Assembly (NCBI RefSeq): GCF_007741535.1
Contig: NZ_CP036525.1
Span: 992,001 to 1,056,000, forward strand
Direction: 5' to 3'
Source: Rubripirellula lacrimiformis
Lineage (GTDB): Bacteria; Planctomycetota; Planctomycetia; Pirellulales; Pirellulaceae
Length of the DNA stretch: 64,000 bases
In this document: positions 1-64,000 of the stretch, one piece after another
How positions within the stretch are numbered: position 1 is the first letter of the stretch
Layout: the number at the start of each line of letters is the position of its first letter
Notes under the pieces: generated by a model
Database searches by the model: none
What the model saw: only the letters and a program-made list of their open reading frames with translations
Told to the model about the DNA's origin: nothing
Made by a program: the position numbers and the translations under genes

Positions 1-102
1 GGATAGCCATCCTGGCTGTCATTCACCACGAATCCCTCGCAGTCGGCCCCCGACCAACCTCTCAAACCAAACCACGCGCCTGCCATCCGCTTTGCATGGG
101 AC

Positions 103-455
103 TACGTATGGTTCCACAGCAGGTCGCTGACGTCTCTCTCGAATGCCAACCCATGCAGTCTTCCGCATTCGGCGAACGCCCAGGCACGCTGGTCCCATCA
201 AGAACATCAAGCAAAAGAAAAGCTGAACTCCTCCAGGTTCGCTCGATCACTCAGCGCATGGCATCGGCGAAGAACCGACCATCGTCAGTTCCTGCTCCGG
301 TGTCGGCCACCGGGGCGGTGAAGTGGACCTTCGAAAGCCGATTCGTTCCACTTGACTGACGGAAAACCGAACACAAGGCCTGACCCTTGAAAAGCCTTCT
401 CCGACTTGAATGGCTGAACACCGAACACAAGACCTGACCCCGGCGAAGCCGCCCA
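103..455. repeat. Dispersed repeat, copy A
   Basis: The stretch from about 103 to 324 matches 13469-13690 closely in the same orientation. Its distal part, about 285-455, matches 2200-2312 in inverse orientation. Shared landmarks are a GGTCCCATCAAGAAC block, GCTCGATCACTCAGCGCATG, a GGTGTCGGCCACCGGGGC block and two copies of ACACAAGRCCTGACCC. No convincing protein is encoded; short frames on either strand show no known motif. The copy lies directly before a truncated IS3 transposase, so this is probably decayed mobile DNA. Identity was judged by eye. Confidence 0.6.
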
Positions 456-1053
456 CAAAGCAAAGAAGGGAACCGGCTTCGGCCAGCCTTCAAAGCCTCA
501 CGATCACTGGCATATGGACGTTAGTTACTTGAACATTGGCTGCACGTTCTACTTCATGTGCAGCGTGCTGGACGGCTGCTCTCGCAGCATCGTTCACTGG
601 GAAATTCGCGAGAAGATGGAAGAAGTGGATATCGAAGTGATCCTTCAGCGGGCACGGGAAAAGTTCCCCGATGCCAAGCCTCGGATCATTACCGACAATG
701 GGCCGCAGTTCATTTCGCGTGACTTCAAAGAGTTCATTCGGATCGCGGGAATGACGCATGTCAAAACGTCGCCTTACTACCCGCAAAGCAACGGCAAGAT
801 CGAGCGTTATCACCGAACGATCAAGGGCGATTGCATTCGCGAAAAACACATTGAAACGGTCGAAGATGCTCGTCGAATCGTGGCCGAGTACGTCAAGTAT
901 TACAACGAAGTTCGGCTTCACAGCGCCATCGGCTACGTGACACCACAAACCAAGTTACTCGGCAAGGGACGCGAGGTCTTCGCCAATCGAGACCAGAAGC
1001 TCGAAGCAGCCCGCGAGGCACGTCGACTGCGGCGTCAACAGCAAGCTGCTTGA
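451..1053 (+). pseudogene. IS3-family transposase (OrfB) fragment with integrase core
   Basis: The frame is open from about position 418, and recognisable homology starts near 451. The DDE integrase core is complete. The first Asp lies in HWHMDVSYLN (about 505-534), the second in IITDNGPQF and the Glu in NGKIERYHRTIKG, followed by the YNxxRxH segment near the C terminus. An intact IS3 OrfB carries about 100 more N-terminal residues, and OrfA should precede it; neither is visible. The first ATG (514) lies inside the domain, so this is a remnant rather than a gene with its own start. No terminal inverted repeats could be assigned. Repeat copies A and C bracket it together with the IS66 fragment. 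Confidence 0.85.
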
Positions 1054-1373
1054 TTGCGACGGACTGCGACGCGAGATAAAATGCAACCGCTTGGTCGGAG
1101 GATAGAGCTCTGGTGAGGACCAACTCGAGCGCCGTGCCAAGTGAAACGTCGAAGGGCGGCGGTGTCTTCGGATGCCGCTCCTCTTCCCTTCGATGTTTCC
1201 TCAATGCGAAAAACCTCCGCGCTGGACCGGGAAGTAACACCCCATCAGCAAGCTATCGAACGACATTTTTGACCCGCCAATTCATTCGTCAAGTGAGTTG
1301 GCAAATTTTCCATTTGGAATAGCAACGACCAGAACTAACTCCAGTTCACGCTGAACCAGTACACGAGGGCACG

Positions 1374-1952
1374 TTGATCACGGATTTCTGGTCGCCGTAC
1401 GATGTGGTCGTGTGCGCGGACAAACAGAAGTGCTGGCCGCATCTGCTTCGCGATGCCGCGGCGGTCAGCGAGAAACATGGTGATCATCCCGAGTGGAAAT
1501 CGTTCTCGCGTCGCTTGGTTGGCGTGTACCGGGACGCGAAGAAACTGCAAACTCAAAGGCCATCGATCTGCGAGGCGGACTACGATTCGGCGGTGGGGCG
1601 TCTGGAACAGCGACTGGCAAAGCTCGGCAGTGAATCATGGGATCACGCCGATGCGAACCGACTCTCCAAGCGGATGGCGAAGTATGGATCCGAACTATTG
1701 ACGTTTCTGTGGTACGACGACGTTCCCTCGGACAACAACGCGGGCGAACGAGCGATCCGTCCGGCGGTGATGATTCGCAAGAACAGCTACTGCAATCACA
1801 GCGACCGCGGCGCGTTGACCCAGTCGGTCTTGATGAGCGTTCTTCGCACGCTCCGAGTCCGAGGTCACCAGCCGCTCGATACAATATTGGGAGCCTTGGC
1901 AAGCTACGCCAAAACCGGCGTCATGCCGCCCCTTCCGCAGAAGGCTGAATAG
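1374..1952 (+). pseudogene. IS66-family transposase, C-terminal fragment
   Basis: About 192 residues resemble the C-terminal half of IS66-type transposases. They include a TDFWSPYD segment with a candidate catalytic Asp, a KCWPHLLRD segment, and the family signature PSDNNAGERAIRP followed by IRKNSY with the catalytic Glu. The frame extends upstream to a stop near 1321, and the first possible start is a TTG at 1374. IS66 transposases are usually about 500 residues, so more than half is missing. The accessory genes tnpA and tnpB are absent. Inferred to be a decayed insertion sequence. Confidence 0.85.
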
Positions 1953-2199
1953 TTACAAACGGTCCAACGACAATCCTACGGCATCCGTGATCGCGAATAC
2001 TTCGAACTGCTTCTCTACTCGCTCCATCAAGCAAAGTACGCTTTAGTCGGATGAGCCAAGAAACCCACCACGCTAACGCTACCGTCAACATGGGAAGATA
2101 GAACGCTTACACAGTTGCGAAGCAGCCATCCCTTTCATGCGAAACATCAACAGCAACATTACTTTGATGTTGGATGGCAACACCCAAAACCAATCCGGG

Positions 2200-2312
2200 G
2201 AAGGCTTCGCCAGGGTCAGGTCTTGTATTCGGTGTTCGGTAAGCCAAGTCGATCGAAGTGGTTTTGGAAGGTCAGCTTCACTGCTCCGATGGCCGACACC
2301 GGAGTAGGTATG
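2200..2312. repeat. Dispersed repeat, copy C (inverse of copy A)
   Basis: Read on the minus strand, this segment follows copy A from the GGTGTCGGCCAYCGG block through the ACACAAG/GACCTGACCC block (compare 285-455). Together with copy A it forms an inverted pair around the IS3 and IS66 remnants. The surrounding gap 1953-2409 holds no gene that I can support. Confidence 0.5.
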
Positions 2313-2409
2313 GGTTTTTCTGGGCTCTGATGCGACTTCGCGTGCTCTCAACTGCACTGGCGGTTGCATCGACTTCGGCCAGTTCTTGCCTCGCTGATCT
2401 CGAGGGAAC

Positions 2410-2756
2410 AAAAAAGACAAAGGTTCGAGGACTCAAATTCAGGGGGCGGTCGTCTGGCTTGCCGAGAGAAAGTTGCGCAGATCAATTTCAAACAGTTGGA
2501 GTTTGCCTTCTCTGTTCCGGTTACTGACCTCGGATTCTCCTCCGATCGAGGGAACTGGAGCGGCGAGCCATTCATCCAAGGCTGTAATCCCTATTCCAGA
2601 TGCAAGATTGAGTCCGCGTACCTTTTCTTGCCCGATGAAACCTTATCTCGAAGCGGCTTGAAAGAGGTTACCCTGCGTCGGCCACCGGTGCGAACGGAGC
2701 AGTAAACGATTCAGAATCGATTGCCAGTTTTTGAGTCTTGGAACCTTTGTCTCTTT
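2410..2756. mobile_element. MITE-like element with GACAAAGGTTC termini
   Basis: The left end (2410-2436) and right end (2731-2756) are imperfect inverted copies built on GACAAAGGTTCNANGACTCAA. The interior, about 290 bp, encodes nothing recognisable. Its left part recurs at about 9940 and 14520, and its right part recurs near 4058-4165 and 15090-15181. No transposase is present, so it would be non-autonomous. The right end runs into the 5' flank of the DUF1559 gene that follows. Confidence 0.6.
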
Positions 2757-2828
2757 GGCGGATGGTTTGCATACGTTGACGACATCAGCGAGAATGGTGG
2801 ATCTTATCTTTCATCCCTAGGATCGATC

Positions 2829-3998
2829 ATGCGTTGCCAGCGGTTTGGAATGACGCTTACGGAATGGTTGGTGGTTATCGTATGCGTTGGCATTCTTCTG
2901 GGGCTGCTGATTCCATTCATTGGCCGCCACTCACCACATCGTCGAAATCAGTGCTCCACAAATCTCAAAAACCTCGCTCTCGCCTCAATCCTATACGAGA
3001 ACGCCAGGGGGAAACTACCCGGTTACGCAATGGATTTTGGCACTTGGACGGTGAGTGCGAAGCCGAGCGACCCGAGTGATCCCGATGCCGACACCAGCAC
3101 TCTGGACAGTCATCGCAAGATAGGAACCTGGGCGGTCGCCGTGCTTCCTTGGCTCGATGCGCAACCGACCTTCGAGCACTGGACCGATGATCGGTATCCG
3201 ATCGTTTTGGGTGGCAGCGATGCGATGCCGCTGTCCAGCGGTGAAGCGGGCAACGGATTCACGTCGCTTGCTGCGGTCAATCTAGCCGTCTTTCAATGTC
3301 CTTCCAATCCGCGTTCTGGCGAAGTGACGCATGGCAGCAACAGCTACATTTGCAATGCCGGCATGTACCATCGTGGCGCCAACGGTGAAGCGGCTTGGCA
3401 GATTCTTCGAGGTGGCGAGCAGATCACGATTGATTTCGCTCGATCGATGGCAACAGCGAACGGAGTTTTTAACAACAAAGTCCCCGCAATCAGAACGGAC
3501 GGCAGGCCTGTCGCCGTCGGCCCCGATGTGTTGCTCGCGGATTTCACCGACGGTCAGGGGAATACGATGTTGGTGAGTGAAAATCTGCAAGCAATGCCGT
3601 GGCACCGCGCTGGCTTCATCAATGCCGAGGATTTGATCATCACTGATCAGGCCAGTGAAGTTCGCTACCACGAATCGAGTCGCTACACGCAAGGCATGGT
3701 TTGGCACTTTGAAGATGTCGACGTGAACGAAGCGACCGCGGTCGATCCCGTTCACCGAATCAATGGTTCACCGCTAGGTGAGAACTTGTTCAACCTGCGG
3801 ATGAACAAGTTGAACGCCGCCGACGTGGCACGGCCATCTTCGGCGCATGTTGAGGGAGTCTATGCGGGATTTGCTGATGGGGCCACACGATTTATTCGTG
3901 AATCGATCGACTATCAAGTCTATCAGGCTCTTCTAACACCAAGCGGCAACCTCAGCGACGTTCCGCGTCCGGAATTCAAACTCTCCGACGACTTTTAG
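2829..3998 (+). CDS. DUF1559 pseudopilin-like protein
   Basis: 389 residues. DUF1559 proteins are a large planctomycete family with a type IV pilin-like N terminus and an unknown extracytoplasmic role. Here the short leader is followed by GMTLTEWLVVIVCVGILLGLLIP, a prepilin-type motif with the conserved Glu at +5 and one hydrophobic helix. The C terminus has the family's His plus DG signature (AHVEGVYAGFADGATRFI). The ATG at 2829 puts the pilin motif at the N terminus. The longer frame from 2721 starts inside the repeat element and adds a segment unlike a leader, so it was rejected. No lipoprotein partner sits beside it, unlike the second DUF1559 gene in this window. It is bracketed by direct repeats (2651-2757 and 4058-4165). 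Confidence 0.85.
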   Translation: MRCQRFGMTLTEWLVVIVCVGILLGLLIPFIGRHSPHRRNQCSTNLKNLALASILYENARGKLPGYAMDFGTWTVSAKPSDPSDPDADTSTLDSHRKIGTWAVAVLPWLDAQPTFEHWTDDRYPIVLGGSDAMPLSSGEAGNGFTSLAAVNLAVFQCPSNPRSGEVTHGSNSYICNAGMYHRGANGEAAWQILRGGEQITIDFARSMATANGVFNNKVPAIRTDGRPVAVGPDVLLADFTDGQGNTMLVSENLQAMPWHRAGFINAEDLIITDQASEVRYHESSRYTQGMVWHFEDVDVNEATAVDPVHRINGSPLGENLFNLRMNKLNAADVARPSSAHVEGVYAGFADGATRFIRESIDYQVYQALLTPSGNLSDVPRPEFKLSDDF

Positions 3999-4057
3999 GT
4001 TCAGTAGGAGTGCGGTTACCGAGTGTCGGTCTTCCGCTCAATAAAGCCGTTGCATTG

Positions 4058-4165
4058 AAGCGGCTTGAGAGAGACCACCCGGCGTCGGCCATCGGTGCGA
4101 ACGGGGCTGTAGACGATTCAGACGCGATTGCTAGTTTTTAAGTCCTAGAAACCTTTGTCTTTTTC
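4058..4165. repeat. Direct repeat downstream of the DUF1559 gene
   Basis: This segment aligns with 2651-2757 in direct orientation. Both run from GCGGCTTGARAGAG through GGTGCGAACGG and GATTCAGA to an AACCTTTGTCT end. A third copy ends at 15181. It looks like a solo right end of the GACAAAGGTTC-bounded family. The remainder of 3999-4376 holds nothing else that I can support. Confidence 0.5.
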
Positions 4166-4376
4166 TACGAACAACCTCTCCACTCTAGTTGAACATGCCG
4201 GTGGTGGATCCGCAAAACTGCGCCATCCCAATCAGTCTGACTTCTCTTTAGTAATTCTTTTCGGTAGGAACTTCGAACGCACGTCACTGGATCCGATGGC
4301 GAGATAGCGTTTCAAGGTGCGGAAGGGCCTTTGAGTTCAATGCTCCAGTACACCGACTCGTTCAGGATTACTCACG

Positions 4377-5138
4377 ATGACTCAACGACACGCCGCATTG
4401 AGCGCAGGACTCATGGCGGTCCTGCTACTGACAGTGTTGCTCCTTGGCAGCGTCGCCGAAGCACAGGTCAAGGTTCGCGGATATACTCGAAAAGACGGAA
4501 CCTATGTAAAGCCTCACTTTCGATCAAGACCGGACGGGAACTTCGAGAACAACTGGAGTACATCCGGCAACAGAAACCCATACACCGGCAAAATCGGAAC
4601 CAAAACCAGTCCCTCTGCGAGTGACTCAGAGGGAGGAGGGCCACGAAAGGCCGCGGCGATTCTTTGGTCAGGCGGCGAGGGTACCTCGATCCGACGTACC
4701 GAGTCCTCCTTGCCATCGGGACGCTCCGATGACGGAGTGCCTGAATTCTGGAACCAAACCGCGCAATCCGGATCACGTATGATGACCAATCCGTTCGTTG
4801 TCGAAATGGAAGCGACGCCTTTCGAGCGTGATTTGAACGCGATCGCTCAAGTTCTTACGCGGGTTGATGTTCTGTCGCGCGATCCCAGTATGCCACGTTG
4901 GCGCCGGTGCGCATCAGCGATTCAGCTACTCTCTCTCCCGGACTATGGGAGACTGCCTCAATCGATTCAATCGCTGCTGCAATCGCGATTCAACGCAATT
5001 AACTCTATTCTGTCTCGCTATTCACTCAAAAGTGGAAGTGATTTTCAGCAACTCTCTGACCTAGATGCCCAGCGAATTCAGAAGCAGCTCCAGGAAATCG
5101 CGGCTATCGATCTCCGCTTTGATCAGAAAACTCAATGA
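4377..5138 (+). CDS. Small secreted protein with GYTRKDGTYVKPH motif
   Basis: 253 residues. An N-terminal signal peptide (hydrophobic core about residues 10-27, cleavage likely after SVAEA) is followed by VRGYTRKDGTYVKPHFRS, then RPDGNFENNWS and GNRNPYTGKIGT. This motif set recurs in many small secreted bacterial proteins of unknown function. The middle (about 80-140) is low in recognisable structure. The last 100 residues are predicted to be mainly helical and match nothing I know. The ATG at 4377 sits directly before the signal peptide. It stands alone, with the next gene more than 450 bp away and convergent. No function can be assigned. Confidence 0.7.
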   Translation: MTQRHAALSAGLMAVLLLTVLLLGSVAEAQVKVRGYTRKDGTYVKPHFRSRPDGNFENNWSTSGNRNPYTGKIGTKTSPSASDSEGGGPRKAAAILWSGGEGTSIRRTESSLPSGRSDDGVPEFWNQTAQSGSRMMTNPFVVEMEATPFERDLNAIAQVLTRVDVLSRDPSMPRWRRCASAIQLLSLPDYGRLPQSIQSLLQSRFNAINSILSRYSLKSGSDFQQLSDLDAQRIQKQLQEIAAIDLRFDQKTQ

Positions 5139-5589
5139 CGCCGCAGTCCTTTGTGAGTGTGTGCTTCGGAGCCGGTCTGGCTGTGACTGGCGTGAACATG
5201 TTTGATTGCTGCAGTGAGCTGAGGTGTTGCTGACTGACTTCGGCCACAGGGGGTCCCTCCATGATTCCGTTTCAGCGTCGCGAGGCAGGTGTTGGCTGCT
5301 TTGGAAGCTGGCTTTCGATTGGATGGATCATAGGCGGGGCCGTTCCTGTTGTGCTCAGGACTGCTCTTCACGCCGTGGAGCGGGCAACCGTCTGTTCACG
5401 TCTGTGGCCGCGATTCCGATCGGCGCTAGAGAGTGGGCCAGCCTCAAGACCGCGAAGAGCTAGTATGGCGGATCGTCTGGCCATCCGTGGCGAAACGCGA
5501 CGGTCGCTGCTGCGATACCTGCGAACCGGATCAAACGGGTCGGCCTCTTTGATCCGTCCGCGTGAGATCGCTGGGGATGACCAACGAAG
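5139..5589. other. Intergenic, no gene seen
   Basis: Space between two convergent genes. Short open frames on the plus strand (for example from 5224 and 5261) have no signal peptide, motif or plausible ribosome-binding site, and I do not support them. No strong hairpin plus T-run was seen. Confidence 0.4.
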
Positions 5590-6849
5590 CTATCGGGTGA
5601 CGAGCTGATCTGCTCCGGCGTCGGTCTGGTGATCTCGCATTTCTCCGTCGAAATCGTGCGTCGCATTGGGCAGCCGTTTGCACGCGTCGGTCACGCCCGC
5701 TACGCGGTGTTTTAGGTGCAGATTGCCGTCTACAGCGCTCTCGAACGAGTCGGTCAGAACTTTCGTGACGTTGCCATCGATCTGCATGTCTCCAGAGGCC
5801 TGGTTTTGCAGACCTGGGCCGCTGAGCAGATTATTGGCAACGATTAATCCGTCGTTATCGTGAACCAGACGAATCAGACGTTCTAGACGGCTGCTGGGAT
5901 CATGAATCGTATTGTGAACGACAACGCAGTCGGTGGTGTAATCGGCCAGGATGCCACTCTCCGGCGCTCGGGTGATGAAGTTATTTCGTACCACACACCG
6001 TAGGCAATGAGTCATCGTCTCTGCCTTGATGTGCGCATTGCCCAGGCAGATTCCGCTGTCGCAGTCGATGATGGTGTTGCGCTCGATGATGCAGTCGCGT
6101 GAGTCGTGCCACAGGAAAATCGCCCCGCGGGCTTCTCCTGTTCGTCCTTGGATACCGATGAAGACGTTGTCGCTGATCGTCCAACCGGTGGCGTACATAA
6201 TGTCCATGCCGCCAATGTAATTGCCACCAAATTTCTCCGGAGTATCGGCTGGATCGTCGGGAAATTGCTTCGGTCGATCGTTGTAAAACAAGCAAAACCG
6301 CACGTGGCAGTCTTTCGGCCGCAACTGTTCGCGATTGTCGGCCGGAACACCGACGCCTTTGATCCCACGCTGCCAGATGTTGTGGATGACGCAGTTGTGA
6401 ATCGTGACCCGATGAACACCCGTGTTCGAATTCAGTTTAAAACCATTCCAGCGAACGTTTTGGATGGTCAGATCGGCGATCGTGACGCCTTCACACGCGC
6501 GAATGCCAATGAGTTCACCGTGTCGACTCTGGGCTCCGTCAATCACGACGCGCTGGCGACTGCCTGATTCACTTCGCAGGGTCACGTTGTCGGTCCGCAG
6601 CTCGAAGTACCGCGGCATCATGTAGTGGCCGTCTGCCAGCAAAATCGTCCCTCCGGGCCTGACCTCGTTCGCCGCGCGGAACAACGCATCGACACTCGAC
6701 ACACGAATGACCTGCCCGGTCGGAGGTGGCAGAGCCGGTGCTGTCGGAAGCCAGGATCGGTCTGGCAGGGTTGTCTGATCCTGCGCGCAGGCCGACGACG
6801 CAAAAATCGCGAACAGGATCAGCGTGTTGAAATATCGTGAAAGTGCCAT
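5590..6849 (-). CDS. Secreted parallel beta-helix (pectate lyase-like) protein
   Basis: 419 residues with a signal peptide (hydrophobic segment ending near SSACA). The N-terminal part, VSSVDALFRAANEVRPGGTILLADG, is the usual opening of right-handed beta-helix lyases. It is followed by repeated coils of the kind VTIHNCVIHN, WTISDNVFIG, CIIERNTIID, CVVRNNFIT and CVVVHNTIHD. Such folds bind or cleave acidic polysaccharides (polysaccharide lyase family 6-like or pectate lyase-like). I cannot identify catalytic residues with confidence. The ATG at 6849 is preferred over the TTG two codons earlier. It starts 23 bases after the SGNH hydrolase stop and is probably co-transcribed with it. Confidence 0.8.
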   Translation of the reverse strand: MALSRYFNTLILFAIFASSACAQDQTTLPDRSWLPTAPALPPPTGQVIRVSSVDALFRAANEVRPGGTILLADGHYMMPRYFELRTDNVTLRSESGSRQRVVIDGAQSRHGELIGIRACEGVTIADLTIQNVRWNGFKLNSNTGVHRVTIHNCVIHNIWQRGIKGVGVPADNREQLRPKDCHVRFCLFYNDRPKQFPDDPADTPEKFGGNYIGGMDIMYATGWTISDNVFIGIQGRTGEARGAIFLWHDSRDCIIERNTIIDCDSGICLGNAHIKAETMTHCLRCVVRNNFITRAPESGILADYTTDCVVVHNTIHDPSSRLERLIRLVHDNDGLIVANNLLSGPGLQNQASGDMQIDGNVTKVLTDSFESAVDGNLHLKHRVAGVTDACKRLPNATHDFDGEMRDHQTDAGADQLVTR

Positions 6850-6872
6850 CAGCAATTTTGAAGAGTTACGGT

Positions 6873-7730
6873 TTACTTCGGGGCAGTCAACACTCGGTCA
6901 ATCACTTCGCCATACTTCAAGAGAGTCAGATAGTTCCGCAGCTCGAAGCCGTTGTGCGTCAGCGATTCGGCCGAGTAGTCGCCTCGGTACTGTTGGGGTG
7001 CGGACGGGTGCACACCATCGCGAGCGATCAAGGTCGGAACGTCGTACCCCTGATAGCCTTCGAATTTGTCGAGTGCACCGTCCCAGTCGTCCGGACGGCG
7101 CTGGAGGATTTCTGCGTGGTAGTCAATGAGCGGAACTTGGAGGTCGCGCGCGATGGAACGAATGATTTCGGCAAACTCCGCCGATTTTTCGGTGAAACCG
7201 TGACGCGGAGGGATCGTAGTGAGAATCACGATGGTCCCGTTGTCGAGGCATTGCTGCACGACATGACGCATTCTGTTTTCGTATTCAGTGCTGGGGACTG
7301 AACGCAAATCGTTGCTACCGAACATGACGATGGCGACTTCCGGATTCAGTCGCATCAGCCAGCTGGACAAATTCTGATCGGCCCAGCGAATCGTCTTGCC
7401 ACTTTGGTTTCCGTTCTCCGGACCCTTGCGGTCCCAGCAATCCTCGATCATGTGCGAGCTGACCAGATCGAACGCGTTGACCATTTCCGGCGGAGCGTTA
7501 TTCCTCTTGTAGCGGAGGCTGGACCAAAACGCGCGCGAGTCGGTGATCGAATCGCCAAACTGAGCCAGCACACCCCGCTCGCCTTGATACTTCGAGTGGA
7601 CCTGTTTCATGGGCGCCACCCAGCCCGGATCGCGATCGGCGCCCGCAGCGCCAACCTGCCATGCGGCAACGATCAGCAGGCAAAGTCCGGGTGAGAGTAT
7701 CAGCGTCGTGGACGGGAGGTGATTTCTCAT
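6873..7730 (-). CDS. Secreted SGNH/GDSL hydrolase
   Basis: 285 residues with a signal peptide (hydrophobic core about 9-28). The SGNH blocks are clear. Block I is QFGDSITDS, with nucleophile Ser61. Block III is MFGSNDL, with the oxyanion Asn. Block V is RDGVHP, with Asp238 and His241. Family members are esterases or deacetylases, often acting on polysaccharide acetyl groups. The start at 7730 puts the signal peptide first; an 18-codon extension to 7784 would spoil it. It lies between a beta-helix protein and a transglutaminase-like protein on the same strand, consistent with a secreted carbohydrate-processing group. The substrate is not known. Confidence 0.85.
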   Translation of the reverse strand: MRNHLPSTTLILSPGLCLLIVAAWQVGAAGADRDPGWVAPMKQVHSKYQGERGVLAQFGDSITDSRAFWSSLRYKRNNAPPEMVNAFDLVSSHMIEDCWDRKGPENGNQSGKTIRWADQNLSSWLMRLNPEVAIVMFGSNDLRSVPSTEYENRMRHVVQQCLDNGTIVILTTIPPRHGFTEKSAEFAEIIRSIARDLQVPLIDYHAEILQRRPDDWDGALDKFEGYQGYDVPTLIARDGVHPSAPQQYRGDYSAESLTHNGFELRNYLTLLKYGEVIDRVLTAPK

Positions 7731-7746
7731 TCGATTGCCTCTGTTT

Positions 7747-7870
7747 AACAACGAGTGATCAATAAGTGTCGCGATTGAAGTCATCTCGCCCCCGCCGCGC
7801 AGCGGTTTGCGGGGGAGAGAGTTCGTTAGAGGGGGAGGAAAGAAACGACACCTATTGATCGCTCGTTGCT
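7747..7870. repeat. Nested inverted repeat between two minus-strand genes
   Basis: Arms 7747-7771 and 7846-7870 are inverted copies matching at 22 of 25 positions (core CGACACYTATTGATC). Inside them lies a second inverted pair, CTCGCCCCCGC facing GCGGGGGAGAG, around 7785-7820. This could be a small mobile palindrome or a transcript-level hairpin separating the transglutaminase-like gene from the SGNH gene. Confidence 0.6.
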
Positions 7871-7946
7871 TCGATTACCTGTTGCCACACCGAAGCCGTC
7901 CGTCGTCTTCGATCTTCCATCCGTGCGGATTGGACGATTTCAGATG

Positions 7947-9854
7947 CTACGGTGCGGGTTCGAACTCAACCCATCCTGTGCGAACATTCTTGGCGGTCGC
8001 AAGCTGCCATTGACCGCTCGCGTCAAACACGTGCGATTCCTGATGCTGACCCTCAGAGTCCGTCCATTGGTACGTCACTTTGACCGGATCGGGGTGACCG
8101 GTGTTCTGAATCAAATGGGCCTCAGCGCGAAGATAGCGTTTGCCGCCGTCGTTGCGAAAGCGGATCTGGATCGGCTTGCCTGGTTCAGCGATTAGCGAGC
8201 AAGAGCCGTAGCACAAACTCTGAGACCAAAAATCGTCGGGCTCGTCACCCCGTCGCGGTATCGCCCAATCCTTCACGATCGGCTGCCAGTTCTTGCCGGC
8301 GTCAAGACTGTACTCGATCGAGTATCGAACATTCGGATTCGGCGGATTGCCCGAGGCCGTGTGAGCCGCTGCGTAAACGCGAGTGACAGGATCGCTGGGC
8401 GTGGCGGTGAGTGTCACCGTCTTTTCACCCAAGGCGCCGTCCGTGACAAAGCTGCGTGCCAGTTCCATTTCGGGCCCCATCGCGAACACGCTGCTGCCGC
8501 TCGCTTCATAGCTGATCGCGGTTCCGTCATCTTTGAGTCGTGGGAGAACTGCCACGTTGGCTTGGCAAACCGTGCGAATCTGCAGATTCGAATCGGCGAG
8601 TTGCTTTGCGCTGGTCGAGAATCGAAGCCAGTACTGCGAACGTCCTTTTACAAAGTCTGTCAAATCCAAGCCGTCGACGAATTTCTGCTTTGCCAGCCAT
8701 GTGCGGCCAGCGTCGACCGAGATCGATACTTCACAAGTCGCCCCGCCACGGAGCACGAGACCATTTCGGCAACCCGCTTCATAAATGCCCCAGCCGTCGT
8801 CGGTGGGTGGTGTTGCGGCAATCACGTACGGAGTTTGAAATGCGAAAACCACCTGTTCGTTGTTCTCTGCCACGACACCTTCGCGGTAATCCTCCGTGGC
8901 AAAGTCCGGTCGATAAATGTATTCAACATTTGCAAAGCGAACTTGCCCATTCCTGTGCGGCGTCCCGGACGTGGAGCCGTACATCCGCTCGGGCTGATTG
9001 ACCCAGGTCCTTGAACGCTCGGGCCCCGGAATACCATCGGTGTTGTAATTCTTTCCCCAAAAGACAAATGTTTTTCCATCTTCAAGGCCAGGTTCGAAGT
9101 AACGACGCATCCGCTCACCACGACGCAATCGCACCATCGGGGACGGTCCGGCGTAACCGGCCAAGTATTCCGCGACGGCGTATTCCCGATACGAGTTCCC
9201 GTCGTCCGGATGCAGTCCGCACACCAGCCAACCACGCTGTCTGTCGGGCTTGAAACGACGATCAATCCAACGGTCGACGTTCGGTTGCATCTCGCCGAGT
9301 CCTAGCAACCGGCGACCTGATTCATCAAAGATGACTGTCGACAAATCGTGATCCAATAGCGCCCAGCGGCCATCGGGCCCGTAGTTGCCACGCTGCAGAA
9401 ACACTTCAAAGGCATTGTGTCCCGCCGCGCCGACGCCGCGGCCTCGACCATGTCCCAACAAATGTTCGAACTCAGCGGTCCACTGCGAATGGGTGGTGCC
9501 GCACAACCCAAAACCGTAACCGAAAAGCCCATTCCAGTACTCGCGAAGACGTGAGTCCTTGGCAGACTCAAATCCGTCTCCCCACAGATCGCGACGCCCG
9601 GCTTCCCCGTGCCAGTAATGCGTATTTCGCCAAAGCCAAGAGGCAAGTGCCTTCTGCTCGTCGGTTTCAACCTCCAGCCCGGTGACACGCTGATAAGTTT
9701 CTGCCTGCGTCGCGAAGAGTCGGTCGAATGTGGAGATCGCCAGTTCACCTGGATACCAGGGATGGTCCGTGCGGATTTGGGGATCGCCCGTGTCAGCGAG
9801 AAGGGTTGCCGAAGGTACCAAGAACATCAGAATCGTTAACGATGTGCGGATCAT
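7947..9854 (-). CDS. Large secreted protein with transglutaminase-like core
   Basis: 635 residues with a signal peptide (about 1-20). Residues 60-175 look like a transglutaminase/protease-fold core. Candidate catalytic residues are Cys118 in FGLCGTTHSQW, His146 in GAAGHNAFEVFL and Asp168 or Asp170 in LLDHDLSTV, in the Cys-His-Asp order of the family. The remaining 450 residues are beta-rich, with phrases such as SISVDAGRTW and SIEYSLDAGKNWQP that resemble beta-sandwich or sialidase-like repeats. No membrane anchor is visible. The ATG at 9854 begins the signal peptide; a 31-codon extension lacks one. It is the first gene of a minus-strand trio. The biochemical role is inferred only from the triad and was not confirmed. 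Confidence 0.6.
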   Translation of the reverse strand: MIRTSLTILMFLVPSATLLADTGDPQIRTDHPWYPGELAISTFDRLFATQAETYQRVTGLEVETDEQKALASWLWRNTHYWHGEAGRRDLWGDGFESAKDSRLREYWNGLFGYGFGLCGTTHSQWTAEFEHLLGHGRGRGVGAAGHNAFEVFLQRGNYGPDGRWALLDHDLSTVIFDESGRRLLGLGEMQPNVDRWIDRRFKPDRQRGWLVCGLHPDDGNSYREYAVAEYLAGYAGPSPMVRLRRGERMRRYFEPGLEDGKTFVFWGKNYNTDGIPGPERSRTWVNQPERMYGSTSGTPHRNGQVRFANVEYIYRPDFATEDYREGVVAENNEQVVFAFQTPYVIAATPPTDDGWGIYEAGCRNGLVLRGGATCEVSISVDAGRTWLAKQKFVDGLDLTDFVKGRSQYWLRFSTSAKQLADSNLQIRTVCQANVAVLPRLKDDGTAISYEASGSSVFAMGPEMELARSFVTDGALGEKTVTLTATPSDPVTRVYAAAHTASGNPPNPNVRYSIEYSLDAGKNWQPIVKDWAIPRRGDEPDDFWSQSLCYGSCSLIAEPGKPIQIRFRNDGGKRYLRAEAHLIQNTGHPDPVKVTYQWTDSEGQHQESHVFDASGQWQLATAKNVRTGWVEFEPAP

Positions 9855-10157
9855 GCGGCGACGGCTCGTCTGATTCAATGCAGGTGGTCGGGGAACGAAA
9901 TTCAGCTGGGTGATCACTATACTCCATGGACTGAAGAAAGGTTCCAAGACTCAAATTCAGGGGCGATCGTCTGGCTTGCCGAGTAAAACTTGCGAAGTTC
10001 AATATTCAAACAGTTGCAGTGCGCTTTCTAAATTCCGGTGACTGGCTTCGGATTCCGCTCTGATCGATGAAACCGGAGCGTCGGGCCAGTGATCCACGAC
10101 TGCAAACGCCATTTCAGATGCATCATAGATTCCGCGCACCTTTTCTGTTCCGTTGGC

Positions 10158-10348
10158 TATTCGTGTCATTTGTGTGATTCGTGGTCGACCTCTTGCTCGC
10201 CTTTTCACGGATTTGGTTCGAAGCCGCGAGACTCTGGACCCGCAGTGGCGATTCCATCTTTGGCGAGTTCGGTTAACCCGCCAAGGTTTGCGTGTAGGTG
10301 GATGGTGGGCATGATTTCTAACCACGAATCACACGAATGACACGAATA
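10158..10348. mobile_element. 191-bp MITE-like element, copy 1
   Basis: 28-bp terminal inverted repeats occupy 10158-10185 and 10321-10348. The left end begins TATTCGTGTCATTTGTGTGA and the right end is its near-perfect inverse. The interior is conserved between copies and contains GAGTTCGGTTAACCCGCC. It encodes no transposase. Five copies in this window are all exactly 191 bp. Confidence 0.75.
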
Positions 10349-10640
10349 AGAAACGTGATTGAATTGTCTTTGCGGGAGAACGGTTTGCAGGTCGATTTTG
10401 AAGGAGTTGCAGTTCGCTTTCTAAATTCCGGTGACTGACTTCGGGGTCTGCTCCGATCGATGAAACCGGAGCGGCGCGGAATTTGGCGTGTGTCTGGGAT
10501 CGCACCGAGCTAGAAAGGCCGGCTGAAGCCGGTACTACGAACGGAACGGAATGGAATGAACACTTTTCCGGCTACCCGGTTTGCGGGTAACGGTCAGTTT
10601 GTTGCTTCCTGAACTACAGAAACCTTTTTCGATGGTTGGC

Positions 10641-10831
10641 TATTCGTGTCATTTGTGTGATTCGTGGTTGACCTATTGCCCGCCTCTGCATGGATTTGAG
10701 TCGAAGCCGCGAGACTCTGGACCCGCAGTGCCGATTCCATCTTTGGCGAGTTCGGTTAACCCGCCAAGGTTTGCGTGTAGGTGGATGGTGGGCATGATTT
10801 CTAACCACGAATCACACGAATGACACGAATA
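10641..10831. mobile_element. 191-bp MITE-like element, copy 2
   Basis: Same ends and length as copy 1, with terminal repeats at 10641-10668 and 10804-10831. The flanking sequence on both sides is also shared with copy 1, which suggests that a larger block was duplicated rather than two independent insertions. Confidence 0.75.
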
Positions 10832-11056
10832 AGAAACGTGATTGAATTGTCTTTGCGGGAGAACGGTTTGCAGGTCGATTTTGAAGGAGTTGCAGTTCGC
10901 TTTCTAAATTCCGGTGACTGACTTCGGGGTCTGCTCCGATCGATGAAACCGGAGCGTCGGGCCAGTGATCCACGTCTGCAAACTCCATTTCAGATGCATC
11001 GTAGATTCCGCGTACATCTTCTCCCCTGATTGAAGCTCGCCCAACGTCAAGCTTCG

Positions 11057-11521
11057 CTATCGCCTTCCTGGCTTTGGACGTGAGCTAAGTTCAAACGATA
11101 GCCCACCCGGTTCCGTCGGCGGGATCGTTGCATAAATTGGCGATTTCTCGGGGTGGCTATAAATTTCAGGCAATTGGTTGATCAGATTCGCGTCAGCTGC
11201 GGATGTGCCTGGTGGAACGGAAGAACCGTCCGGCATCGCATACTTGCGGAACAGCACCATGTAGTTGCCGGGAACGACTCCCTCGACTTCGGGTTCCGAT
11301 TGCAGCGTGAACGTGCCGTCAGAGGCGCTGGTTGCATAGCCGCCGCGTCCCTTGATGCCACGTTGAGGAACAAGCGTCACCGAGACACCCTCGATGGGTT
11401 TGTTGTCTAGCAGCACGATTCCTGTTGCCGCAACGACTTCATACGTCGTACCGCCGTCGCAACCGATGCTGGCCAGCGCCAAGATTAACGCAGTGCATAG
11501 GAGAGGATTTATTTTCTGCAT
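11057..11521 (-). CDS. Secreted lipoprotein paired with DUF1559 protein
   Basis: 154 residues. The signal peptide ends in a lipobox, LALASIGC, so the mature protein should be lipid-anchored at Cys. The body reads VVAATGIVLLDNKPIEGVSVTLVPQ, then a glycine-rich segment and DGTFTLQ, a carboxypeptidase-regulatory-like (transthyretin-like) beta-sandwich. In planctomycetes such lipoproteins are commonly encoded directly after a DUF1559 gene, as here, 149 bases downstream on the same strand. The start at 11521 gives a normal lipoprotein signal; the 29-codon upstream extension does not. The function of the pair is unknown; a cell-surface role is inferred. Confidence 0.8.
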   Translation of the reverse strand: MQKINPLLCTALILALASIGCDGGTTYEVVAATGIVLLDNKPIEGVSVTLVPQRGIKGRGGYATSASDGTFTLQSEPEVEGVVPGNYMVLFRKYAMPDGSSVPPGTSAADANLINQLPEIYSHPEKSPIYATIPPTEPGGLSFELSSRPKPGRR

Positions 11522-11670
11522 GTTCGAGTGTCCTAAGGACTTTAGAAAGTGTTGATCGGAAAATCGCTTCGAGGGACAGCATGGCTCCGGTGCGATCCAT
11601 GTTGTCAATGTTCATATGTCGTGATTGAGTGCTCGCGACACGAGCCGTCCCGCCACAGTGAATAACGGAT

Positions 11671-12684
11671 CTAGAAATCTTCGATGACTTCCCCGTCTCC
11701 GACATATGCCAGGTGTTGCAGGATAGTGATTTCCGTCGATTCGCTGATGAACCGAACCGAACCGTCTGCCATCGTGAACTGAGCACCGCCGGGATGCACG
11801 CTGCCTGCGGTGGACCAGGCGCTGAGACGACTTGCTTGACGGGTTCGCTGGAAGGGGTTGGCATCCCAGGCACAGCACAGCAAGTTATTGATCCCAAGAC
11901 TGTAGGCCAAATCTACGCCGTTACCGACCCACTTGGTGTATCCCCATGTCTGCGGCACACCGTCATGCACTCCGCGCAGCGTTTCGCAAACAGCGACGGT
12001 GTTGCTGGAACCATCGACCAAATCTCGCATGCGAGACGAATCGTCCATGCCAAACATGCGACGCGTATACAGATCCTCTTGGCTCCACTTCGGCGCCCAG
12101 GATGAAGTTCGGCGAATGCTGAACTCGTAATTCGTGAAGGCTCCTTCGAGCGTGGTTGTGCCGGGCGAGATCGAATAGCTGTTGCTTGAAGTGGTCGCGT
12201 AATGAGTTGGATTTGGATCGGAAGGACACAAGAACGACTCGACGGCGGTGCTGACGGCTACGTCGTTGGTGTTACCCAGTTCGCCAGGCTTGGGGCCCGG
12301 AAGCGTGCTTTGTCCTGAATCCCGAACGTAGGACCCCGTCGACAACGAGGCGTCAATACTTTCGTAAAGGCTTTGCTGCTCGATGTAAGGCAGTACTCCC
12401 ATCCATCCACGGTGATTGCGGACATTTTGTAGACCCGGGATCGCGGTTCCCGAAGTGATGGATCCCGCTTTACCCGCTGAATAAGGGAACTTGTTGAACG
12501 CACTGTGGTAGTTGTGTAATCCAAGCCCGATTTGCTTCATGTTGTTTGAACATGACATTCGGCGAGCCGCTTCGCGTGCTGCTTGAACCGCAGGCAACAG
12601 CAATCCGACCAAAACACCAATGATGGCGATAACAACCAAAAGTTCAACGAGTGTAAAAGCTTGGCGACGTTGCTGAAATTGCAT
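11671..12684 (-). CDS. DUF1559 pseudopilin-like protein
   Basis: 337 residues. The N terminus has the classic prepilin sequence RRQAFTLVELLVVIAIIGVL, with Phe at the processed position and Glu at +5. It is followed by LLPAVQAAREAARRMSCSNN, the standard DUF1559 opening. The C terminus has the conserved HPGGAQFTMADGSVRFI signature. It would be processed by a prepilin peptidase and held in the membrane by its N-terminal helix. It is the upstream member of a pair with the lipoprotein at 11057-11521. The family role is not established. Confidence 0.95.
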   Translation of the reverse strand: MQFQQRRQAFTLVELLVVIAIIGVLVGLLLPAVQAAREAARRMSCSNNMKQIGLGLHNYHSAFNKFPYSAGKAGSITSGTAIPGLQNVRNHRGWMGVLPYIEQQSLYESIDASLSTGSYVRDSGQSTLPGPKPGELGNTNDVAVSTAVESFLCPSDPNPTHYATTSSNSYSISPGTTTLEGAFTNYEFSIRRTSSWAPKWSQEDLYTRRMFGMDDSSRMRDLVDGSSNTVAVCETLRGVHDGVPQTWGYTKWVGNGVDLAYSLGINNLLCCAWDANPFQRTRQASRLSAWSTAGSVHPGGAQFTMADGSVRFISESTEITILQHLAYVGDGEVIEDF

Positions 12685-13059
12685 AGCAAAGGCTCTTCAA
12701 AAAGTAGATGGACTCAAGCCGAATGGAACATTCGGCTAATACAAATTCCGCCTAAGAACGTCGGGTTCGCAAACCCCGCGCCAAAGCAATCAACCCGTGT
12801 CGATGACGGGCCCAGCAACCGTTCCGAGCTGTAAACCAGGAGATTCGCAAGGGGAAGTGGCGATGCACAGCGGCGAACTAACGTCTCCACGATGCCCCTT
12901 CGCGCTTCTCGCGGCCCCTCATGTGGTGTGTCCGCAGGGCCTGGCTAAATAGTTCCGCCATTTTGCGACCCCGTTTTGTGGACTAGAAAATTGAAGAGGT
13001 CCGGGACGCGAGTTGCGGAATTTATTGGCACCTTTCGCCGAAGCGTGCAACCACTTGCC
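12685..13059. other. Intergenic, no gene seen
   Basis: Space upstream of the DUF1559 gene and of the pirin relic. I see no repeat of the families above and no credible coding frame. It should contain the promoter of the DUF1559/lipoprotein pair, but I cannot place it. Confidence 0.4.
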
Positions 13060-13430
13060 GCAGGTTCGGGCGACCTGCCCGACATCAGCACGTTCTCGCC
13101 AATGGATGTTTGGGACCTGTATCTGAAAGCTGGCAAGCGTGCCGCAATGCAAGTCCCTGTGGGACGCACGTCGGTCGTGGTCGCTCAATCGGGGCGCGTT
13201 TCGGTCAACGGGTCGCCGATGAAAGCAGTCGAGCTTGCCCTGTTGGATCGCGATGGCGACATGATCACGATCGACTGCGAAACGGAGTCGCAAGTGCTGG
13301 TCTTAACCGGCCAGACGCTCGGCGAACCCGTCGTCGGCCAAGGCCCATTCGTGATGGCTATCGCGAAGAAATCCAGGACGCGATCCAGGACTGCAAAGCT
13401 GGGAAAATCGGCCATCTCCATTCGCCGGGT
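13060..13430 (+). pseudogene. Pirin-family protein, truncated and frameshifted
   Basis: Residues encoded from about 13081 read DISTFSPMDVWDLYLKAG, then VPVGRTSVVVAQSGRVSVNG, then DRDGDMITI and VLVLTGQTLGEPVVGQGPFVM. This is the C-terminal cupin half of pirin-type proteins. At about 13354-13357 the frame shifts: the expected continuation GYREEIQDAIQDCKAGKIG is in the next frame, consistent with a one-base deletion. The N-terminal cupin half is absent. The open frame 12976-13593 runs past the frameshift into repeat copy B, so it is not a functional reading. Inferred to be a dead gene fragment in a repeat-rich zone. Confidence 0.75.
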
Positions 13431-13468
13431 CAGCCGCCTCGGCCAATTCATTTGCATCAGTCGAAGAA

Positions 13469-13690
13469 TGGCTCCATCGCAGGCCGCTGTCGCTGATACC
13501 ACTTCAGAATGCCAACTCGTGCGGGCCTCCACATTCGGCGAAAGCGCCAGACGCGCTGGTCCCATCAAGAACGTCAAGCTAAAGAAAAGCTGAGCTCCTC
13601 CAGGTTCGCTCGATCACTCAGCGCATGGCATCAGCGAAGAGCCGACCATCGTCAGTATCTGCTCCGGTGTCGGCCACCGGGGCACTGAAC
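13469..13690. repeat. Dispersed repeat, copy B
   Basis: Direct-orientation match to 103-324, including GCTGGTCCCATCAAGAACRT, AGCTCCTCCAGGTTCGCTCG and CTGCTCCGGTGTCGGCCACC. It begins where homology to pirin ends. The two copies lie 13.4 kb apart. Confidence 0.7.
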
Positions 13691-13835
13691 AGCGTGTCGA
13701 ATTCGTCTTGGTCTGCGCCACCTTGATCATTTACTCGATCGCTAATCGCCTCGACCGTGCTTCGTTCCAGGACTACAGCAGCGTGAGGACGAATCCGTTC
13801 TGTTTGAACTACAGAAACCTTTTCCGGTCGTTAGC

Positions 13836-14026
13836 GATTCGTGTCATTTGTGTGATTCGTGGTTTGCCTCCTGCTCGCCTTTTCATGGATTTGAGTCGAA
13901 GCCGCGAGACTCTGGACCCACAGTGCCGATTCCATCTTTGGCGAGTTCGGTTAACCCGCCCAGGTTTGCGTGTAGGTGGATGATGGACCTGATTTCTAAC
14001 CACGAATCACGCGAATGACACGAATA
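13836..14026. mobile_element. 191-bp MITE-like element, copy 3
   Basis: Terminal inverted repeats lie at 13836-13863 and 13999-14026. Scattered substitutions relative to copies 1 and 2 include a GC at the left edge in place of CT. Flanked on the left by GAACTACAGAAACCTTTTCC, as in copies 2, 4 and 5. Confidence 0.75.
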
Positions 14027-14314
14027 AGAAACGTGATTGAATTGTATTTGCGCGAGAACGGTTTGCAGATCGATTTTGAAGGAGTTGCAGTTCGGCTTCC
14101 AATTCCGGTGGCCTACTTCGGATTCTGCTCCGATCGAGGGAAGCGGAGCGGCGCGGGATCTGGCGTGTGTCTCGGATCGCACCGAGCTAGAAAGGCCGGC
14201 TGAAGCCGGTACTACGAACGGGACGAGGGTGAACACGTTACCGGCGACCCGGTTTGCGGGTAACGGTCAGTTCGTTGCTTCCTGAACTACAGAAACCTTT
14301 TTCCGGTCGTTAGC

Positions 14315-14505
14315 GATTCGTGTCATTTGTGTGATTCGTGGTCGACCTCTTGCTCGCCTTTTCACGGATTTGAGTCGAAGCCGCGAGACTCTTGACCCGC
14401 AGTACCGATTCCATCTTTGGCGAGTTCGGTTAACCCGCCCAGGTTTGCGTGTCGGTGGATGATGGACATGATTTCTAACCACGAATCACACGAATGACAC
14501 GAATA
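14315..14505. mobile_element. 191-bp MITE-like element, copy 4
   Basis: Terminal inverted repeats lie at 14315-14342 and 14478-14505. It is directly followed by the left end of the GACAAAGGTTCC-bounded element at 14513, so the two repeat families abut here. Confidence 0.75.
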
Positions 14506-14512
14506 AGAAACG

Positions 14513-15181
14513 GAAAAAGACAAAGGTTCCAGGACTCAAATTCAGGGGCGATCGTCTGGCCTGCCGAGAAAAAGTTGCGCAGATCAATATTCAAACAGTT
14601 GCAGTTCGCATTCTAAATTCCGGTGGCCTACTTCGGATTCTGCTCCGATCGAGGGAACTGGAGCGGCGCGGGATCTGGCGTGTGTCTCGGATCGCACCGA
14701 GCTAGAAAGGCCGGCTGAAGCCGGTACTACGAACGGGACGAGGGTGAACACGTTGCCGGCTACCCGGTTTGCGGGTAACGGTCAGCTGGTTGCTTCTCGA
14801 ACTACAGAACCCTTTTTCGATGGTTGGCTATTCGTGTCATTTGTGTGATTCGTGGTCGACCTATTGCCCGCCTCTGCATGGATTTGAGTCGGAGTCGCGA
14901 GACTCTGGACCTGCAGTGGCGATTCCATCTTTGGCGAGTTCGGTTAACCCGCCCAGGTTTGCGTGTCGGTGGATGGTGGGCATGATTTTTAACCACGAAT
15001 CACACGAGTGACACGAATAAGAACGTGATTGAATTGGATTTGCGCGAGAACGGTTTGCAGATCGAAATTGAAGCAGTTGGTGTTCGGCTTCCAAAATCCG
15101 GCGTCGGCCACCGGTGCGAACGGGGCTGTAGGCGAATCAGACGCGATTGCTAGGTCCAGTCCTGGAACCTTTGTCTTTTCC
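14513..15181. mobile_element. Composite element with GACAAAGGTTCCAGGACT termini
   Basis: The left end 14513-14536 and right end 15158-15181 are inverted copies matching at 23 of 24 positions. The 669-bp interval contains the AAGGCCGGCTGAAGCCGG hairpin near 14709 and a complete 191-bp element (14829-15019). No transposase is encoded. It appears to be a larger relative of the element at 2410-2756 that has taken in other repeats. Confidence 0.65.
14829..15019. mobile_element. 191-bp MITE-like element, copy 5
   Basis: Terminal inverted repeats lie at 14829-14856 and 14992-15019, with one substitution in the right arm (ACGAGTGACACG). It is nested inside the composite element 14513-15181. Confidence 0.75.
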
Positions 15182-15240
15182 AAAACTGCGTGCGCAGCGA
15201 AAACGCTCGCTTGAAAGAGGTGTCTTCGACAGCTCGATCT

Positions 15241-15966
15241 CTAACGCAGCTCAAACGCTTCTCCTTTGAGTCGCTCAAGCGAGTTCTGCTGCGTCTTCGT
15301 CAAGATGGCCAATAGATCTTTGCCCATCTCTTCATTTCGTTTCACAATCACCTCGCGAATTCTGCCGTGCTCGTTTTGTTCTGCAAGCTTGGAGACTTCG
15401 TCCTTGATGCTTTGCGAGGACTCGTCCAGCACCTTCTGCAGTTTGTCGCTCTGTGAATCGCTAATCTCAAGTTCGTCAACAACCCAGTCCTGGAATAGTG
15501 CGCGAGCCCCCAGTTGCTGAAGAAAAATTCCCTTGAGGCGATCCATCTGACTTGGAAACAATATTTCCTCGAGTTTCTCATCGCCTTCTTCGAAAACAGC
15601 CTGAAACTGTTCCGCACTCTTGCTTCTCAACGCCTCTCGCTTCTTTGGATCTTTCTCGCGGTTGCTCTCATAGGCTGACTGCTGGTGCTTCTTGATCCGT
15701 TCGCCAAGCTGAGCACGCATCTTCTCGAATGCCGCTTCCTGATCTTTTTCCAATGTGATTTCTTGCTGAATCTTGGGAGCCATCATGAGTTGCAGCAAAT
15801 ACAGCCGCTTCGGACGCAACCTCTGGTCCTTCGCAGCAGCGGCCGTTCCAAGGATTCCAGGCGGTTGCGCTTTGCAATCAATCCCGCTCTGCACCGCCAA
15901 GAGTATTCCCGGCAAGATCGCCAGGACTAGAAAAAAGTGCCGTTTTCCACCAGCATCAGAAAGCAT
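15241..15966 (-). CDS. Secreted coiled-coil protein of unknown function
   Basis: 241 residues. After a signal peptide (hydrophobic stretch about residues 9-25) the protein is almost entirely charged helix, with runs rich in Glu, Lys and Gln such as LEKDQEAAFEKMRAQLGERI and KREALRSKSAEQFQAVFEEG. This resembles many planctomycete exported helical proteins and, loosely, Spy/CpxP-type periplasmic proteins; no diagnostic motif was found. The start at 15966 is supported by an AGGAG Shine-Dalgarno at 15973-15977, seven bases upstream. An earlier ATG at 16023 would hide the signal peptide. It is transcribed alone. Confidence 0.75.
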   Translation of the reverse strand: MLSDAGGKRHFFLVLAILPGILLAVQSGIDCKAQPPGILGTAAAAKDQRLRPKRLYLLQLMMAPKIQQEITLEKDQEAAFEKMRAQLGERIKKHQQSAYESNREKDPKKREALRSKSAEQFQAVFEEGDEKLEEILFPSQMDRLKGIFLQQLGARALFQDWVVDELEISDSQSDKLQKVLDESSQSIKDEVSKLAEQNEHGRIREVIVKRNEEMGKDLLAILTKTQQNSLERLKGEAFELR

Positions 15967-16338
15967 CTCAGTCTCCTGTTCTCGATCAAACACGAACTCA
16001 CACATCGTAGTAAGGACGCGCATGGACTAGCTAGCGCGATTTGTCGCGGGCTTGAGTCGATTGACTGAACGCTACTCCGGTCTGTCCGGGGCAAGGAAAT
16101 GTTCCAGAACTCAGAGGGCTCATTCGTGATTGTGGTTAGAAGATGATGGGGTTCGGAAATTGGTTGTGCTTCCAAGGTGCACCGTTCCATCGGCCGGAGT
16201 ACTGTGGCGGCCGCACGGGGGTACGGCGGGACGGCGGGACGGGGGCGGGATGGCAGGCGAGGTCGACAGCGATGCTGAAGTGAGAAGTAGCACGGCGCGG
16301 AACCACGGGGCTGTTGGGGGCGCTGTGTTTGTTTCCGG
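15967..16338. other. Intergenic with short GGCGGGAC runs
   Basis: No gene seen. A small tandem CGGCGGGA motif occurs near 16220-16240. Probably contains the promoter of the coiled-coil gene and the 3' flank of the LRR gene. Confidence 0.35.
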
Positions 16339-18639
16339 TCAGTGCAGTTGCAGGTTGGTTCCAGGATGTTGTTGGTGGAACTGTTTGACTGCCTCGGGGC
16401 CGATCTGACTGCGGCTGGCATAAACGTATTTGAGATGCTGAAGTGGGCTGAGGTGTTGCAGTCCGACTTCGGTCACCGGAGTGCCATGCATAAAAATCCA
16501 CTCCAGCTTGGCTAGTTTTGCCAACGATTTCATCGCATCGTCACTGACGTCGGATTCACTAAGTCCGATTTGTGTCAGATCCGGAAAGGCTTCCGCGACC
16601 TTTCGAAGCACATCATCGGTCAGCTTGCTGTTTGCAAAATGAATTCGATCGAGAGCCAAGTCTGAAATCGAATCGATGTCCGCCGGATCAACGCTCGCAC
16701 CGCCAAAGCGGATTTCGCTAATCGAGTCGACCTTCCCGACTTCGCCAAAGACCTGACTGGTGAGTCCGGGATTGTCGTTCAGGAATATCTGCTGCAATCC
16801 GTTCAGGCGAGCGAGATCGGCGAACGCATCGTTAGTCAGTTGCTCGCACCCGCTGAGTTCCAGCCATCTGATTTGACTTTTCTGTGCGAGGCCATCGATC
16901 AAACGCTGTATCCCTACATCGGTAATCTGCGAGTCGTGAAGCGATACCCTGGTCAGTGCGGGAAGCAACAGCAGGTCGTCGATGGCTTGATCAGTGATTT
17001 TGGAAGACCTTAGCGTGACTTCGGCGATCGACGGATGGTTGTTGAATGCACCCAGGACTTGTGAAGAGATGGATTCGGACTTGATCACCAGGCCTGTCAT
17101 CGACAGGTCTTTCAGCTTCGCCAATTCCTGATCCGTAGGCTCATCGTAGACGGCAAATACGGTTCCGAGTCTTGGTTCGGCTTTGAGTGTATTGATCGTG
17201 CTATCGTCGATTTTGTTGCGAAGGTGCGCCGATTTGTGTGTTTGAGGAGGAATGTTTGTGAAACTCACATTGCGTGATTTTGGTCGGGCAAACGCAGGAG
17301 CAGTCCCTCGACCACCCACCATGCTGGTGCCGTTGAAATGGATGTATCGAACATTCGGCAGTGCGGTGAGTAGTTGGTCGGCTCCGTCCCGCGTCACGCT
17401 GGTTTCGCGGAGGAAAAGCGATTTCAACGACTGGTTGCCGTGTAGGTGTTTCAGCCCTTCGTCGGTGATGGCAGACTTTGAAATCGAGATCGATTCCATC
17501 GACGCATTGGCGCTCAACGCCTGCAAGCTGTCGTCGTCGAAGCCGCAGCGATAGACGCTAAGCTTTTGGGCACTTGATTTTCCGATCGAATCCCAGCCTT
17601 TGACGGAGATCGCGAGTGAATGCTTGAGTGAAAGCGAAACCGGCAACTCGAGTTTCGCGATGTGAGCGCACTCTTCATCATTGGCGTCGCTGATCGAAAT
17701 CGAGATTGACCCAATTTGGCGTAATCGATTCAGTGAGTCGACACCGGGCTGACTGAGAATGACTTCCGACAACGAAAGGGTCGTCAGTTTCGGTAGTTTC
17801 TCGAGGTATCCAAGCTCAATTTCACCGATTCGAGTTTGCAGGGTCAATGTTTGAAGAGCCGGGATTTTGCCGATGGACGCCACCAGAGATTCGTCGATCA
17901 CGCGATCATCGAGCATCAGGCCGCGTAGCGACCGGGATTTTTCTAGGTGAGCAAACGCATCGCTGGTGATCGACGTGTTTCGGATCGACAGAGTGTTCAG
18001 CGATGGCAGATCGGTCAGTTGCAACAAAGCATTGTCGGTGATCATAGGCCCAGACAAGCTGACCATTCGCAGATTCGGGAAATGTCGCAGTTGTTGAATC
18101 GACTTCTCCTTCGTAATCGTCAGTGACAGCATGGGAGTGTCAGCACGCCGGACGATTCGCTCGCCATACGACTCCAGTTTTCTGATTGCCAGTTCTTCGT
18201 TCGTCATGCTAAGCAGTTCAACCTGCTTGGCTGCTACAGAAGACATGTCCGATTCCGCTTGATCAGCGATTTTCTTCATCGCCGCCAAGACAGCTGCCTT
18301 CGAGTCCTCGTTCTTGGCGATCTGAATCAAAGCGTCGATGCAGCGAGCACTCGTTTCTAGATCCTCCACCAACGCAGCGTGCTGAAGTGCGTCAATCGCT
18401 GCGTCACCGCTGGAAATCAATTTCTCAAATGCAGTTTGCCGCGTCAGAAACTGGCGGCTCGTCAGCTTGTCCACAGCAGCCTGGATCGCTTCGGCGTCAA
18501 GCGGTGCGGCTTGATCCGAATCGGAGTCTGCCGGCACTTGGGCCTCGGCGCCAATCGTCGATCTGTCATCGATCCAGCCCATGCAAAACGCCACCGCGGC
18601 GACAGAAGTCAGAACAGAATTCCTGAATCGATTGCTCAT
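16339..18639 (-). CDS. Exported leucine-rich repeat protein
   Basis: 766 residues. A signal peptide (about 1-32) is followed by a helical N-terminal part (about 45-150) with HEAT-like character (KLTSRQFLTRQTAFEKLISSGDAAIDALQHA). From about residue 180 to the end there are many leucine-rich repeats of about 24 residues with the pattern LPxLxxLSIRNTSITSDAFAHL. The repeat spacing resembles the bacterial or ribonuclease-inhibitor-like type common in planctomycetes. It is probably a protein-binding surface scaffold with no enzymatic motif. The Met at 18639 is preferred over 18651 because it is closer to the signal peptide. Confidence 0.85.
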   Translation of the reverse strand: MSNRFRNSVLTSVAAVAFCMGWIDDRSTIGAEAQVPADSDSDQAAPLDAEAIQAAVDKLTSRQFLTRQTAFEKLISSGDAAIDALQHAALVEDLETSARCIDALIQIAKNEDSKAAVLAAMKKIADQAESDMSSVAAKQVELLSMTNEELAIRKLESYGERIVRRADTPMLSLTITKEKSIQQLRHFPNLRMVSLSGPMITDNALLQLTDLPSLNTLSIRNTSITSDAFAHLEKSRSLRGLMLDDRVIDESLVASIGKIPALQTLTLQTRIGEIELGYLEKLPKLTTLSLSEVILSQPGVDSLNRLRQIGSISISISDANDEECAHIAKLELPVSLSLKHSLAISVKGWDSIGKSSAQKLSVYRCGFDDDSLQALSANASMESISISKSAITDEGLKHLHGNQSLKSLFLRETSVTRDGADQLLTALPNVRYIHFNGTSMVGGRGTAPAFARPKSRNVSFTNIPPQTHKSAHLRNKIDDSTINTLKAEPRLGTVFAVYDEPTDQELAKLKDLSMTGLVIKSESISSQVLGAFNNHPSIAEVTLRSSKITDQAIDDLLLLPALTRVSLHDSQITDVGIQRLIDGLAQKSQIRWLELSGCEQLTNDAFADLARLNGLQQIFLNDNPGLTSQVFGEVGKVDSISEIRFGGASVDPADIDSISDLALDRIHFANSKLTDDVLRKVAEAFPDLTQIGLSESDVSDDAMKSLAKLAKLEWIFMHGTPVTEVGLQHLSPLQHLKYVYASRSQIGPEAVKQFHQQHPGTNLQLH

Positions 18640-19091
18640 GTCGGTCACCAATCTCAGTCCGCGTGGATTTCAATTTGCATGTGGGCGGGCCAATCACCGC
18701 CGATCGCCGCGGCCCAATATACCGCATCCCCCAAGGGCCCGCGTGAAAGAGAAGATTCAGAAGTGTCGTTGGTAGGAACGGTGTCCGCCGGAGACGGACC
18801 TAAGAGATCAGAGAAACGCCGGCTGAAGCCGGTACTACGAACGGAGTACCACAGCAGAATCCGCCCAGGGATGCGAATTGAATGTTTGATGCGTTGGGAG
18901 GTTCGGTTTCGTGTAGGATTATGTCGAACGAATCACCCCTGGCGAAGTTGGGCGGACTGCAGGAATCGTGATCCTGCGTCTGATCGAATGTTTGCTGTTG
19001 ATTTTGAGAATCGTTTTGCAACAAGGTGATGATGCCGTTCAGAATCGAACTCTGGTAAAGGCGCTGGAAAATGAGATGTTGGACCAAGCAC
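18640..19091. other. Divergent intergenic region with GCCGGCTGAAGCCGG hairpin
   Basis: Lies between the divergent LRR gene and DUF1573-like gene, so both promoters should be here. At about 18819 it carries GCCGGCTGAAGCCGGTACTA, the same hairpin motif found near 10514, 14185 and 14709. No coding frame is supported. Confidence 0.45.
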
Positions 19092-20216
19092 ATGACGTCT
19101 CATCTTTCCACCTGCGGGATTCTTCTGATTGCGATGATGTGTTTGGGGGAAGTCGATTTCGCGATCGGCGACGATCAGGGCACCGTATCGCATGATGATT
19201 TTCGGTGTGAAGCGGTGTCCGTCATCACGTCTGGTTCGTCGATGATGAAGACGGCGGTTGCCGATCTAGGCGAGTTGCCGGCCGGTCAGCATGGACTGGC
19301 TGTCGTACGACTGACGAATCCTTTTGATTTCGATATTCCTATTTCGTCGATCACCGGAGGTGTCGGATGCAAGAATCCAAGTTTGCGGTCAAACGAAATT
19401 CCCGCTCTTGGCGTTGCCGTGCTCCAATTCCAAGTCTCGCCGCCAACCAGGAATCGTGACAGCGTATTCCGTGCTACCCTTCGCCTGGCGGTCGACCGGA
19501 CGAAGACCGGCGTCCCCTCGATCACAACCGTTCGTGTGGCACTCACGTACCGGATCAAGGGCATGCTTTGCTTCCCCGACAGGCTCATCTCGGTGGATGT
19601 TCCGGACGGGGAATCCATGCCGCTTGCGATCCCGTTCATTTCAACCCTGGACCGTCCGCTGAGTCAATTGCAAGTGAAGACAAGCGGAGTCGCTGAAGGC
19701 ATCGAAGGGAAGATCGTTGCCAGCGACGGCGCCAGTTCTGTCCAGGTCGTCATCGACGCCGGCGCTGCTAAATTCCGGGGAGGTCACGCAACGATCACGC
19801 TTGCCGATCCAACGTCGGGATTGTCTGATTCGGTGGAACTGGTGATCTATCGACAACAACCGGTACGGATCAGTCCACGCACCTTGCACTTCCGTCAATC
19901 GGAATCCGGACTCTCGGCCGTTGCCATCTTGCAAATCGTATCGGACGACGATCAGAGCAATCCAGGCGGTGATCGAGATCCCGTGTCGAGCTTGTTTTGC
20001 GAAGCCTTCGTCGACGGCCAGGAACTTTCGGTTTCAACAACGCGAGTATCCGACAAGATATACAGGATCCAAGTGCAAACGACCTCGGATGCATTGGAAA
20101 GGGCGGCAGACGAAAACGAGCTTCGCCAGATTCAGTGGAACGTCATTGCGGGGGATGAAAAAGTGCTCGTTCAATCGTTCTTCGCTGTTTCAAGGTCGGC
20201 CGTTTCGGAGCTCTGA
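19092..20216 (+). CDS. Secreted DUF1573-like protein
   Basis: 374 residues with a signal peptide (about 1-25). The segment DLGELPAGQHGLAVVRLTNP, followed by IPISSITGGVGC and EIPALGVAVLQFQV, matches the pattern of DUF1573/ASH-like immunoglobulin-fold domains (a Gly-rich opening, a Cys after a beta strand, then a GE-type turn). Two or three similar beta-sandwich units seem to follow up to the C terminus. No catalytic motif. Start chosen at 19092 rather than 19071 because it places Met before the signal peptide. Followed 73 bases later by another exported protein on the same strand, so a shared transcript is possible. Confidence 0.65.
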   Translation: MTSHLSTCGILLIAMMCLGEVDFAIGDDQGTVSHDDFRCEAVSVITSGSSMMKTAVADLGELPAGQHGLAVVRLTNPFDFDIPISSITGGVGCKNPSLRSNEIPALGVAVLQFQVSPPTRNRDSVFRATLRLAVDRTKTGVPSITTVRVALTYRIKGMLCFPDRLISVDVPDGESMPLAIPFISTLDRPLSQLQVKTSGVAEGIEGKIVASDGASSVQVVIDAGAAKFRGGHATITLADPTSGLSDSVELVIYRQQPVRISPRTLHFRQSESGLSAVAILQIVSDDDQSNPGGDRDPVSSLFCEAFVDGQELSVSTTRVSDKIYRIQVQTTSDALERAADENELRQIQWNVIAGDEKVLVQSFFAVSRSAVSEL

Positions 20217-20289
20217 AATGCAACGAAGGATTCATCCACTAATGCTCGCTCTGCATCCTGTGTGACGCAGTTACCAAAGTTTGACCACC

Positions 20290-21408
20290 ATGCCACACCG
20301 ACGGACAATATCAATGTTTTGGACTCCTGTGAAACGATTTGGAAAAGCCTGCGCTCCGTTGGTGATGATTGGCTCGATTGCCTCCGACAAGGATTGGCGG
20401 TGCATCATTCGTCTGGATTTCGCGATTCGTCTGGCTTTCGCGGCCGTTTTATTTGCCGGCGGTATGGCTCGTTCTGGCCATGCCGAAGACTCACTGGCGA
20501 CGGATCAGCAACGAGCCGAAGCCGTGTCGTTGTTTCAAGCATTGGAGGCCAATTGGGCAGGGCTGCAGTATTACGATGTAATCGCAACGGAAGAGAGCTT
20601 TTCGCTCGAGCCCGGTGGGAAGTCGATGGTGTCGACCAGCCGTTATCATCTGGTCGGTGATCTGGAAGAAAGTCAGTATCTGTTGGTGGGCTCTGGCGGC
20701 AAAGAAATAACATCGCCTGATAAAAGCGACCCATGGGTCGGTCGAGTCATCGCGGGTTTCGTCCTCGACTCAAGTACCGGAATGGGATGGACTCGATCGC
20801 CTGGTCTTCACGAGGTGATCCAACATGTGAAGGGGCTCGACCAGCCAATGGCGATGCGCACAGCTCTCGCGCGTACAGCGTGTCCGGATGTCCGGCTGAT
20901 CGGTTCACGGCTATATCCGTCCCAATACTTTGCCGACGTTAGTTTTAGCGAGCATTTTCGTCGCGAGTTCCATCAAGGATCCGATCTTGTCATTCAAGAG
21001 ACGGGCGATGGCAAAGCGAATGTGATCCAGACGTTTCTGGTGGGGGAGTCTTCGCAAGTCAGGCGAGAGTACCTATTCGATCGCGAACAACTCGTTCCCC
21101 TTCGAATACGACATTTTACAGGACGTCGCGATGCCTTGAACCTGAAGCCCGATCGTGTAGAGGTGATCGAGTGGATGGAGACGAACGGAGTTGTTTTGCC
21201 AAAATCCATCAAAGGTCAAAAGCGTAGCGCGATCGATCGATCCACTGGCGAGTTGGCGACGGAATACTACGATGTCAGCTTCACGTGGAAGCATGTGAAC
21301 CAGCGGCCGACGGAAACGATCGATGGCGTTGAATTGCTGAACGACATCGAGAAAATGCAGGCGTTTTTGACCGTTTCCGAAGTCGAGGGCGAGCCAGCAG
21401 CCGAGTGA
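20290..21408 (+). CDS. Exported protein of unknown function
   Basis: About 372 residues from the ATG at 20290. A TTG three codons earlier and an ATG at 20365 are also possible; the hydrophobic signal segment (RLAFAAVLFAGGMARSGHAE) lies late, which favours a later start. The mature part is beta-rich, with YYDVIATEESFSLEPGG, YLFDREQLVPLRIR and VEVIEWMETNGVVLPKSI. This resembles LolA/LppX-like lipoprotein-carrier folds often seen in planctomycete exported proteins, but I cannot confirm it. It follows the DUF1573-like gene. Confidence 0.6.
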   Translation: MPHRRTISMFWTPVKRFGKACAPLVMIGSIASDKDWRCIIRLDFAIRLAFAAVLFAGGMARSGHAEDSLATDQQRAEAVSLFQALEANWAGLQYYDVIATEESFSLEPGGKSMVSTSRYHLVGDLEESQYLLVGSGGKEITSPDKSDPWVGRVIAGFVLDSSTGMGWTRSPGLHEVIQHVKGLDQPMAMRTALARTACPDVRLIGSRLYPSQYFADVSFSEHFRREFHQGSDLVIQETGDGKANVIQTFLVGESSQVRREYLFDREQLVPLRIRHFTGRRDALNLKPDRVEVIEWMETNGVVLPKSIKGQKRSAIDRSTGELATEYYDVSFTWKHVNQRPTETIDGVELLNDIEKMQAFLTVSEVEGEPAAE

Positions 21409-21607
21409 GCTGTGCTCGCCATGATTGGCCGGTGATCAGGGGGGGAATCGATCCGCGAACAGGCATGGGGAGCGGTGCCCACGCGGCAAAACGAAAGCCA
21501 ACCTGCACCCCCTGCAAAGAAGAATCCGGTACAACTCGTTTCACAGCGTGCGCGTCAGGCCGCGCGAGTGTTATTCGAATTTGATCCTGTGTACTGGAAG
21601 GCGTTTG

Positions 21608-22447
21608 ATGCTGCAAAAGATCAAGCTGTGGGCAAAAGGCCGAATGAGCTTTCTGACTCGTCGGATTCTCGGGCCCCATGTGAAGGCGTTGGTTGTTCAG
21701 GCAGGTGACTACCGCTTCTTGATCGACCCGGAAGATTACGGCGTCGGACATCAATTGCGTAAGCACGGTCACTATGGTTTGGACGAACTTGAACGACTGC
21801 GGCCATTGGTCAGCGAAAACTCTCGCGTGTTGGTTGTCGGAACGCACGTAGGGACTCTAGCGATTCCGCTATCCGCGATCTGCAAAAGCGTCGACGCTAT
21901 CGAAGCAAACCCGGTGACCTTCAAGTTGCTGCAAGCCAATGTCGCCATCAATCAGGTCCAAAACCTGTTTGTCCACAACATTGCAGCCAGCGATTCCAAC
22001 CAACCCTTGAAATTTCTTGTCAATCGCAGTAATTCGGGTGGCAGCAAGATCGTCCCGAAGAACAAGGATTTCATGTACTACTACGACAAGCCTCAGGAGA
22101 TTTCAGTCGAAGGGATTCCTCTGGACGAAAAGTTCGCCGAACAGGAATTCGATTTGATCGTCATGGACATCGAAGGTTCCGAATATTTTGCGCTGCGAGG
22201 AATGCAACAGATTCTCAGTCGAGCGTCAACGCTGGTGGTTGAGTTCGTGCCCCATCACCTGAGGAACGTCAGCGGTGTGACGGTGGAAGAGTTTCTCGAT
22301 ACGCTGACAGCATACGACACACTGACCATTCCCACCTTGGGGAAGACGGTGGGGAAAGCGGACTTTGCGAAGGTGCTGGGACAGCTTTACCGGCAAGGCA
22401 AAAGCGACGACGGCATCATTTTTCAGCAATCGGCAGGCAGCGTTTGA
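21608..22447 (+). CDS. FkbM-family methyltransferase
   Basis: 279 residues. The SAM-binding motif I is VLVVGTHVGTLAIPL, followed by the acidic strand end VDAIEANP. The family-defining segment DLIVMDIEGSEYFALRGM comes next, then TLVVEFVPHHLR. FkbM enzymes are O-methyltransferases acting on polyketides or sugars, including glycans. The start at 21608 is preferred: GGAAGG lies about eight bases upstream, and the longer frame from 21425 adds 61 residues of no recognisable fold. It is separate from its neighbours, with about 200 bases on the 5' side, so its substrate cannot be inferred from context. Confidence 0.85.
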   Translation: MLQKIKLWAKGRMSFLTRRILGPHVKALVVQAGDYRFLIDPEDYGVGHQLRKHGHYGLDELERLRPLVSENSRVLVVGTHVGTLAIPLSAICKSVDAIEANPVTFKLLQANVAINQVQNLFVHNIAASDSNQPLKFLVNRSNSGGSKIVPKNKDFMYYYDKPQEISVEGIPLDEKFAEQEFDLIVMDIEGSEYFALRGMQQILSRASTLVVEFVPHHLRNVSGVTVEEFLDTLTAYDTLTIPTLGKTVGKADFAKVLGQLYRQGKSDDGIIFQQSAGSV

Positions 22448-22924
22448 TCGGGCGATTCCCATCGGATCTTGGCACCATCGGCGTTCACACAAGCAAGACC
22501 GCAAGGCGGTACCGCCTGCGGGTAGCCAGGGGTCGTTCGGTAATCCTACATCCTAGGACGAAAATCTCGACGGTTTGTCGATCGAGTGAGCCGTGATCGC
22601 GTGAGCGGCCGGGCATTTTTCGTTGCCAGTTGCCTCACGGCCAGCGTGCCAGAAAAGGTGCCAGGACTCTTTTTCAGCTCTGCTGGGGCCGTGAACGGTG
22701 GCTTGGCGCCCCTTCGATTGCTCAAGTCCACATGTCGCGGTCCAGGCTGCGGTCGGAACTCCACCCACGTGAACGGTTGCGGCCCGAGTTTGTATCCGGA
22801 CGCCACACTTACGTCGGGGATATGCGGCCTGAAGTAGACGTCTCGCGAGTCTACATGCCCTCCATGTGCTGAGTCAAAGCACCCAGCCATACAGAAATCT
22901 CGCGTGCGTTACTGCGAACCGAAT
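22448..22924. other. Intergenic between convergent genes, with palindrome
   Basis: Holds a perfect GGCGGTACCGCC palindrome at 22505-22516 inside wider CCGCA/TGCGG arms, about 58 bases after the FkbM stop. It may act as a terminator although no T-run follows. A segment around 22660 (AAAAGGTGCCAGGACTCTTT) looks like another dispersed repeat. No gene is supported. Confidence 0.4.
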
Positions 22925-24760
22925 TCATCTGGCGAGAATCCGGATTTCACGATAGCGCACCTGCGATTTCTTGGCGGATGCTTCCAGGCTCTGTTGGTAC
23001 TCGTCTGCTTTTTCCGGGGGTGGTGCTGATACGACGGGCAGCAAAACGACTTCGACCTTGCCGTCCTCCCAAAGGCCGAGGTTCTTCAATCGCGAAATCG
23101 TTGCGGTTGCGTCAAAGGTACGTGTCAACGGATGCGTGTGTGCGGTACCAGTCGCGCCTTCGGGAACCTTTTTCGGAACGCCGAACAAATCAAGCGTCCC
23201 AAGCCGGTATAGCGATTGCCGATCCACGTCATTGACGTCACTTGGCAAATTGAGATAGACCGCATACGTGAATGCGGGCGAATGATCGAACTCAATCCCG
23301 ACAACTTGAATCAGCAGTTGCTCTTTCTCGGCTGCCGCCGGCGCGACCGTATTGAAAGGCAAGCGCGCTCGCTCCGTCATCGGAACCTCAACGCGGTGTG
23401 GTTTCAGAGTCAACGGTGCTGAAAGATTGCTGCCCGCAGCAGCGTTTGCGTTGATTCCAGGTGGCTGCTTGGTGGAAGCGATCGATTGGTAACCTTGGGG
23501 CAAAGTCGAATCGGCGTCACCCGCGTCTGTATTCGCGTCAGGCGTGTGACCGTGTGTCATCGCTGGATGGACCGCCGCGACCATCATTGGCGATTCCGCT
23601 GTTGCTGGCATCGCCGGAGCGGGAGTCGTGTCATAGGAATAGCCAAGCTGTCTGCTGTACAGGTTTTCTCCAACTCGTTCGCTAACAGTTGTTCCGTCAG
23701 CCGCCGCGAACGGAAATTGCTGATCCAAAAATCCGAGACTGGTGGGGTTGCTGCGTCCACCACCAAGGTTAAGCCAATGGTCCCACAGACGGTCAATGTT
23801 GCAGTGGTGTAACCAGAAAATCGGATCATTGGCGGCGGTCGGAACGGACCCCATGTTTCCACCAATTTGAACATGAATCGCACCGTGTGGAGATCCTTCT
23901 AGCTGCGAACTAAAGCCAAACCTGCCTAGAAAGCTTGTCTGGGCCGTCGCATCGTTCAAATCGTCCCGGACAATGGACAGCGGCAACAATGCACCTTGGT
24001 TGATGAATCTCGAGTCATCGAACAGCGGATTCGTCGCGTCGGCCGGCTGGCGAAACGCGATCGGCAGCGCTCGGTCTTCGGTCCAGTCCCAGTAGGGCAA
24101 CGTGAGGTTCGGGTCGCCCGATGCTTCCGCCAATATTTGTTCAAAGTGAAACAGGTATAGCCGGTGCCAGGAGAAGAAATGGTCAGTTCCGTGTTGGCAT
24201 TGGTTGAATAGCGGGTTGCTTCCTGTAAACGTCCCATGAATGTTCGCTTGGAAAGCCCAGCTCGTTGGATCACTCGCCGGGCGCGACTTCATTGCATCGA
24301 TTCCACGCCGAAGTGTCTCGATTTCCGCCTCGTCCAAACTGCGAATGTTACGTCGTACGCGTCGCTCGACCCTGGCTTCTTTGACACCGTCGCCAACACC
24401 CAAAACCCGGACACCACGCAGCCACGGTGCTTCCTTTTCGAAGTTGATCCACGAGTCGGTAGCAGTGACGGTTGTGATTTGTGTCGTAGCGGGGCCGGCG
24501 GGAGGCACCGACGTCAGTTGGTAAATCTGATAGCCGTCCTGTGGCGGAGTCACGAACATCACTCGCTCCAATTGAACGTCAGTGAAGCCGCCACTTGGCA
24601 ACTCGCCCGACGCCGTGACGATGACCGCTGGCGGTTGAGTCGCGACGGTGTGGACACACAGGTGAGCAATCTTTGGAACAACTTGCCGACTTTGTGCGTT
24701 CGCACTTGAAGCAACGAATGCGAGAGTCAAAGCTGCAGTGGTCGGAATAAGAAAATTCAT
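22925..24760 (-). CDS. Secreted tyrosinase (type 3 copper phenol oxidase)
   Basis: 611 residues with signal peptide 1-22. Tyrosinases hydroxylate monophenols and oxidise diphenols to quinones at a dinuclear copper site. CuA ligands are likely His175 (ANIHGT), His190 (QCQHG) and His199 (SWHRLYLFHFE). CuB ligands are likely His292 and His296 (PHGAIH) and His318 or His319 (DPIFWLHHCNIDRLWDHW). Cys188-x-His190 matches the CxH arrangement that forms a thioether in some fungal and plant enzymes. About 150 residues precede the core, and about 250 follow it (linker, then beta-rich domain), which could act as a lid. It is the last gene of the seven-gene minus-strand block, 38 bases after the M6 protease. 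Confidence 0.92.
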   Translation of the reverse strand: MNFLIPTTAALTLAFVASSANAQSRQVVPKIAHLCVHTVATQPPAVIVTASGELPSGGFTDVQLERVMFVTPPQDGYQIYQLTSVPPAGPATTQITTVTATDSWINFEKEAPWLRGVRVLGVGDGVKEARVERRVRRNIRSLDEAEIETLRRGIDAMKSRPASDPTSWAFQANIHGTFTGSNPLFNQCQHGTDHFFSWHRLYLFHFEQILAEASGDPNLTLPYWDWTEDRALPIAFRQPADATNPLFDDSRFINQGALLPLSIVRDDLNDATAQTSFLGRFGFSSQLEGSPHGAIHVQIGGNMGSVPTAANDPIFWLHHCNIDRLWDHWLNLGGGRSNPTSLGFLDQQFPFAAADGTTVSERVGENLYSRQLGYSYDTTPAPAMPATAESPMMVAAVHPAMTHGHTPDANTDAGDADSTLPQGYQSIASTKQPPGINANAAAGSNLSAPLTLKPHRVEVPMTERARLPFNTVAPAAAEKEQLLIQVVGIEFDHSPAFTYAVYLNLPSDVNDVDRQSLYRLGTLDLFGVPKKVPEGATGTAHTHPLTRTFDATATISRLKNLGLWEDGKVEVVLLPVVSAPPPEKADEYQQSLEASAKKSQVRYREIRILAR

Positions 24761-24798
24761 GGATTCGCCCCGTTTGCCGGATTTGGTGGTGGAAATAT

Positions 24799-27393
24799 TT
24801 ACTCGACTTCAATCAGCTGCGACGTTTCTCCGTCGACGAGGACTTCAAGGGGCGCACGATTTTCGCCTACATCAACATTCACGCGGGAGACGATTCGTGC
24901 GTTCTCCGGATCCCCCTGAATCATGTGAATGCACTGACCCTGAATCGCGATGCGCTGTGGCGCTACACGCAGCTGGGTCGCCAACATCTCGGCTAGTTGT
25001 CCGTTGGTTAACTCTGTTTGTTTTCCGGTTACCTTGATTTTCTCAGGATCAATCAGGTTGGAATCGGCACCCACAAACTTGTCGTTGACGTAGTAAAGTG
25101 TCACGCCATTGCAATGCAGCGGGATTGCCTTGCCTTCCACATCGATCACCTGGGCAAAGTGGAACTCGCCGTCTTTCTTCGTTGCGGATTCAAAATCCAG
25201 CTGAACGGACTTGTTGGCGAACAGCGGTAAGAGTTCTTGGACCCGCTTTACCGAATCCTCCTTGATCGTCGAACCTCGCACCGGCAACTCAACGTCGGCA
25301 ATGCGTTGGACATGCTGCCCCGCGGTATCAAAACGCACGCGACTCTGGTCGGCTTCGCTCAACTGAAGCACATTTGCGATCGCTTGGTCGATTTTGGAGC
25401 TGTAGTTCTCCTGCTTCGAGACTGTCCTGGTTCGCTCTTTGGCGGTCTGGGTCAGCACCTGTTGCGCAACCTGGGGGGCGAGTTGATGCTTGATTTGCGA
25501 TGTTTCCAGCGAATGCAGCTCTTGTAACTCGCGTCTCGAAAATGTCTTCCTGGCTGGGTCTTGGATCGCCTTTGTCTTCAGTCGGCTCATCGTCTGCTGT
25601 TGTGCGGAGGGGAACTCTGAAGATGTTCGTCCTGTAATGTCCCGAGAATAGACTTGAACACTTGGCGGCATCATGGCAGTGGGAGATGTCACGTCTGAAA
25701 GCGGAGGAGCTGCTGCGATCGCGACCGGCATTGGTGATCGTGCAGGAGGCTGAAACCCGGGCGGGAAATCATCCATCTTGATGATCGCTGTCTTGGTGGC
25801 CAGATCGATTTGGGTGACTGATATCCCCGTCGGATTTCCATCTTTGAAGGATCGTGATCCTGCTTTGAACTCGGGGTCATCCTTGAAGTCGATGTTGTTG
25901 ATGAACAGATCAGCCGCATCAAAACGATTCTGTTTTCGTTCCAGGTGCAGTTTGCCGTCGCGTTGGATCAGGGAAACTAGCGAGTGCTTTGCTCTAAAAG
26001 CATTTCCAGCTGAATCGGGTAATGACGGCGAATCGTTTTGACCTTCGTCGTGTTCACTAAAAGGCCAATTGGCACTTGACTGTCCCACTGATTCATCCAC
26101 ATGCCATACTGCGATCCCGCCAGGGGAGAATTCTTGATCCCAGTTGATCCGTTCATCAAATTGATCCTCCCATTGACTGTCACGGAACTCAATCAAGAAA
26201 TACTCCTTGCCATCCGTTCCGGGGACATCAACATTGTAGATCAAGTTGCGCGCTTGCACGGGTTCCAAGTCGATCGACGTATTGCTTCCCACGTTCTCAA
26301 TCGTCGCCCAGCCCAGCAGCGCCTTGCACCATGCTGACATGTGCACCGGCATCGCTGCATTGCTTCCATTGGCTCCGTAAGAACCGCCGGCCATCAGGCA
26401 GTAGTTCCCCACACCTTCCGAGTCGGGGCCGCGATCGTCAGCCGGCGTGCGATCGTAGAGGTCGGGGAGACCCAGCGCGTGCCCATACTCGTGGCAAAAA
26501 ACGCCAATCGGAATGATCCGCTTATTCGATACCGTGGAATCGCAGCTCAAGCCGGGCTGGACCGTATAGTCTTCGATGCGAATCTTTGAGTTGGTGCCCA
26601 AGACGGGCTCGCCCGCATCGTTCAAACGATCGTCGTCCGTTTCAAATGGGCCCGTGTTCGCGCCAAAATCGCTGTACCTAAATGAATGGGACCACAGGTT
26701 GTTATTGCCACACTCCCCACCGGTCTCACTATGCACGATGAAAATCGTGTCGACGACTCCATCGTCATCACCCGAGTTTGGAAGTCCGTCTGGGCCATCA
26801 TTGTCAAACTGCCCAAAATCAATGTCGTCATCAGCATTCTCAAACGCGAAACGCAGCAACTGGGCCAGTCGTTCATTCAGCCCGTTGTTGCCAGACTCGT
26901 AGAATGTGTCATCTTCCGGCAGAGTGTACCAACCCAGTGTCTGCCCAGTCGGGATGAACTGGCCGTTGGAAATGTCCCGGTAGTACTGTGTGAAGGTTGG
27001 GCGTATCGGGTCAGGCAGCGTGCCGCTCGGACCAAATAGCATGGACTGGTACTCCGTCGCTTCAAAATCGTGCTGACGATTCCTGAACTCCACGCAGATC
27101 ACGGGAACAGAACGCGTACCGGCTAGACGCAGATTCACGCCAGGCGCAAACGCCATTCCTGGCAGTCCGATTTGACGTCTTAGTCGAAACATCTCCACCG
27201 TTCGGTGGTATCCAGCCGAAGGTACATACTCGTCACCAGGCACCGCGCCCGCAGGAGTCGCCGCGGCGACGGCGATGTTCGGTGCCGCAGGCTGGACGAC
27301 GCGCTGCTCGGGAGGTACGGCAACTGCAAGGGTTGGAATGCTTGCCAACAACGATACGACAATAGGCCATCGTCGAAAACTTTCACGGTTCAT
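24799..27393 (-). CDS. Secreted M6-family metalloprotease
   Basis: 864 residues with a signal peptide (about 1-26). The zinc site is HEYGHALGLPD: His301, Glu302, His305 and the downstream Asp311. It is preceded by the M6-type segments PVICVEFRNRQHDF, FTQYYRDISNGQF and DTIFIVHSETGGE. M6 peptidases (immune inhibitor A type) are secreted zinc proteases. Residues after about 570 form a long C-terminal region with a Gln/Lys-rich helical stretch and a final 200 residues resembling a propeptide or PepSY-like fold. The Met at 27393 puts the signal peptide first. Encoded between the cytochrome fusion and the tyrosinase, it is a candidate for proteolytic maturation of the latter; that is inference. Confidence 0.9.
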   Translation of the reverse strand: MNRESFRRWPIVVSLLASIPTLAVAVPPEQRVVQPAAPNIAVAAATPAGAVPGDEYVPSAGYHRTVEMFRLRRQIGLPGMAFAPGVNLRLAGTRSVPVICVEFRNRQHDFEATEYQSMLFGPSGTLPDPIRPTFTQYYRDISNGQFIPTGQTLGWYTLPEDDTFYESGNNGLNERLAQLLRFAFENADDDIDFGQFDNDGPDGLPNSGDDDGVVDTIFIVHSETGGECGNNNLWSHSFRYSDFGANTGPFETDDDRLNDAGEPVLGTNSKIRIEDYTVQPGLSCDSTVSNKRIIPIGVFCHEYGHALGLPDLYDRTPADDRGPDSEGVGNYCLMAGGSYGANGSNAAMPVHMSAWCKALLGWATIENVGSNTSIDLEPVQARNLIYNVDVPGTDGKEYFLIEFRDSQWEDQFDERINWDQEFSPGGIAVWHVDESVGQSSANWPFSEHDEGQNDSPSLPDSAGNAFRAKHSLVSLIQRDGKLHLERKQNRFDAADLFINNIDFKDDPEFKAGSRSFKDGNPTGISVTQIDLATKTAIIKMDDFPPGFQPPARSPMPVAIAAAPPLSDVTSPTAMMPPSVQVYSRDITGRTSSEFPSAQQQTMSRLKTKAIQDPARKTFSRRELQELHSLETSQIKHQLAPQVAQQVLTQTAKERTRTVSKQENYSSKIDQAIANVLQLSEADQSRVRFDTAGQHVQRIADVELPVRGSTIKEDSVKRVQELLPLFANKSVQLDFESATKKDGEFHFAQVIDVEGKAIPLHCNGVTLYYVNDKFVGADSNLIDPEKIKVTGKQTELTNGQLAEMLATQLRVAPQRIAIQGQCIHMIQGDPENARIVSRVNVDVGENRAPLEVLVDGETSQLIEVE

Positions 27394-27484
27394 TGTGTGT
27401 GCCCTGAAAAAAGCAAGGTGTTTGTGATTGCAAACATTCATAGGTTCGTTTCGTCTTGCACGCAGCAGAGCGAGACCGTTCGTT

Positions 27485-29290
27485 TCATTGCGACCGGGCT
27501 GTTGATTGACTGAGTTCTTGGGGCAGCTCGATTCGAGTTTGCTTGGACGCGTAGCGTTGATCTGGGCCCAGTGATAGCCGCGGAAAGATGCCGGGGTTCA
27601 AAGCGTTCTCGGTTTCATGTTCGACCCGTTCGATCAGATAGTCGCGAGAGAAGCGGTCTACCATGTGGCGCAACGAGTGATCGATGACTGTCAACGCAAA
27701 GTAGGTTCCAAATTGTAAGTTTTGGTCGGTAATCGGGATTCGGCGAGAACGCATCCAAGATCGGATTCGAAACGCGCGCGGGTGATGTATCAATGGATCT
27801 CGATAAGGTGTTACCAAGATCCTCCTTGGCCAATGCGTGTTAGGACCACCGCCGCTCGATTTGGCCAGCAGCGTGCCGGACAAATAGACCGCATCGTGTG
27901 TCTTTCGAATGGATGATTTCAGAAACCTGAAGTCAGCGTCGCTGAGCCAAAGCAGACATGGTTCGGAGCAGGAAATCGTCTCCGTTCGATTCGTGGTGGA
28001 TTGACGATTGATGACGTGGTCGGCGACTGGGAAGTGGTGCGTTTTTAGTTTTTGCGAAGTGTATCGGAGGGCGACTTCGCCTGGCGTGTCGGCGATCGCG
28101 AACTGGTGAATCAAGGTGGACTCGTCACCTCGTTTTCTTTTCTCTATCAGGTCATCCAACACCGCGTCCGATTCGTCGTACAAACCGCGATTGAAATACA
28201 GGGTCGATCCACCGTTTGCGTTGATCGTGGGGAGTGACGTATTGGGGAACAGACAGGGAATCTGACGATGATCGCAAAATCTCTGAATGGGACTCCAGGG
28301 CTGCGTTGAAACACCACCGATCAGGGCGAAAACTGGCGCCGTTCGATAGTACGCCGACAGTTGGCCAGAAAAACTGTACGGCTCCCCTTCTAGTCTCCAG
28401 TCGTGTAGCTGCCAAGTTCGGTAAGCATGCAGGAAGTCGTCTTTGTAGTTCGGTGAATTTCCAACGTGGTTTCGGTAGCGTGTGACTTCGCGATTGTGGT
28501 CTGTCACGTACGCATCCATCACACTCCACATGGCCCGCCTGCTCTGATCGGAGACTTCGGGAGTAGTCACGACGGCAAAGTGAATCGTGTTTTCGTCGAT
28601 GCCGGGATCGTCATGGCGTGACAACGATCGCAGGTAGGCGATCAAGTTGGCCATCGTAGAATCGTTCAACGCGTATCGCGGCATCAAGTGGTCCAGAACG
28701 CGTCCGGATGAGTCGATGCCGTTACGAATGGCGTGTGCGAGTGTCTCGTCTGTGTAAGCGGGACGCGACGTGGTGTTGCGCGGGGCGGCGCTTTCAACAG
28801 CGGTCTGTGGTTCTTGAAAGAGGGCACGAAATTGCCATGATCGATTCAGTTGGCGCGGCTGGAAGAGTGCCGGTTGAGTGATCGCGGGGGAAAGTTTGCC
28901 TGGTTCGTCGACACCGTATCCGCTGCGTCGATGACATTTGGCGCAACTGACTAGCTGCCCCGACATCTGCAAATCATCGATGACGGTAGCAACGACTTTT
29001 GTACCGTCCGTCTGTTGGCCTGTCCGGTAGATCATTTTGCCATCGTGGACGTTGGCCCGTTGCGTCTGGGCAGCAGCGTTGACGCTGGTCAGACAAACGA
29101 AGGCGACCAAGCTCGCCGCCGTCGTCAAAGGCATCGTCTCTGGAAGCATCTTTTTTGGGGGGGAGAGGACGAGGTTACGAGCTCTGCGGAGTCGATGAAA
29201 AACATCGGACACGTCGACTCGTCCATGACGGCCAATCCAAACGCTAGGTCGAGATAGAAGGCTAGGGGGATTGCGCCGTTCGCACATCAT
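27485..29290 (-). CDS. Cytochrome c / periplasmic binding protein fusion
   Basis: 601 residues. After a hydrophobic export segment (LTTAASLVAFVCLTSVNAA, about residues 55-75) comes a cytochrome c domain with CAKCH (Cys116, Cys119, His120) and a plausible axial Met in DHLMPRYAL. From about residue 210 the protein reads HFAVVTTPEVSDQSRRAMW and continues as a periplasmic-binding-protein-like (leucine-binding type) domain to the end. Start: ATG at 29290 overlaps the stop of the upstream Sco gene as ATGA, which supports translational coupling. A later Met (29149) would give a more normal signal peptide but has no Shine-Dalgarno. The role is inferred as an electron carrier or sensor for the neighbouring oxidases. 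Confidence 0.8.
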   Translation of the reverse strand: MMCERRNPPSLLSRPSVWIGRHGRVDVSDVFHRLRRARNLVLSPPKKMLPETMPLTTAASLVAFVCLTSVNAAAQTQRANVHDGKMIYRTGQQTDGTKVVATVIDDLQMSGQLVSCAKCHRRSGYGVDEPGKLSPAITQPALFQPRQLNRSWQFRALFQEPQTAVESAAPRNTTSRPAYTDETLAHAIRNGIDSSGRVLDHLMPRYALNDSTMANLIAYLRSLSRHDDPGIDENTIHFAVVTTPEVSDQSRRAMWSVMDAYVTDHNREVTRYRNHVGNSPNYKDDFLHAYRTWQLHDWRLEGEPYSFSGQLSAYYRTAPVFALIGGVSTQPWSPIQRFCDHRQIPCLFPNTSLPTINANGGSTLYFNRGLYDESDAVLDDLIEKRKRGDESTLIHQFAIADTPGEVALRYTSQKLKTHHFPVADHVINRQSTTNRTETISCSEPCLLWLSDADFRFLKSSIRKTHDAVYLSGTLLAKSSGGGPNTHWPRRILVTPYRDPLIHHPRAFRIRSWMRSRRIPITDQNLQFGTYFALTVIDHSLRHMVDRFSRDYLIERVEHETENALNPGIFPRLSLGPDQRYASKQTRIELPQELSQSTARSQ

Positions 29291-29934
29291 GGTTTCTCCG
29301 TCCTGGCGAGCACGGATTGGACGTCGGCCAATAGATCCTTTGTGCTGACCAGTCCGGTAATGCGAAGCCATTGATCACTGTTGGCTGCGCGTACGAACGT
29401 CAGCGGTTCGTGACGCGATTTGTTGGGGACATATGCGGTGAAAGCTTTTTGGACCAGCGAAATGTCGTGCGGATCACCGGTCAAAAAACACCAGCCAGCG
29501 TCGGCTCCCAACGTCTTGGAAAATTCAGTCAAGCGCGCCGGTGTGTCGTATTCGGGATCAATCGAAATCGTGCAGAACCGAACCTGTTTGGCTTGATCGC
29601 CGAGGCTTTTTTGTACGCTGGCCATTGTGGCGCTGGCGACAGGGCAAATGGTTGAACAGGACGTGAACGCAAACTGCATGACGACGGGGTGTGCTCTGGA
29701 AAGTGCTGTTGCAAGCGAGATCGAATTTCCATCAGCATCGGTCAGTCGCAGTTTGGGCAGCGAATAGGTTGCCGTCGTGCGACTGACCGCGGCCTGGGAT
29801 GTCGTGCAGCAACAGGTTGCTTCCCCGGTGACCTGGCATACCGATTCGTTCGGTAGGGTAGCGTCTTGTAGTGCCCAAGCTGGTGGTGAAGACATCAACA
29901 GCAGGCATGTCAATTGCAGGGGCAGTGGTTTCAT
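29287..29934 (-). CDS. Sco1/SenC-family copper chaperone, canonical
   Basis: 215 residues with a signal peptide (about 1-22). Sco proteins are thioredoxin-fold copper chaperones or thiol-disulfide proteins. The copper motif is intact: Cys93-x3-Cys97-Pro in FTSCSTICPV. The distal ligand is His175 in KSRHEPLTF, and the family segment TISIDPEYDTP is also present. A Cys-rich stretch (CQVTGEATCCC, about 33-43) just after the signal is unusual and could be a second metal or disulfide site. The stop overlaps the start of the cytochrome fusion by four bases, and the gene starts 24 bases after the giant CHRD protein, so it is firmly in the operon. Confidence 0.92.
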   Translation of the reverse strand: MKPLPLQLTCLLLMSSPPAWALQDATLPNESVCQVTGEATCCCTTSQAAVSRTTATYSLPKLRLTDADGNSISLATALSRAHPVVMQFAFTSCSTICPVASATMASVQKSLGDQAKQVRFCTISIDPEYDTPARLTEFSKTLGADAGWCFLTGDPHDISLVQKAFTAYVPNKSRHEPLTFVRAANSDQWLRITGLVSTKDLLADVQSVLARTEKP

Positions 29935-29958
29935 CCGAGAACCTCCAAGCGGTTGGGG

Positions 29959-32900
29959 TTAGTGAACCGAATAGATCGCGACGTCATGGTGCAGTGGGTC
30001 GAACTGATAGAACCGCAGTCTCGTCGACGGTTCGAAGTTGAATCGAAACCAAGCTTTGTGAACGCCCAACCGAATCGCATCGGGCTGTGTTCTGTCGTAC
30101 TTCGGTTCGCCTGTTGTGGACAATTGAGTGGCGCTACTGCCATCTTCCACGATGTCTACGAGCGCCCCGTCTTTGAATTCCTGCTTGACCGCTGGCGGAA
30201 CACCGATGGTGCCGCCAACCGCGTTGAATCGCCAATGGAATCGCCCAAAAGTAAACAAGCTTCCTTGGCCGCCGACGGCCATTGATGACTTGAACTGGTT
30301 TTCCCATCCGCGCAGGCCGCCGAAATCAGGATTGGCGTACCCGTGGATGAAGTAATCGCCATTCCAAACCGTCACTCGGAACTTTCCGGGGATGGCTGGT
30401 TTCTCTCCGTCGGCCGGTTTGTCTCGTGAACGCCACTTTTCGAACCTCAATCCGCCATCGCTCAGCTCGCCGTACAACGTATTGTTGACGTACAGCAGAG
30501 TCATGTCTGACTCGGTGTCGGCTTCCAATCCGCTGGGCAAATGATTGCGATCTTTCCAATCCAAGTACGCGTGGCGAGCGTCGATAATGGAGTAAAAACA
30601 GTCCTCGAATTTGGCGTTTTTCTTTTTGAGAACTTCTTCGATTTGATGAAAGGCTCGCCACATACGTTTCGCGGGAGAAAAACCACTCAATTTGACGATT
30701 GGGCCATCGTGCGGATCATAGTCATCGTCATCGAGACTTGATTTTGGTGGATGCGCAAACGGGGCATGCGACAGGCGAATGAATTGCATCCGCAGTGTCG
30801 TGCGGACTCGTTGCAGATGTTCTTGCGGGGTTTCGGTATGGGGGCGGCCATCTTCCAGCGTGTAGATGCGGCGCGGTTGGTTCAGCATCTCTTCGTCTAG
30901 GTACCTTTCGACCCAATGGTCGACGTGGCGTTCGGGATGCGCCGGATTGAACTCGCGATCGATGCCGTCAAACACCATGCGTTCGTGATCATCGATGCGA
31001 AGTCGAAAGAACCTTGGTGGCGGCGCGGGGATCTTGGGTGGCTGATCGTTTCGGGCTTCCACAAAACTTTTGTCTAGCTTCAGGTTTTGGTAGTGCTGAA
31101 CGAATTCGTCACTACGCGGAGGAACCCGTTTATGCACATTCTCGACCGCCTGGGCTCGCGGAGCATGTTTTCGCCAGCCCCAGGTGTAATGCACGTTTTG
31201 ATACTGTGTCGGAGCCATCTTGATTTTCAGTTCTGTCCTTGTTCCTTCGGCGAGCGGCAAGAACGTGCTGTCCATCGCGACATGCGGCGGACCGAAACGC
31301 ATCGAGCGATTCTCGCCGTCAATGTTCATTTTCCCCCAGGCCACCTCTGGCCTGGTGCCGTAGTTCAAGTTGGCATAAGGAACTGCCGGACGCACTTGAG
31401 TGACTTGTTCCGGATAGTCAAAGTAGATGGCCGTGGGCGAAAAATCGTCTTCACCACGATTGAGGATGTCGACTTTGAACGTCACGGTCCAGGGAACGTC
31501 ACGCGGCATCGGTGGCGGCGATTCGGTCAAGCCTGCCACGAAGGATTCTTTCACCGATCGGGTGCCCTTTTTGTCGCCGCGTTGTTCGCGATAGGCGTCC
31601 CAATGTTGACGAGTCAATTGAGGGTCCAGTGGACTGTACCAGCGGACTTCCACGGTTCGTGAATCACCTTGTTTCGTTTTGACTCGCAAGGGAATGTCGT
31701 CCCATCCGAAATCGTAGAACATCGTGTCTGATTCAATGCGTCCGTCGTACCAGATTTGATGCACGTCGACGTTGCCCGAGACGATTTTTCCATGTTCGTC
31801 GTAAACGGGTAGTACTCGGGACGATCGCCGATGACCGCTGTGATGCAACAGCGCAAATCCCTTGTAGACGCGATTGCTGGGGATTCGTGATGGACGCAAG
31901 TCAATTTTTTTATGGTCGTCGGTTCCGTGCCGTACGGCGCCGGCGTTGCCCTCCAGAATATCAATTGCCCATTCGGCGCGATGCAAAAGTTCTAGTCGGT
32001 GTTTGGCAATCGTTTCGTGGTGCGAGTCCCTGTCGACCGACGCGAACAGGTCCTGCATCGTAGGCCCGTCCAGGTCCTGCCACAAACTACGCACGGATTG
32101 CCCGGTCAATGTTTCGAAAATACTGTCCAGGATGAATCGCAGATCATCGGTGGGCGATGAGTGCGTAGGGAGTCGTGTGACATGTGGTTCGCCATCGTGT
32201 AGGTGGTAAGGATGCCGTGGCGTCGATGGCAGCGTGTTGACCATCTCGACTCCCCTCCGGTCACGCATGTTTTGGTGAACGGTGGGCAGCATGTTCGTGC
32301 CGGGCGGATTTTTGAAAGGATCCACGTCGGGAAAGATACCGCGTGGCGTATCGATGTAGGTGAAAGCTGCTTTGCCCCAGCCACCGGTTCCCAGTCGCGG
32401 CAACGTTTCGTACATCTTGCGTGGTTCGAACGATTTTGGATCACGCTTTCGATTGGCGCGGGACTCTATTGCCGCCGATTCAGCGGTAGGCGATGCCGCT
32501 GCTCTGGCTGCGGAAAGGGCTGCGGAAAGGGCTGCGGCATCGGCGGGATTGTCTTGGTCCGGTGGAATGTAATAGTCGCGAGGGTGCTTTTGCCGAATCA
32601 TCTTCGGCGTGTTCTGGGGCGGCGTTTCAGGAACCGTGGCGGCTCGCGGCATGGCAGCCTTTGTCGTTTCCCCAACCGCAGACCTTGGGTTCCCGGTATT
32701 CGTAGCGATATCAACTCCAAATCGGTAGTGCAGCGAACGGGCTGGCCGTGGTTGGACGCCGGGATGATCGACAAAACTTTTGCGATCCGGATGAGCGATT
32801 ACCGAGTTGTCCTGATCAAGGGTGGTCGGTCGAAAGCGACGCAGATACCGCTTCTGAGCGTCCTTGATTGGGTCGTTGTCACGAATGTCTTGATAGCCCG

Positions 32901-33636
32901 CGGTGTTGATTGGATAGGGATCATCTGCGAAGACGTCGAGGATCGAGGGCGATACGGGTAAAACGGGGTACTGATTCGCGTCCTGATAGGCTTGGAAAAG
33001 CGGGGCGGGGAACGATTTGACCTCGCGCGCATCGGGCAAAGAATCTTGCGCGGCTTGGTCGAGCTCGCTTTCATCGGCAGGCGCGAGGCCGCGAAGTGCT
33101 TCGGCCAGGATCTGTCCGCGCAGTTCGCCTGTCTTGTTGTCCGTTGTATGGATCAAAACATACAGTTGCTCGGAAAGCAGTAAGTCATGAAGCGTATCGT
33201 CGCCGCTGAAATCGAAATTGCCCGAAAACCGGTAGCGATCGTTTTCCTTTTCGACCGTGAAGTTGCGAACGGGTGGCCCATCGGTTCCCATGCGCCCCTT
33301 GTGAATATGCGCCGCACTTTGAGGGTTGCCTTCGTCGTCCACTGGTCCCAATTTGTGCAGTTCTCGATCTTCGATCGAGAACACTCCGCATACGATTAGC
33401 TTTTTCGTTTCCGCGTCATAGCTGCAACCGAAGGAACCGAATGATTTGTGGGTGATCGCCCGATCCACCTGCTGCGTTTCGATCAACAAGAACTGCGGCG
33501 GCGAGAGTGAGCAGATATCGTCGGAGTACGCGGCGGTCGCGGTCACCAATGACAGCGGCAAAATTCCTGATGCCACAATCAATAGGATCATTTTCCCAGC
33601 ACAGCTGGGCCGTCCGGTTTTTGTTTGGTTCGTCAT
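29959..33636 (-). CDS. Giant exported CHRD-domain protein, function unknown
   Basis: 1225 residues. A signal peptide or anchor lies at about 14-38. Residues about 65-176 form a CHRD domain: SAAHIHKGRMGTDGPPV and LIHTTDNKTGELRGQI are its typical phrases. CHRD domains, first seen in chordin, also occur in bacterial exported proteins. From 180 to 400 the sequence is low-complexity, with Ala-rich runs and PRHPYHLHDGEPHV-type His-rich patches. From 400 to the end there is a large, mostly beta-rich region with many aromatic and His residues (HYTWGWRKHAP, VHQIWYDGR, HPERHVDHWVERYLDEEM), which I do not recognise. It sits centrally in the copper-oxidase operon between the two Sco genes, so it may be a copper-binding scaffold, cross-linking substrate or partner; this is inference. 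Confidence 0.8.
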   Translation of the reverse strand: MTNQTKTGRPSCAGKMILLIVASGILPLSLVTATAAYSDDICSLSPPQFLLIETQQVDRAITHKSFGSFGCSYDAETKKLIVCGVFSIEDRELHKLGPVDDEGNPQSAAHIHKGRMGTDGPPVRNFTVEKENDRYRFSGNFDFSGDDTLHDLLLSEQLYVLIHTTDNKTGELRGQILAEALRGLAPADESELDQAAQDSLPDAREVKSFPAPLFQAYQDANQYPVLPVSPSILDVFADDPYPINTAGYQDIRDNDPIKDAQKRYLRRFRPTTLDQDNSVIAHPDRKSFVDHPGVQPRPARSLHYRFGVDIATNTGNPRSAVGETTKAAMPRAATVPETPPQNTPKMIRQKHPRDYYIPPDQDNPADAAALSAALSAARAAASPTAESAAIESRANRKRDPKSFEPRKMYETLPRLGTGGWGKAAFTYIDTPRGIFPDVDPFKNPPGTNMLPTVHQNMRDRRGVEMVNTLPSTPRHPYHLHDGEPHVTRLPTHSSPTDDLRFILDSIFETLTGQSVRSLWQDLDGPTMQDLFASVDRDSHHETIAKHRLELLHRAEWAIDILEGNAGAVRHGTDDHKKIDLRPSRIPSNRVYKGFALLHHSGHRRSSRVLPVYDEHGKIVSGNVDVHQIWYDGRIESDTMFYDFGWDDIPLRVKTKQGDSRTVEVRWYSPLDPQLTRQHWDAYREQRGDKKGTRSVKESFVAGLTESPPPMPRDVPWTVTFKVDILNRGEDDFSPTAIYFDYPEQVTQVRPAVPYANLNYGTRPEVAWGKMNIDGENRSMRFGPPHVAMDSTFLPLAEGTRTELKIKMAPTQYQNVHYTWGWRKHAPRAQAVENVHKRVPPRSDEFVQHYQNLKLDKSFVEARNDQPPKIPAPPPRFFRLRIDDHERMVFDGIDREFNPAHPERHVDHWVERYLDEEMLNQPRRIYTLEDGRPHTETPQEHLQRVRTTLRMQFIRLSHAPFAHPPKSSLDDDDYDPHDGPIVKLSGFSPAKRMWRAFHQIEEVLKKKNAKFEDCFYSIIDARHAYLDWKDRNHLPSGLEADTESDMTLLYVNNTLYGELSDGGLRFEKWRSRDKPADGEKPAIPGKFRVTVWNGDYFIHGYANPDFGGLRGWENQFKSSMAVGGQGSLFTFGRFHWRFNAVGGTIGVPPAVKQEFKDGALVDIVEDGSSATQLSTTGEPKYDRTQPDAIRLGVHKAWFRFNFEPSTRLRFYQFDPLHHDVAIYSVH

Positions 33637-33691
33637 CGCTAACTCTGCAGACTGATGTGAAAGGTATTGGCTGGAACCCCTGGCTGACTAT

Positions 33692-34327
33692 CTATCTGTA
33701 CGAACGGGTCGCCGTATCAAATCGCGGACCAGCGCGGCGGATTCCCTTGGGACGCTTCGCTTCGCGGTTTGGCGTGATCCACGCCAAACGATCAATGATC
33801 TGCGCGGCATCGGTCTTGGTTGGAACGGAGCCCCATATTCCTGCCGTGTCGTTTCCGTAACGCAGCAGTCCGGCGGAGCAATCCGTTGGCTGCAATTCCG
33901 AATGGTGCTGCTGATGCGTTTCGTCGCCATGGAAAAAAAACACCTGCTGCAACAGGCTCAGACTGTCGACGTCGCCGGTTACAAACGTCCATCCCTCTTT
34001 GGCGTGATGCCGCTTGGAAAATTCTGCGAGAGCAGCAACATTATCGTTCTCTGGATCCGACGTGATCGAGATCATGAAAACATCATCCCCAAGTCGGTCG
34101 CCCAATCGGCGCTGCACATCGATCAAATTTCTCGTCACCGGATAGTTCGGGTGATAGGCAAGGCTGACAAACTGCACGATGACAGTACGGTCTTTGACCA
34201 GATCGTCGTAAAACAATTTACGCCGGTTGTCGTGCGTCACGATGGGCACATTGGGAACAAAACGCCGGCGCGACGCGACTTGACCAGGCATCCACGCGAT
34301 CGCTTGGCTATCGAATTTACTGGCCAT
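33692..34327 (-). CDS. Sco-like thioredoxin-fold protein lacking CxxxC
   Basis: 211 residues. The fold signatures of the Sco family are present: VIVQFVSLAYHPNYPVTRN, MISITSDPENDNVAALAEFS and GWTFVTGD. Where canonical members have Cys-x3-Cys-Pro, this one has Tyr58-His-Pro-Asn-Tyr62-Pro, so both copper or redox cysteines are replaced. A His-rich loop (FFHGDETHQQHHSE, about 131-144) lies near the usual distal His and could bind metal instead. No signal peptide or membrane segment is visible at the N terminus, unlike the Sco at 29287. Gaps to its neighbours are 53 and 55 bases. Start at 34327; six extra codons are possible. Confidence 0.8.
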   Translation of the reverse strand: MASKFDSQAIAWMPGQVASRRRFVPNVPIVTHDNRRKLFYDDLVKDRTVIVQFVSLAYHPNYPVTRNLIDVQRRLGDRLGDDVFMISITSDPENDNVAALAEFSKRHHAKEGWTFVTGDVDSLSLLQQVFFFHGDETHQQHHSELQPTDCSAGLLRYGNDTAGIWGSVPTKTDAAQIIDRLAWITPNREAKRPKGIRRAGPRFDTATRSYR

Positions 34328-34380
34328 GATTGTCTTCCCACGCACAGGGATGGATAAAAGGAGGATGCATTCAAAAGGTG

Positions 34381-37300
34381 TTATCGATCTAACGCCTGAT
34401 CGCTGTCATTTTCATGAGAACTAGCGTGTTCTGGCATCGGTTGCACATGCGGGACTTCATGGGGAAGTTCGACTGAATAGAATCGATCCGCACGTTTGGG
34501 CGTATCGAACCCGTGTCCAGGCGGAACGATGTCCCAGCGGATCATCATCGCATGGTCTTCGTGAACGACGTTGTGGCAGTGCATCACGTGTTTGCCCAAG
34601 AAATCCTTCCACCGCATGAACATGGTGACTTCCCAGTCAGGCAGCAGGATCGCGACATCGCGACGTGGTCCACCCATGAATCGGCCTTCGCCTTTGATCG
34701 AGTCGCCGTTGTTGCGAAGATCCAGCTCTGCGATCCCCAGTATCCGCAACAGCACGACCATCAATCGAAACTCTTTGGCCGATTGAAAACGGATCTGTTC
34801 GATTCCAAATTCATTTTCCTCGTCTACAAAATGCTTGACTTGACCACGAAGGTGATCTGTCCCGAATTTGCTTAGCATGATCGCGGCAATCACGACGCGC
34901 ACTTGCTGCATCGTTTTGGCGATGTCTTCGGGTGAATAAGATCTCAGTAGAACGGTCTCGATTCGCTGGATTTCAACAACGGCCTGCGTTTCCTGTTGAT
35001 ACAGATTGCCTTTCCATTGTTCAGCGTTGGTGATGAGTCGCTGCAAAAGTTGTTCAAGCGTTTGCGGTTGATCGGAGGCCGCCCGCGTCTTTCGTTTCAG
35101 AAACTCGCGTGCCGCCGGGGCTTGCTCGTACAAGTTCTGCATCTTGTTTTCGCTTTCCGATGATTTCTTAATCGCTTCTAGGCTGTCGCGAATTTGATCG
35201 CGAAATTGCCCGTCCAGCTGAATGAATGATCGCGGCTTTTTAAGAAAGGGGATCGAATTTTGAACCTCCGATTCTTGCACGGTGTATTGATACTGCGGCA
35301 CGCCATTGATTTCTAAGACAATGAATTCGGTGAAGTGACTGTGGATGGGGTGGCTCCATGAATTTCCGTTATTGCGCATCGTCCAAATCTCGGCCGTGTC
35401 TTGCTCGATCCCGGCGTCGATACGGTTGGGGTCGTAGGTCAGTCCGTTGACCGTCCAAAGCCCGCCGTCAAAATCAAATTCCCACAATCGTTCCCGGCGC
35501 ACTTCGGTCAGATCGACGGGGGGGAAACTGCGAAACGCTAGCGGCAACGTGCTTTTATCCGGCGCCGGAAGCGTTTTGCCGACCTCGAACTTCACCATCC
35601 CCTGTTCTTGAAAAAACGGCTCCACGCCGTCGGCGGGTTGACAGGAGATGTCCGTACTGACAAACGTGTCGCGATGGTATTCACGCCCCGAAGGCCCGCG
35701 CCCATTGATTTGATCCAAGACGTTGACCATGTACAGATTCTGGCCCGCGAATTCCGAGAAATCGATCACGACGTCGCATCGCTGAGCCACACCGAGGTAC
35801 AAGCTTCGCGCCAGCAAGGCGTTGGGTTGGAAGTTTCCGTCGCCTGCGATCACGATGAAGGGGATTTCACCGATCAGATCGCCGTTTGCATCTCTATCCG
35901 GTTTGCCGTCGCTGACTTTGGCGGGCACTGATTCGGTGTGGATTGTTAGCTCGTAAAACCGAGACGGTCCGCCATTGAGAATCCGAAACCGGTACTTTCG
36001 CGGCTCCACTTTCATGACCGGTTGAATGATGCGGTTGACGGTCAGCCGATCGCCGATGATGCCATCCGTATTGAATCCATCAAACACCAACTGAGGTGAC
36101 GGATCATAGGGCGGCGTCTCTTCTTTTTCGCCATCGGGGTGTGCGAACAAAAGATCGTGCAGGATCATCGGCACGTCATAATCACCTGCCGGCAGTCCCC
36201 ACCCTTCGCCTTCGACGCCGACGTCCTGCTTGATGGATTCGTCTAGGTCGGCTCCAGCGTCGTCCGTTGTTTCATCAAACAGCGTATAGAACCCATCTAG
36301 TCCCGCGTACACATTTGCAGCGGTGAAATCCATTCGGTGGTCGTGATACCACAGTGTGCTTAGTTTCTCGTTCGGATCGTACCCCGATGGAAAGTTGCCA
36401 TAGTGATGGTCCCAGTATTCGCCTGTGTTGATCCAGTCATTCGGGTTTCCATCGCTTTCCGAGGCGGTGTGTGCGTTGTGCAGATGAGTCGTCGTCGATG
36501 GGAGCGCAAATTTGATTCGGCGACGGTTTTTATAGCTGGCGGCATCGTTCAAGATTTCGGGTAGCGAGTTGACACGACGAACCATCACGGGCTGTCCATA
36601 GCGTGCCTGGAAAGTCGGCCCCGGCGAACTTGCTTGCAAGCGAACTTTCATCGCTGGCAAACCAACGCTTGCGTCGCGTTTCCACTGCTGGTTCTTTCTC
36701 AGCGGTTCAAATTGACAGTCTTGGTAGCTGGCGTAGTTCCCGTTGTCTTTGGGGTGATCGGCAGCCTTGCAGAAAGACGCGAATCCCCAGTTGTAGGAAT
36801 CCTTGCCGTAGCATTCATCGAACCGCCAAGCGAATTCGACTTCCCACATCGCATAGAAGTACTGCGTCTTGAAATCAAAGAACCGTTGGTGGGCGAACGG
36901 ATCGGGAAGATCGCCCAGATCGATGTCTATATTCGCAAGTGAGGTTGCCGTTTCGGTGAAACGTTTCCAGAACCCGGCCAGCCATGCCAGATTCAGTTCG
37001 GATGTCGATTCAAGTTGTTGCCGACTTAATCGCAACGTGACGCGATCGATGTCCGCCTTGGTCAGCAAGATTCGAGCGTTTGTGTTCGCGTTGTGCTGAG
37101 AGATCTCAAACCGCAAGGGATACTCCTCGGGCACAAAAGCGAACAGCGGCTCGGGAACGCAAGGAGTGAAGAAAGGAGTCGTGAATGGTCTAACTTTGGG
37201 GCTTGGTGAAACCAGGATGGACGGTGGCGAACCCTGCGGTGCTGAAAGGAAATTCAGTCGCCCTGCCATCTCGTCGCGAACTTCCTGATGAAGGTCTTCG

Positions 37301-37392
37301 CCTTGCACCAGAGCAGTCGTCCCGCACAAACCCGCTGTCACGCCTTGCTTTAAAAATTCTCGGCGACCGTTCGACATGCGTCCGTTGGACAT
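34381..37392 (-). CDS. Tat-exported multicopper oxidase (CotA/bilirubin oxidase-like)
   Basis: 1003 residues. Twin-arginine signal NGRREFLKQG (Arg10-Arg11) at the N terminus. Copper motifs: HLHNAH (303-308), WYHDH (350-352), HPIHSH (681-686) and HCHNVVHEDHAMM (938-949), which supply the T1, T2 and T3 ligands; the axial T1 ligand is probably Met949. These are laccase-like enzymes that oxidise phenols or metals with reduction of O2 to water. Usual members are about 500 residues. Here an extra block of about 150 residues precedes the first motif (100-250), and about 180 mostly helical residues (725-900) sit between the last two. The start at 37392 has AGGAG eight bases upstream. First gene of the seven-gene block. 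Confidence 0.92.
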   Translation of the reverse strand: MSNGRMSNGRREFLKQGVTAGLCGTTALVQGEDLHQEVRDEMAGRLNFLSAPQGSPPSILVSPSPKVRPFTTPFFTPCVPEPLFAFVPEEYPLRFEISQHNANTNARILLTKADIDRVTLRLSRQQLESTSELNLAWLAGFWKRFTETATSLANIDIDLGDLPDPFAHQRFFDFKTQYFYAMWEVEFAWRFDECYGKDSYNWGFASFCKAADHPKDNGNYASYQDCQFEPLRKNQQWKRDASVGLPAMKVRLQASSPGPTFQARYGQPVMVRRVNSLPEILNDAASYKNRRRIKFALPSTTTHLHNAHTASESDGNPNDWINTGEYWDHHYGNFPSGYDPNEKLSTLWYHDHRMDFTAANVYAGLDGFYTLFDETTDDAGADLDESIKQDVGVEGEGWGLPAGDYDVPMILHDLLFAHPDGEKEETPPYDPSPQLVFDGFNTDGIIGDRLTVNRIIQPVMKVEPRKYRFRILNGGPSRFYELTIHTESVPAKVSDGKPDRDANGDLIGEIPFIVIAGDGNFQPNALLARSLYLGVAQRCDVVIDFSEFAGQNLYMVNVLDQINGRGPSGREYHRDTFVSTDISCQPADGVEPFFQEQGMVKFEVGKTLPAPDKSTLPLAFRSFPPVDLTEVRRERLWEFDFDGGLWTVNGLTYDPNRIDAGIEQDTAEIWTMRNNGNSWSHPIHSHFTEFIVLEINGVPQYQYTVQESEVQNSIPFLKKPRSFIQLDGQFRDQIRDSLEAIKKSSESENKMQNLYEQAPAAREFLKRKTRAASDQPQTLEQLLQRLITNAEQWKGNLYQQETQAVVEIQRIETVLLRSYSPEDIAKTMQQVRVVIAAIMLSKFGTDHLRGQVKHFVDEENEFGIEQIRFQSAKEFRLMVVLLRILGIAELDLRNNGDSIKGEGRFMGGPRRDVAILLPDWEVTMFMRWKDFLGKHVMHCHNVVHEDHAMMIRWDIVPPGHGFDTPKRADRFYSVELPHEVPHVQPMPEHASSHENDSDQALDR

Positions 37393-37441
37393 GATGAATT
37401 CTCCTGTTCCCGAAATGGCAGTGCGTTCTTCGACCGACCGA

Positions 37442-37453
37442 TGTAGCACTACA
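37442..37453. promoter_or_regulatory. Candidate operator palindrome upstream of copper-oxidase block
   Basis: TGTAGCACTACA is a palindrome of TGTAG/CTACA arms 50 bases upstream of the multicopper oxidase start. TGTA/TACA half-sites recall operators of the BlaI/CopY repressor type, although there the half-sites are usually in the opposite order. No such regulator is encoded in the window. Confidence 0.25.
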
Positions 37454-37666
37454 ACATTAAGACCGAGTTGCGCAGCGATAAACGTACGATGTGGGTGCGG
37501 CATCGGTGCAATCGCCGGGGTTTGCATGACTCGTTGGCGCGATCGAAAATGAAGTAGCCGCTTGTTCACCACACGTTTCGTCAGCGCAGGGTGGGTGGCA
37601 ACCCGAGGTGAAGATCAGCAGGGTTGCAGATCCCCACTCGCCGAAATTCCCTTGACATTGGCCCCC

Positions 37667-38443
37667 ATGTGGGGGATGTTCGTTGTTCCGAACAAGTCAT
37701 TCATCTTTGATCTCATCTGGGGCACGCCAGTGATTGTGGCTGAAGAACTCAAGGCAGCACCTAGGGCGATTCGACGGACGCTTCGAACCGCAGAGATCCT
37801 TTTACGTGCGTTCGACTATGCGGCAGACGCGGAAGTCGATCGATGGCAAATGGCTGTCGAATTGCCGACGTTGATCGCACGCGGATTGACGATCGTTGAC
37901 ATCCGCTGGATGCTCGCCCGCAGGTTCGTGGAACACAATCGGGAAATCACGCCGTCTGGGGCAGAGTTGCGGGAATTTGAATCCGCTCCGACGACGGTTT
38001 TATGCACCGATACTTGTATCTCGCTAACCAGCGACGGTGCAAAGTATGTTCGCTTGTCTTTGGAAGAACCTGCCGTCAGCGAACCGAGACCCGAGCCAAC
38101 GGCGTGTGAGTCGACGCCATTGCCAATTTGGGACCGTTCTGAACGTGAGTTGTGGTACGCCGAGGCTGTGGTCAAGCGATACCGGGTGCCGGCTCCCAAC
38201 CAAGAAATGGTGTTAGTGGTTTTCCAAGAGGAGGGCTGGCCATGTCGAATTGACGATCCCCTGCCGCCAGTCCCGGACGCTGACTGCAAGCGTCGACTCC
38301 AAGCGACGATCAAAAGCCTCAACCGCAGTCAAATCCAGCCGTCGATTCGATTCCACGGCAACGGCTGCGGCACCGCGATCTGCTGGAAACCCAGCGCCCA
38401 CTTGCCCACGCTTCCGAGTTGCAAATCCGCAGCGCGGACCTGA
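37667..38443 (+). CDS. Hypothetical protein with C-terminal conserved domain
   Basis: 258 residues from the ATG at 37667; ATG 37676 and the upstream frame to 37562 are alternatives. A TTGACA hexamer at 37652 lies just before this start. If it is a -35 box, translation would have to begin later. The N-terminal half is helical (IRRTLRTAEILLRAFDYAAD). The C-terminal part, EMVLVVFQEEGWPCRIDDPLPP then RRLQATIKSLNRSQIQPSIRFHGNG, resembles a small domain I have seen in other planctomycete hypothetical proteins. It could bind nucleic acid, but no motif proves this. It is divergent from the copper-oxidase block. Function not assigned. Confidence 0.55.
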   Translation: MWGMFVVPNKSFIFDLIWGTPVIVAEELKAAPRAIRRTLRTAEILLRAFDYAADAEVDRWQMAVELPTLIARGLTIVDIRWMLARRFVEHNREITPSGAELREFESAPTTVLCTDTCISLTSDGAKYVRLSLEEPAVSEPRPEPTACESTPLPIWDRSERELWYAEAVVKRYRVPAPNQEMVLVVFQEEGWPCRIDDPLPPVPDADCKRRLQATIKSLNRSQIQPSIRFHGNGCGTAICWKPSAHLPTLPSCKSAART

Positions 38444-38467
38444 TCAGCGAAATGATCTGGTGCGGGG

Positions 38468-40075
38468 CAGCAAAGCTCCCACGCAATTCGTTTAACCGCG
38501 TGTCCACCGGGCCGCGCGTTTTAGACCGGCGCGCTGGGCGTTGCCCGAGCGGCTAAACGAACCCGCCAAACAATCGTCCAGCAAAGCTCCCACGCAATTC
38601 GTTTAACCGCGTGCCCATCGGGCCGCGCGTTTTAGACTGGCGCGCTGGGCGTTGCCCGAGCGGCTAAACGAACCCGCCAAACCACCGTCCAGCAAAGCTC
38701 CCACGCAATTCGCTTAACCGCGTGCCCATCGGGCCGCGCGTCTTAGACCGGCGCGCTGGGCGTTGCCCGAGCGGCTAAACGAACCCGCCAAACCACCGTC
38801 CAGCAAAGCTCCCACGCAATTCGTTTAACCGCGTGTCCACCGGGCCGCGCGTTTTAGACCGGCACGCTGGGCGTTGCCTGAGCGGCTAAACGAACCCGCC
38901 AAACCACCGTCCAGCAAAGCTCCCACGCAATTCGTTTAACCGCGTGCCCATCGGGCCGCGCGTTTTAGACTGGTGCGCTGGGCGTTGCCCGAGCGGCTAA
39001 ACGAACCCGCCAAACAATCGTCCAGCAAAGCTCCCACGCAATTCGTTTAACCGCGTGTCCACCGGGCCGCGCGTCTTAGACCGGCGCGCTGGGCGTTGCC
39101 CGAGCGGCTAAACGAACCCGCCAAACCACCGTCCAGCAAAGCTCCCACGCAATTCGTTTAACCGCGTGTCCACCGGGCCGCGCGTCTTAGACCGGCGCGC
39201 TGGGCGTTGCCCGAGCGGCTAAACGAACCCGCCAAACCACCGTCCAGCAAAGCTCCCACGCAATTCGCTTAACCGCGTGCCCATCGGGCCGCGCGTCTTA
39301 GACCGGCGCGCTGGGCGTTGCCCGAGCGGCTAAACGAACCCGCCAAACCACCGTCCAGCAAAGCTCCCACGCAATTCGTTTAACCGCGTGTCCACCGGGC
39401 CGCGCGTTTTAGACCGGCACGCTGGGCGTTGCCTGAGCGGCTAAACGAACCCGCCAAACCACCGTCCAGCAAAGCTCCCACGCAATTCGTTTGACCGCGT
39501 GCCCATCGGGCCGCGCGTTTTAGACTGGTGCGCTGGGCGTTGCCCGAGCGGCTAAATGAACCCGCCAAACCACCGTCCAGCAAAGCTCCCACGCAATTCG
39601 TTTAACCGCGTGTCCACCGGGCCGCGCGTCTTAGACCGGCGCGCTGGGCGTTGCCCGAGCGGCTAAACGAACCCGCCAAACCACCGTCCAGCAAAGCTCC
39701 CACGCAATTCGTTTAACCGCGTGTCCACCGGGCCGCGCGTCTTAGACCAGCGCGCTGGGCGTTGCCCGAGCGGCTAAACGAACCCGCCAAACCACCGTCC
39801 AGCAAAGCTCCCACGCAATTCGTTTAACCGCGTGCCCATCGGGCCGCGCGTTTTAGACTGGCGCGCTGGGCGTTGCCCGAGCGGCTAAACGAACCCGCCA
39901 AACAATCGTCCAGCAAAGCTCCCACGCAATTCGTTTAACCGCGTGCCCATCGGGCCGCGCGTTTTAGACCGGCGCGCTGGGCGTTGCCCGAGCGGCTAAA
40001 TGAACCCGCCAAACCACCGTCCAGCAAAGCTCCCACGCAATTCGCTTAACCGCGTGCCCATCGGGCCGCGCGTTT
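38468..40075. repeat. 111-bp tandem repeat array, 14 full copies plus one partial
   Basis: Units begin with CAGCAAAGCTCCCACGCAAT at 38468 and every 111 bases after that up to 40022. The last unit breaks off after about 53 bases. The period is exact throughout, with only scattered base substitutions and no insertions. Each unit contains CGTTTAACCGCGTG facing GCGGCTAAACG, so a single unit can fold into a long hairpin or cruciform with inner GC-rich arms. Although 111 is divisible by 3, nearly every unit brings a stop in all frames, so it does not encode a repeat protein. It occupies the whole gap between the hypothetical gene and yifB. Confidence 0.95.
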
Positions 40076-40165
40076 GTTTCGTGGCACACCCTAAAACATC
40101 GAGGCTCGGTTTCACATGCGTCCGTGTCAACGCGGTAGCGTCTGGGCGTTGGGGGAACCGCCGAT

Positions 40166-41707
40166 CTAGGTCCACATGTCACGGTCTAGGCTGCGGTAGC
40201 CGATGGCTTCGGCGAGGTGCATTTCGGCGATCTTTTCGTCGCCGCTGACGTCGGCGATGGTGCGGGCGATGCGGAGGATTTTGTCGTGGGCTCGTGCGGA
40301 TAATCCCATTTCTTCGACGCTGTGTCGCAGCATCGATTGACAGGATTTGTCCAGTTCACAGTACCGCCGAACTTGTCGGCTGGTCATCTGTGCGTTGTAG
40401 CGCACCGGGCCATTCTGAAAGCGTTCGGTTTGTGGGCCGCGGGCGGCGATCACGTCGTCACGCATCTGCTGGCTGGTGGTCCCGTTGCTGGTCGCCGTGG
40501 AAAGTTCCTCGAACGGTACCGCCGGCACTTCGATGTGGATGTCGATCCGATCCAACAGCGGCCCGGAGATCTTGCCCATGTATTTTTCAATTTGAGGCGG
40601 CGTGCAATTGCAACTTCGCCGTGGATCGCTGCGGTATCCACAGGGGCAGGGGTTGGCCGCCGCGATCAACATGAAATCGCTGGGGAAGGTGGTCGAACGC
40701 AGGGCACGGCTGATCGTCACCACACCGTCTTCGAGCGGTTGCCGCATCACTTCCAGTGTCTTGCGATTGAATTCGGGCAGTTCGTCCAGGAACAGGATGC
40801 CGTTGTGCGACTTGCTGATTTCGCCCGGCGCCGGCGGACTGCCGCCGCCGACCAGGCCGGCATCGCTGATGGTGTGATGAGGGCTGCGGAACGGTCGGCG
40901 AGCCAGCAGTGGTTGTCCGGCCGGCAACTGGCCCAACGCACTGTAGATGCGAGTGGTTTCGATCGACTCCGGTGCACTCAGTTGTGGCAGGATCGTAGGC
41001 ATTCGTTTGGCCAGCATGGTCTTGCCCGACCCGGGTGGGCCTACCATCAATAGATTGTGTCTTCCGGCGGCGGCCAGTGTCATCGCTCGCTTGGCCGTTT
41101 CTTGGCCTCGCACGTCACCGAAGTCGACGTCATAGGCACTGAACCGTTCGAACAGTTGTTCTAGTCGGCTGGGGGCCGGGTCGATGTCGATGGCACCGGC
41201 GAAGAACGCAACCGCTTGGGCCAGCGTGGCGACGGGGATCACGTCCAGGCCTTCGACGACGGCCGCCTCGCTGGCATTTTCGGTCGGGACCATGATGCCC
41301 TGCAGTTTTTGGTCCTTGGCCGCTTCGATGGCGATCGACAGCGTGCCTTTGACAGGGCGTGTGTGTCCTTCGAGTGCGAGTTCCCCGATGATCGCATAGT
41401 CATCCAACCGGTCGGCTGCCAACTGTCCGCTGCCTGCCAACACACCCAGTGCGACCGGCAGGTCAAAGGATGCGGCCTGTTTCGGCAGATCGCCAGGTGC
41501 CAAATTGATGACGACTCGATCATGCGGACGAATGAATCCGCTATTGACGATCGCACGTTCCACTCGGTGAGTGGACTCTTTCACCGCTGCATCGGGTAGT
41601 CCGACCAGGATGGTCTTGGGCATCGCGGCGGGTGAAATGTCGACTTCGACGTCGACTGCCATCGCTTCGATTCCAAGCAGGGTGAATGTCTTCAGTCGTG
41701 CAAGCAT
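40166..41707 (-). CDS. yifB: YifB/ComM-type Mg-chelatase-like AAA+ ATPase
   Basis: 513 residues, normal length for the family. The N-terminal Lon-like ChlI domain (about 1-170, with KTFTLLGIEAMAVDVEVDIS and IIGELALEGHTRPVKG) precedes an AAA+ domain with Walker A GPPGSGKT and Walker B GILFLDELPEF. Also present are the Cys-rich ANPCPCGYRSDPRRSCNC segment and a C-terminal domain with MTSRQVRRYCELD. ComM, the studied homologue, is a hexameric helicase that promotes branch migration during natural transformation; cytoplasmic. The frame starts at the conserved MLARLKTFTLLG. It stands alone, divergent from the DUF2314 lipoprotein. Confidence 0.95.
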   Translation of the reverse strand: MLARLKTFTLLGIEAMAVDVEVDISPAAMPKTILVGLPDAAVKESTHRVERAIVNSGFIRPHDRVVINLAPGDLPKQAASFDLPVALGVLAGSGQLAADRLDDYAIIGELALEGHTRPVKGTLSIAIEAAKDQKLQGIMVPTENASEAAVVEGLDVIPVATLAQAVAFFAGAIDIDPAPSRLEQLFERFSAYDVDFGDVRGQETAKRAMTLAAAGRHNLLMVGPPGSGKTMLAKRMPTILPQLSAPESIETTRIYSALGQLPAGQPLLARRPFRSPHHTISDAGLVGGGSPPAPGEISKSHNGILFLDELPEFNRKTLEVMRQPLEDGVVTISRALRSTTFPSDFMLIAAANPCPCGYRSDPRRSCNCTPPQIEKYMGKISGPLLDRIDIHIEVPAVPFEELSTATSNGTTSQQMRDDVIAARGPQTERFQNGPVRYNAQMTSRQVRRYCELDKSCQSMLRHSVEEMGLSARAHDKILRIARTIADVSGDEKIAEMHLAEAIGYRSLDRDMWT

Positions 41708-42087
41708 GACGCCCGATCCCCGGTAGTTTCGTTTGCCTCGTTACTCGATGTTGACCGCTGGGCCAGCGGGGGGCAACCACCCGGGCGATCATCCGGGGGC
41801 TGGATTGTCAGGAAATCCATTCCTGCCGCTGATTTACCTCATCAGCGAACCGGCGCATGGAGCGACGACGGCCGGCCGGTTTGATGATTCGATTGTTGTT
41901 TGCGTCCTCCCAGGCCAGTATTCTAAGGAAAGTGGATTCCGTCCGATTGGCGTGTCCTTCACCGCACGAGCTCCGCGCAAAATCCATGGGTTGCACATGA
42001 GACTGCCAGTTCGGGGCATTGGGGCGATAGAGAATCGTCCGTGCGACTGCCAACGTTATTTCGATTGATCAACGAGAGAAACTTCCT
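41708..42087. other. Divergent intergenic region
   Basis: Between yifB (minus) and the DUF2314 lipoprotein (plus); both promoters are expected here, but I cannot place them. Short frames on either strand have no supporting features. Confidence 0.35.
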
Positions 42088-42585
42088 TTGAAACGCTTAC
42101 GGCTAGCAGCACTCGTCTTCACGTCTCTGGGGTTTCTCTGGGGGTGTGACAGTGGGAATCGTCTTCCAGACGTACCGCACCGTGTGATCGATGTTGACGA
42201 TGAAGATGTGGCTATGAATGCCGCGATCGCGAAAGCAAAAGAGACGTTCGCTCAGTTCGAGCAAAATTGGAAGCGAAGTGGCATCGAAGGAACGAGTGTC
42301 AAATTTTCAATGAAGACGGACGATGGCGAACGGGAGCACATCTGGTTTACGCCCATCACGATTGATGATGAACAAATTACCGCGAGATGTGCAAATGACC
42401 CGAGAAGCGTCAGTGGGTTGAAGTTTGGTGATGTACGCACCGTGAATCGTTCTACGGTGTCTGACTGGATGATCATGGAGAACGGGAAATGTTATGGAGG
42501 ATATACGATACGTGTGCTTTCAGAACTTGATCCCGAATCCGCACCGCCTCTTGAATTCGCCGACTATCCAGGCAGTTCGAAATAG
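42088..42585 (+). CDS. DUF2314-family lipoprotein
   Basis: 165 residues from a TTG start at 42088; a GAGAG lies about eleven bases upstream and no ATG precedes the signal. The signal peptide ends in a lipobox, LGFLWGC. The body fits DUF2314: AIAKAKETFAQFEQNW, REHIWFTPITIDDEQITARCANDP, and VSDWMIMENGKCYGGYTIR. The family is widespread and of unknown function. Expected to be anchored in a membrane by Cys. No operon partner. Confidence 0.8.
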   Translation: MKRLRLAALVFTSLGFLWGCDSGNRLPDVPHRVIDVDDEDVAMNAAIAKAKETFAQFEQNWKRSGIEGTSVKFSMKTDDGEREHIWFTPITIDDEQITARCANDPRSVSGLKFGDVRTVNRSTVSDWMIMENGKCYGGYTIRVLSELDPESAPPLEFADYPGSSK

Positions 42586-42746
42586 CCGAACGCTAGACGC
42601 GAAGCCGCTGACGTCGTTGGCTACTCACGCCACAGTCCGGCTTTGGCACGAAAGCGTGTACGCCGAAATCACACGCATCTTGGATGGTGGGAACTAGCGG
42701 CTCCGTCTGCATCAGCGTTTGGGCGATAGCGGCCTTCTGATTTAGT

Positions 42747-42800
42747 AACCCAATGCGTAAGCGAAGGATTCGATTCCGCCACTCGCTTGCGCGTCGGGTT
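42747..42800. repeat. Palindromic intergenic repeat (AACCC...GGGTT)
   Basis: AACCCAATGCGTAAGCGA at 42747-42764 faces TCGCTTGCGCGTCGGGTT at 42783-42800, an imperfect 18-bp stem with an 18-base loop. It follows the DUF2314 gene and may function as a REP-like element or terminator. Confidence 0.5.
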
Positions 42801-42981
42801 GTGACTCCATTGCGGATTTCTCGCCAAGGACTAAGTCAGCAAGCTGATCACCGACGGTTGATGGAGTCGAGCTTTCAGCGGCGGGTGTGAGCCGCTGGCC
42901 GTGATGCCATGGGCAATCGGGGGATCGCGAATGCCCGGCTTAGCCGCGGAGCGGCGAAGGTCTCGCCCCCCCTCACCCGAA

Positions 42982-43036
42982 CCCTCTCCCCCACGTTGAA
43001 CGCGAGCGGAACTCGCGTTCAACGCGGGGGAGAGGG
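42982..43036. repeat. Hairpin 1, 25-bp arms
   Basis: Arms 42982-43006 and 43012-43036 are inverted copies matching at 24 of 25 positions around a five-base loop. The arms begin CCCTCTCCCCC and end GTTGAACGCGAG. It lies between convergent genes (DUF2314 and PepSY). Confidence 0.85.
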
Positions 43037-43084
43037 GGCAAAACGAGGTGGCGAGACAATGCGGCTGGTTGATTTTCTTTTGCC

Positions 43085-43139
43085 CCCTCATCCCCCTGGA
43101 TTATCGAAGTGGAGCTTCGGTAATCCAGGGGGATGAGGG
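43085..43139. repeat. Hairpin 2, 25-bp arms
   Basis: Arms 43085-43109 and 43115-43139 match at 24 of 25 positions around a five-base loop. They begin CCCTCATCCCCC and end with CGAAG at the loop. Same geometry as hairpin 1, 48 bases away, but a different inner sequence; the outer C-rich/G-rich ends are related. Confidence 0.85.
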
Positions 43140-43421
43140 CTGGGGTGAGGCGGCGGTGGTAACGCTGAATCCGTGGGGCCCGCCCACACGGCAGGATGCT
43201 TTCGCCTCTCCGAGGCTGATCGCCGCGGGGCCCGCGTTGAACCGAGGCTGTCGGCCAAGCGGCTGACTGGGTGAAGCCACATCGTTTTTTTCTAGCTGTT
43301 CGGAGCGATAGCCGTAATGGAAAACGCTAGCATCGACACGAGCGAAGTCAGGGCCGATTTGCACAATCCTATCGCCGCCACCGACCTCGCAAGTTCTGTC
43401 TTCCCAATCCTGCGTCATCGA

Positions 43422-43688
43422 TCAATCGTCCATGCGATCGGCGATGACTTTGGCGGTTCTGGGATCGACGTGCAATTCACGTTTCTGGCCGTCCTTGTAG
43501 ACTTCGATTTCCCAATTGCCGTCGTCCATCGACAGTTCCGAAAACGGACCATAACCATTGGTTTCCAGTTGCTGCACGATTTGGATCATCGAAATCGGCT
43601 TGTCGCTGGTGCTTCGCCCAATTGCAGAAGTGATGCCGACGGGGATCAGTGCCGCAGCAGCGAACGAGTATAGAATGGACGTGTTCAT
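43422..43688 (-). CDS. Small exported PepSY-domain protein
   Basis: 88 residues with a signal peptide (about 1-23). The rest is a single PepSY-like unit: ISMIQIVQQLETNGYGPFSELSMDDGNWEIEV, then KDGQKRELHVDPRTAKVI. PepSY domains are small alpha/beta folds of about 60-75 residues, often associated with protease inhibition or binding at the cell surface. The start at 43688 is an ATG in front of the signal peptide. It lies downstream of the paired hairpins and stands alone. Confidence 0.8.
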   Translation of the reverse strand: MNTSILYSFAAAALIPVGITSAIGRSTSDKPISMIQIVQQLETNGYGPFSELSMDDGNWEIEVYKDGQKRELHVDPRTAKVIADRMDD

Positions 43689-43950
43689 TCGAAAGGCTCC
43701 ATTGAAAACGGTTGATCGACCATCGATTTCAACACGAACGGTTCGCGCTGACGTGGTAGATTGGTGAATGCTACGGAGCCTCGATGAAGCCCAGCTGAAG
43801 CGAATCTAAATTCTGCTTTGTGTTCACGGGCGTCCTTGCTTCAGATCCCGATGCCACGGATTTACTCTCAAATGCCGGAGCGGACGTCGACTGGAATCTA
43901 GATTCCTTCGCCCAGCTTTGGGAAGTGCTGCTAAAGGAGGTTTGACCGCT

Positions 43951-45036
43951 TTGTTTCCCTATCGCGAATTGATTGAATCGTCGTCGCGTCTTGCAGACGT
44001 GGAACTGTTGGTGGAGGTGAATCAACACTGCATCGCCGATGCCAACGTTCTGCTGGAACGCATCGATCCGGTGTTGGAGGCAACTCGGGAAATTGCGTTG
44101 CAAGAATGTGAAGTCCCCGTCGAGTTCAAGCCGGACTTCTTTTCGCACCACTCCGATGACGTACTAAAGCTAAACAAGCTATCCAGCGCGGTGCGTTTTG
44201 CCTCTGACGTTGCGGCTTTCAACGGAGATTTCGACAAGGCCGCTCTATACGGGATCGTTCATCTGGACCTGGCGAATGCCACACGCCGCGGCGGGCTGAT
44301 CGTCGACCATCTCGTAGCGGTTGCCATTTCCGACCGGGGCGTTAACGCCTTGCGATCACTTCGCAACCGCTTTGATGAGGGTGTCCGCGGAAATTTGTTG
44401 GCGGCACTGAGTCGCCATGAACGTGAGCGCGAAGCTCACAGTGAGATCGTGGCTCGAGACGCAAAGTGGGAAGCGGAGTCAGGGTGCGAGGACGATGGCA
44501 ACGAGCTGTCCGAAGACGATTTGTTTGATCCCGACAGCGAGCTGTCGATTGAGCAGCAAAGGGACCTGGTTCAGTTTATCAAGGCCTTCGGGAACCGGCC
44601 GGAAGCAGAGATGCAAGCTATTTATGCTGATCTGGACCGCAGAGCGTTGGCAATGACGCGTCTCTTGTCCGTTGATTTGGCAATCCGATCGTGGAAAGAT
44701 CGTACTGGGCACTACCCGCATTCGATTCGGGAACTTGAACCTGACATTCTTTCCTCGGTGCCACGGGACCCATTCACGGATGGCGACTTCATTTACCGCC
44801 GGTCAGAAGACTCGTTTGAACTGTATAGCACAGGACCGGATAAAACGGATTCCGGCGGACAATTTGGTTGCTGGTTGGCTGTCGCTAGTGGCGGGTACGA
44901 TTTGTGCCTTGATGCCTTCGACTGCTGCTTGGACTGCTGTGCTGTCGAATCTGGTCCCGGTTTGATCCGCCGACTATGGTCGCGATTGTGGTCTTGGCGG
45001 CGACTGGATTTCGTCAACAACGCAGCCGAACAATGA
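43951..45036 (+). CDS. Hypothetical protein with pseudopilin-like C-terminal segment
   Basis: About 361 residues from a TTG at 43951, chosen because AGGAGG (43935-43940) lies ten bases upstream; an in-frame TTG at 43918 is the alternative. The N-terminal 240 residues are helical and unrecognised. The part RLLSVDLAIRSWKDRTGHYPHSIRELEPDILSSVPRDPFTDGDFIYRR is the globular signature of type II secretion pseudopilins (GspG-like) as found in many planctomycete proteins, without the pilin N terminus. A Cys-rich tail (CLDAFDCCLDCC) near the end is unusual. No function assigned. The preceding frame (about 43820-43943) ends at the same Shine-Dalgarno and could be a decayed upstream coding piece. Confidence 0.6.
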   Translation: MFPYRELIESSSRLADVELLVEVNQHCIADANVLLERIDPVLEATREIALQECEVPVEFKPDFFSHHSDDVLKLNKLSSAVRFASDVAAFNGDFDKAALYGIVHLDLANATRRGGLIVDHLVAVAISDRGVNALRSLRNRFDEGVRGNLLAALSRHEREREAHSEIVARDAKWEAESGCEDDGNELSEDDLFDPDSELSIEQQRDLVQFIKAFGNRPEAEMQAIYADLDRRALAMTRLLSVDLAIRSWKDRTGHYPHSIRELEPDILSSVPRDPFTDGDFIYRRSEDSFELYSTGPDKTDSGGQFGCWLAVASGGYDLCLDAFDCCLDCCAVESGPGLIRRLWSRLWSWRRLDFVNNAAEQ

Positions 45037-45253
45037 CCTGCACGGGATGACGGCTTGCGGCGTGTGCTGAAATGGACCAGCTACTTTCGGTTCCCGTGAT
45101 GTCGAACGTTCGTTGGATGTCGTGAACGTGATCGTTTCCTTATCCATGACGACGTATCCTTACCGAAAGGCACCCCTCGACGTACGCACCTATCGAGTTG
45201 TTCCCGCTCGAGTCAACTAAAACGGTACCATTCGCTCCTGACCCGTTCTTCTT

Positions 45254-47482
45254 TTAGGGTTGCACGCACCACTGAACGAGCGTCTTGAGATCGATGTCCT
45301 GGGTCTCGATGTCCTGGGTCTCGATTCGAAATTGATTCTTGGCATGCTGCTTCACAAAGCCGAGCGATGAATTAATTTGTTCTTTCGTCGCTGGGATTCG
45401 CATGTGGGTCCTGGGCTGGGATAGAGCAACACGTCGAGGCGCTAGACTGGCCAGCAAATCGGGCAGGTCGTAGGCGGTCAGCGCCCCGGCTACCAGCGAG
45501 TTGGCGTTCACGTCGTAATGCGGGTGGCTGATAACGCTCTGGTAATCCAGCAGGGAATCCGCCAGCACCAGCCACTGGAACTCTTGTTCCAACGCCGCCG
45601 CAAGCAGCATCGCTGGCCCCACGTCGCCGCGGGCGACGGCCCCAATGTCGTCCGGCTTCACATCGTCTCGATCTTGCAAGAACTTCAACACTCGGACTGC
45701 ATCCCCGGCGTTGATCCCCGCCACGCTCCGCCCGGACATCAGGGCGTTGAAGAACGGTTGGACTGGCGCGTGCCCCTGCGTGAACTTGTAGCTCGTTTCG
45801 CCATAGCCCAGCAGGTCTGGTGCCGCGACGACGTGACCGCTTCGTACCAAAGCTTCGATCGTTCCGCCCACGACCGCATCGGCGGCCTTGCCCTTTTCGT
45901 GTGCATAGACAATCGCCGGCCACCTCGTCGCCGGTGTGGTGGAGGTGTCCGGAACAAACACCAGCGTCGGGATGATCGTCTGACCTTCGCCGTGCAATCC
46001 CCATTTTTCGACTCGGTAGCCATCCCGTTGGTACTGTCCACGAAACACGGGGGCCGGCCTCTGTTCGGGCTTTCGGTAGCCGGACAATTGTTCCGCTGCT
46101 AGCACGGCTTGCGGGAGGTGCTGGGACAAAGCTTGACGGTCATCCTGCAGTTTCTTCAGCAGCGGCTTGGCCTCCTGCAGGTTCAGGCTGAATACGGTCT
46201 CGCTCTGAAACGACGTCGAAACTTGTCCCGTCTCCGTCACTCTCAGCTGCTGCTGCGTCAGAAACGGGTAGGCATGTTCCTTGTCGCTACCAGGCAGATC
46301 CAAGGACCTTTGAAAGAACGCATACGTGGCTTCGTTGTTCGGTTGAGTGAAGCCGTGTTCGTAGTCGTCTTCGATCTGGTTGAAATGCTGGGGGTAACCG
46401 AGGGTTTCAAACACCTGGCGCACTTCGTCTGCCGTTTCCCGCGCGCCTTGGATGCTGAAGAAATCCCGCGTGGTCGTCACCTGAAGGGTGGGTCGGGGCG
46501 CTCGCACTTCCAGCAGATCCGCATGGTCGATGCCCAGCAGCGGCCCATGATAAAAAACCTGTTCCGCGTCCTGGGGGCCGATGGACCCCAGCAGCCGACT
46601 GGTGCTGGTGATAAATCCGGTGGGTGCCGCGGCGAGGACACGTTGGTCGACTGCACCGACGTAGCTGCTCTGTGTGCCCCCGCCCGACAGACCTGTCGCG
46701 CCGATTCGATTGGGATCGACCTCGGGGCGGGTCAACAAATAATCAATCGCTCGAATCCCATCCCATGTGAAGTAACGGGCCAAGGATTGTCCGGTCAGAA
46801 AACACTGGACCCCGACATGGGAGTGTTCTTTGGTCGCGGAACCGACGATCGACTTTCCTTGCTGGGAATCAAAGTACTGCAATCGTTCACCCTGTCCGAG
46901 CGGGTCGATGGTGAACACCACGAACCCTTTCTGGACGAGATTCAGAATCACGTTTTGGTAAATGTCTCGACGGAACGCCTGGCCCGAATGTCCAATCACA
47001 TCCAGGATCGCTGGACCACGACCGGAGTGTCCCTCGGGTACGGAGTGTCCCTCGGGGACAAAGAGCGCCCCCGTCACGAAGAAGTTTGGCATCGATTCGA
47101 AAACGATCTTCTCCACGCGGTAGCCATCCCGGTGCAGGACTCCGGTGACGCGTGGACGCAGGGGGGATCGCGCGGGCCAAGGGCCAAGGATTTGATCGAG
47201 TGTTTCGCGGACCTTGGCCTGCCGTTGTTGCCAGTCTTCGGCGGTCTTCAATTCGTCGATCTCAGCTTCACGCGTCGCCAGGCAGTCGCGGGTCAGTGCA
47301 TTCAGATGATGCACCAGCATCAAACCTGGGTCGCTCCAATCGATCCAGCTGGGGCCGCTGGGGTTGCCGTCGTCCAGGACGGACCAGTTCTCTACAACGG
47401 GAGGGCCCTCCGCAGTCGCCTCCGCAGCCAACAGTACAGTGACAGACAGCAGCAACAGTAGCAGATGATGTGTCTTGAGCAT
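45254..47482 (-). CDS. Exported two-domain alpha/beta hydrolase (esterase)
   Basis: 742 residues with a signal peptide (about 1-24). The first alpha/beta-hydrolase domain (about 100-400) resembles acetyl xylan esterase or dienelactone-hydrolase-like enzymes. Its nucleophile is Ser266 in GLSGGG, the acid is probably Asp in TTTRDFF, and the His is in EDDYEHGF. The second domain (about 480-730; FVPDTSTTPATRWPAIVYAHE, then DLLGYGETSY) has the same fold but no GxSxG: the elbow reads GAVARGDVG, so it is probably not catalytic. Two in-frame micro-duplications are present, VPEGHS twice and IETQD twice. Four bases separate it from the upstream nucleoside hydrolase gene. Confidence 0.85.
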   Translation of the reverse strand: MLKTHHLLLLLLSVTVLLAAEATAEGPPVVENWSVLDDGNPSGPSWIDWSDPGLMLVHHLNALTRDCLATREAEIDELKTAEDWQQRQAKVRETLDQILGPWPARSPLRPRVTGVLHRDGYRVEKIVFESMPNFFVTGALFVPEGHSVPEGHSGRGPAILDVIGHSGQAFRRDIYQNVILNLVQKGFVVFTIDPLGQGERLQYFDSQQGKSIVGSATKEHSHVGVQCFLTGQSLARYFTWDGIRAIDYLLTRPEVDPNRIGATGLSGGGTQSSYVGAVDQRVLAAAPTGFITSTSRLLGSIGPQDAEQVFYHGPLLGIDHADLLEVRAPRPTLQVTTTRDFFSIQGARETADEVRQVFETLGYPQHFNQIEDDYEHGFTQPNNEATYAFFQRSLDLPGSDKEHAYPFLTQQQLRVTETGQVSTSFQSETVFSLNLQEAKPLLKKLQDDRQALSQHLPQAVLAAEQLSGYRKPEQRPAPVFRGQYQRDGYRVEKWGLHGEGQTIIPTLVFVPDTSTTPATRWPAIVYAHEKGKAADAVVGGTIEALVRSGHVVAAPDLLGYGETSYKFTQGHAPVQPFFNALMSGRSVAGINAGDAVRVLKFLQDRDDVKPDDIGAVARGDVGPAMLLAAALEQEFQWLVLADSLLDYQSVISHPHYDVNANSLVAGALTAYDLPDLLASLAPRRVALSQPRTHMRIPATKEQINSSLGFVKQHAKNQFRIETQDIETQDIDLKTLVQWCVQP

Positions 47483-47486
47483 CGGG

Positions 47487-48503
47487 TTACCTGGACTCCT
47501 CTGAACGGGGTGGCGGGCCGCTGGGGTGCAACATCAAACGATCAATTTCGGCCGTTAGGGCTTCACGTTGACTCTCGATGACTTGCACCAAGCGATGGTC
47601 ATCTGGGGCATCATCGACCCAGCGGTTGGTTCCATTTGGAAAGATGTGGTTGCCGCCCTGTTGGGTTACTTTCCAGTACGCGGCATCCGGTCGAACGGCA
47701 AACAACAATGTGGTTTGATCCCAACTGGGGCGGGTCAGTTTGTCGCCCAAAAACAAGTCGTAGGCCACTCGCAGCGGGTGGGACGAGGGCAACTGTGTCC
47801 GCTGACTTCCCGTTCCCATTTTTTCGCCATCGCCACTGAAGTAAATCACGCTAGGCCATTCGTTAGCGACGCGGACGGCTGAATCGGGATCGGGTTTGAA
47901 GTTCCCGTATACATTGGGATCAAGGTGCTCCGGATACCGGCCGCCCATCACCACCAGTCGCTCCACTTTCTGTTGGATCAGTTCCCGTCCCGACAGCGGG
48001 CTGATGGGATCGGGACCGGATTGCAACAGGTCCGCCGCATTGGTCAGATAGCCGACCGTCACGATCCGCACCGAGTGATCGGCTGCCGCAGCGAGTGCGC
48101 GGCGCAGCACGTCAACGGCGGCGGGGGCGTCCGCATTGGTTTTAAAGCGAGAGGGGAACTGGCTGGCAATCTGAGATGCATACCGTGACCCTCGGTTGAC
48201 GCTCGCACCCTCGCGATTGGGAACACCAAGCGGCAACGTGCCGCGACCATAGTATTGGTTCAACGCATCCAAGCAGGGTGCCGAATGTTCGTAATTGGAA
48301 CTGACGGTCGTTGCCAGGATTTCGATCTCGCCGCCGTCGGCGAGCGCGTGCAGGCAGGCCACTGTGCCCACGTCGTCGCAATCCGTGTCGATGTCGGTGT
48401 CGAAAATCAAAGGGATCGGTAACTCGTCGGAGGCCTGAACGGATTGGGCCACTGCGCCTGGCAGCAATCCGATGGCGAACAACAGAAGGGAACGAAGCCA
48501 CAT
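47487..48503 (-). CDS. Exported nucleoside hydrolase-family protein
   Basis: 338 residues with a signal peptide (about 1-24). The inosine-uridine nucleoside hydrolase signature is IFDTDIDTDCDD (residues 33-44), which supplies the Asp cluster that binds calcium and the ribose. It continues with ILATTVSSNYEHS, IVTVGYLTNAADLL and VVMGGRYPEH, all family-like. The C-terminal Asp ligand is probably the D of RPSWDQTT. The signal peptide makes it an exported member, as in other planctomycetes. It is transcribed before the two-domain esterase, with four bases between the genes; co-transcription is likely. Confidence 0.85.
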   Translation of the reverse strand: MWLRSLLLFAIGLLPGAVAQSVQASDELPIPLIFDTDIDTDCDDVGTVACLHALADGGEIEILATTVSSNYEHSAPCLDALNQYYGRGTLPLGVPNREGASVNRGSRYASQIASQFPSRFKTNADAPAAVDVLRRALAAAADHSVRIVTVGYLTNAADLLQSGPDPISPLSGRELIQQKVERLVVMGGRYPEHLDPNVYGNFKPDPDSAVRVANEWPSVIYFSGDGEKMGTGSQRTQLPSSHPLRVAYDLFLGDKLTRPSWDQTTLLFAVRPDAAYWKVTQQGGNHIFPNGTNRWVDDAPDDHRLVQVIESQREALTAEIDRLMLHPSGPPPRSEESR

Positions 48504-48904
48504 TCAGGTAGTCTCGAAGGGGGAGGGCAAAAAAGAGGGGAGGAGCAGTGTAACGGGTCAGCCGGTTGCGGACAAAAAAAGGGGGGAACAGGCTTTTTGG
48601 CGCTCATTGAAAATGGCCGTCGCTTTGGATCAGAAAACTCTTGGAATCAGCATCTTTGTGAAAAGGGGGACTCGATCGTTCTACTGATTGAGAGCGTGAG
48701 AAAGGTGACCAGCAACATTGGCTCGTGAAGGCCTCGGCACGACCCGCACCCTTTTTTGATGCGTTGGACCGCAGCCATCTTGTCCAATCCAATTTTGGGG
48801 CTTGCCAAGGATTTTGGAAATGTTGGTTACAATGGGGCCATCGTCTGGGCTGTTCTGGCCTGTTGATTTGACGCTGCCGCGATTCGCTTATCCATCAAGA
48901 ATGC
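48504..48904. other. Divergent intergenic region
   Basis: Lies between the nucleoside hydrolase gene (minus) and the GH16 gene (plus). A TTACAAT-like -10 candidate at about 48826-48832 precedes the GH16 start, but no well-spaced -35 box is clear. Short frames on the plus strand (48444-48728) have no features. Confidence 0.35.
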
Positions 48905-50344
48905 ATGTTCGACTTTCGATCCAAGGTTTCTGTCCATCTGTCGAGTTTGATTCTTGTTGCGATGGGGGGACTGCTTGCTGAGGATCTGAATGCGCAATCG
49001 GTTGTCATTCAGGGTGATCCTGTCGCGGCGACGGCGGGTGAGGCCGTGTCGGTTACGGTCCAGTATCAGGCCAAGGTCGACGGGTTGATCCAACTGCAGC
49101 TCTTTGACACCGATTGGAAACGTGCGGTCGAGGCGACCGAAAAGGTTTCAGCGGGCGATGGGACCAAGACTTTTGATTTGACGGTTCCCGCGGGCACTAC
49201 GGCCGGAGATGGTTATCTGTGGCAGGCGTTGTTGTACGATGCGGGATGGAAAAAACAGGCCGAGGTGGTGCGGCAGGGCGTGGCGGTCGCCGCCGGCAAA
49301 ACGTCGGGAACCCAACCAGCGATGCCCGCGACCGATGCGAAGACATCCACGCCCAAACCGAAGGTGAGCTCCGCGCCCGTCGCGGCTGATCCCACCGGGA
49401 AGATCCGAGGGGAGGTCACCTCGGATCAGGCATCGCAGTGGGTGCCAGCCGGAGATTGGGAACTGGATTGGGCGGACGAATTTTCGGGGAAGGGGATGCC
49501 CGACAAATGGTTTCCGTTGCTGGGGTACAACCCACCGGAGTTCCAGGCGAACACGAGCAAGGGGATCCGTTGGAGCGGCAGTACCGAAGAATCCGCGTGG
49601 ATGTACAGCACCAAAACTGGCAACCACGTTCTGGACGGAAAGGGCAACTTGGTGCTGCGAATTGTGGCCGACAAGACAGACACGAACGAACATGGGCCGA
49701 AAGTCAATTCAGCTTACTTGTTGACGGGCTATCCCGAGGTCTGGGACAGTTCGGAACCAAACAATGCCAAGTGGGGTGGCAAGTTCGTCAGCGCCAAAGA
49801 TGGTCCGCTTTATATCTGTGCCAATGTCCGCACCGACCAGGTGGTCGGCTATTCAACCTGGTTCGCTTTCTGGTTGTTCACGGAGACTCGCGCCTACAAC
49901 GGCAAACCGGCGGATGGAGCCGAGGTCGACATTGTCGAGATCGTCAAAGGCCAACCGCCCTACATGTCGCAGGTATTCAACGTCGCCAATCACTGGAGCA
50001 AAAGTGGCGGTTCGGAGTCCAAGCAGTTTAATGCTGCGTCACGTCCGCGGCCGGAATCCTATGTCGACGTGAACGATGGTGAGTTCCATCAGTATGGGTT
50101 GGAGTGGTCGACGGATTCGATGAAATGTTACGTGGACGGAAAGTTGTATTACACGTTCACCGAGAATATTCCCACCGATCCGGTCGACATGATGGTGTTG
50201 TTGACGTTGGAGTTTCAGCCAAATTCGTGGGATCCCAATCAAGGGGATGGCAGAACAGAGGGGCCGTTTGTATCGGACACGCCGAAGCAACGGGAAATGT
50301 CACGCGCGATCGTGGACTACGTACGAGTGTTCAAAAAGAAGTGA
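48905..50344 (+). CDS. Secreted GH16-family glycosidase
   Basis: 479 residues with a signal peptide (about 1-31). A beta-sandwich domain (32-125; VSVTVQYQAKVDGLIQLQLF) and a Thr/Pro/Ala-rich linker (about 126-170) precede the catalytic GH16 jelly roll (about 180-479). The nucleophile and acid/base motif is E340-V-D-I-V-E345 (ExDxxE). The typical ELDWADEFSGKGMPDKWF opening and FHQYGLEWSTDSMKCYVDGKL segment are also present. GH16 enzymes cleave beta-1,3/1,4-glucans, agarose, carrageenan or porphyran; the subfamily cannot be set by eye. The context of marine-type sulfatases downstream fits an algal galactan substrate, which is inference. Confidence 0.9.
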   Translation: MFDFRSKVSVHLSSLILVAMGGLLAEDLNAQSVVIQGDPVAATAGEAVSVTVQYQAKVDGLIQLQLFDTDWKRAVEATEKVSAGDGTKTFDLTVPAGTTAGDGYLWQALLYDAGWKKQAEVVRQGVAVAAGKTSGTQPAMPATDAKTSTPKPKVSSAPVAADPTGKIRGEVTSDQASQWVPAGDWELDWADEFSGKGMPDKWFPLLGYNPPEFQANTSKGIRWSGSTEESAWMYSTKTGNHVLDGKGNLVLRIVADKTDTNEHGPKVNSAYLLTGYPEVWDSSEPNNAKWGGKFVSAKDGPLYICANVRTDQVVGYSTWFAFWLFTETRAYNGKPADGAEVDIVEIVKGQPPYMSQVFNVANHWSKSGGSESKQFNAASRPRPESYVDVNDGEFHQYGLEWSTDSMKCYVDGKLYYTFTENIPTDPVDMMVLLTLEFQPNSWDPNQGDGRTEGPFVSDTPKQREMSRAIVDYVRVFKKK

Positions 50345-50430
50345 CGCAATCCAGCCAGGCATCCAGCGACCTGCCGTTGTCGTTGTCGTTGACCGCTGCA
50401 GGTGCTGGATTGACTCGGTTGCGTTTCAGG

Positions 50431-51024
50431 TCAGTTGCTTTTGAGTGAACGGATTCGAATCGAGCAGTAGATGGCGACGACGCCAAACAGGATGGCGAAA
50501 CCGCCACTGATGCGAATCAGCAGGCTGGCCGACAGCAGCGGCACGAGCGCCAGCGCGACACCGAACAGGACCGAGAAGACGCCATCCAGGATCATCCACC
50601 CCTCGCCTTCGATCGCTTTGCGTTCGCGAATCGCAACGATGATCTCCAACACGCCACTGACGACGGATAGTCCGGCGATCACCAAGACGACCGTCATCGC
50701 CGCGATCGCCCCAAACAGGGCGGGGTGTCCGGCCGCGAATGCTCCGGCAATGATCGCCAGCACGCCTCGCAGGATCGTCCAGGTGCGCGACTGCGTCCAG
50801 CCAGCAACGCCCGCTAGAATCGCCAGGATGCCGTCCGCGATCAAGAAACAGCCGACGACGAATGCCCAAGTCAGCAGTGTTAGTCCAGGGTTTAGCAATG
50901 CGTACAGGCCGATGATGATCAGCAGGATGCCCCGCAGCAGCAGGGCCCACCAATTGGCCGCAATGACGTTCAGGATGGGAGTGTCGCTTGGCGACGTGGC
51001 GGGTGGCGTGGTGGTTTCTGACAT
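50431..51024 (-). CDS. HdeD/DUF308-family membrane protein
   Basis: 197 residues with six predicted transmembrane helices in pairs (WALLLRGILLIIIGLYALL, LTWAFVVGCFLIADGILAIL and so on), the pattern of HdeD-like (DUF308) proteins, whose role in acid tolerance was described in Escherichia coli and whose mechanism is unclear. The Met at 51024 is preferred. The open frame continues upstream to 51282 through the tandem repeats, but those 86 residues are repeat translation. Convergent with the GH16 gene, 86 bases apart. Confidence 0.85.
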   Translation of the reverse strand: MSETTTPPATSPSDTPILNVIAANWWALLLRGILLIIIGLYALLNPGLTLLTWAFVVGCFLIADGILAILAGVAGWTQSRTWTILRGVLAIIAGAFAAGHPALFGAIAAMTVVLVIAGLSVVSGVLEIIVAIRERKAIEGEGWMILDGVFSVLFGVALALVPLLSASLLIRISGGFAILFGVVAIYCSIRIRSLKSN

Positions 51025-51120
51025 CTTGCCGAGGCTCGTTCGAAGTGATGGTGGAAGTGATGGTGGAAGCTGGCAGTGGATTCTACCGCATGGTTCCGCT
51101 GCCGCATCGGGCGGTGGGTG

Positions 51121-51795
51121 CGATCGGTGTTTGGGTCGTTTAACCGCGTGGGCAACGCCCCGTGCGTGGGCGTGATGAAACGCGTGGCCCGCTGGGCGCA
51201 CGGTGAAACGATGGTGGGGATGCCGCCATGAGGTTTGGCGGTGGGTGCGAACGGCGTCTGGATCGTTTGACCGCGTGGGCAACGCCCCGTGCGTGGGCGT
51301 GGTGAAACGCGTGGCCCGCTGGGCGCACGGTTAAACGATGGTGGGGAAACACCATGGGGTTTGGCGGTGGGTGCGATCGGTGTTTGGGGCGTTTAACCGC
51401 GTGGGCAACTCCCCGTGCGTGGGCGTGGTGAAACGCGTGGCCCTCTGGGCACACGGTGAAACGATGGTGGGGATGCCGCCATGAGGTTTGGCGGTGGGGT
51501 GCGATCGGCGTCTGGATCGTTTAACCGCGTGGGCAACGCCCCGTGCGTGGGCGTGATGAAACGCGTGGCCCGCTGGGCGCACGGTGAAACGATGGTGGGG
51601 ATGCACCGTGGGAGGTTTGGCAGTGGGGTGCGATCGGTGTCTGGGGCGTTTAACCGCGTGGGCAACGCCCCGTGCGTGGGCGTGGTGAAACGCGTGGCCC
51701 GCTGGGCACACGGTTAAACGATGGTGGGGATGCACCATGAGGTTTGGCGGTGGGTGCGAACGGCGTCTGGATCGTTTAACCGCGTGGGCAACGCC
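51121..51795. repeat. 127-bp tandem repeat array, left part
   Basis: Units start with CGTTTRACCGCGTGGGCAAC at about 51137, 51264, 51390, 51518, 51647 and 51773, a spacing of 126-129 bases. The sequence aligns with the 111-bp repeat at 38468-40075 when reverse complemented: both contain CGTTTAACCGC and a GGGCAACGCCC-type arm. The last unit is cut by the IS4 element at 51796. Open frames through the array are artefacts. Confidence 0.9.
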
Positions 51796-53316
51796 CTCTT
51801 TATCCTACACATCTATTTTAAGCCTTTGATTGCCAAATAGGCTTCGTGGTAGGCATGGGCTTTGAGCAGACCACGCCAGATGGTCGTCGAGCCTGGAGGT
51901 CCTTGCCCGTGTTGGTCTACGTAGCCACCTAGTTTGGCAATCACTCGACAAAAATCTTTCAGCGTCGGTGGGGTATCGCTGTGCAAAACACCGCCTTCAA
52001 CGACCGTCATCACCGCTTGCCAAAACGTCGCATCGTAGATCGCCCCGCAGCTTGCCTCCGGAGTGACACGCGAAGCGCTTTTAAGTTGCTCGACTCGGAA
52101 TGCCGTGATCATCAAGGCGGCCACAGCGTTCAAATATGCGTCAATACTTTGATACTTCAGCTTCTCTATCCTCATCCCGCTCTTGAGCGTCTTGAAAAAA
52201 ACCTCGATGTCCCAGCGCCTGCAGTATGCTGATAAAACTAGCTCGATCTGAGCCAAACTGGTCACCGCGAGTGAAGTAAAGAGTACCCAGTGGATCGGCT
52301 CGCACCCCACCGGAGGATCAAGCTCAACCGCTTCGACAACTTGAAGCTCCACGCGAGCAACCTTTCCGCCGGGACGCTGCGGGCCATGCACTTGAACCGT
52401 CTTCGCACGAACCGAGATCGTTGCCGTGCGGCCGTCGCGGTTGCTTCGGCGTTTGCGGCTTTCACCGCTAATTAACGACTTTCGTGGCGAAACACTGACT
52501 TCAAATTCGTGCGAAAAAGGGACTTCGGCAATCGCCTCGCTCAGCACCTTGGGTTGTTCAGCAGAGCCAAGATAGACTCGCCGATCCTGACATCCGCGGA
52601 TAACGAAATCATAGTTTTCGGCCAGATCATTGTTCTGGATGAGCAACTCGTAGATGTCTGATTCGCTGTCCGAGACGCCGATGTAATGAGTTTGAGGGTT
52701 TGCCAGAGCGATCTGTTCGCCGCTTTGCATCAGTTCAAGCCAACGAGCGCTTTCCTTTTCTTCAAACGCCATGGTCCTGATCTCGCGATCGCGTTGAGCT
52801 TTGCCCACGTTTTGGCGAATCGAGTCACGTGTCCAGATAAGTTGGTCAACGCAACCCAAGACGAGACCATCGAGAGTGACGGCATAAAGCGGATGCAGAA
52901 AGAATCCCCGCTTTTTTACGTCCTCCAGAGGCCCGGCACCGACGACTTGACGCGAAGGTTTGGTGAGATCGCAAACGGTGGTGTCCTGTGCCAGCACGAC
53001 GACATCGTACTTGGCTGACCGCTCCATCGTGGCTTGATTATGGGGCTGCAGAATTGCCATCCAGTTCACACTGGGGGTGTTGAAAAGCCGGTAAGTGGCA
53101 GTGAGGTCTGCAACTTCTCCGCACGCCGCCGGTGTCGAGGGCGCTACCTGATCGAACTGCTCAAGAATTCGCCTGAAGCGTTTACTTCGACGCTTGTCAC
53201 CCAGGTCCAAAGTCCGAGTCTCTTCCTCAATCCATCCTGGACACATCGAATCATCTCCGTCCCTTGAAGAAATGTCAGGGACGGAGTGTCTCAAGAAAGA
53301 TGTGTAGGATAAAGAG
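51796..53316 (-). mobile_element. IS4-family insertion sequence, complete
   Basis: 1521 bp, bounded by perfect 19-bp inverted repeats: CTCTTTATCCTACACATCT at 51796-51814 and its inverse at 53298-53316. A 10-bp direct repeat, GGGCAACGCC, flanks it at 51786-51795 and 53317-53326, which is the target-site duplication. Removing the element and one copy restores an intact repeat unit. It encodes a single full-length transposase (51813-53246) and appears recently inserted and potentially active. Confidence 0.95.
51813..53246 (-). CDS. IS4-family transposase
   Basis: 477 residues. The N-terminal DNA-binding part opens CPGWIEEETRTLDLGDKRR and TYRLFNTPSVNW. DDE residues: the first Asp in VVVLAQDTTVCDL, the second probably in ESDIYELL, and the Glu in the YREK motif (Tyr, Arg, Glu, Lys) of YCRRWDIEVFFKTLKSG, the hallmark of IS4 transposases such as Tn5. 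The start at 53246 has GGAG about eleven bases upstream. Longer readings to 53366 would begin outside the inverted repeat, in the flanking array. The gene is intact. Confidence 0.92.
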   Translation of the reverse strand: MCPGWIEEETRTLDLGDKRRSKRFRRILEQFDQVAPSTPAACGEVADLTATYRLFNTPSVNWMAILQPHNQATMERSAKYDVVVLAQDTTVCDLTKPSRQVVGAGPLEDVKKRGFFLHPLYAVTLDGLVLGCVDQLIWTRDSIRQNVGKAQRDREIRTMAFEEKESARWLELMQSGEQIALANPQTHYIGVSDSESDIYELLIQNNDLAENYDFVIRGCQDRRVYLGSAEQPKVLSEAIAEVPFSHEFEVSVSPRKSLISGESRKRRSNRDGRTATISVRAKTVQVHGPQRPGGKVARVELQVVEAVELDPPVGCEPIHWVLFTSLAVTSLAQIELVLSAYCRRWDIEVFFKTLKSGMRIEKLKYQSIDAYLNAVAALMITAFRVEQLKSASRVTPEASCGAIYDATFWQAVMTVVEGGVLHSDTPPTLKDFCRVIAKLGGYVDQHGQGPPGSTTIWRGLLKAHAYHEAYLAIKGLK

Positions 53317-53515
53317 GGGCAACGCCCCGTGCGTGGGCGTGGTGAAACGCGTGGCCCGCTGGGCACACGGTTAAACGATGGTGGGGATGCACCATGAGGT
53401 TTGGCGGTGGGTGCGAACGGCGTCTGGATCGTTTAACCGCGTGGGCAACGCCCCGTGCGTGGGCGTGGTGAAACGCGTGGCCTGGCTGGGCACACGGCGA
53501 AACGATGGTGGGGGC
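53317..53515. repeat. 127-bp tandem repeat array, right part
   Basis: Continuation of the array at 51121-51795 after the IS4 element. It begins with the duplicated target GGGCAACGCC and holds the rest of the interrupted unit plus one further unit with the CGTTTAACCGCGTGGGCAAC start near 53430. It ends just before the first sulfatase stop. Confidence 0.85.
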
Positions 53516-53529
53516 GGTGCCGCTATCGG

Positions 53530-55110
53530 CTAGAGGCCGATGTCTTTGGGCGGGTACTTCTTGAACGTCGCACCGTGGGCTTTGAGTTTCCCTAGCACGC
53601 TGGCCAGCCAGGCGTTGCGGCGATGGCCGACCGGCATCGACTCTTTCGGGTCGACGTACAGGTTGAAATACCAACCTGCCAGCCCCGCCGTTTGCAGCGT
53701 TGAATAGTCGATGTCCATGTGCGTCGATTCAGGAAGGATCACTTTTGTGTGCAGCTTGTATTCTCGCATCCGGCAGGCCATCAGGGTGCTGCCCCACCAG
53801 AAGTAAACCGCTTCGCGAGCTGATTCGCCATCGTCGGCGAGCAGGAAAGAGGTTTGATCGACGAAATCGTAATACTTGTCCTGGGCCAGCGTATCGGTAG
53901 AGACGCCAGCGAGGTTCAACGCCACGCCAAACAGGTCCATCAGATCGAATAGTCCATCGCTCTCTCGCCCTGGCGATATCATGCCTTTCCAGTAAGCGAT
54001 GCCCGGGACACGAACGCCACCTTCGAAAGTGGTTCCCTTGGCTCCGCGAAATGGCGTGTAACCTGCGTCGGGCCATCCATCCATCTGCGGACCATTGTCC
54101 GACGTGAAGAAGATCATCGTGTCTTCCAGCACGCCGGCATCGTCCAGAGCCTTGACGATTTCACCGGTATGCAAGTCGACTTCGGCGACGGCTTCTTTGT
54201 AGAAGTACTTCGCGGCGCTTAGCGGTCCCAAGTCGGGATTGGGGAAGTTGTCGCAGTGGACCTTCATGAAGCAATGTTCGATGAAGAACGGCTTGTCTTG
54301 TTGGGCCAGTTCACCGATGCGTTGGATCGTGAAGTCCGCCAGCTTCTTTTCGGCTCGCCCCATGTCTTCGGTCGTCTTGATCTGTTCCAGCGTTTCGGTT
54401 CGTCCGCCTTTGAAGCCATGCTGCAGATGATCGTCAGGCTTGATCGCTTCGAACGCGCGGATCAGCTGGGGGTCGTTCACCAGATCGGGATAGCGTCGTG
54501 CATCTTTGCCTTGGGTGATTTCCTTCTGAGCGGGATAGAAACCGTAGAATTCGTCAAATCCAATGTCGTGAGGCCGCATTCCCTTGGGCTCGCCAACGTG
54601 CCACTTTCCAGTCAGCAGGGTGTGGTAGCCAGCGTCGCTGAGCAACGCGGGAAGTGATCTTTCGTCGGCCCATGGGTTTTTTGTCAGCTTGTCGCCCGCC
54701 AGGATCGGGCGGGTCAATCCCGTTCGCATCGGCAGACGTCCGGTCAGGATCGCCGAACGCGTGGGGGTGCAGGTTTGTTGCGAATAGCACGAGGTCAGTT
54801 TCAGGCCATCCCTTGCCAATCGGTCCATGTTGGGTGTGGCGGCACCAATCGCACCACCGCCGCCATAGCAGCCCGGATCGCCATAACCCATGTCGTCGAC
54901 GATCATCCAAAGGATGTTAGGACGTTTGCCCGTCTTCGCGATGTGTGCAGCGAGTTTTTCGGCAGCGACCTGGTCTTGGTCCGGCCGTGGGATCGCAGCT
55001 TCGAAGTTCTCTTTGCCTCGGACGGTGCGATCGAATCTCGGTGCATCCTGAGCCGGCGCGATCGAGACCAGCAAGCCAACGATCGCGAGCGCGAGGGAGG
55101 ACGATTTCAT
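53530..55110 (-). CDS. Secreted sulfatase (type I, CTPTR)
   Basis: 526 residues with a signal peptide (about 1-20). Type I sulfatases hydrolyse sulfate esters using a formylglycine made from Cys or Ser. The modification motif is C114-T-P-T-R, followed by AILTGR. Metal ligands are IVDDMGYGD (Asp72, Asp73) and TSDNGP near the middle. The C terminus is of the arylsulfatase A-like type. Modification would need a formylglycine-generating enzyme encoded elsewhere. The start at 55110 leads into the signal peptide. First of four sulfatases on this strand; substrates are unknown but probably sulfated polysaccharides. Confidence 0.92.
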   Translation of the reverse strand: MKSSSLALAIVGLLVSIAPAQDAPRFDRTVRGKENFEAAIPRPDQDQVAAEKLAAHIAKTGKRPNILWMIVDDMGYGDPGCYGGGGAIGAATPNMDRLARDGLKLTSCYSQQTCTPTRSAILTGRLPMRTGLTRPILAGDKLTKNPWADERSLPALLSDAGYHTLLTGKWHVGEPKGMRPHDIGFDEFYGFYPAQKEITQGKDARRYPDLVNDPQLIRAFEAIKPDDHLQHGFKGGRTETLEQIKTTEDMGRAEKKLADFTIQRIGELAQQDKPFFIEHCFMKVHCDNFPNPDLGPLSAAKYFYKEAVAEVDLHTGEIVKALDDAGVLEDTMIFFTSDNGPQMDGWPDAGYTPFRGAKGTTFEGGVRVPGIAYWKGMISPGRESDGLFDLMDLFGVALNLAGVSTDTLAQDKYYDFVDQTSFLLADDGESAREAVYFWWGSTLMACRMREYKLHTKVILPESTHMDIDYSTLQTAGLAGWYFNLYVDPKESMPVGHRRNAWLASVLGKLKAHGATFKKYPPKDIGL

Positions 55111-55339
55111 GATGGATTCCACGGGCTGTCGATACGAAGTCGGAAAGAGAGAAGAGCAGGGCAGGGGACAGGTGAAGTGAGAACCGGCCGTTGACGCGAC
55201 TGCAGCCCACTGAATCCACAGGCCGCTGGCCACGGCACACATCCCGAATATGGCGGTCCCTGGGAATCGTGACCATTGCACCGGCATGGCATTTTTTTGT
55301 GGTTCGATCGTCAAAGGTGGATGGACGATGAGCGGTTGC

Positions 55340-57721
55340 TTACTTCAATTCAACTTTCAGGCTGTTGATCGTTCCATCAAACGGGAACGGACGCTGTTCG
55401 TAATAGCGAAGGGAGACGGTCGAACCGAGATCCACACCGACGTCAAACGTTTCGCTTGCAGAGAACGCGGCGGGGACGGTGCGGGCTAGTTTCGCTTGCC
55501 CGACCTGTTTGCCATCGACCTTGATCGTGGCGACACCCGATTTGCCGGGAGCGTCGATTTCAGTGACGACTTCAATCGTGTGTTTGCCCGCGGCCAGCGG
55601 ATCGGCACTGCGCGATTGGTACTGTTCGATGATGAACATATTGTATAGATAGACCAGGTGCCCATCTTCGATGTACAGCGTTACTCCGCCGCCCGATCCG
55701 CCTAGCGCGTACAAGACACCATTGGCTTTCGCCGGGGCATCCAGTTCGATGGTGACCGTATTGCTTTGACGTCCGATTCCCGGTGCGGTGAACTCGGGCA
55801 TCCGACGCGTGTTGGCGTTCAGTTTCCAACTTGTATAGGACGTCTTGATCCGATCCTCGGGGTGCAGCCGCAGCCACAATCCTGCGCCGATCGGGTAGTC
55901 CTGGTTGTCCTTGGCAAGCTGCTGGAATTCTTGTTTCAGGTCGGCCAGCTTGTCGGGGTACTGGGCAGCCAAGTCGCTGGCTTGAGAGAAGTCTTCGGCG
56001 ACGTGATAAAGTTCCCATGGATCGGTGGCCGAATCCCAGTTGGCGATCCTGGGGGTGGATGCCGGTGTGTTCCAGGGGATGAAAGGCCCAAATGCACAGG
56101 CCATCCAGCCATCTTTGTAGATCGCGCGGCTGCCGTTGTTGTCGAAAAACTGGACGTCCTTCTTCGTGTCCGCGTCGCCGCCTGCGAAGGTGTACGCCAG
56201 GCTTGTGCCATCGATTTTGATTTGCTGCTGGCCATTGACCACGTTCGGTGGCGTGATGTCTAGGATTTCGTAGATCGTGGGTGCGATGTCGATCACGTGA
56301 TGGAACTGATCGCGAATCTTGGCGTCCGGCTGGATCCCCTTGGGCCAACTGACAACCATCGGATTGCGGGTGCCACCGAAATGCGATGCGACCAGTTTGG
56401 TGGCTTTAAACGGAGTGCTGCCCGCCCAAGCCCAACCAGCGTGATAGATGTTGTCGGTTTTGGGCGAACCTAATGCATCGAGTCCACCGATCTTGTCGAG
56501 CGCCGCGATCTGTTGCTCGACGGTATTGGGGATACCGTTCTGGGCCAGCAGTTCGCTGATCGATCCCTGTTGACCTTCGGAACTGGAACCGTTGTCGCCC
56601 CAGATATAGAAGATCAGCGTATTGTCTCGCAGCCCGCGTTGTTCTAGTCCGTCGACCAAACGGCCGACCTGGGTATCGGTATGTTCGGCGAACCCGGCAA
56701 AGATCTCCATGCCACGGCGCTGGAAGTCACGCTGCGCCGCAGGGATATCGTCCCACGCGGCCATCGTTTCGTCGCGTGGGGTCAGCTTGGTTCCCGGCGG
56801 GATGATGCCCATTTTCAGCTGGCGTTTGTGTACCCGATCCCGATAGGCATCCCAGCCATCGTCGAATTTCCCTTTGTACTTGTCGGCCCACTGGGAAAAG
56901 ATGTGGTGAGGGCCGTGAACAGCCCCGGGGGCCCAGTACATCAAAAAGGGCTTGTCTGGTGCGAACGCCTGGCGATCATCCAGCCAAACCAAAGCTTGGT
57001 CGACCAGGTCTTCGGTCAGATGATATTTGTCATCGTGTGGCGGTTCGATGGTGTTGTAGTTTTCGACCAGACGCGGTTCCCATTGGGATGTTTCGCCTGC
57101 CAGGAACCCATAGAAATGCTCGAATCCGTAACCATTGGGCCATCGGTCTTTGGGCCCGATCGCAGTCGTCTCGGTCGCCGGTGTGTTGTGCCACTTTCCA
57201 AACGCGGAAGTGTGATAGCCGTATTGTTTCAGGACTTCCGCAAACGTGGCTGCGCTCTTGGGGATGACTCCCGTGTACCCATCAAAGGCGACTGCACGCT
57301 CGGCGATCGTCCCTGAACTGACCCGGGTATGATTTCGCCCTGTTAGCAGAGCAGCACGCGTGGGGGAGCAAATCGAAGTGGTGTGGAAACAGTTGTAACG
57401 CAGACCTTGGTCGGCCAACCGAGTCATGGTCGGCGTATGAACTTCGCCCCCGAAGGTTTCCGAAATCCCAAACCCAACGTCGTCAATCAGTACGACCAGC
57501 ACGTTTGGCGCATCCTTGGGCAACCGCTGCGGTTGCTCGGGCCACTGCATGGTGGAATCTTGCATGCGAGCCTTGGTGATCCCAGCCATCGGCTGCGGTG
57601 GGAAAGGCAACACGGATCCGTCGCTGGGTTGCGACTGAGCAACCAGGGGGCTGGTGTCAGGCAACAAGATTGCCAATAAAACGAAACTACACGCAAATCG
57701 GTGTGGGTGACATCGCATCAT
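55340..57721 (-). CDS. Secreted sulfatase (type I, CSPTR), long form
   Basis: 793 residues with a signal peptide (about 1-29). The motif is C118-S-P-T-R with AALLTGRNHTR; metal site VVLIDDVGFG. It also has WGDNGSSSEG and GGTRNPMVVSWPKG typical of the sulfatase family. The extra C-terminal 200 residues (from about 600) are beta-rich, with GSGGGVTLYIEDGHLVYLYN and VEVVTEIDAPG, resembling a carbohydrate-binding jelly roll. The tandem of catalytic domain plus lectin-like domain suggests a polymer substrate. The Met at 57721 begins the signal peptide (MMRCH). Confidence 0.92.
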   Translation of the reverse strand: MMRCHPHRFACSFVLLAILLPDTSPLVAQSQPSDGSVLPFPPQPMAGITKARMQDSTMQWPEQPQRLPKDAPNVLVVLIDDVGFGISETFGGEVHTPTMTRLADQGLRYNCFHTTSICSPTRAALLTGRNHTRVSSGTIAERAVAFDGYTGVIPKSAATFAEVLKQYGYHTSAFGKWHNTPATETTAIGPKDRWPNGYGFEHFYGFLAGETSQWEPRLVENYNTIEPPHDDKYHLTEDLVDQALVWLDDRQAFAPDKPFLMYWAPGAVHGPHHIFSQWADKYKGKFDDGWDAYRDRVHKRQLKMGIIPPGTKLTPRDETMAAWDDIPAAQRDFQRRGMEIFAGFAEHTDTQVGRLVDGLEQRGLRDNTLIFYIWGDNGSSSEGQQGSISELLAQNGIPNTVEQQIAALDKIGGLDALGSPKTDNIYHAGWAWAGSTPFKATKLVASHFGGTRNPMVVSWPKGIQPDAKIRDQFHHVIDIAPTIYEILDITPPNVVNGQQQIKIDGTSLAYTFAGGDADTKKDVQFFDNNGSRAIYKDGWMACAFGPFIPWNTPASTPRIANWDSATDPWELYHVAEDFSQASDLAAQYPDKLADLKQEFQQLAKDNQDYPIGAGLWLRLHPEDRIKTSYTSWKLNANTRRMPEFTAPGIGRQSNTVTIELDAPAKANGVLYALGGSGGGVTLYIEDGHLVYLYNMFIIEQYQSRSADPLAAGKHTIEVVTEIDAPGKSGVATIKVDGKQVGQAKLARTVPAAFSASETFDVGVDLGSTVSLRYYEQRPFPFDGTINSLKVELK

Positions 57722-57812
57722 TGGTGGGCCCTGTGAGAGAAGGTCGGCACGAGTCGCTGATCAGCAAATCGCGGGATGTGAATCATTCCGGCTAGCCTCT
57801 GGATCCACGCAC

Positions 57813-57848
57813 GCACGTTTGCCGAAACGCAGTGTTCGGCAAACGTGC
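57813..57848. repeat. Perfect 14-bp hairpin between sulfatase genes
   Basis: GCACGTTTGCCGAA (57813-57826) and TTCGGCAAACGTGC (57835-57848) are perfect inverses around an 8-base loop. It lies 3' of the sulfatase at 57944 and before the start of the one at 55340. It may terminate or stabilise the upstream transcript; no T-run is present. Confidence 0.6.
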
Positions 57849-57943
57849 AGTTGCGGATGAAAAGGCGGCCAGCGGCAGCGACGGAATTCGCCGCCGCTAG
57901 AACGATTCACAGCTTCCGCCGGAGACCTTCATTGCCCGTCGGT

Positions 57944-59494
57944 CTATCGACCGCCCATGCTGGTTTCGATCTGTTTTTGGATCTTTTCCAGATTGAACGA
58001 ACCCGGTGTTTGGCTCGGTGGGAATTCCTTCATCGACATCAGGAATTTGCCGGCAAACTGTTGCATCGGAGCCAAGACGAAGACTCGTGACAAGAACCAG
58101 TCGTTGTAGGTCGTGGCGTTGTGCTGGGCCTTTTCGAAAGGATCGCGACGCAGGTTGAATAGCAAGGGAACACGAAGTTCGGTGAAAGGTTCGCGCCAGA
58201 CTTCGAACGCCATGCCGCGGTTTTCAAGGAAGACGGCCTTCCAGTCTTCGTAGCGAATTGCCACGATTTGACCGTCGTCATTGACGTACATGAATTCTTT
58301 GCGAGGCGACACTTTGGACTTGCCGGTCAGGTAATCCAGTTGGTTATGTCCGTCGATGTGGTTCTTGTACGAACGGCCATTGAGTTCGGTGCCCTTGAGC
58401 AATTTGTCCTTGATGTCCGTCGAACCGCCGATGGCAGCGAACGTTGGCAACCAGTCTTCGTGAGCAACGATACCATTGACGACGGTTCCAGCGGGGAACT
58501 TCCCAGGCCATCGGACGTAACAAGGAACGCGGTAAGCGCCTTCCCAGTTGGAGTTCTTTTCGCTGCGGAACGGAGTCGTGCCAGCGTCGGGCCAGGTGTT
58601 GTAGTGAGGACCGTTGTCGGTCGAGTACTGGACGATCGTGTTGTCAGCGATGCCTAGTTCGTCCAGCAGGTCCAACAACTCGCCGACTTGAAGGTCATGT
58701 TCAATCATGCCGTCGGTGTATTCGTCGTTGCCCTTGTGACGGTGCTCTTTTTTGACGTGAGTGCGGAAGTGCATTCGGGTGCCGTTCCACCAGCAGAAGA
58801 ATGGCTTGCCAGCTTTGTGTTGACGGGTGATGAAGTCCTTGGCCGCGGCAACGGTTTCTTCGTCGATCGTTTCCATCCGCTTTTTGGTCAGCGGTCCGGT
58901 GTCTTCGATTTTTCCATCGGCACTGGCTTTGATCACGCCACGCGGGCCAAAGGCTTCCAAGAAGGTTCGGCCGTCGGCCATCTTCATGTCGGCGGGATAG
59001 TCTTCGTTTTCGGGTTCTTCTTCGGCGTTGAGGTGATACAGGTTGCCTAGGAACTCATCAAAACCATGCTGAGTCGGCAGGTGTTCATCGCGGTCGCCTT
59101 GATGGTTCTTGCCGAACTGGCCAGTGGAATAGCCCAGGCTTTTCATCACGGTCGCCATCGTGACGTCAGTTTTTTGCCAACCTTCTTTGGCGCCGGGGAG
59201 TCCGACCTTGGTCATCCCGCTGCGAACGGGAACGCATCCGCTGATGAATGCGGCGCGACCAGCGGTACAGGACTGTTGACCGTAGTAGTCTGTAAAGAAG
59301 ATGCCTTCTTTAGCAACGCGATCGATGTTGGGCGTCTGGTAGCCCATCATTCCGCGGTTGTAGTGGCTGATGTTTTCGGTGCCGATATCGTCACCCCAGA
59401 TGACCAGGATGTTCGGCTTGTCCTGTGCATCGGCAGAGAGGCTTAGCCCCAGTGCCAGTGCAAAGGCACTTAGGTAGATGGATTTAAACTTCAT
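57944..59494 (-). CDS. Secreted sulfatase-like protein (CTAGR motif)
   Basis: 516 residues with a signal peptide (about 1-23). The alkaline phosphatase-like fold is clear (NILVIWGDDIGTENISHYNRG, YSTDNGPHYNTWPDAG). The modification motif is C76-T-A-G-R, not the usual C/S-x-P-x-R, so the Pro is replaced by Ala. CTAGR forms occur in some bacterial sulfatases and may still be modified, but this is not certain here. C-terminal PFEKAQHNATTYNDWF, as in arylsulfatase-type family members. The start at 59494 leads into the signal peptide. The gene is separated by more than 900 bases from the next upstream gene. Confidence 0.85.
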   Translation of the reverse strand: MKFKSIYLSAFALALGLSLSADAQDKPNILVIWGDDIGTENISHYNRGMMGYQTPNIDRVAKEGIFFTDYYGQQSCTAGRAAFISGCVPVRSGMTKVGLPGAKEGWQKTDVTMATVMKSLGYSTGQFGKNHQGDRDEHLPTQHGFDEFLGNLYHLNAEEEPENEDYPADMKMADGRTFLEAFGPRGVIKASADGKIEDTGPLTKKRMETIDEETVAAAKDFITRQHKAGKPFFCWWNGTRMHFRTHVKKEHRHKGNDEYTDGMIEHDLQVGELLDLLDELGIADNTIVQYSTDNGPHYNTWPDAGTTPFRSEKNSNWEGAYRVPCYVRWPGKFPAGTVVNGIVAHEDWLPTFAAIGGSTDIKDKLLKGTELNGRSYKNHIDGHNQLDYLTGKSKVSPRKEFMYVNDDGQIVAIRYEDWKAVFLENRGMAFEVWREPFTELRVPLLFNLRRDPFEKAQHNATTYNDWFLSRVFVLAPMQQFAGKFLMSMKEFPPSQTPGSFNLEKIQKQIETSMGGR

Positions 59495-60445
59495 ACGGAC
59501 GGCTCCAAACCAAAGGTTGCGCCAATGCAAATCGCAGGGTGGCAAGACAAGAAACAAGAGTAGGGGTGTGGTGGTCGGTCAGTAAATCGAATGTGACATC
59601 GTTGTTACAGGTGCGTATCGTCGCAGATGTGTCGGCCACCGTTTCGATCGAATATTCTAAACTGGATTTTTGGCCCGGCGAACAGTGCTAGGGATGTGTC
59701 CTTGGGCAATTCACCAGAAAAACACATTCCCTGTGACTGATGTCAAATTGCCTGATCGCGTGGAATTGTGGGGGCTACGACCGACGATTGCATCGCAGCA
59801 AAACTTCGAATGTAGCGTAGCGTAGGGAACCACGCTGGGCCGCCAATGGGCGGATCGCCTCACTTTGGTCTGCAAGTTTGCTGTCGAAGGAGTATCCGGG
59901 CGCGTCAATGTTGAGTGAAAACATGAAACATTTCAAAGTGGCGGATGTGCGACAAGTGTCACTGAATGCCATGATATCGCCGTGTTCTAGATCGAAAGCC
60001 TAGGTCCGATTTCGAGAAGGGGCAACGAGTTTTTCGTTGATTTCGGAAGACTTCACCACTGGTCCGGTGCAGGCCATTTGGCACCGCAGGCGGCCTGGAA
60101 TGTTGCGGCCAATGGGGCCGCCAATCACGTCCCTGACACGCATGGGGAAGTTGACGTGACGAACGAATTGGCCGGCGGAATCCGAATGTCCTGGCCGGCG
60201 TCAGCGAGATTTTCTGCGTTGGATTGCGTGCCTTGTTTGATAGGTTTTCAACACACGATCAATCAGTTTCGCGGGCTGCGGTCGTGGGGGTCGCCAGAAG
60301 TTACCGCCGCCAACCCGACGCTCAGCAATGATGCCGAATCCCACGACGACGCAGGTTCGATCGTTGTCAGGGCAGTCTTGTGGTCTTGTCCACCACGACA
60401 GGTTTTACTGGTGCGTTGCTTGGCAGTATTGATGGATCCGCAATT
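59495..60445. other. Large intergenic gap, no gene seen
   Basis: Between two minus-strand sulfatases. Frames such as 60078-60485 (plus) have no signal peptide, motif or ribosome-binding site and run into the sulfatase 3' end. A weak AGGGATGTGT/ACACATTCCCT inverted repeat lies near 59690-59730. The promoter of the 57944 gene is expected in the first 200 bases. Confidence 0.4.
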
Positions 60446-62308
60446 TTATGGATCGATGGGGGCCAGTCGCTGGACATTGACGTAGTAGGCTCCGCAGATC
60501 GGTTTGCCGTTTTCGTCGTCAAGCCAGGTTTGGAGGGTCGTGGGCCCGGCCGCCAGCGTCATTTCGAAGGTGACGGTGGACGCATCGTCGGTGACCGCAG
60601 CCGTCTGCTGTTGGTCACCGATTTGCAGGCGTGCAGTGTGGACGGGCCACGCGGGACCTTCGCTCAGAATGCCGTCGGCGACTTTCATCTGGTCAACACC
60701 GTCGCGTAGGCCCAGGCCCGAATCATCAGGCCATCGGTTTAGTGTGAATGCGTAGCGGCCAGCGCTGGCAACTTGGAGATGCCATTGCCCGTTTTTGCGA
60801 TCGCCGCGTCGCACCTGGCTCTGTTGGTCGATGAACACGTCGGCCCATTCACATGCGGTTAACAAAACTGGGTTCTGGGATTCATGCCCGATGACCGAAG
60901 GTTCGAACTGGTTCGCGAGATCTTTCACTCCATCCCACCAAGTGTCCAGGTGCGAACGCATCGCGGATACGACATCGGGGTGTTCGTCGATCACATTGCG
61001 TTGCTGCAGCGGATCGGATTCTAAGTTGTAGAGTGCCGTATCCTCGATCAATCGCCAATGTTTCCACAGTACTCCGGATCGTTGACGGCGCACGACCGCG
61101 TTGTTGTTGGGCATCGTCGACGTCGCCTTGAACGGCATCCGGCTATAGTTGATGACCAGCATTCGTTCTTGGGGGACATCGGCTTCGTGACGAAGGACCC
61201 GGGCCAGACTGATGCCATCGAATTGCGTCTGCGGCGGTGTCTTCAGTCCCAGCAGTTCGACGAAGGTTGGCAGCAAGTCTTGGACTTGGGTCAGGCCCGC
61301 CACATCGCCAGGTTGCTTCAGCCCACCGGCGGGCCAGCGAACGAAGCAGGGCACACGGTGACCGCCTTCCCAAAGCGTGGTTTTTCCGCCGGTCATGTTG
61401 GCGTTGAAGTACTTGGGGCCAAACGTGCTTCCGTTGTCCGTCAAGAAAACGACAAGCGTGTTGTCTCGCAGTCCGCGATCGATCAAGAACGATTCCAGTC
61501 GGCCCATGTTGTCGTCAATGTTTGCGCACATGGCTAGGAAGCGAACCAGTTGTTCCTCGGCCTCCGGTTTCAGTTTGGGCAATGTGGAACGAACTTTGTC
61601 CAACGCCTGTTGAATCGGCGGAAGATATTGGTTGGGGACATAGTGTGGTTGATGCGCCGCCGCAGTGGCCAGGTAACAGAAGAACGGTCGTCCCGCGTCT
61701 GATTCCTGTTGCATCCAGTTCATCGATTCGCGAAACAGCACGTCGGTGGTGTAACCGGAATAGGTCGTGCGGTTACCGTTATGGATGTAGGTGTCGTCGA
61801 AGTAGTCGTTGGCCCAAGCATCGGGGACCGATCCGATGTGTGACGATGGGAACCAAACGCTTTCGTTGAAACCGCGGTCCTGTGGGCGGTAGGGGGAGGT
61901 GTCGCCGAGGTGCCACTTGCCGAACAGTCCCGAGCTGTACCCTGAATCGGCAAACAGTTGTCCCATCGTGGGGAACTGAGGCCGCAGCAGTGTTCGACCG
62001 CTGCTGACATTGGTAGCGCCGTTGCGAACTGCGTCGATTCCCGTCATCAGCTGACCACGCGTTGGCGTGCACATCGGAGCGACGTGAAAGTCTGTCAGCC
62101 GCATGCTTTCCGCTTGAAGCCGATCCAAGTGGGGTGTTTGCAGGATCGGGTTCCCGTGGCACGAAAATTCTCCGTACCCCTGGTCGTCGGTGATGATCAC
62201 CAAGACGTTCGGTTTGGATCCCACGGTCGTGTCTTGGCCATCACAAGCGTTGTTTGGCAGTGGTATCGCAAACGCACACAGAAATGCGAGCTTCAGCACA
62301 GGATTCAT
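60446..62308 (-). CDS. Secreted sulfatase (type I, CTPTR)
   Basis: 620 residues from the Met at 62308, which begins a signal peptide (hydrophobic about 5-18). The 102 residues upstream in the longer frame are low-complexity and overlap the 3' end of the upstream gene. Metal site IITDDQGYGEFSC; modification motif C80-T-P-T-R. SDNG-equivalent FLTDNGSTFGPK, then GGHRVPCFVRWPAGG. The C-terminal 170 residues, beginning near WRLIEDTALYNLE, include a beta-sandwich (QWHLQVASAGRYAFTLNRWPDD) that may bind carbohydrate. Downstream of the glycosidase-like gene by 97 bases, same strand. Confidence 0.9.
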   Translation of the reverse strand: MNPVLKLAFLCAFAIPLPNNACDGQDTTVGSKPNVLVIITDDQGYGEFSCHGNPILQTPHLDRLQAESMRLTDFHVAPMCTPTRGQLMTGIDAVRNGATNVSSGRTLLRPQFPTMGQLFADSGYSSGLFGKWHLGDTSPYRPQDRGFNESVWFPSSHIGSVPDAWANDYFDDTYIHNGNRTTYSGYTTDVLFRESMNWMQQESDAGRPFFCYLATAAAHQPHYVPNQYLPPIQQALDKVRSTLPKLKPEAEEQLVRFLAMCANIDDNMGRLESFLIDRGLRDNTLVVFLTDNGSTFGPKYFNANMTGGKTTLWEGGHRVPCFVRWPAGGLKQPGDVAGLTQVQDLLPTFVELLGLKTPPQTQFDGISLARVLRHEADVPQERMLVINYSRMPFKATSTMPNNNAVVRRQRSGVLWKHWRLIEDTALYNLESDPLQQRNVIDEHPDVVSAMRSHLDTWWDGVKDLANQFEPSVIGHESQNPVLLTACEWADVFIDQQSQVRRGDRKNGQWHLQVASAGRYAFTLNRWPDDSGLGLRDGVDQMKVADGILSEGPAWPVHTARLQIGDQQQTAAVTDDASTVTFEMTLAAGPTTLQTWLDDENGKPICGAYYVNVQRLAPIDP

Positions 62309-62405
62309 GGTCGGGACTTTCAGGGAACGGTTGTGCGTTTGCGTTTTGCAAAGATGTTTGGAGGGGTGGTTCGGGATTTTGAACCTGACAGGGTTTGGCC
62401 TTGGA

Positions 62406-63812
62406 TCAGGATTTCGGCGTTGCGATCGCGCACCAGTTTCCCTTTCCGGGGGCAACCAGATTGAGTTGCTTGGTGGCTTGGACGTCGGCGGTCGGTCCCC
62501 AGTGGCCCGTGTCGATGTTGATCCAGCGAACCCGCCATTTCGAGTTGGGCTGTGTTGGCTGGGGGCCTTCCAACGTGATGTCCACATCGCCGCCTTGCGG
62601 AAAGTAGACGACATAGGCTTTGCCGGGGGCGATCGCTAGATAGGCCTCGTCGGCATCGCGGTTGCGAAGCAACGAGTTCGCCGGTGTGACATCCCACAGA
62701 CGCACCACGGACTCGAGTTTTCGAGCCGCCTGGATCGCTGCCTTGGCAGGATCGGATAATCCCAAGCCGGAACCCGGACGGTGGAACCGGGCGGATGCGG
62801 CGCCGCCCACCACGTGACGCCAGAACCGGCTGATCCCATCTTGGGTGGTGTGTCCGAACTTGTTGTTGTCGGCGCCATAAGTTTTGACCGTGTTGATTGG
62901 ACGCGGTTGGTTTAGCAGGCGTGTGCGCAACGCTTGGAAGTTGTCCCAGTGCTTTTGACCTTTCTGGTGATTGTTCTGGGAAACGTCCACAAAGGTGTAT
63001 CGGTCGGGATGGTCGAGGGTGCGACTGTGCTGTGGGCCGGCCAGGTCCCAGTCGTCCCACATTTCGGTGATGCAAACGGAACGGTCGGCTTTGTCGGCGG
63101 CCGCCTGGATGAACGACTGCCAGAACGACGACCAGGCTTCTTCGCCATTGGTTTCGTTGTCGACGCAGTACAGCACGTGTCCATACGGTAGCGAGTGCGA
63201 TAGCAGCTTTTCAACGAATCGGCGTTGGTGTTGGAAGACCACTGCGTTGTCGCGTTGCTGTGGCGTGGTGAAAAAGAACGGCTGAAGATTCTGGCCCGGG
63301 TGCTTGGGGTATGCGCTTGCTAGGCCTGATTCTTTTTCGGTGTAGTTGATGTTGTTCTTGGGGTTGTACGGATGCGGTGGCCATTTGTCTTGCGAGTAGT
63401 CAAAGCGGTCCCAGACTTCGATCTGAACGATGATGTCGCGCTGCTGAGTCAGTTTCAGCATCTCTTCGAATCTCGCCCAGTATTCGTCGTTCCATTGGTC
63501 CAGGTCGTACTTGCCATTTTCTAGTTTGGCGAACGGATAGAGTTCAAATCCGAAGTCATGTCGGTCGCTCATCGTGTTGCGAATGTAGTTGGCGCCGACC
63601 GACTTCATTTCGTCCAAGTGCGCTTCCAAATCGGGGATTTGGAACAGACTGTCGTCTTTGGAACCGCCCAGCAGCAGGACATCCTGGCCTTTGGATTGCC
63701 AGTAAAACGGATGCGTTTCGCTGGGGCGGATTCGGTCGGGTTGATCAGCGATCGATTTGCTGGGGCCAGAGATCCACAGGCAAAAGCTGAGGCATAGCAG
63801 GATGAGACGCAT
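62406..63812 (-). CDS. Secreted TIM-barrel glycosidase-like protein
   Basis: 468 residues with a signal peptide (about 1-22). N-terminal barrel segments: DVLLLGGSKDDSLF, MKSVGANYIRNTMSDRH, RDIIVQIEVWDRFDY, VLYCVDNETNGEEAWSSFW and CITEMWDDWDL. Glu residues in DNETNGE and ITEMWDDW are candidate catalytic acids, as in clan GH-A-type folds. The last 90 residues (LLRNRDADEAYLAIAPGKAYVVYFPQGG) resemble the C-terminal module called a putative collagen-binding domain in similar glycosidases. The start at 63812 puts the signal first. It precedes a sulfatase on the same strand, which fits joint degradation of a sulfated glycan. Confidence 0.75.
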   Translation of the reverse strand: MRLILLCLSFCLWISGPSKSIADQPDRIRPSETHPFYWQSKGQDVLLLGGSKDDSLFQIPDLEAHLDEMKSVGANYIRNTMSDRHDFGFELYPFAKLENGKYDLDQWNDEYWARFEEMLKLTQQRDIIVQIEVWDRFDYSQDKWPPHPYNPKNNINYTEKESGLASAYPKHPGQNLQPFFFTTPQQRDNAVVFQHQRRFVEKLLSHSLPYGHVLYCVDNETNGEEAWSSFWQSFIQAAADKADRSVCITEMWDDWDLAGPQHSRTLDHPDRYTFVDVSQNNHQKGQKHWDNFQALRTRLLNQPRPINTVKTYGADNNKFGHTTQDGISRFWRHVVGGAASARFHRPGSGLGLSDPAKAAIQAARKLESVVRLWDVTPANSLLRNRDADEAYLAIAPGKAYVVYFPQGGDVDITLEGPQPTQPNSKWRVRWINIDTGHWGPTADVQATKQLNLVAPGKGNWCAIATPKS

Positions 63813-63888
63813 GATTGGCAATCGTTTGTTTGGTGGCAGTAGCAGGAATGGTCGAGGTCGAGGTCGCATGGCCAAGTAGGGTGTGACT

Positions 63889-64000
63889 CTAGTTTGCCGC
63901 ATCCGTGGCGGCGCGGTGCGCGATCACAGCGTCGGCGGCGATCGTGGCGATCTGGCCAGCGACCGCATTGACGCTGCCTTTCCCATCGGGGTGCACTCGG
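63889..64000 (-). CDS. Partial gene, C-terminal end only
   Basis: On the minus strand the window edge is open in one frame to a TAG at 63889-63891. The last residues read RVHPDGKGSVNAVAGQIATI, then a run of Ala-rich residues ending in DAAN. A VHP close to the C terminus is where SGNH hydrolases carry their catalytic His, so this could be the end of such an enzyme, but 37 residues are too few to decide. It lies 76 bases upstream of the glycosidase-like gene and is probably in the same transcript. Confidence 0.5.
   Translation of the reverse strand, partial: RVHPDGKGSVNAVAGQIATIAADAVIAHRAATDAAN

Follow-up and report, generated by a model that had tools for sequence, protein, structure and literature searches.

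Seven close-set genes on the minus strand of Rubripirellula lacrimiformis raise the question of whether they form a single system and which substrate such a system would oxidise. The genes lie within the window, the 64,000-nt stretch of DNA analysed (NZ_CP036525.1, 992,001 to 1,056,000), to which all coordinates refer. All seven ORFs of an initial annotation were found at the positions below, and its product names agree with the results of Pfam searches.

Gene 1, 34381..37392, minus strand, predicted multicopper oxidase (MCO) of the bilirubin-oxidase/CotA type with a Tat-type leader, 1003 aa
Gene 2, 33692..34345, minus strand, Sco-fold protein lacking the CxxxC copper site, 217 aa
Gene 3, 29959..33636, minus strand, giant protein of 1225 aa with CHRD at residues 55-176, a linker and a conserved core from approximately residue 425 to 1225
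Gene 4, 29287..29934, minus strand, canonical Sco (CSTICP), 215 aa
Gene 5, 27485..29290, minus strand, putative fusion of cytochrome c and a periplasmic-binding protein (MofC type), 601 aa
Gene 6 (add-on), 24799..27441, minus strand, M6 metalloprotease, 880 aa
Gene 7 (add-on), 22925..24760, minus strand, predicted tyrosinase with a C-terminal domain of the latent-enzyme type (DUF7868, weak PPO1_KFDV), 611 aa

Counted from the tyrosinase end with longest-ORF starts (the fusion start being set at 29290 and the MCO start at 37392, as in the initial annotation), the intergenic gaps are 38, 43, -4, 24, 55 and 35. Four of the gaps previously given (53, 55, 24, -4, 91 and 38) were reproduced, with 91 and 53 becoming 43 and 35 because later start codons had been taken for the M6 and Sco-like genes. 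Promoter-like sites were fewer than in shuffled sequence (5 versus 8.1), and terminator-like sites were approximately one standard deviation above it (24 versus 19.4, sd 4.7). These scans gave no usable signal, leaving spacing and conserved order as the basis on which a single transcript is predicted.

The cytochrome c/binding-protein fusion was found to be a better bait than the giant for finding related loci, with 108 relatives identified in one genome scan, the best 80 of which were used for the locus counts. Among these 80, the full order of MCO, Sco-like protein, giant, Sco and fusion was found in seven loci, from Acidobacteriota and Pseudomonadota, with three contigs cut at the 5' end keeping the remainder; the giant was present in ten. 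Recurrence of five of the seven genes in other phyla, with order and strand unchanged, places the grouping beyond chance. The M6 protease and the tyrosinase were each found in none of the 80. The seven genes are two things joined, namely a conserved five-gene cassette (genes 1-5) and the M6/tyrosinase add-ons. The expectation that neighbours should not vary freely between genomes was upheld for the five-gene core, which withstands this test of gene order, and failed for the add-ons, whose proposed place in the same conserved unit was not borne out.

Using the giant as bait, no relative was identified in an initial genome-contig scan, in viral contigs or in plasmids. In the host's family it matched 8 of 199 genomes including its own, the others through the CHRD domain or (G118) a weak C-terminal piece. 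Across the phylum, the CHRD-free part matched 12 of 392 genomes at E<=0.01, again including its own, with G581 the only convincing match. The MCO, Sco-like protein and giant are present in G581, with no Sco or fusion match downstream within the 20 kb fetched.

Gene 6 matched M6 in Pfam (4.7e-29) and TIGR03296 (5.9e-45), with HEYGHALGLPD at residue 317. Gene 7 matched Tyrosinase (2.7e-38) and DUF7868 (1.5e-6), its relatives being hemocyanin, tyrosinase and polyphenol oxidase. Its sequence qualifies as a tyrosinase domain with six candidate copper histidines (175, 190, 199, 292, 296 and 319, among other histidines), which we take to be copper ligands from the tyrosinase pattern. These features, together with the latent-enzyme-type C-terminal domain, suit an explanation by exported phenol oxidation, in which the MCO and the tyrosinase would generate radicals or quinones (for detoxification, cross-linking or a melanin-like pigment), Sco would supply copper and the M6 protease would mature the tyrosinase. 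The relatedness of the MCO to CotA and to PhsA (its top NCBIfam match, 95 bits against a cut-off of 950, and presumably an aminophenol oxidase from its name) agrees with this, as does a Paracoccus plasmid on which a tyrosinase adjoins a protease near an MnxG-type cluster. Besides the absence of both add-ons from the 80 loci, however, a tyrosinase match occurred in three of the ten cassette-bearing genomes and in none of their fetched cassette loci, and the MofC-type fusion and conserved giant are left unexplained, making phenol oxidation a rather unlikely account of the whole; it fits the added tyrosinase best. For a 60%-identical tyrosinase of another genus, no M6 gene was found in the approximately 360 nt upstream still on its contig. 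A phenol-oxidase/pigment operon with the tyrosinase conserved beside the MCO was rejected on the same count (0 of the best 80 of 108 loci), and a pure pigment operon was dropped because the add-ons are not conserved.

Gene 1 matched Cu-oxidase_2 in Pfam (1.1e-11), and its nearest solved relatives in a PDB sequence search were bilirubin oxidase (approximately 1e-33) and CotA (2e-31). Alignment with eight relatives (41-56% identity) showed H303xH305, H350xH352, H681xxH684xH686 and H938CHxxxH plus M949 to be invariant in the nine sequences, and we take these to be copper-ligand motifs. A Tat-type leader (NGRREFLKQG) was identified by eye, and an insert of approximately 170 aa, missing from most relatives, lies near residues 732-905. 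From its copper-ligand motifs and likeness to solved members, the product qualifies as a predicted MCO of the bilirubin oxidase/CotA type. CueO was among its weaker NCBIfam and PDB matches, which, with two Sco-fold proteins encoded beside it, would be consistent with copper tolerance of the CueO kind, the MCO oxidising periplasmic Cu(I) and the Sco proteins handling copper. This is very improbable, given that gene 1 scored 66.4 bits against the CueO NCBIfam cut-off of 525, that one Sco is without the usual copper ligands and that the fusion and giant would be unexplained. Identity as a CueO copper-efflux oxidase was dropped on the missed cut-off. Membership among mnxG operons was also rejected, homology to MnxG not being detected in the first gene: structure 9bxa was absent from all 56 PDB matches of gene 1 at E<=0.0003, and a comparison with the MnxG homologue in planctomycete genome G365 revealed no similarity (E 0.37).

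The two Sco-fold proteins matched SCO1-SenC in Pfam at 6.5e-5 (gene 2) and 3.1e-22 (gene 4). The CxxxC copper ligands are absent from gene 2 and from all eight relatives covering that stretch; in gene 4 they are present as CSTICP, with CxxxCP in ten of ten relatives. The proposal that Sco proteins deliver copper is doubtful for gene 2, whose ligands are missing and whose product could not donate copper in the usual manner. No leader was seen by eye in gene 2; several relatives possess RR-type leaders. Pairs of a related MCO with an adjoining Sco were also identified in other planctomycetes, and these differ in having no giant or fusion match and a Sco with CxxxC or predicted CxxxU, neither of which is found in gene 2. 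Separately, in other planctomycetes, six Sco genes linked to an MCO were observed to resemble selenoproteins (CxxxU). For a SECIS-like hairpin at the predicted CxxxU genes, all six sequences had the same stem and covariation was absent; as this region codes for conserved Sco residues too, structure and sequence conservation are not separated.

The cytochrome c match of gene 5 (0.0025) falls under the curated Pfam cut-off, with CAKCH at residue 116 intact. Its putative binding-protein half, with no Pfam match at E<=0.01 in the window copy, was assigned through relatives, and identity to three relatives was 31-33% along the alignment. Among the best 80 of 108 loci, 66 had a Sco match somewhere in the locus, and 44 had one ending upstream of the fusion at a distance of at most 500 nt. 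No MCO was seen in 22 of them, three being the 5'-cut cassette loci and the others including short contigs.

For the giant, the Pfam match to CHRD (3.7e-14) is confined to residues 55-176 of 1225, and this domain was found in one of 11 aligned giants, that of R. lacrimiformis; a GLEYA match (0.0074) was likewise found in one of the 11. Comparison with ten relatives (34-46% identity) showed H598, H824, H1216, H1217 and the C-terminal H1225 to be invariant. A PDB sequence search gave no hit at E<=1, and the core falls into no assigned family. AlphaFold models gave a mean pLDDT of 51 for the window version and 64 for the L093 version, the two folded alignments omitting L039 and L086 of the 11 giants because of runs of X and adding the partial L083. 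Foldseek with the L093 model returned no match at E<=0.001, the top hits being flagellins (E 0.1-0.3), with multicopper oxidases from E 0.4; none of these is taken as evidence of a fold.

Comparison with known metal-oxidase clusters revealed partial resemblance. In the published account of the Pseudomonas putida GB-1 mnxG operon (Mn oxidase; Table 4), the MCO comes first, followed by two Sco-family genes and a cytochrome c/substrate-binding fusion, a likeness shared by the R. lacrimiformis cassette. The latter differs in its short MCO of the bilirubin-oxidase/CotA type, in having a giant and no beta-propeller, in one Sco without cysteines, and in M6 and tyrosinase instead of SurA. Planctomycete genomes G365 and G527 were found to possess MnxG-type operons laid out as in P. 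putida, comprising an MnxG homologue, beta-propeller, two Sco and the fusion, with a SurA/DsbA-type protein in G365; 9bxa was matched by the G365 protein at 3e-112 and by a Paracoccus protein at 7e-53. As similarity to the G365 homologue could not be detected in the R. lacrimiformis MCO, the latter's tie to MnxG runs only through its partners.

MofC-like proteins are reported to consist of cytochrome c and a periplasmic-binding domain and to be encoded beside OmpB/MofA, with Sco in some clusters. The cassette resembles these mofABC (Leptothrix) and ompB (Geobacter) clusters in its MofC-type fusion beside an MCO, and differs from them in that the MCOs examined there are of 1450-1770 aa with extra repeats. 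The MCO upstream of the fusion is 1770 aa in Ferriphaselus R-1 (L134) and 1450 aa in L147, probably from the Gallionellaceae of culture KS. CotA is the nearest solved relative of the L134 MCO (3e-33), placing it in the same group as that of R. lacrimiformis. No giant-core match was found in L134, L147 or L148.

Fusion relatives also occur in Geobacter-type genomes, and OmpB is reported as required for Fe(III) oxide reduction, so that roles within the group differ. The Sideroxydans Slit_1812-1818 cluster (cupredoxin oxidases, Sco and cytochrome) is reported to be raised on magnetite. These observations are consistent with an extracellular electron-transfer module working with solid minerals, either by electron uptake or, like OmpB of Geobacter, by reducing Fe(III)/Mn(IV). 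Such a role appears improbable for the cassette, as no retained ORF of at least 90 aa in ten cassette loci had more than one CxxCH and the predicted copper set of the MCO for O2 reduction is complete. Paraburkholderia copies of the cupredoxin cluster were among the fusion-bearing loci examined; these and the Sideroxydans cluster share with the cassette the combination of cupredoxin oxidases, Sco and cytochrome, and differ in two MCOs, a large cupredoxin protein, LolA-like proteins (Paraburkholderia) and the lack of a giant-core match.

The explanation preferred here, to which we give about an even chance, is that genes 1-5 make up a metal-redox cassette of mof/mnx/omp type whose products are exported and which is scattered across phyla, with Mn(II) or Fe(II) as the most likely substrate, the add-ons having been joined at its 3' side. 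It is favoured because the fusion and Sco accompany MnxG, MofA and OmpB in the published accounts, and the R. lacrimiformis cassette likewise has a putative MofC-type fusion and a Sco-family copper protein beside its MCO. Further points in its favour are the gene order, complete in seven loci and consistent in three 5'-cut contigs, the copper motifs invariant in nine MCO sequences, CotA as nearest solved relative of the L134 MCO, and the raised level of the Sideroxydans cluster on magnetite. The B. pumilus CotA is reported to oxidise Mn(II) as well as laccase substrates, and cotA is among the Mn-oxidase markers by which one study assigned a manganese oxidase gene to 15 of 29 Planctomycetota MAGs. 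Metal redox as the function is weakened by this same use of laccase substrates and by PhsA as top NCBIfam match, by a tyrosinase gene closely packed with the others, as expected of a phenol pathway, by the MnxG link running through partners, by the 22 of the best 80 of 108 loci with no MCO seen, by the involvement of OmpB in Fe(III) oxide reduction, and by G581 with no Sco or fusion match downstream in its fetched 20 kb.

In the proposed metal-redox mechanism, the MCO would be exported by Tat and pass substrate electrons from type-1 copper to the trinuclear centre and on to O2, as in its family. The cysteine-bearing Sco would load or protect the MCO copper, and the cysteine-less Sco-fold protein, having lost its ligands, may serve the MCO as a structural subunit or a regulator instead of acting as the usual copper donor. 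The MofC-type fusion, judging by its domains and partners, may carry electrons between oxidase and periplasm or sense a ligand through its binding domain. The giant may act as an exported partner of the oxidase, either anchoring it or binding metal by way of its conserved histidines. Joined to the 3' end in R. lacrimiformis are genes for an M6 protease and for a tyrosinase that is probably latent and that the protease may mature. Of the exported oxidative system proposed by the initial annotation, the copper-dependent oxidative set exported by leaders is retained, without tyrosinase and M6 as a conserved part. Its statement that no described system has such a composition holds for the full seven within the literature searched, but an MCO with one or two Sco and the fusion is known from mnxG and mofA/ompB clusters. 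No description of the five-gene cassette was recognised among the open-licence papers searched.

More tentatively, and less likely than not, the cassette could stand for a class of extracellular Mn(II)/Fe(II) oxidase complex that seems not to have been described and that spread horizontally among Acidobacteriota, Pseudomonadota and Planctomycetota, with the ligand-less Sco as a structural subunit of the oxidase and the giant core as a new exported family, its histidines invariant, serving as a scaffold at the surface or for mineral binding, joined in this planctomycete to a protease-activated tyrosinase. The enzymes for Mn(II)/Fe(II) oxidation beyond a few model strains are a largely open question, and the giant core, cysteine-less Sco and MofC-type fusion provide a compact marker for a candidate metal-oxidising system, the cassette consisting of five proteins that can be co-expressed. 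The comparisons suggest that several types of exported copper oxidase share the cytochrome c/binding-protein fusion and Sco as recurring partners. If the proposal is true, metal and phenol oxidation would be linked in one transcript in this planctomycete.

Seven genes, all on the minus strand and with intergenic gaps of -4 to 55 nt, were identified in the window, which covers positions 992001-1056000 of a genome held in a single contig of 8.54 Mb. The product names of the initial annotation stand for all seven: a multicopper oxidase (MCO), a Sco-like protein, a giant protein, a Sco, a cytochrome c/periplasmic-binding-protein fusion of the MofC type (genes 1-5, here termed the cassette), an M6 protease and a tyrosinase (genes 6 and 7). 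The run and its flanks are as follows.

22925-37392, minus strand, seven-gene run
22925-24760, minus strand, tyrosinase
16339-18651, leucine-rich-repeat protein in the flank
51813-53366, Tn5-family transposase in the flank

Genome contigs were searched with an alignment of the fusion, and the loci of the best 80 of 108 relatives were examined. A gene for the giant core (the conserved, CHRD-free part of gene 3) was found in 10 of these 80 loci, seven of which carry MCO, Sco-like protein, giant, Sco and fusion in full order on one strand: L080 (Sedimenticola), L082, L093, L099 and L100 (Acidobacteriota), L084 (Betaproteobacteria) and L086 (Lysobacterales). At L081, L083 and L085 a contig end falls inside the cassette and the 3' part is kept. 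The giant-Sco interval of L100 measures 557 nt and contains a 157-aa ORF. ORFs flanking the cassette were seen by eye to vary among loci, the exception being downstream genes common to L081 and L082.

Among 392 genomes of the phylum, the sole convincing giant-core case beyond the window was genome G581, with the order MCO, Sco-like protein, giant and with no Sco or fusion match downstream of the giant in the 20 kb fetched. MCO matches were present in 28 of 294 genomes of the phylum (E<=1e-20) and fusion matches in 13 of 384 (E<=1e-5), the organism's own included in both counts. Within the genus, 8/22 genomes had an MCO match, again counting its own, the other matches being paralogues of 35-40% identity. 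In a tree of 22 MCO proteins (midpoint root for drawing only), the window enzyme and the MCOs of four Acidobacteriota cassettes form one group (support 100/99), followed outwards by Pseudomonadota cassette MCOs and then G581; other planctomycete MCOs, including those of L048 and L079 on long branches, fall outside the cassette group. This tree pattern and the distribution across phylum and genus suggest that the cassette has spread horizontally, and give no direction for such transfer.

Relatives of the tyrosinase and M6 protease were found in none of the 80 fusion-bearing loci (best 80 of 108). Across 199 genomes of the family, own genome included, tyrosinase matches occurred in nine (four over the N-terminal piece only) and M6 matches in five. 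The closest tyrosinase (G127, 60% identity) lies at a contig end, with no M6 gene in the ~360 nt left upstream. Three of ten cassette-bearing genomes have a tyrosinase match, none within the fetched cassette loci. A Paracoccus tyrosinase whose C-terminal domain is of the same type adjoins a trypsin-like protease. The placement of a protease beside a latent tyrosinase suggests that the enzyme may be matured by proteolytic cleavage. Residues ~10-136 of the window tyrosinase match small separate frames of 147-284 aa in G044, G157, G020 and G053 (36-47% identity, one with an inner stop), and may for this reason constitute an independent domain.

Among the same best 80 of 108 loci, a Sco match was identified in 66 and MCO evidence (a tblastn match, a Paraburkholderia giant match or an HCH motif) in 58, some of which could be repeat matches because the Paraburkholderia giant has cadherin-type repeats. 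A 1770-aa MCO with fn3 matches lies upstream of the fusion in Ferriphaselus R-1 (L134), its closest solved structure being CotA, the group to which the window MCO also belongs. Ferrigenium KS03 (L147) has a 1450-aa MCO in this position, with fn3 matches under the Pfam cut-off, and L148 has the order Sco, fusion, 1530-aa MCO. The cluster of two MCOs, Sco and fusion that is known in Paraburkholderia has a planctomycete copy at L069:31-11919 (G262), neighboured by a beta-helix/HYR protein and chemotaxis receptors.

Six MCO-adjacent Sco genes in five planctomycete genomes were found to carry an in-frame TGA as the second cysteine codon of CxxxC, with the Sco frame running on past it.

L041:11288-11290, TGA in Sco gene
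L042:8968-8970, minus strand, TGA in Sco gene
L044:9247-9249, minus strand, TGA in Sco gene
L045:8814-8816, minus strand, TGA in Sco gene
L046:4629-4631, TGA in Sco gene
L047:2246-2248, TGA in Sco gene

An identical short hairpin sequence, GAACCT-(5 nt)-AGGTTC, starts 14 nt past the TGA in all six. SelB (above the curated cut-off) and tRNA-Sec (above the gathering score, at just 49 bits in G347) were detected in 5/5 of these genomes. The Sco of L043, L049, L079, L179 and L180 has CxxxC; G340 and G201, with a CxxxC Sco, also exceed both thresholds. Neither SelB nor tRNA-Sec exceeded threshold in the window's genome, and among 14 control genomes SelB passed the cut-off in two and tRNA-Sec in five. 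An NCBIfam scan of four of the six Sco proteins returned no selenoprotein family, and the portions of the literature searched, including those of the reviews PMC13188914 and PMC9312934 and of the paper PMC12013277, describe no Sco selenoprotein. The TGA-containing Sco is probably a selenocysteine protein (CxxxU).

The mnxG operon of P. putida GB-1 is described as mnxG, a beta-propeller, two SCO1/SenC genes, a substrate-binding protein with a cytochrome c domain and SurA; separately, a SCO1/SenC gene comes after mcoA (PMC11409713). MofC-like proteins combine cytochrome c and periplasmic-binding domains, and a MofC homologue adjoins a SCO1/SenC gene in the Geobacter ompB cluster (PMC5566968). 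A cupredoxin/Sco/cytochrome cluster, resembled by clusters in Paraburkholderia, was reported at higher abundance with magnetite than with Fe(II)-citrate (PMC12016527). The mof-type operon of Rubrivivax includes a copper metallochaperone, and MoxA stands apart from other Mn-oxidising MCOs in the tree of that paper (PMC8218464). An MnxG-type operon was identified at L075:7946-19946 (G365), comprising an MnxG homologue (3e-112 to MnxG structure 9bxa), a beta-propeller, two Sco, the fusion and a SurA/DsbA-type gene. A second MnxG-type operon lies at L076:9282-19959 (G527), where tblastn placed the MnxG homologue, a propeller-type protein, a pair of Sco genes and the fusion in the same order, the fusion frame being split into two ORFs; both genomes belong to one planctomycete family other than that of the window. 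A Paracoccus plasmid protein matches 9bxa at 7e-53. Besides the MnxG-type gene, that plasmid (L038:8390-26479) carries genes for Sco and cytochrome as well as methylamine-dehydrogenase-like ones, with the tyrosinase-trypsin pair close by. The window MCO has no detectable similarity to the G365 homologue, and 9bxa is absent from its matches at E<=0.0003; the likeness to the mnxG operon therefore lies in the partner genes, not in the MCO.

The window MCO is 41-56% identical to eight relatives, and both the copper-ligand motifs and the Met at the axial position are invariant. An RR leader was seen by eye at the start of seven of these relatives; the eighth, L080, begins 26 nt from its contig end and is probably cut. 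CxxxC is absent from gene 2 in the window and in 8/8 relatives covering the site, and the CxxxCP of gene 4 is kept in 10/10. The giant core has 34-46% identity across ten relatives, with invariant His, the last residue among them, and a CHRD domain was found in one of 11 giants, the window copy. The fusion has CxxCH and is 31-33% identical to the Betaproteobacteria and G262 copies. The sequences show a conserved order, intact copper motifs, a gene 2 without copper ligands, a heme motif and a layout like that of metal-redox clusters. The proposed mechanism would involve export by the Tat route, gene 4 loading the copper, gene 2 as a subunit, an electron or ligand role for the fusion and the giant as a scaffold.

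Phenol and metal oxidation are not separable from sequence alone, since B. pumilus CotA oxidises Mn(II) as well as laccase substrates (PMC3618234). Planctomycetota MCOs have previously been put forward as Mn oxidases (PMC10732223), and the cassette substrate is here proposed to be Mn(II)/Fe(II). The cassette is real and conserved, a novel variant among the MofC/Sco-type metal-redox copper-oxidase clusters, with a protease and tyrosinase tail observed in this window only.
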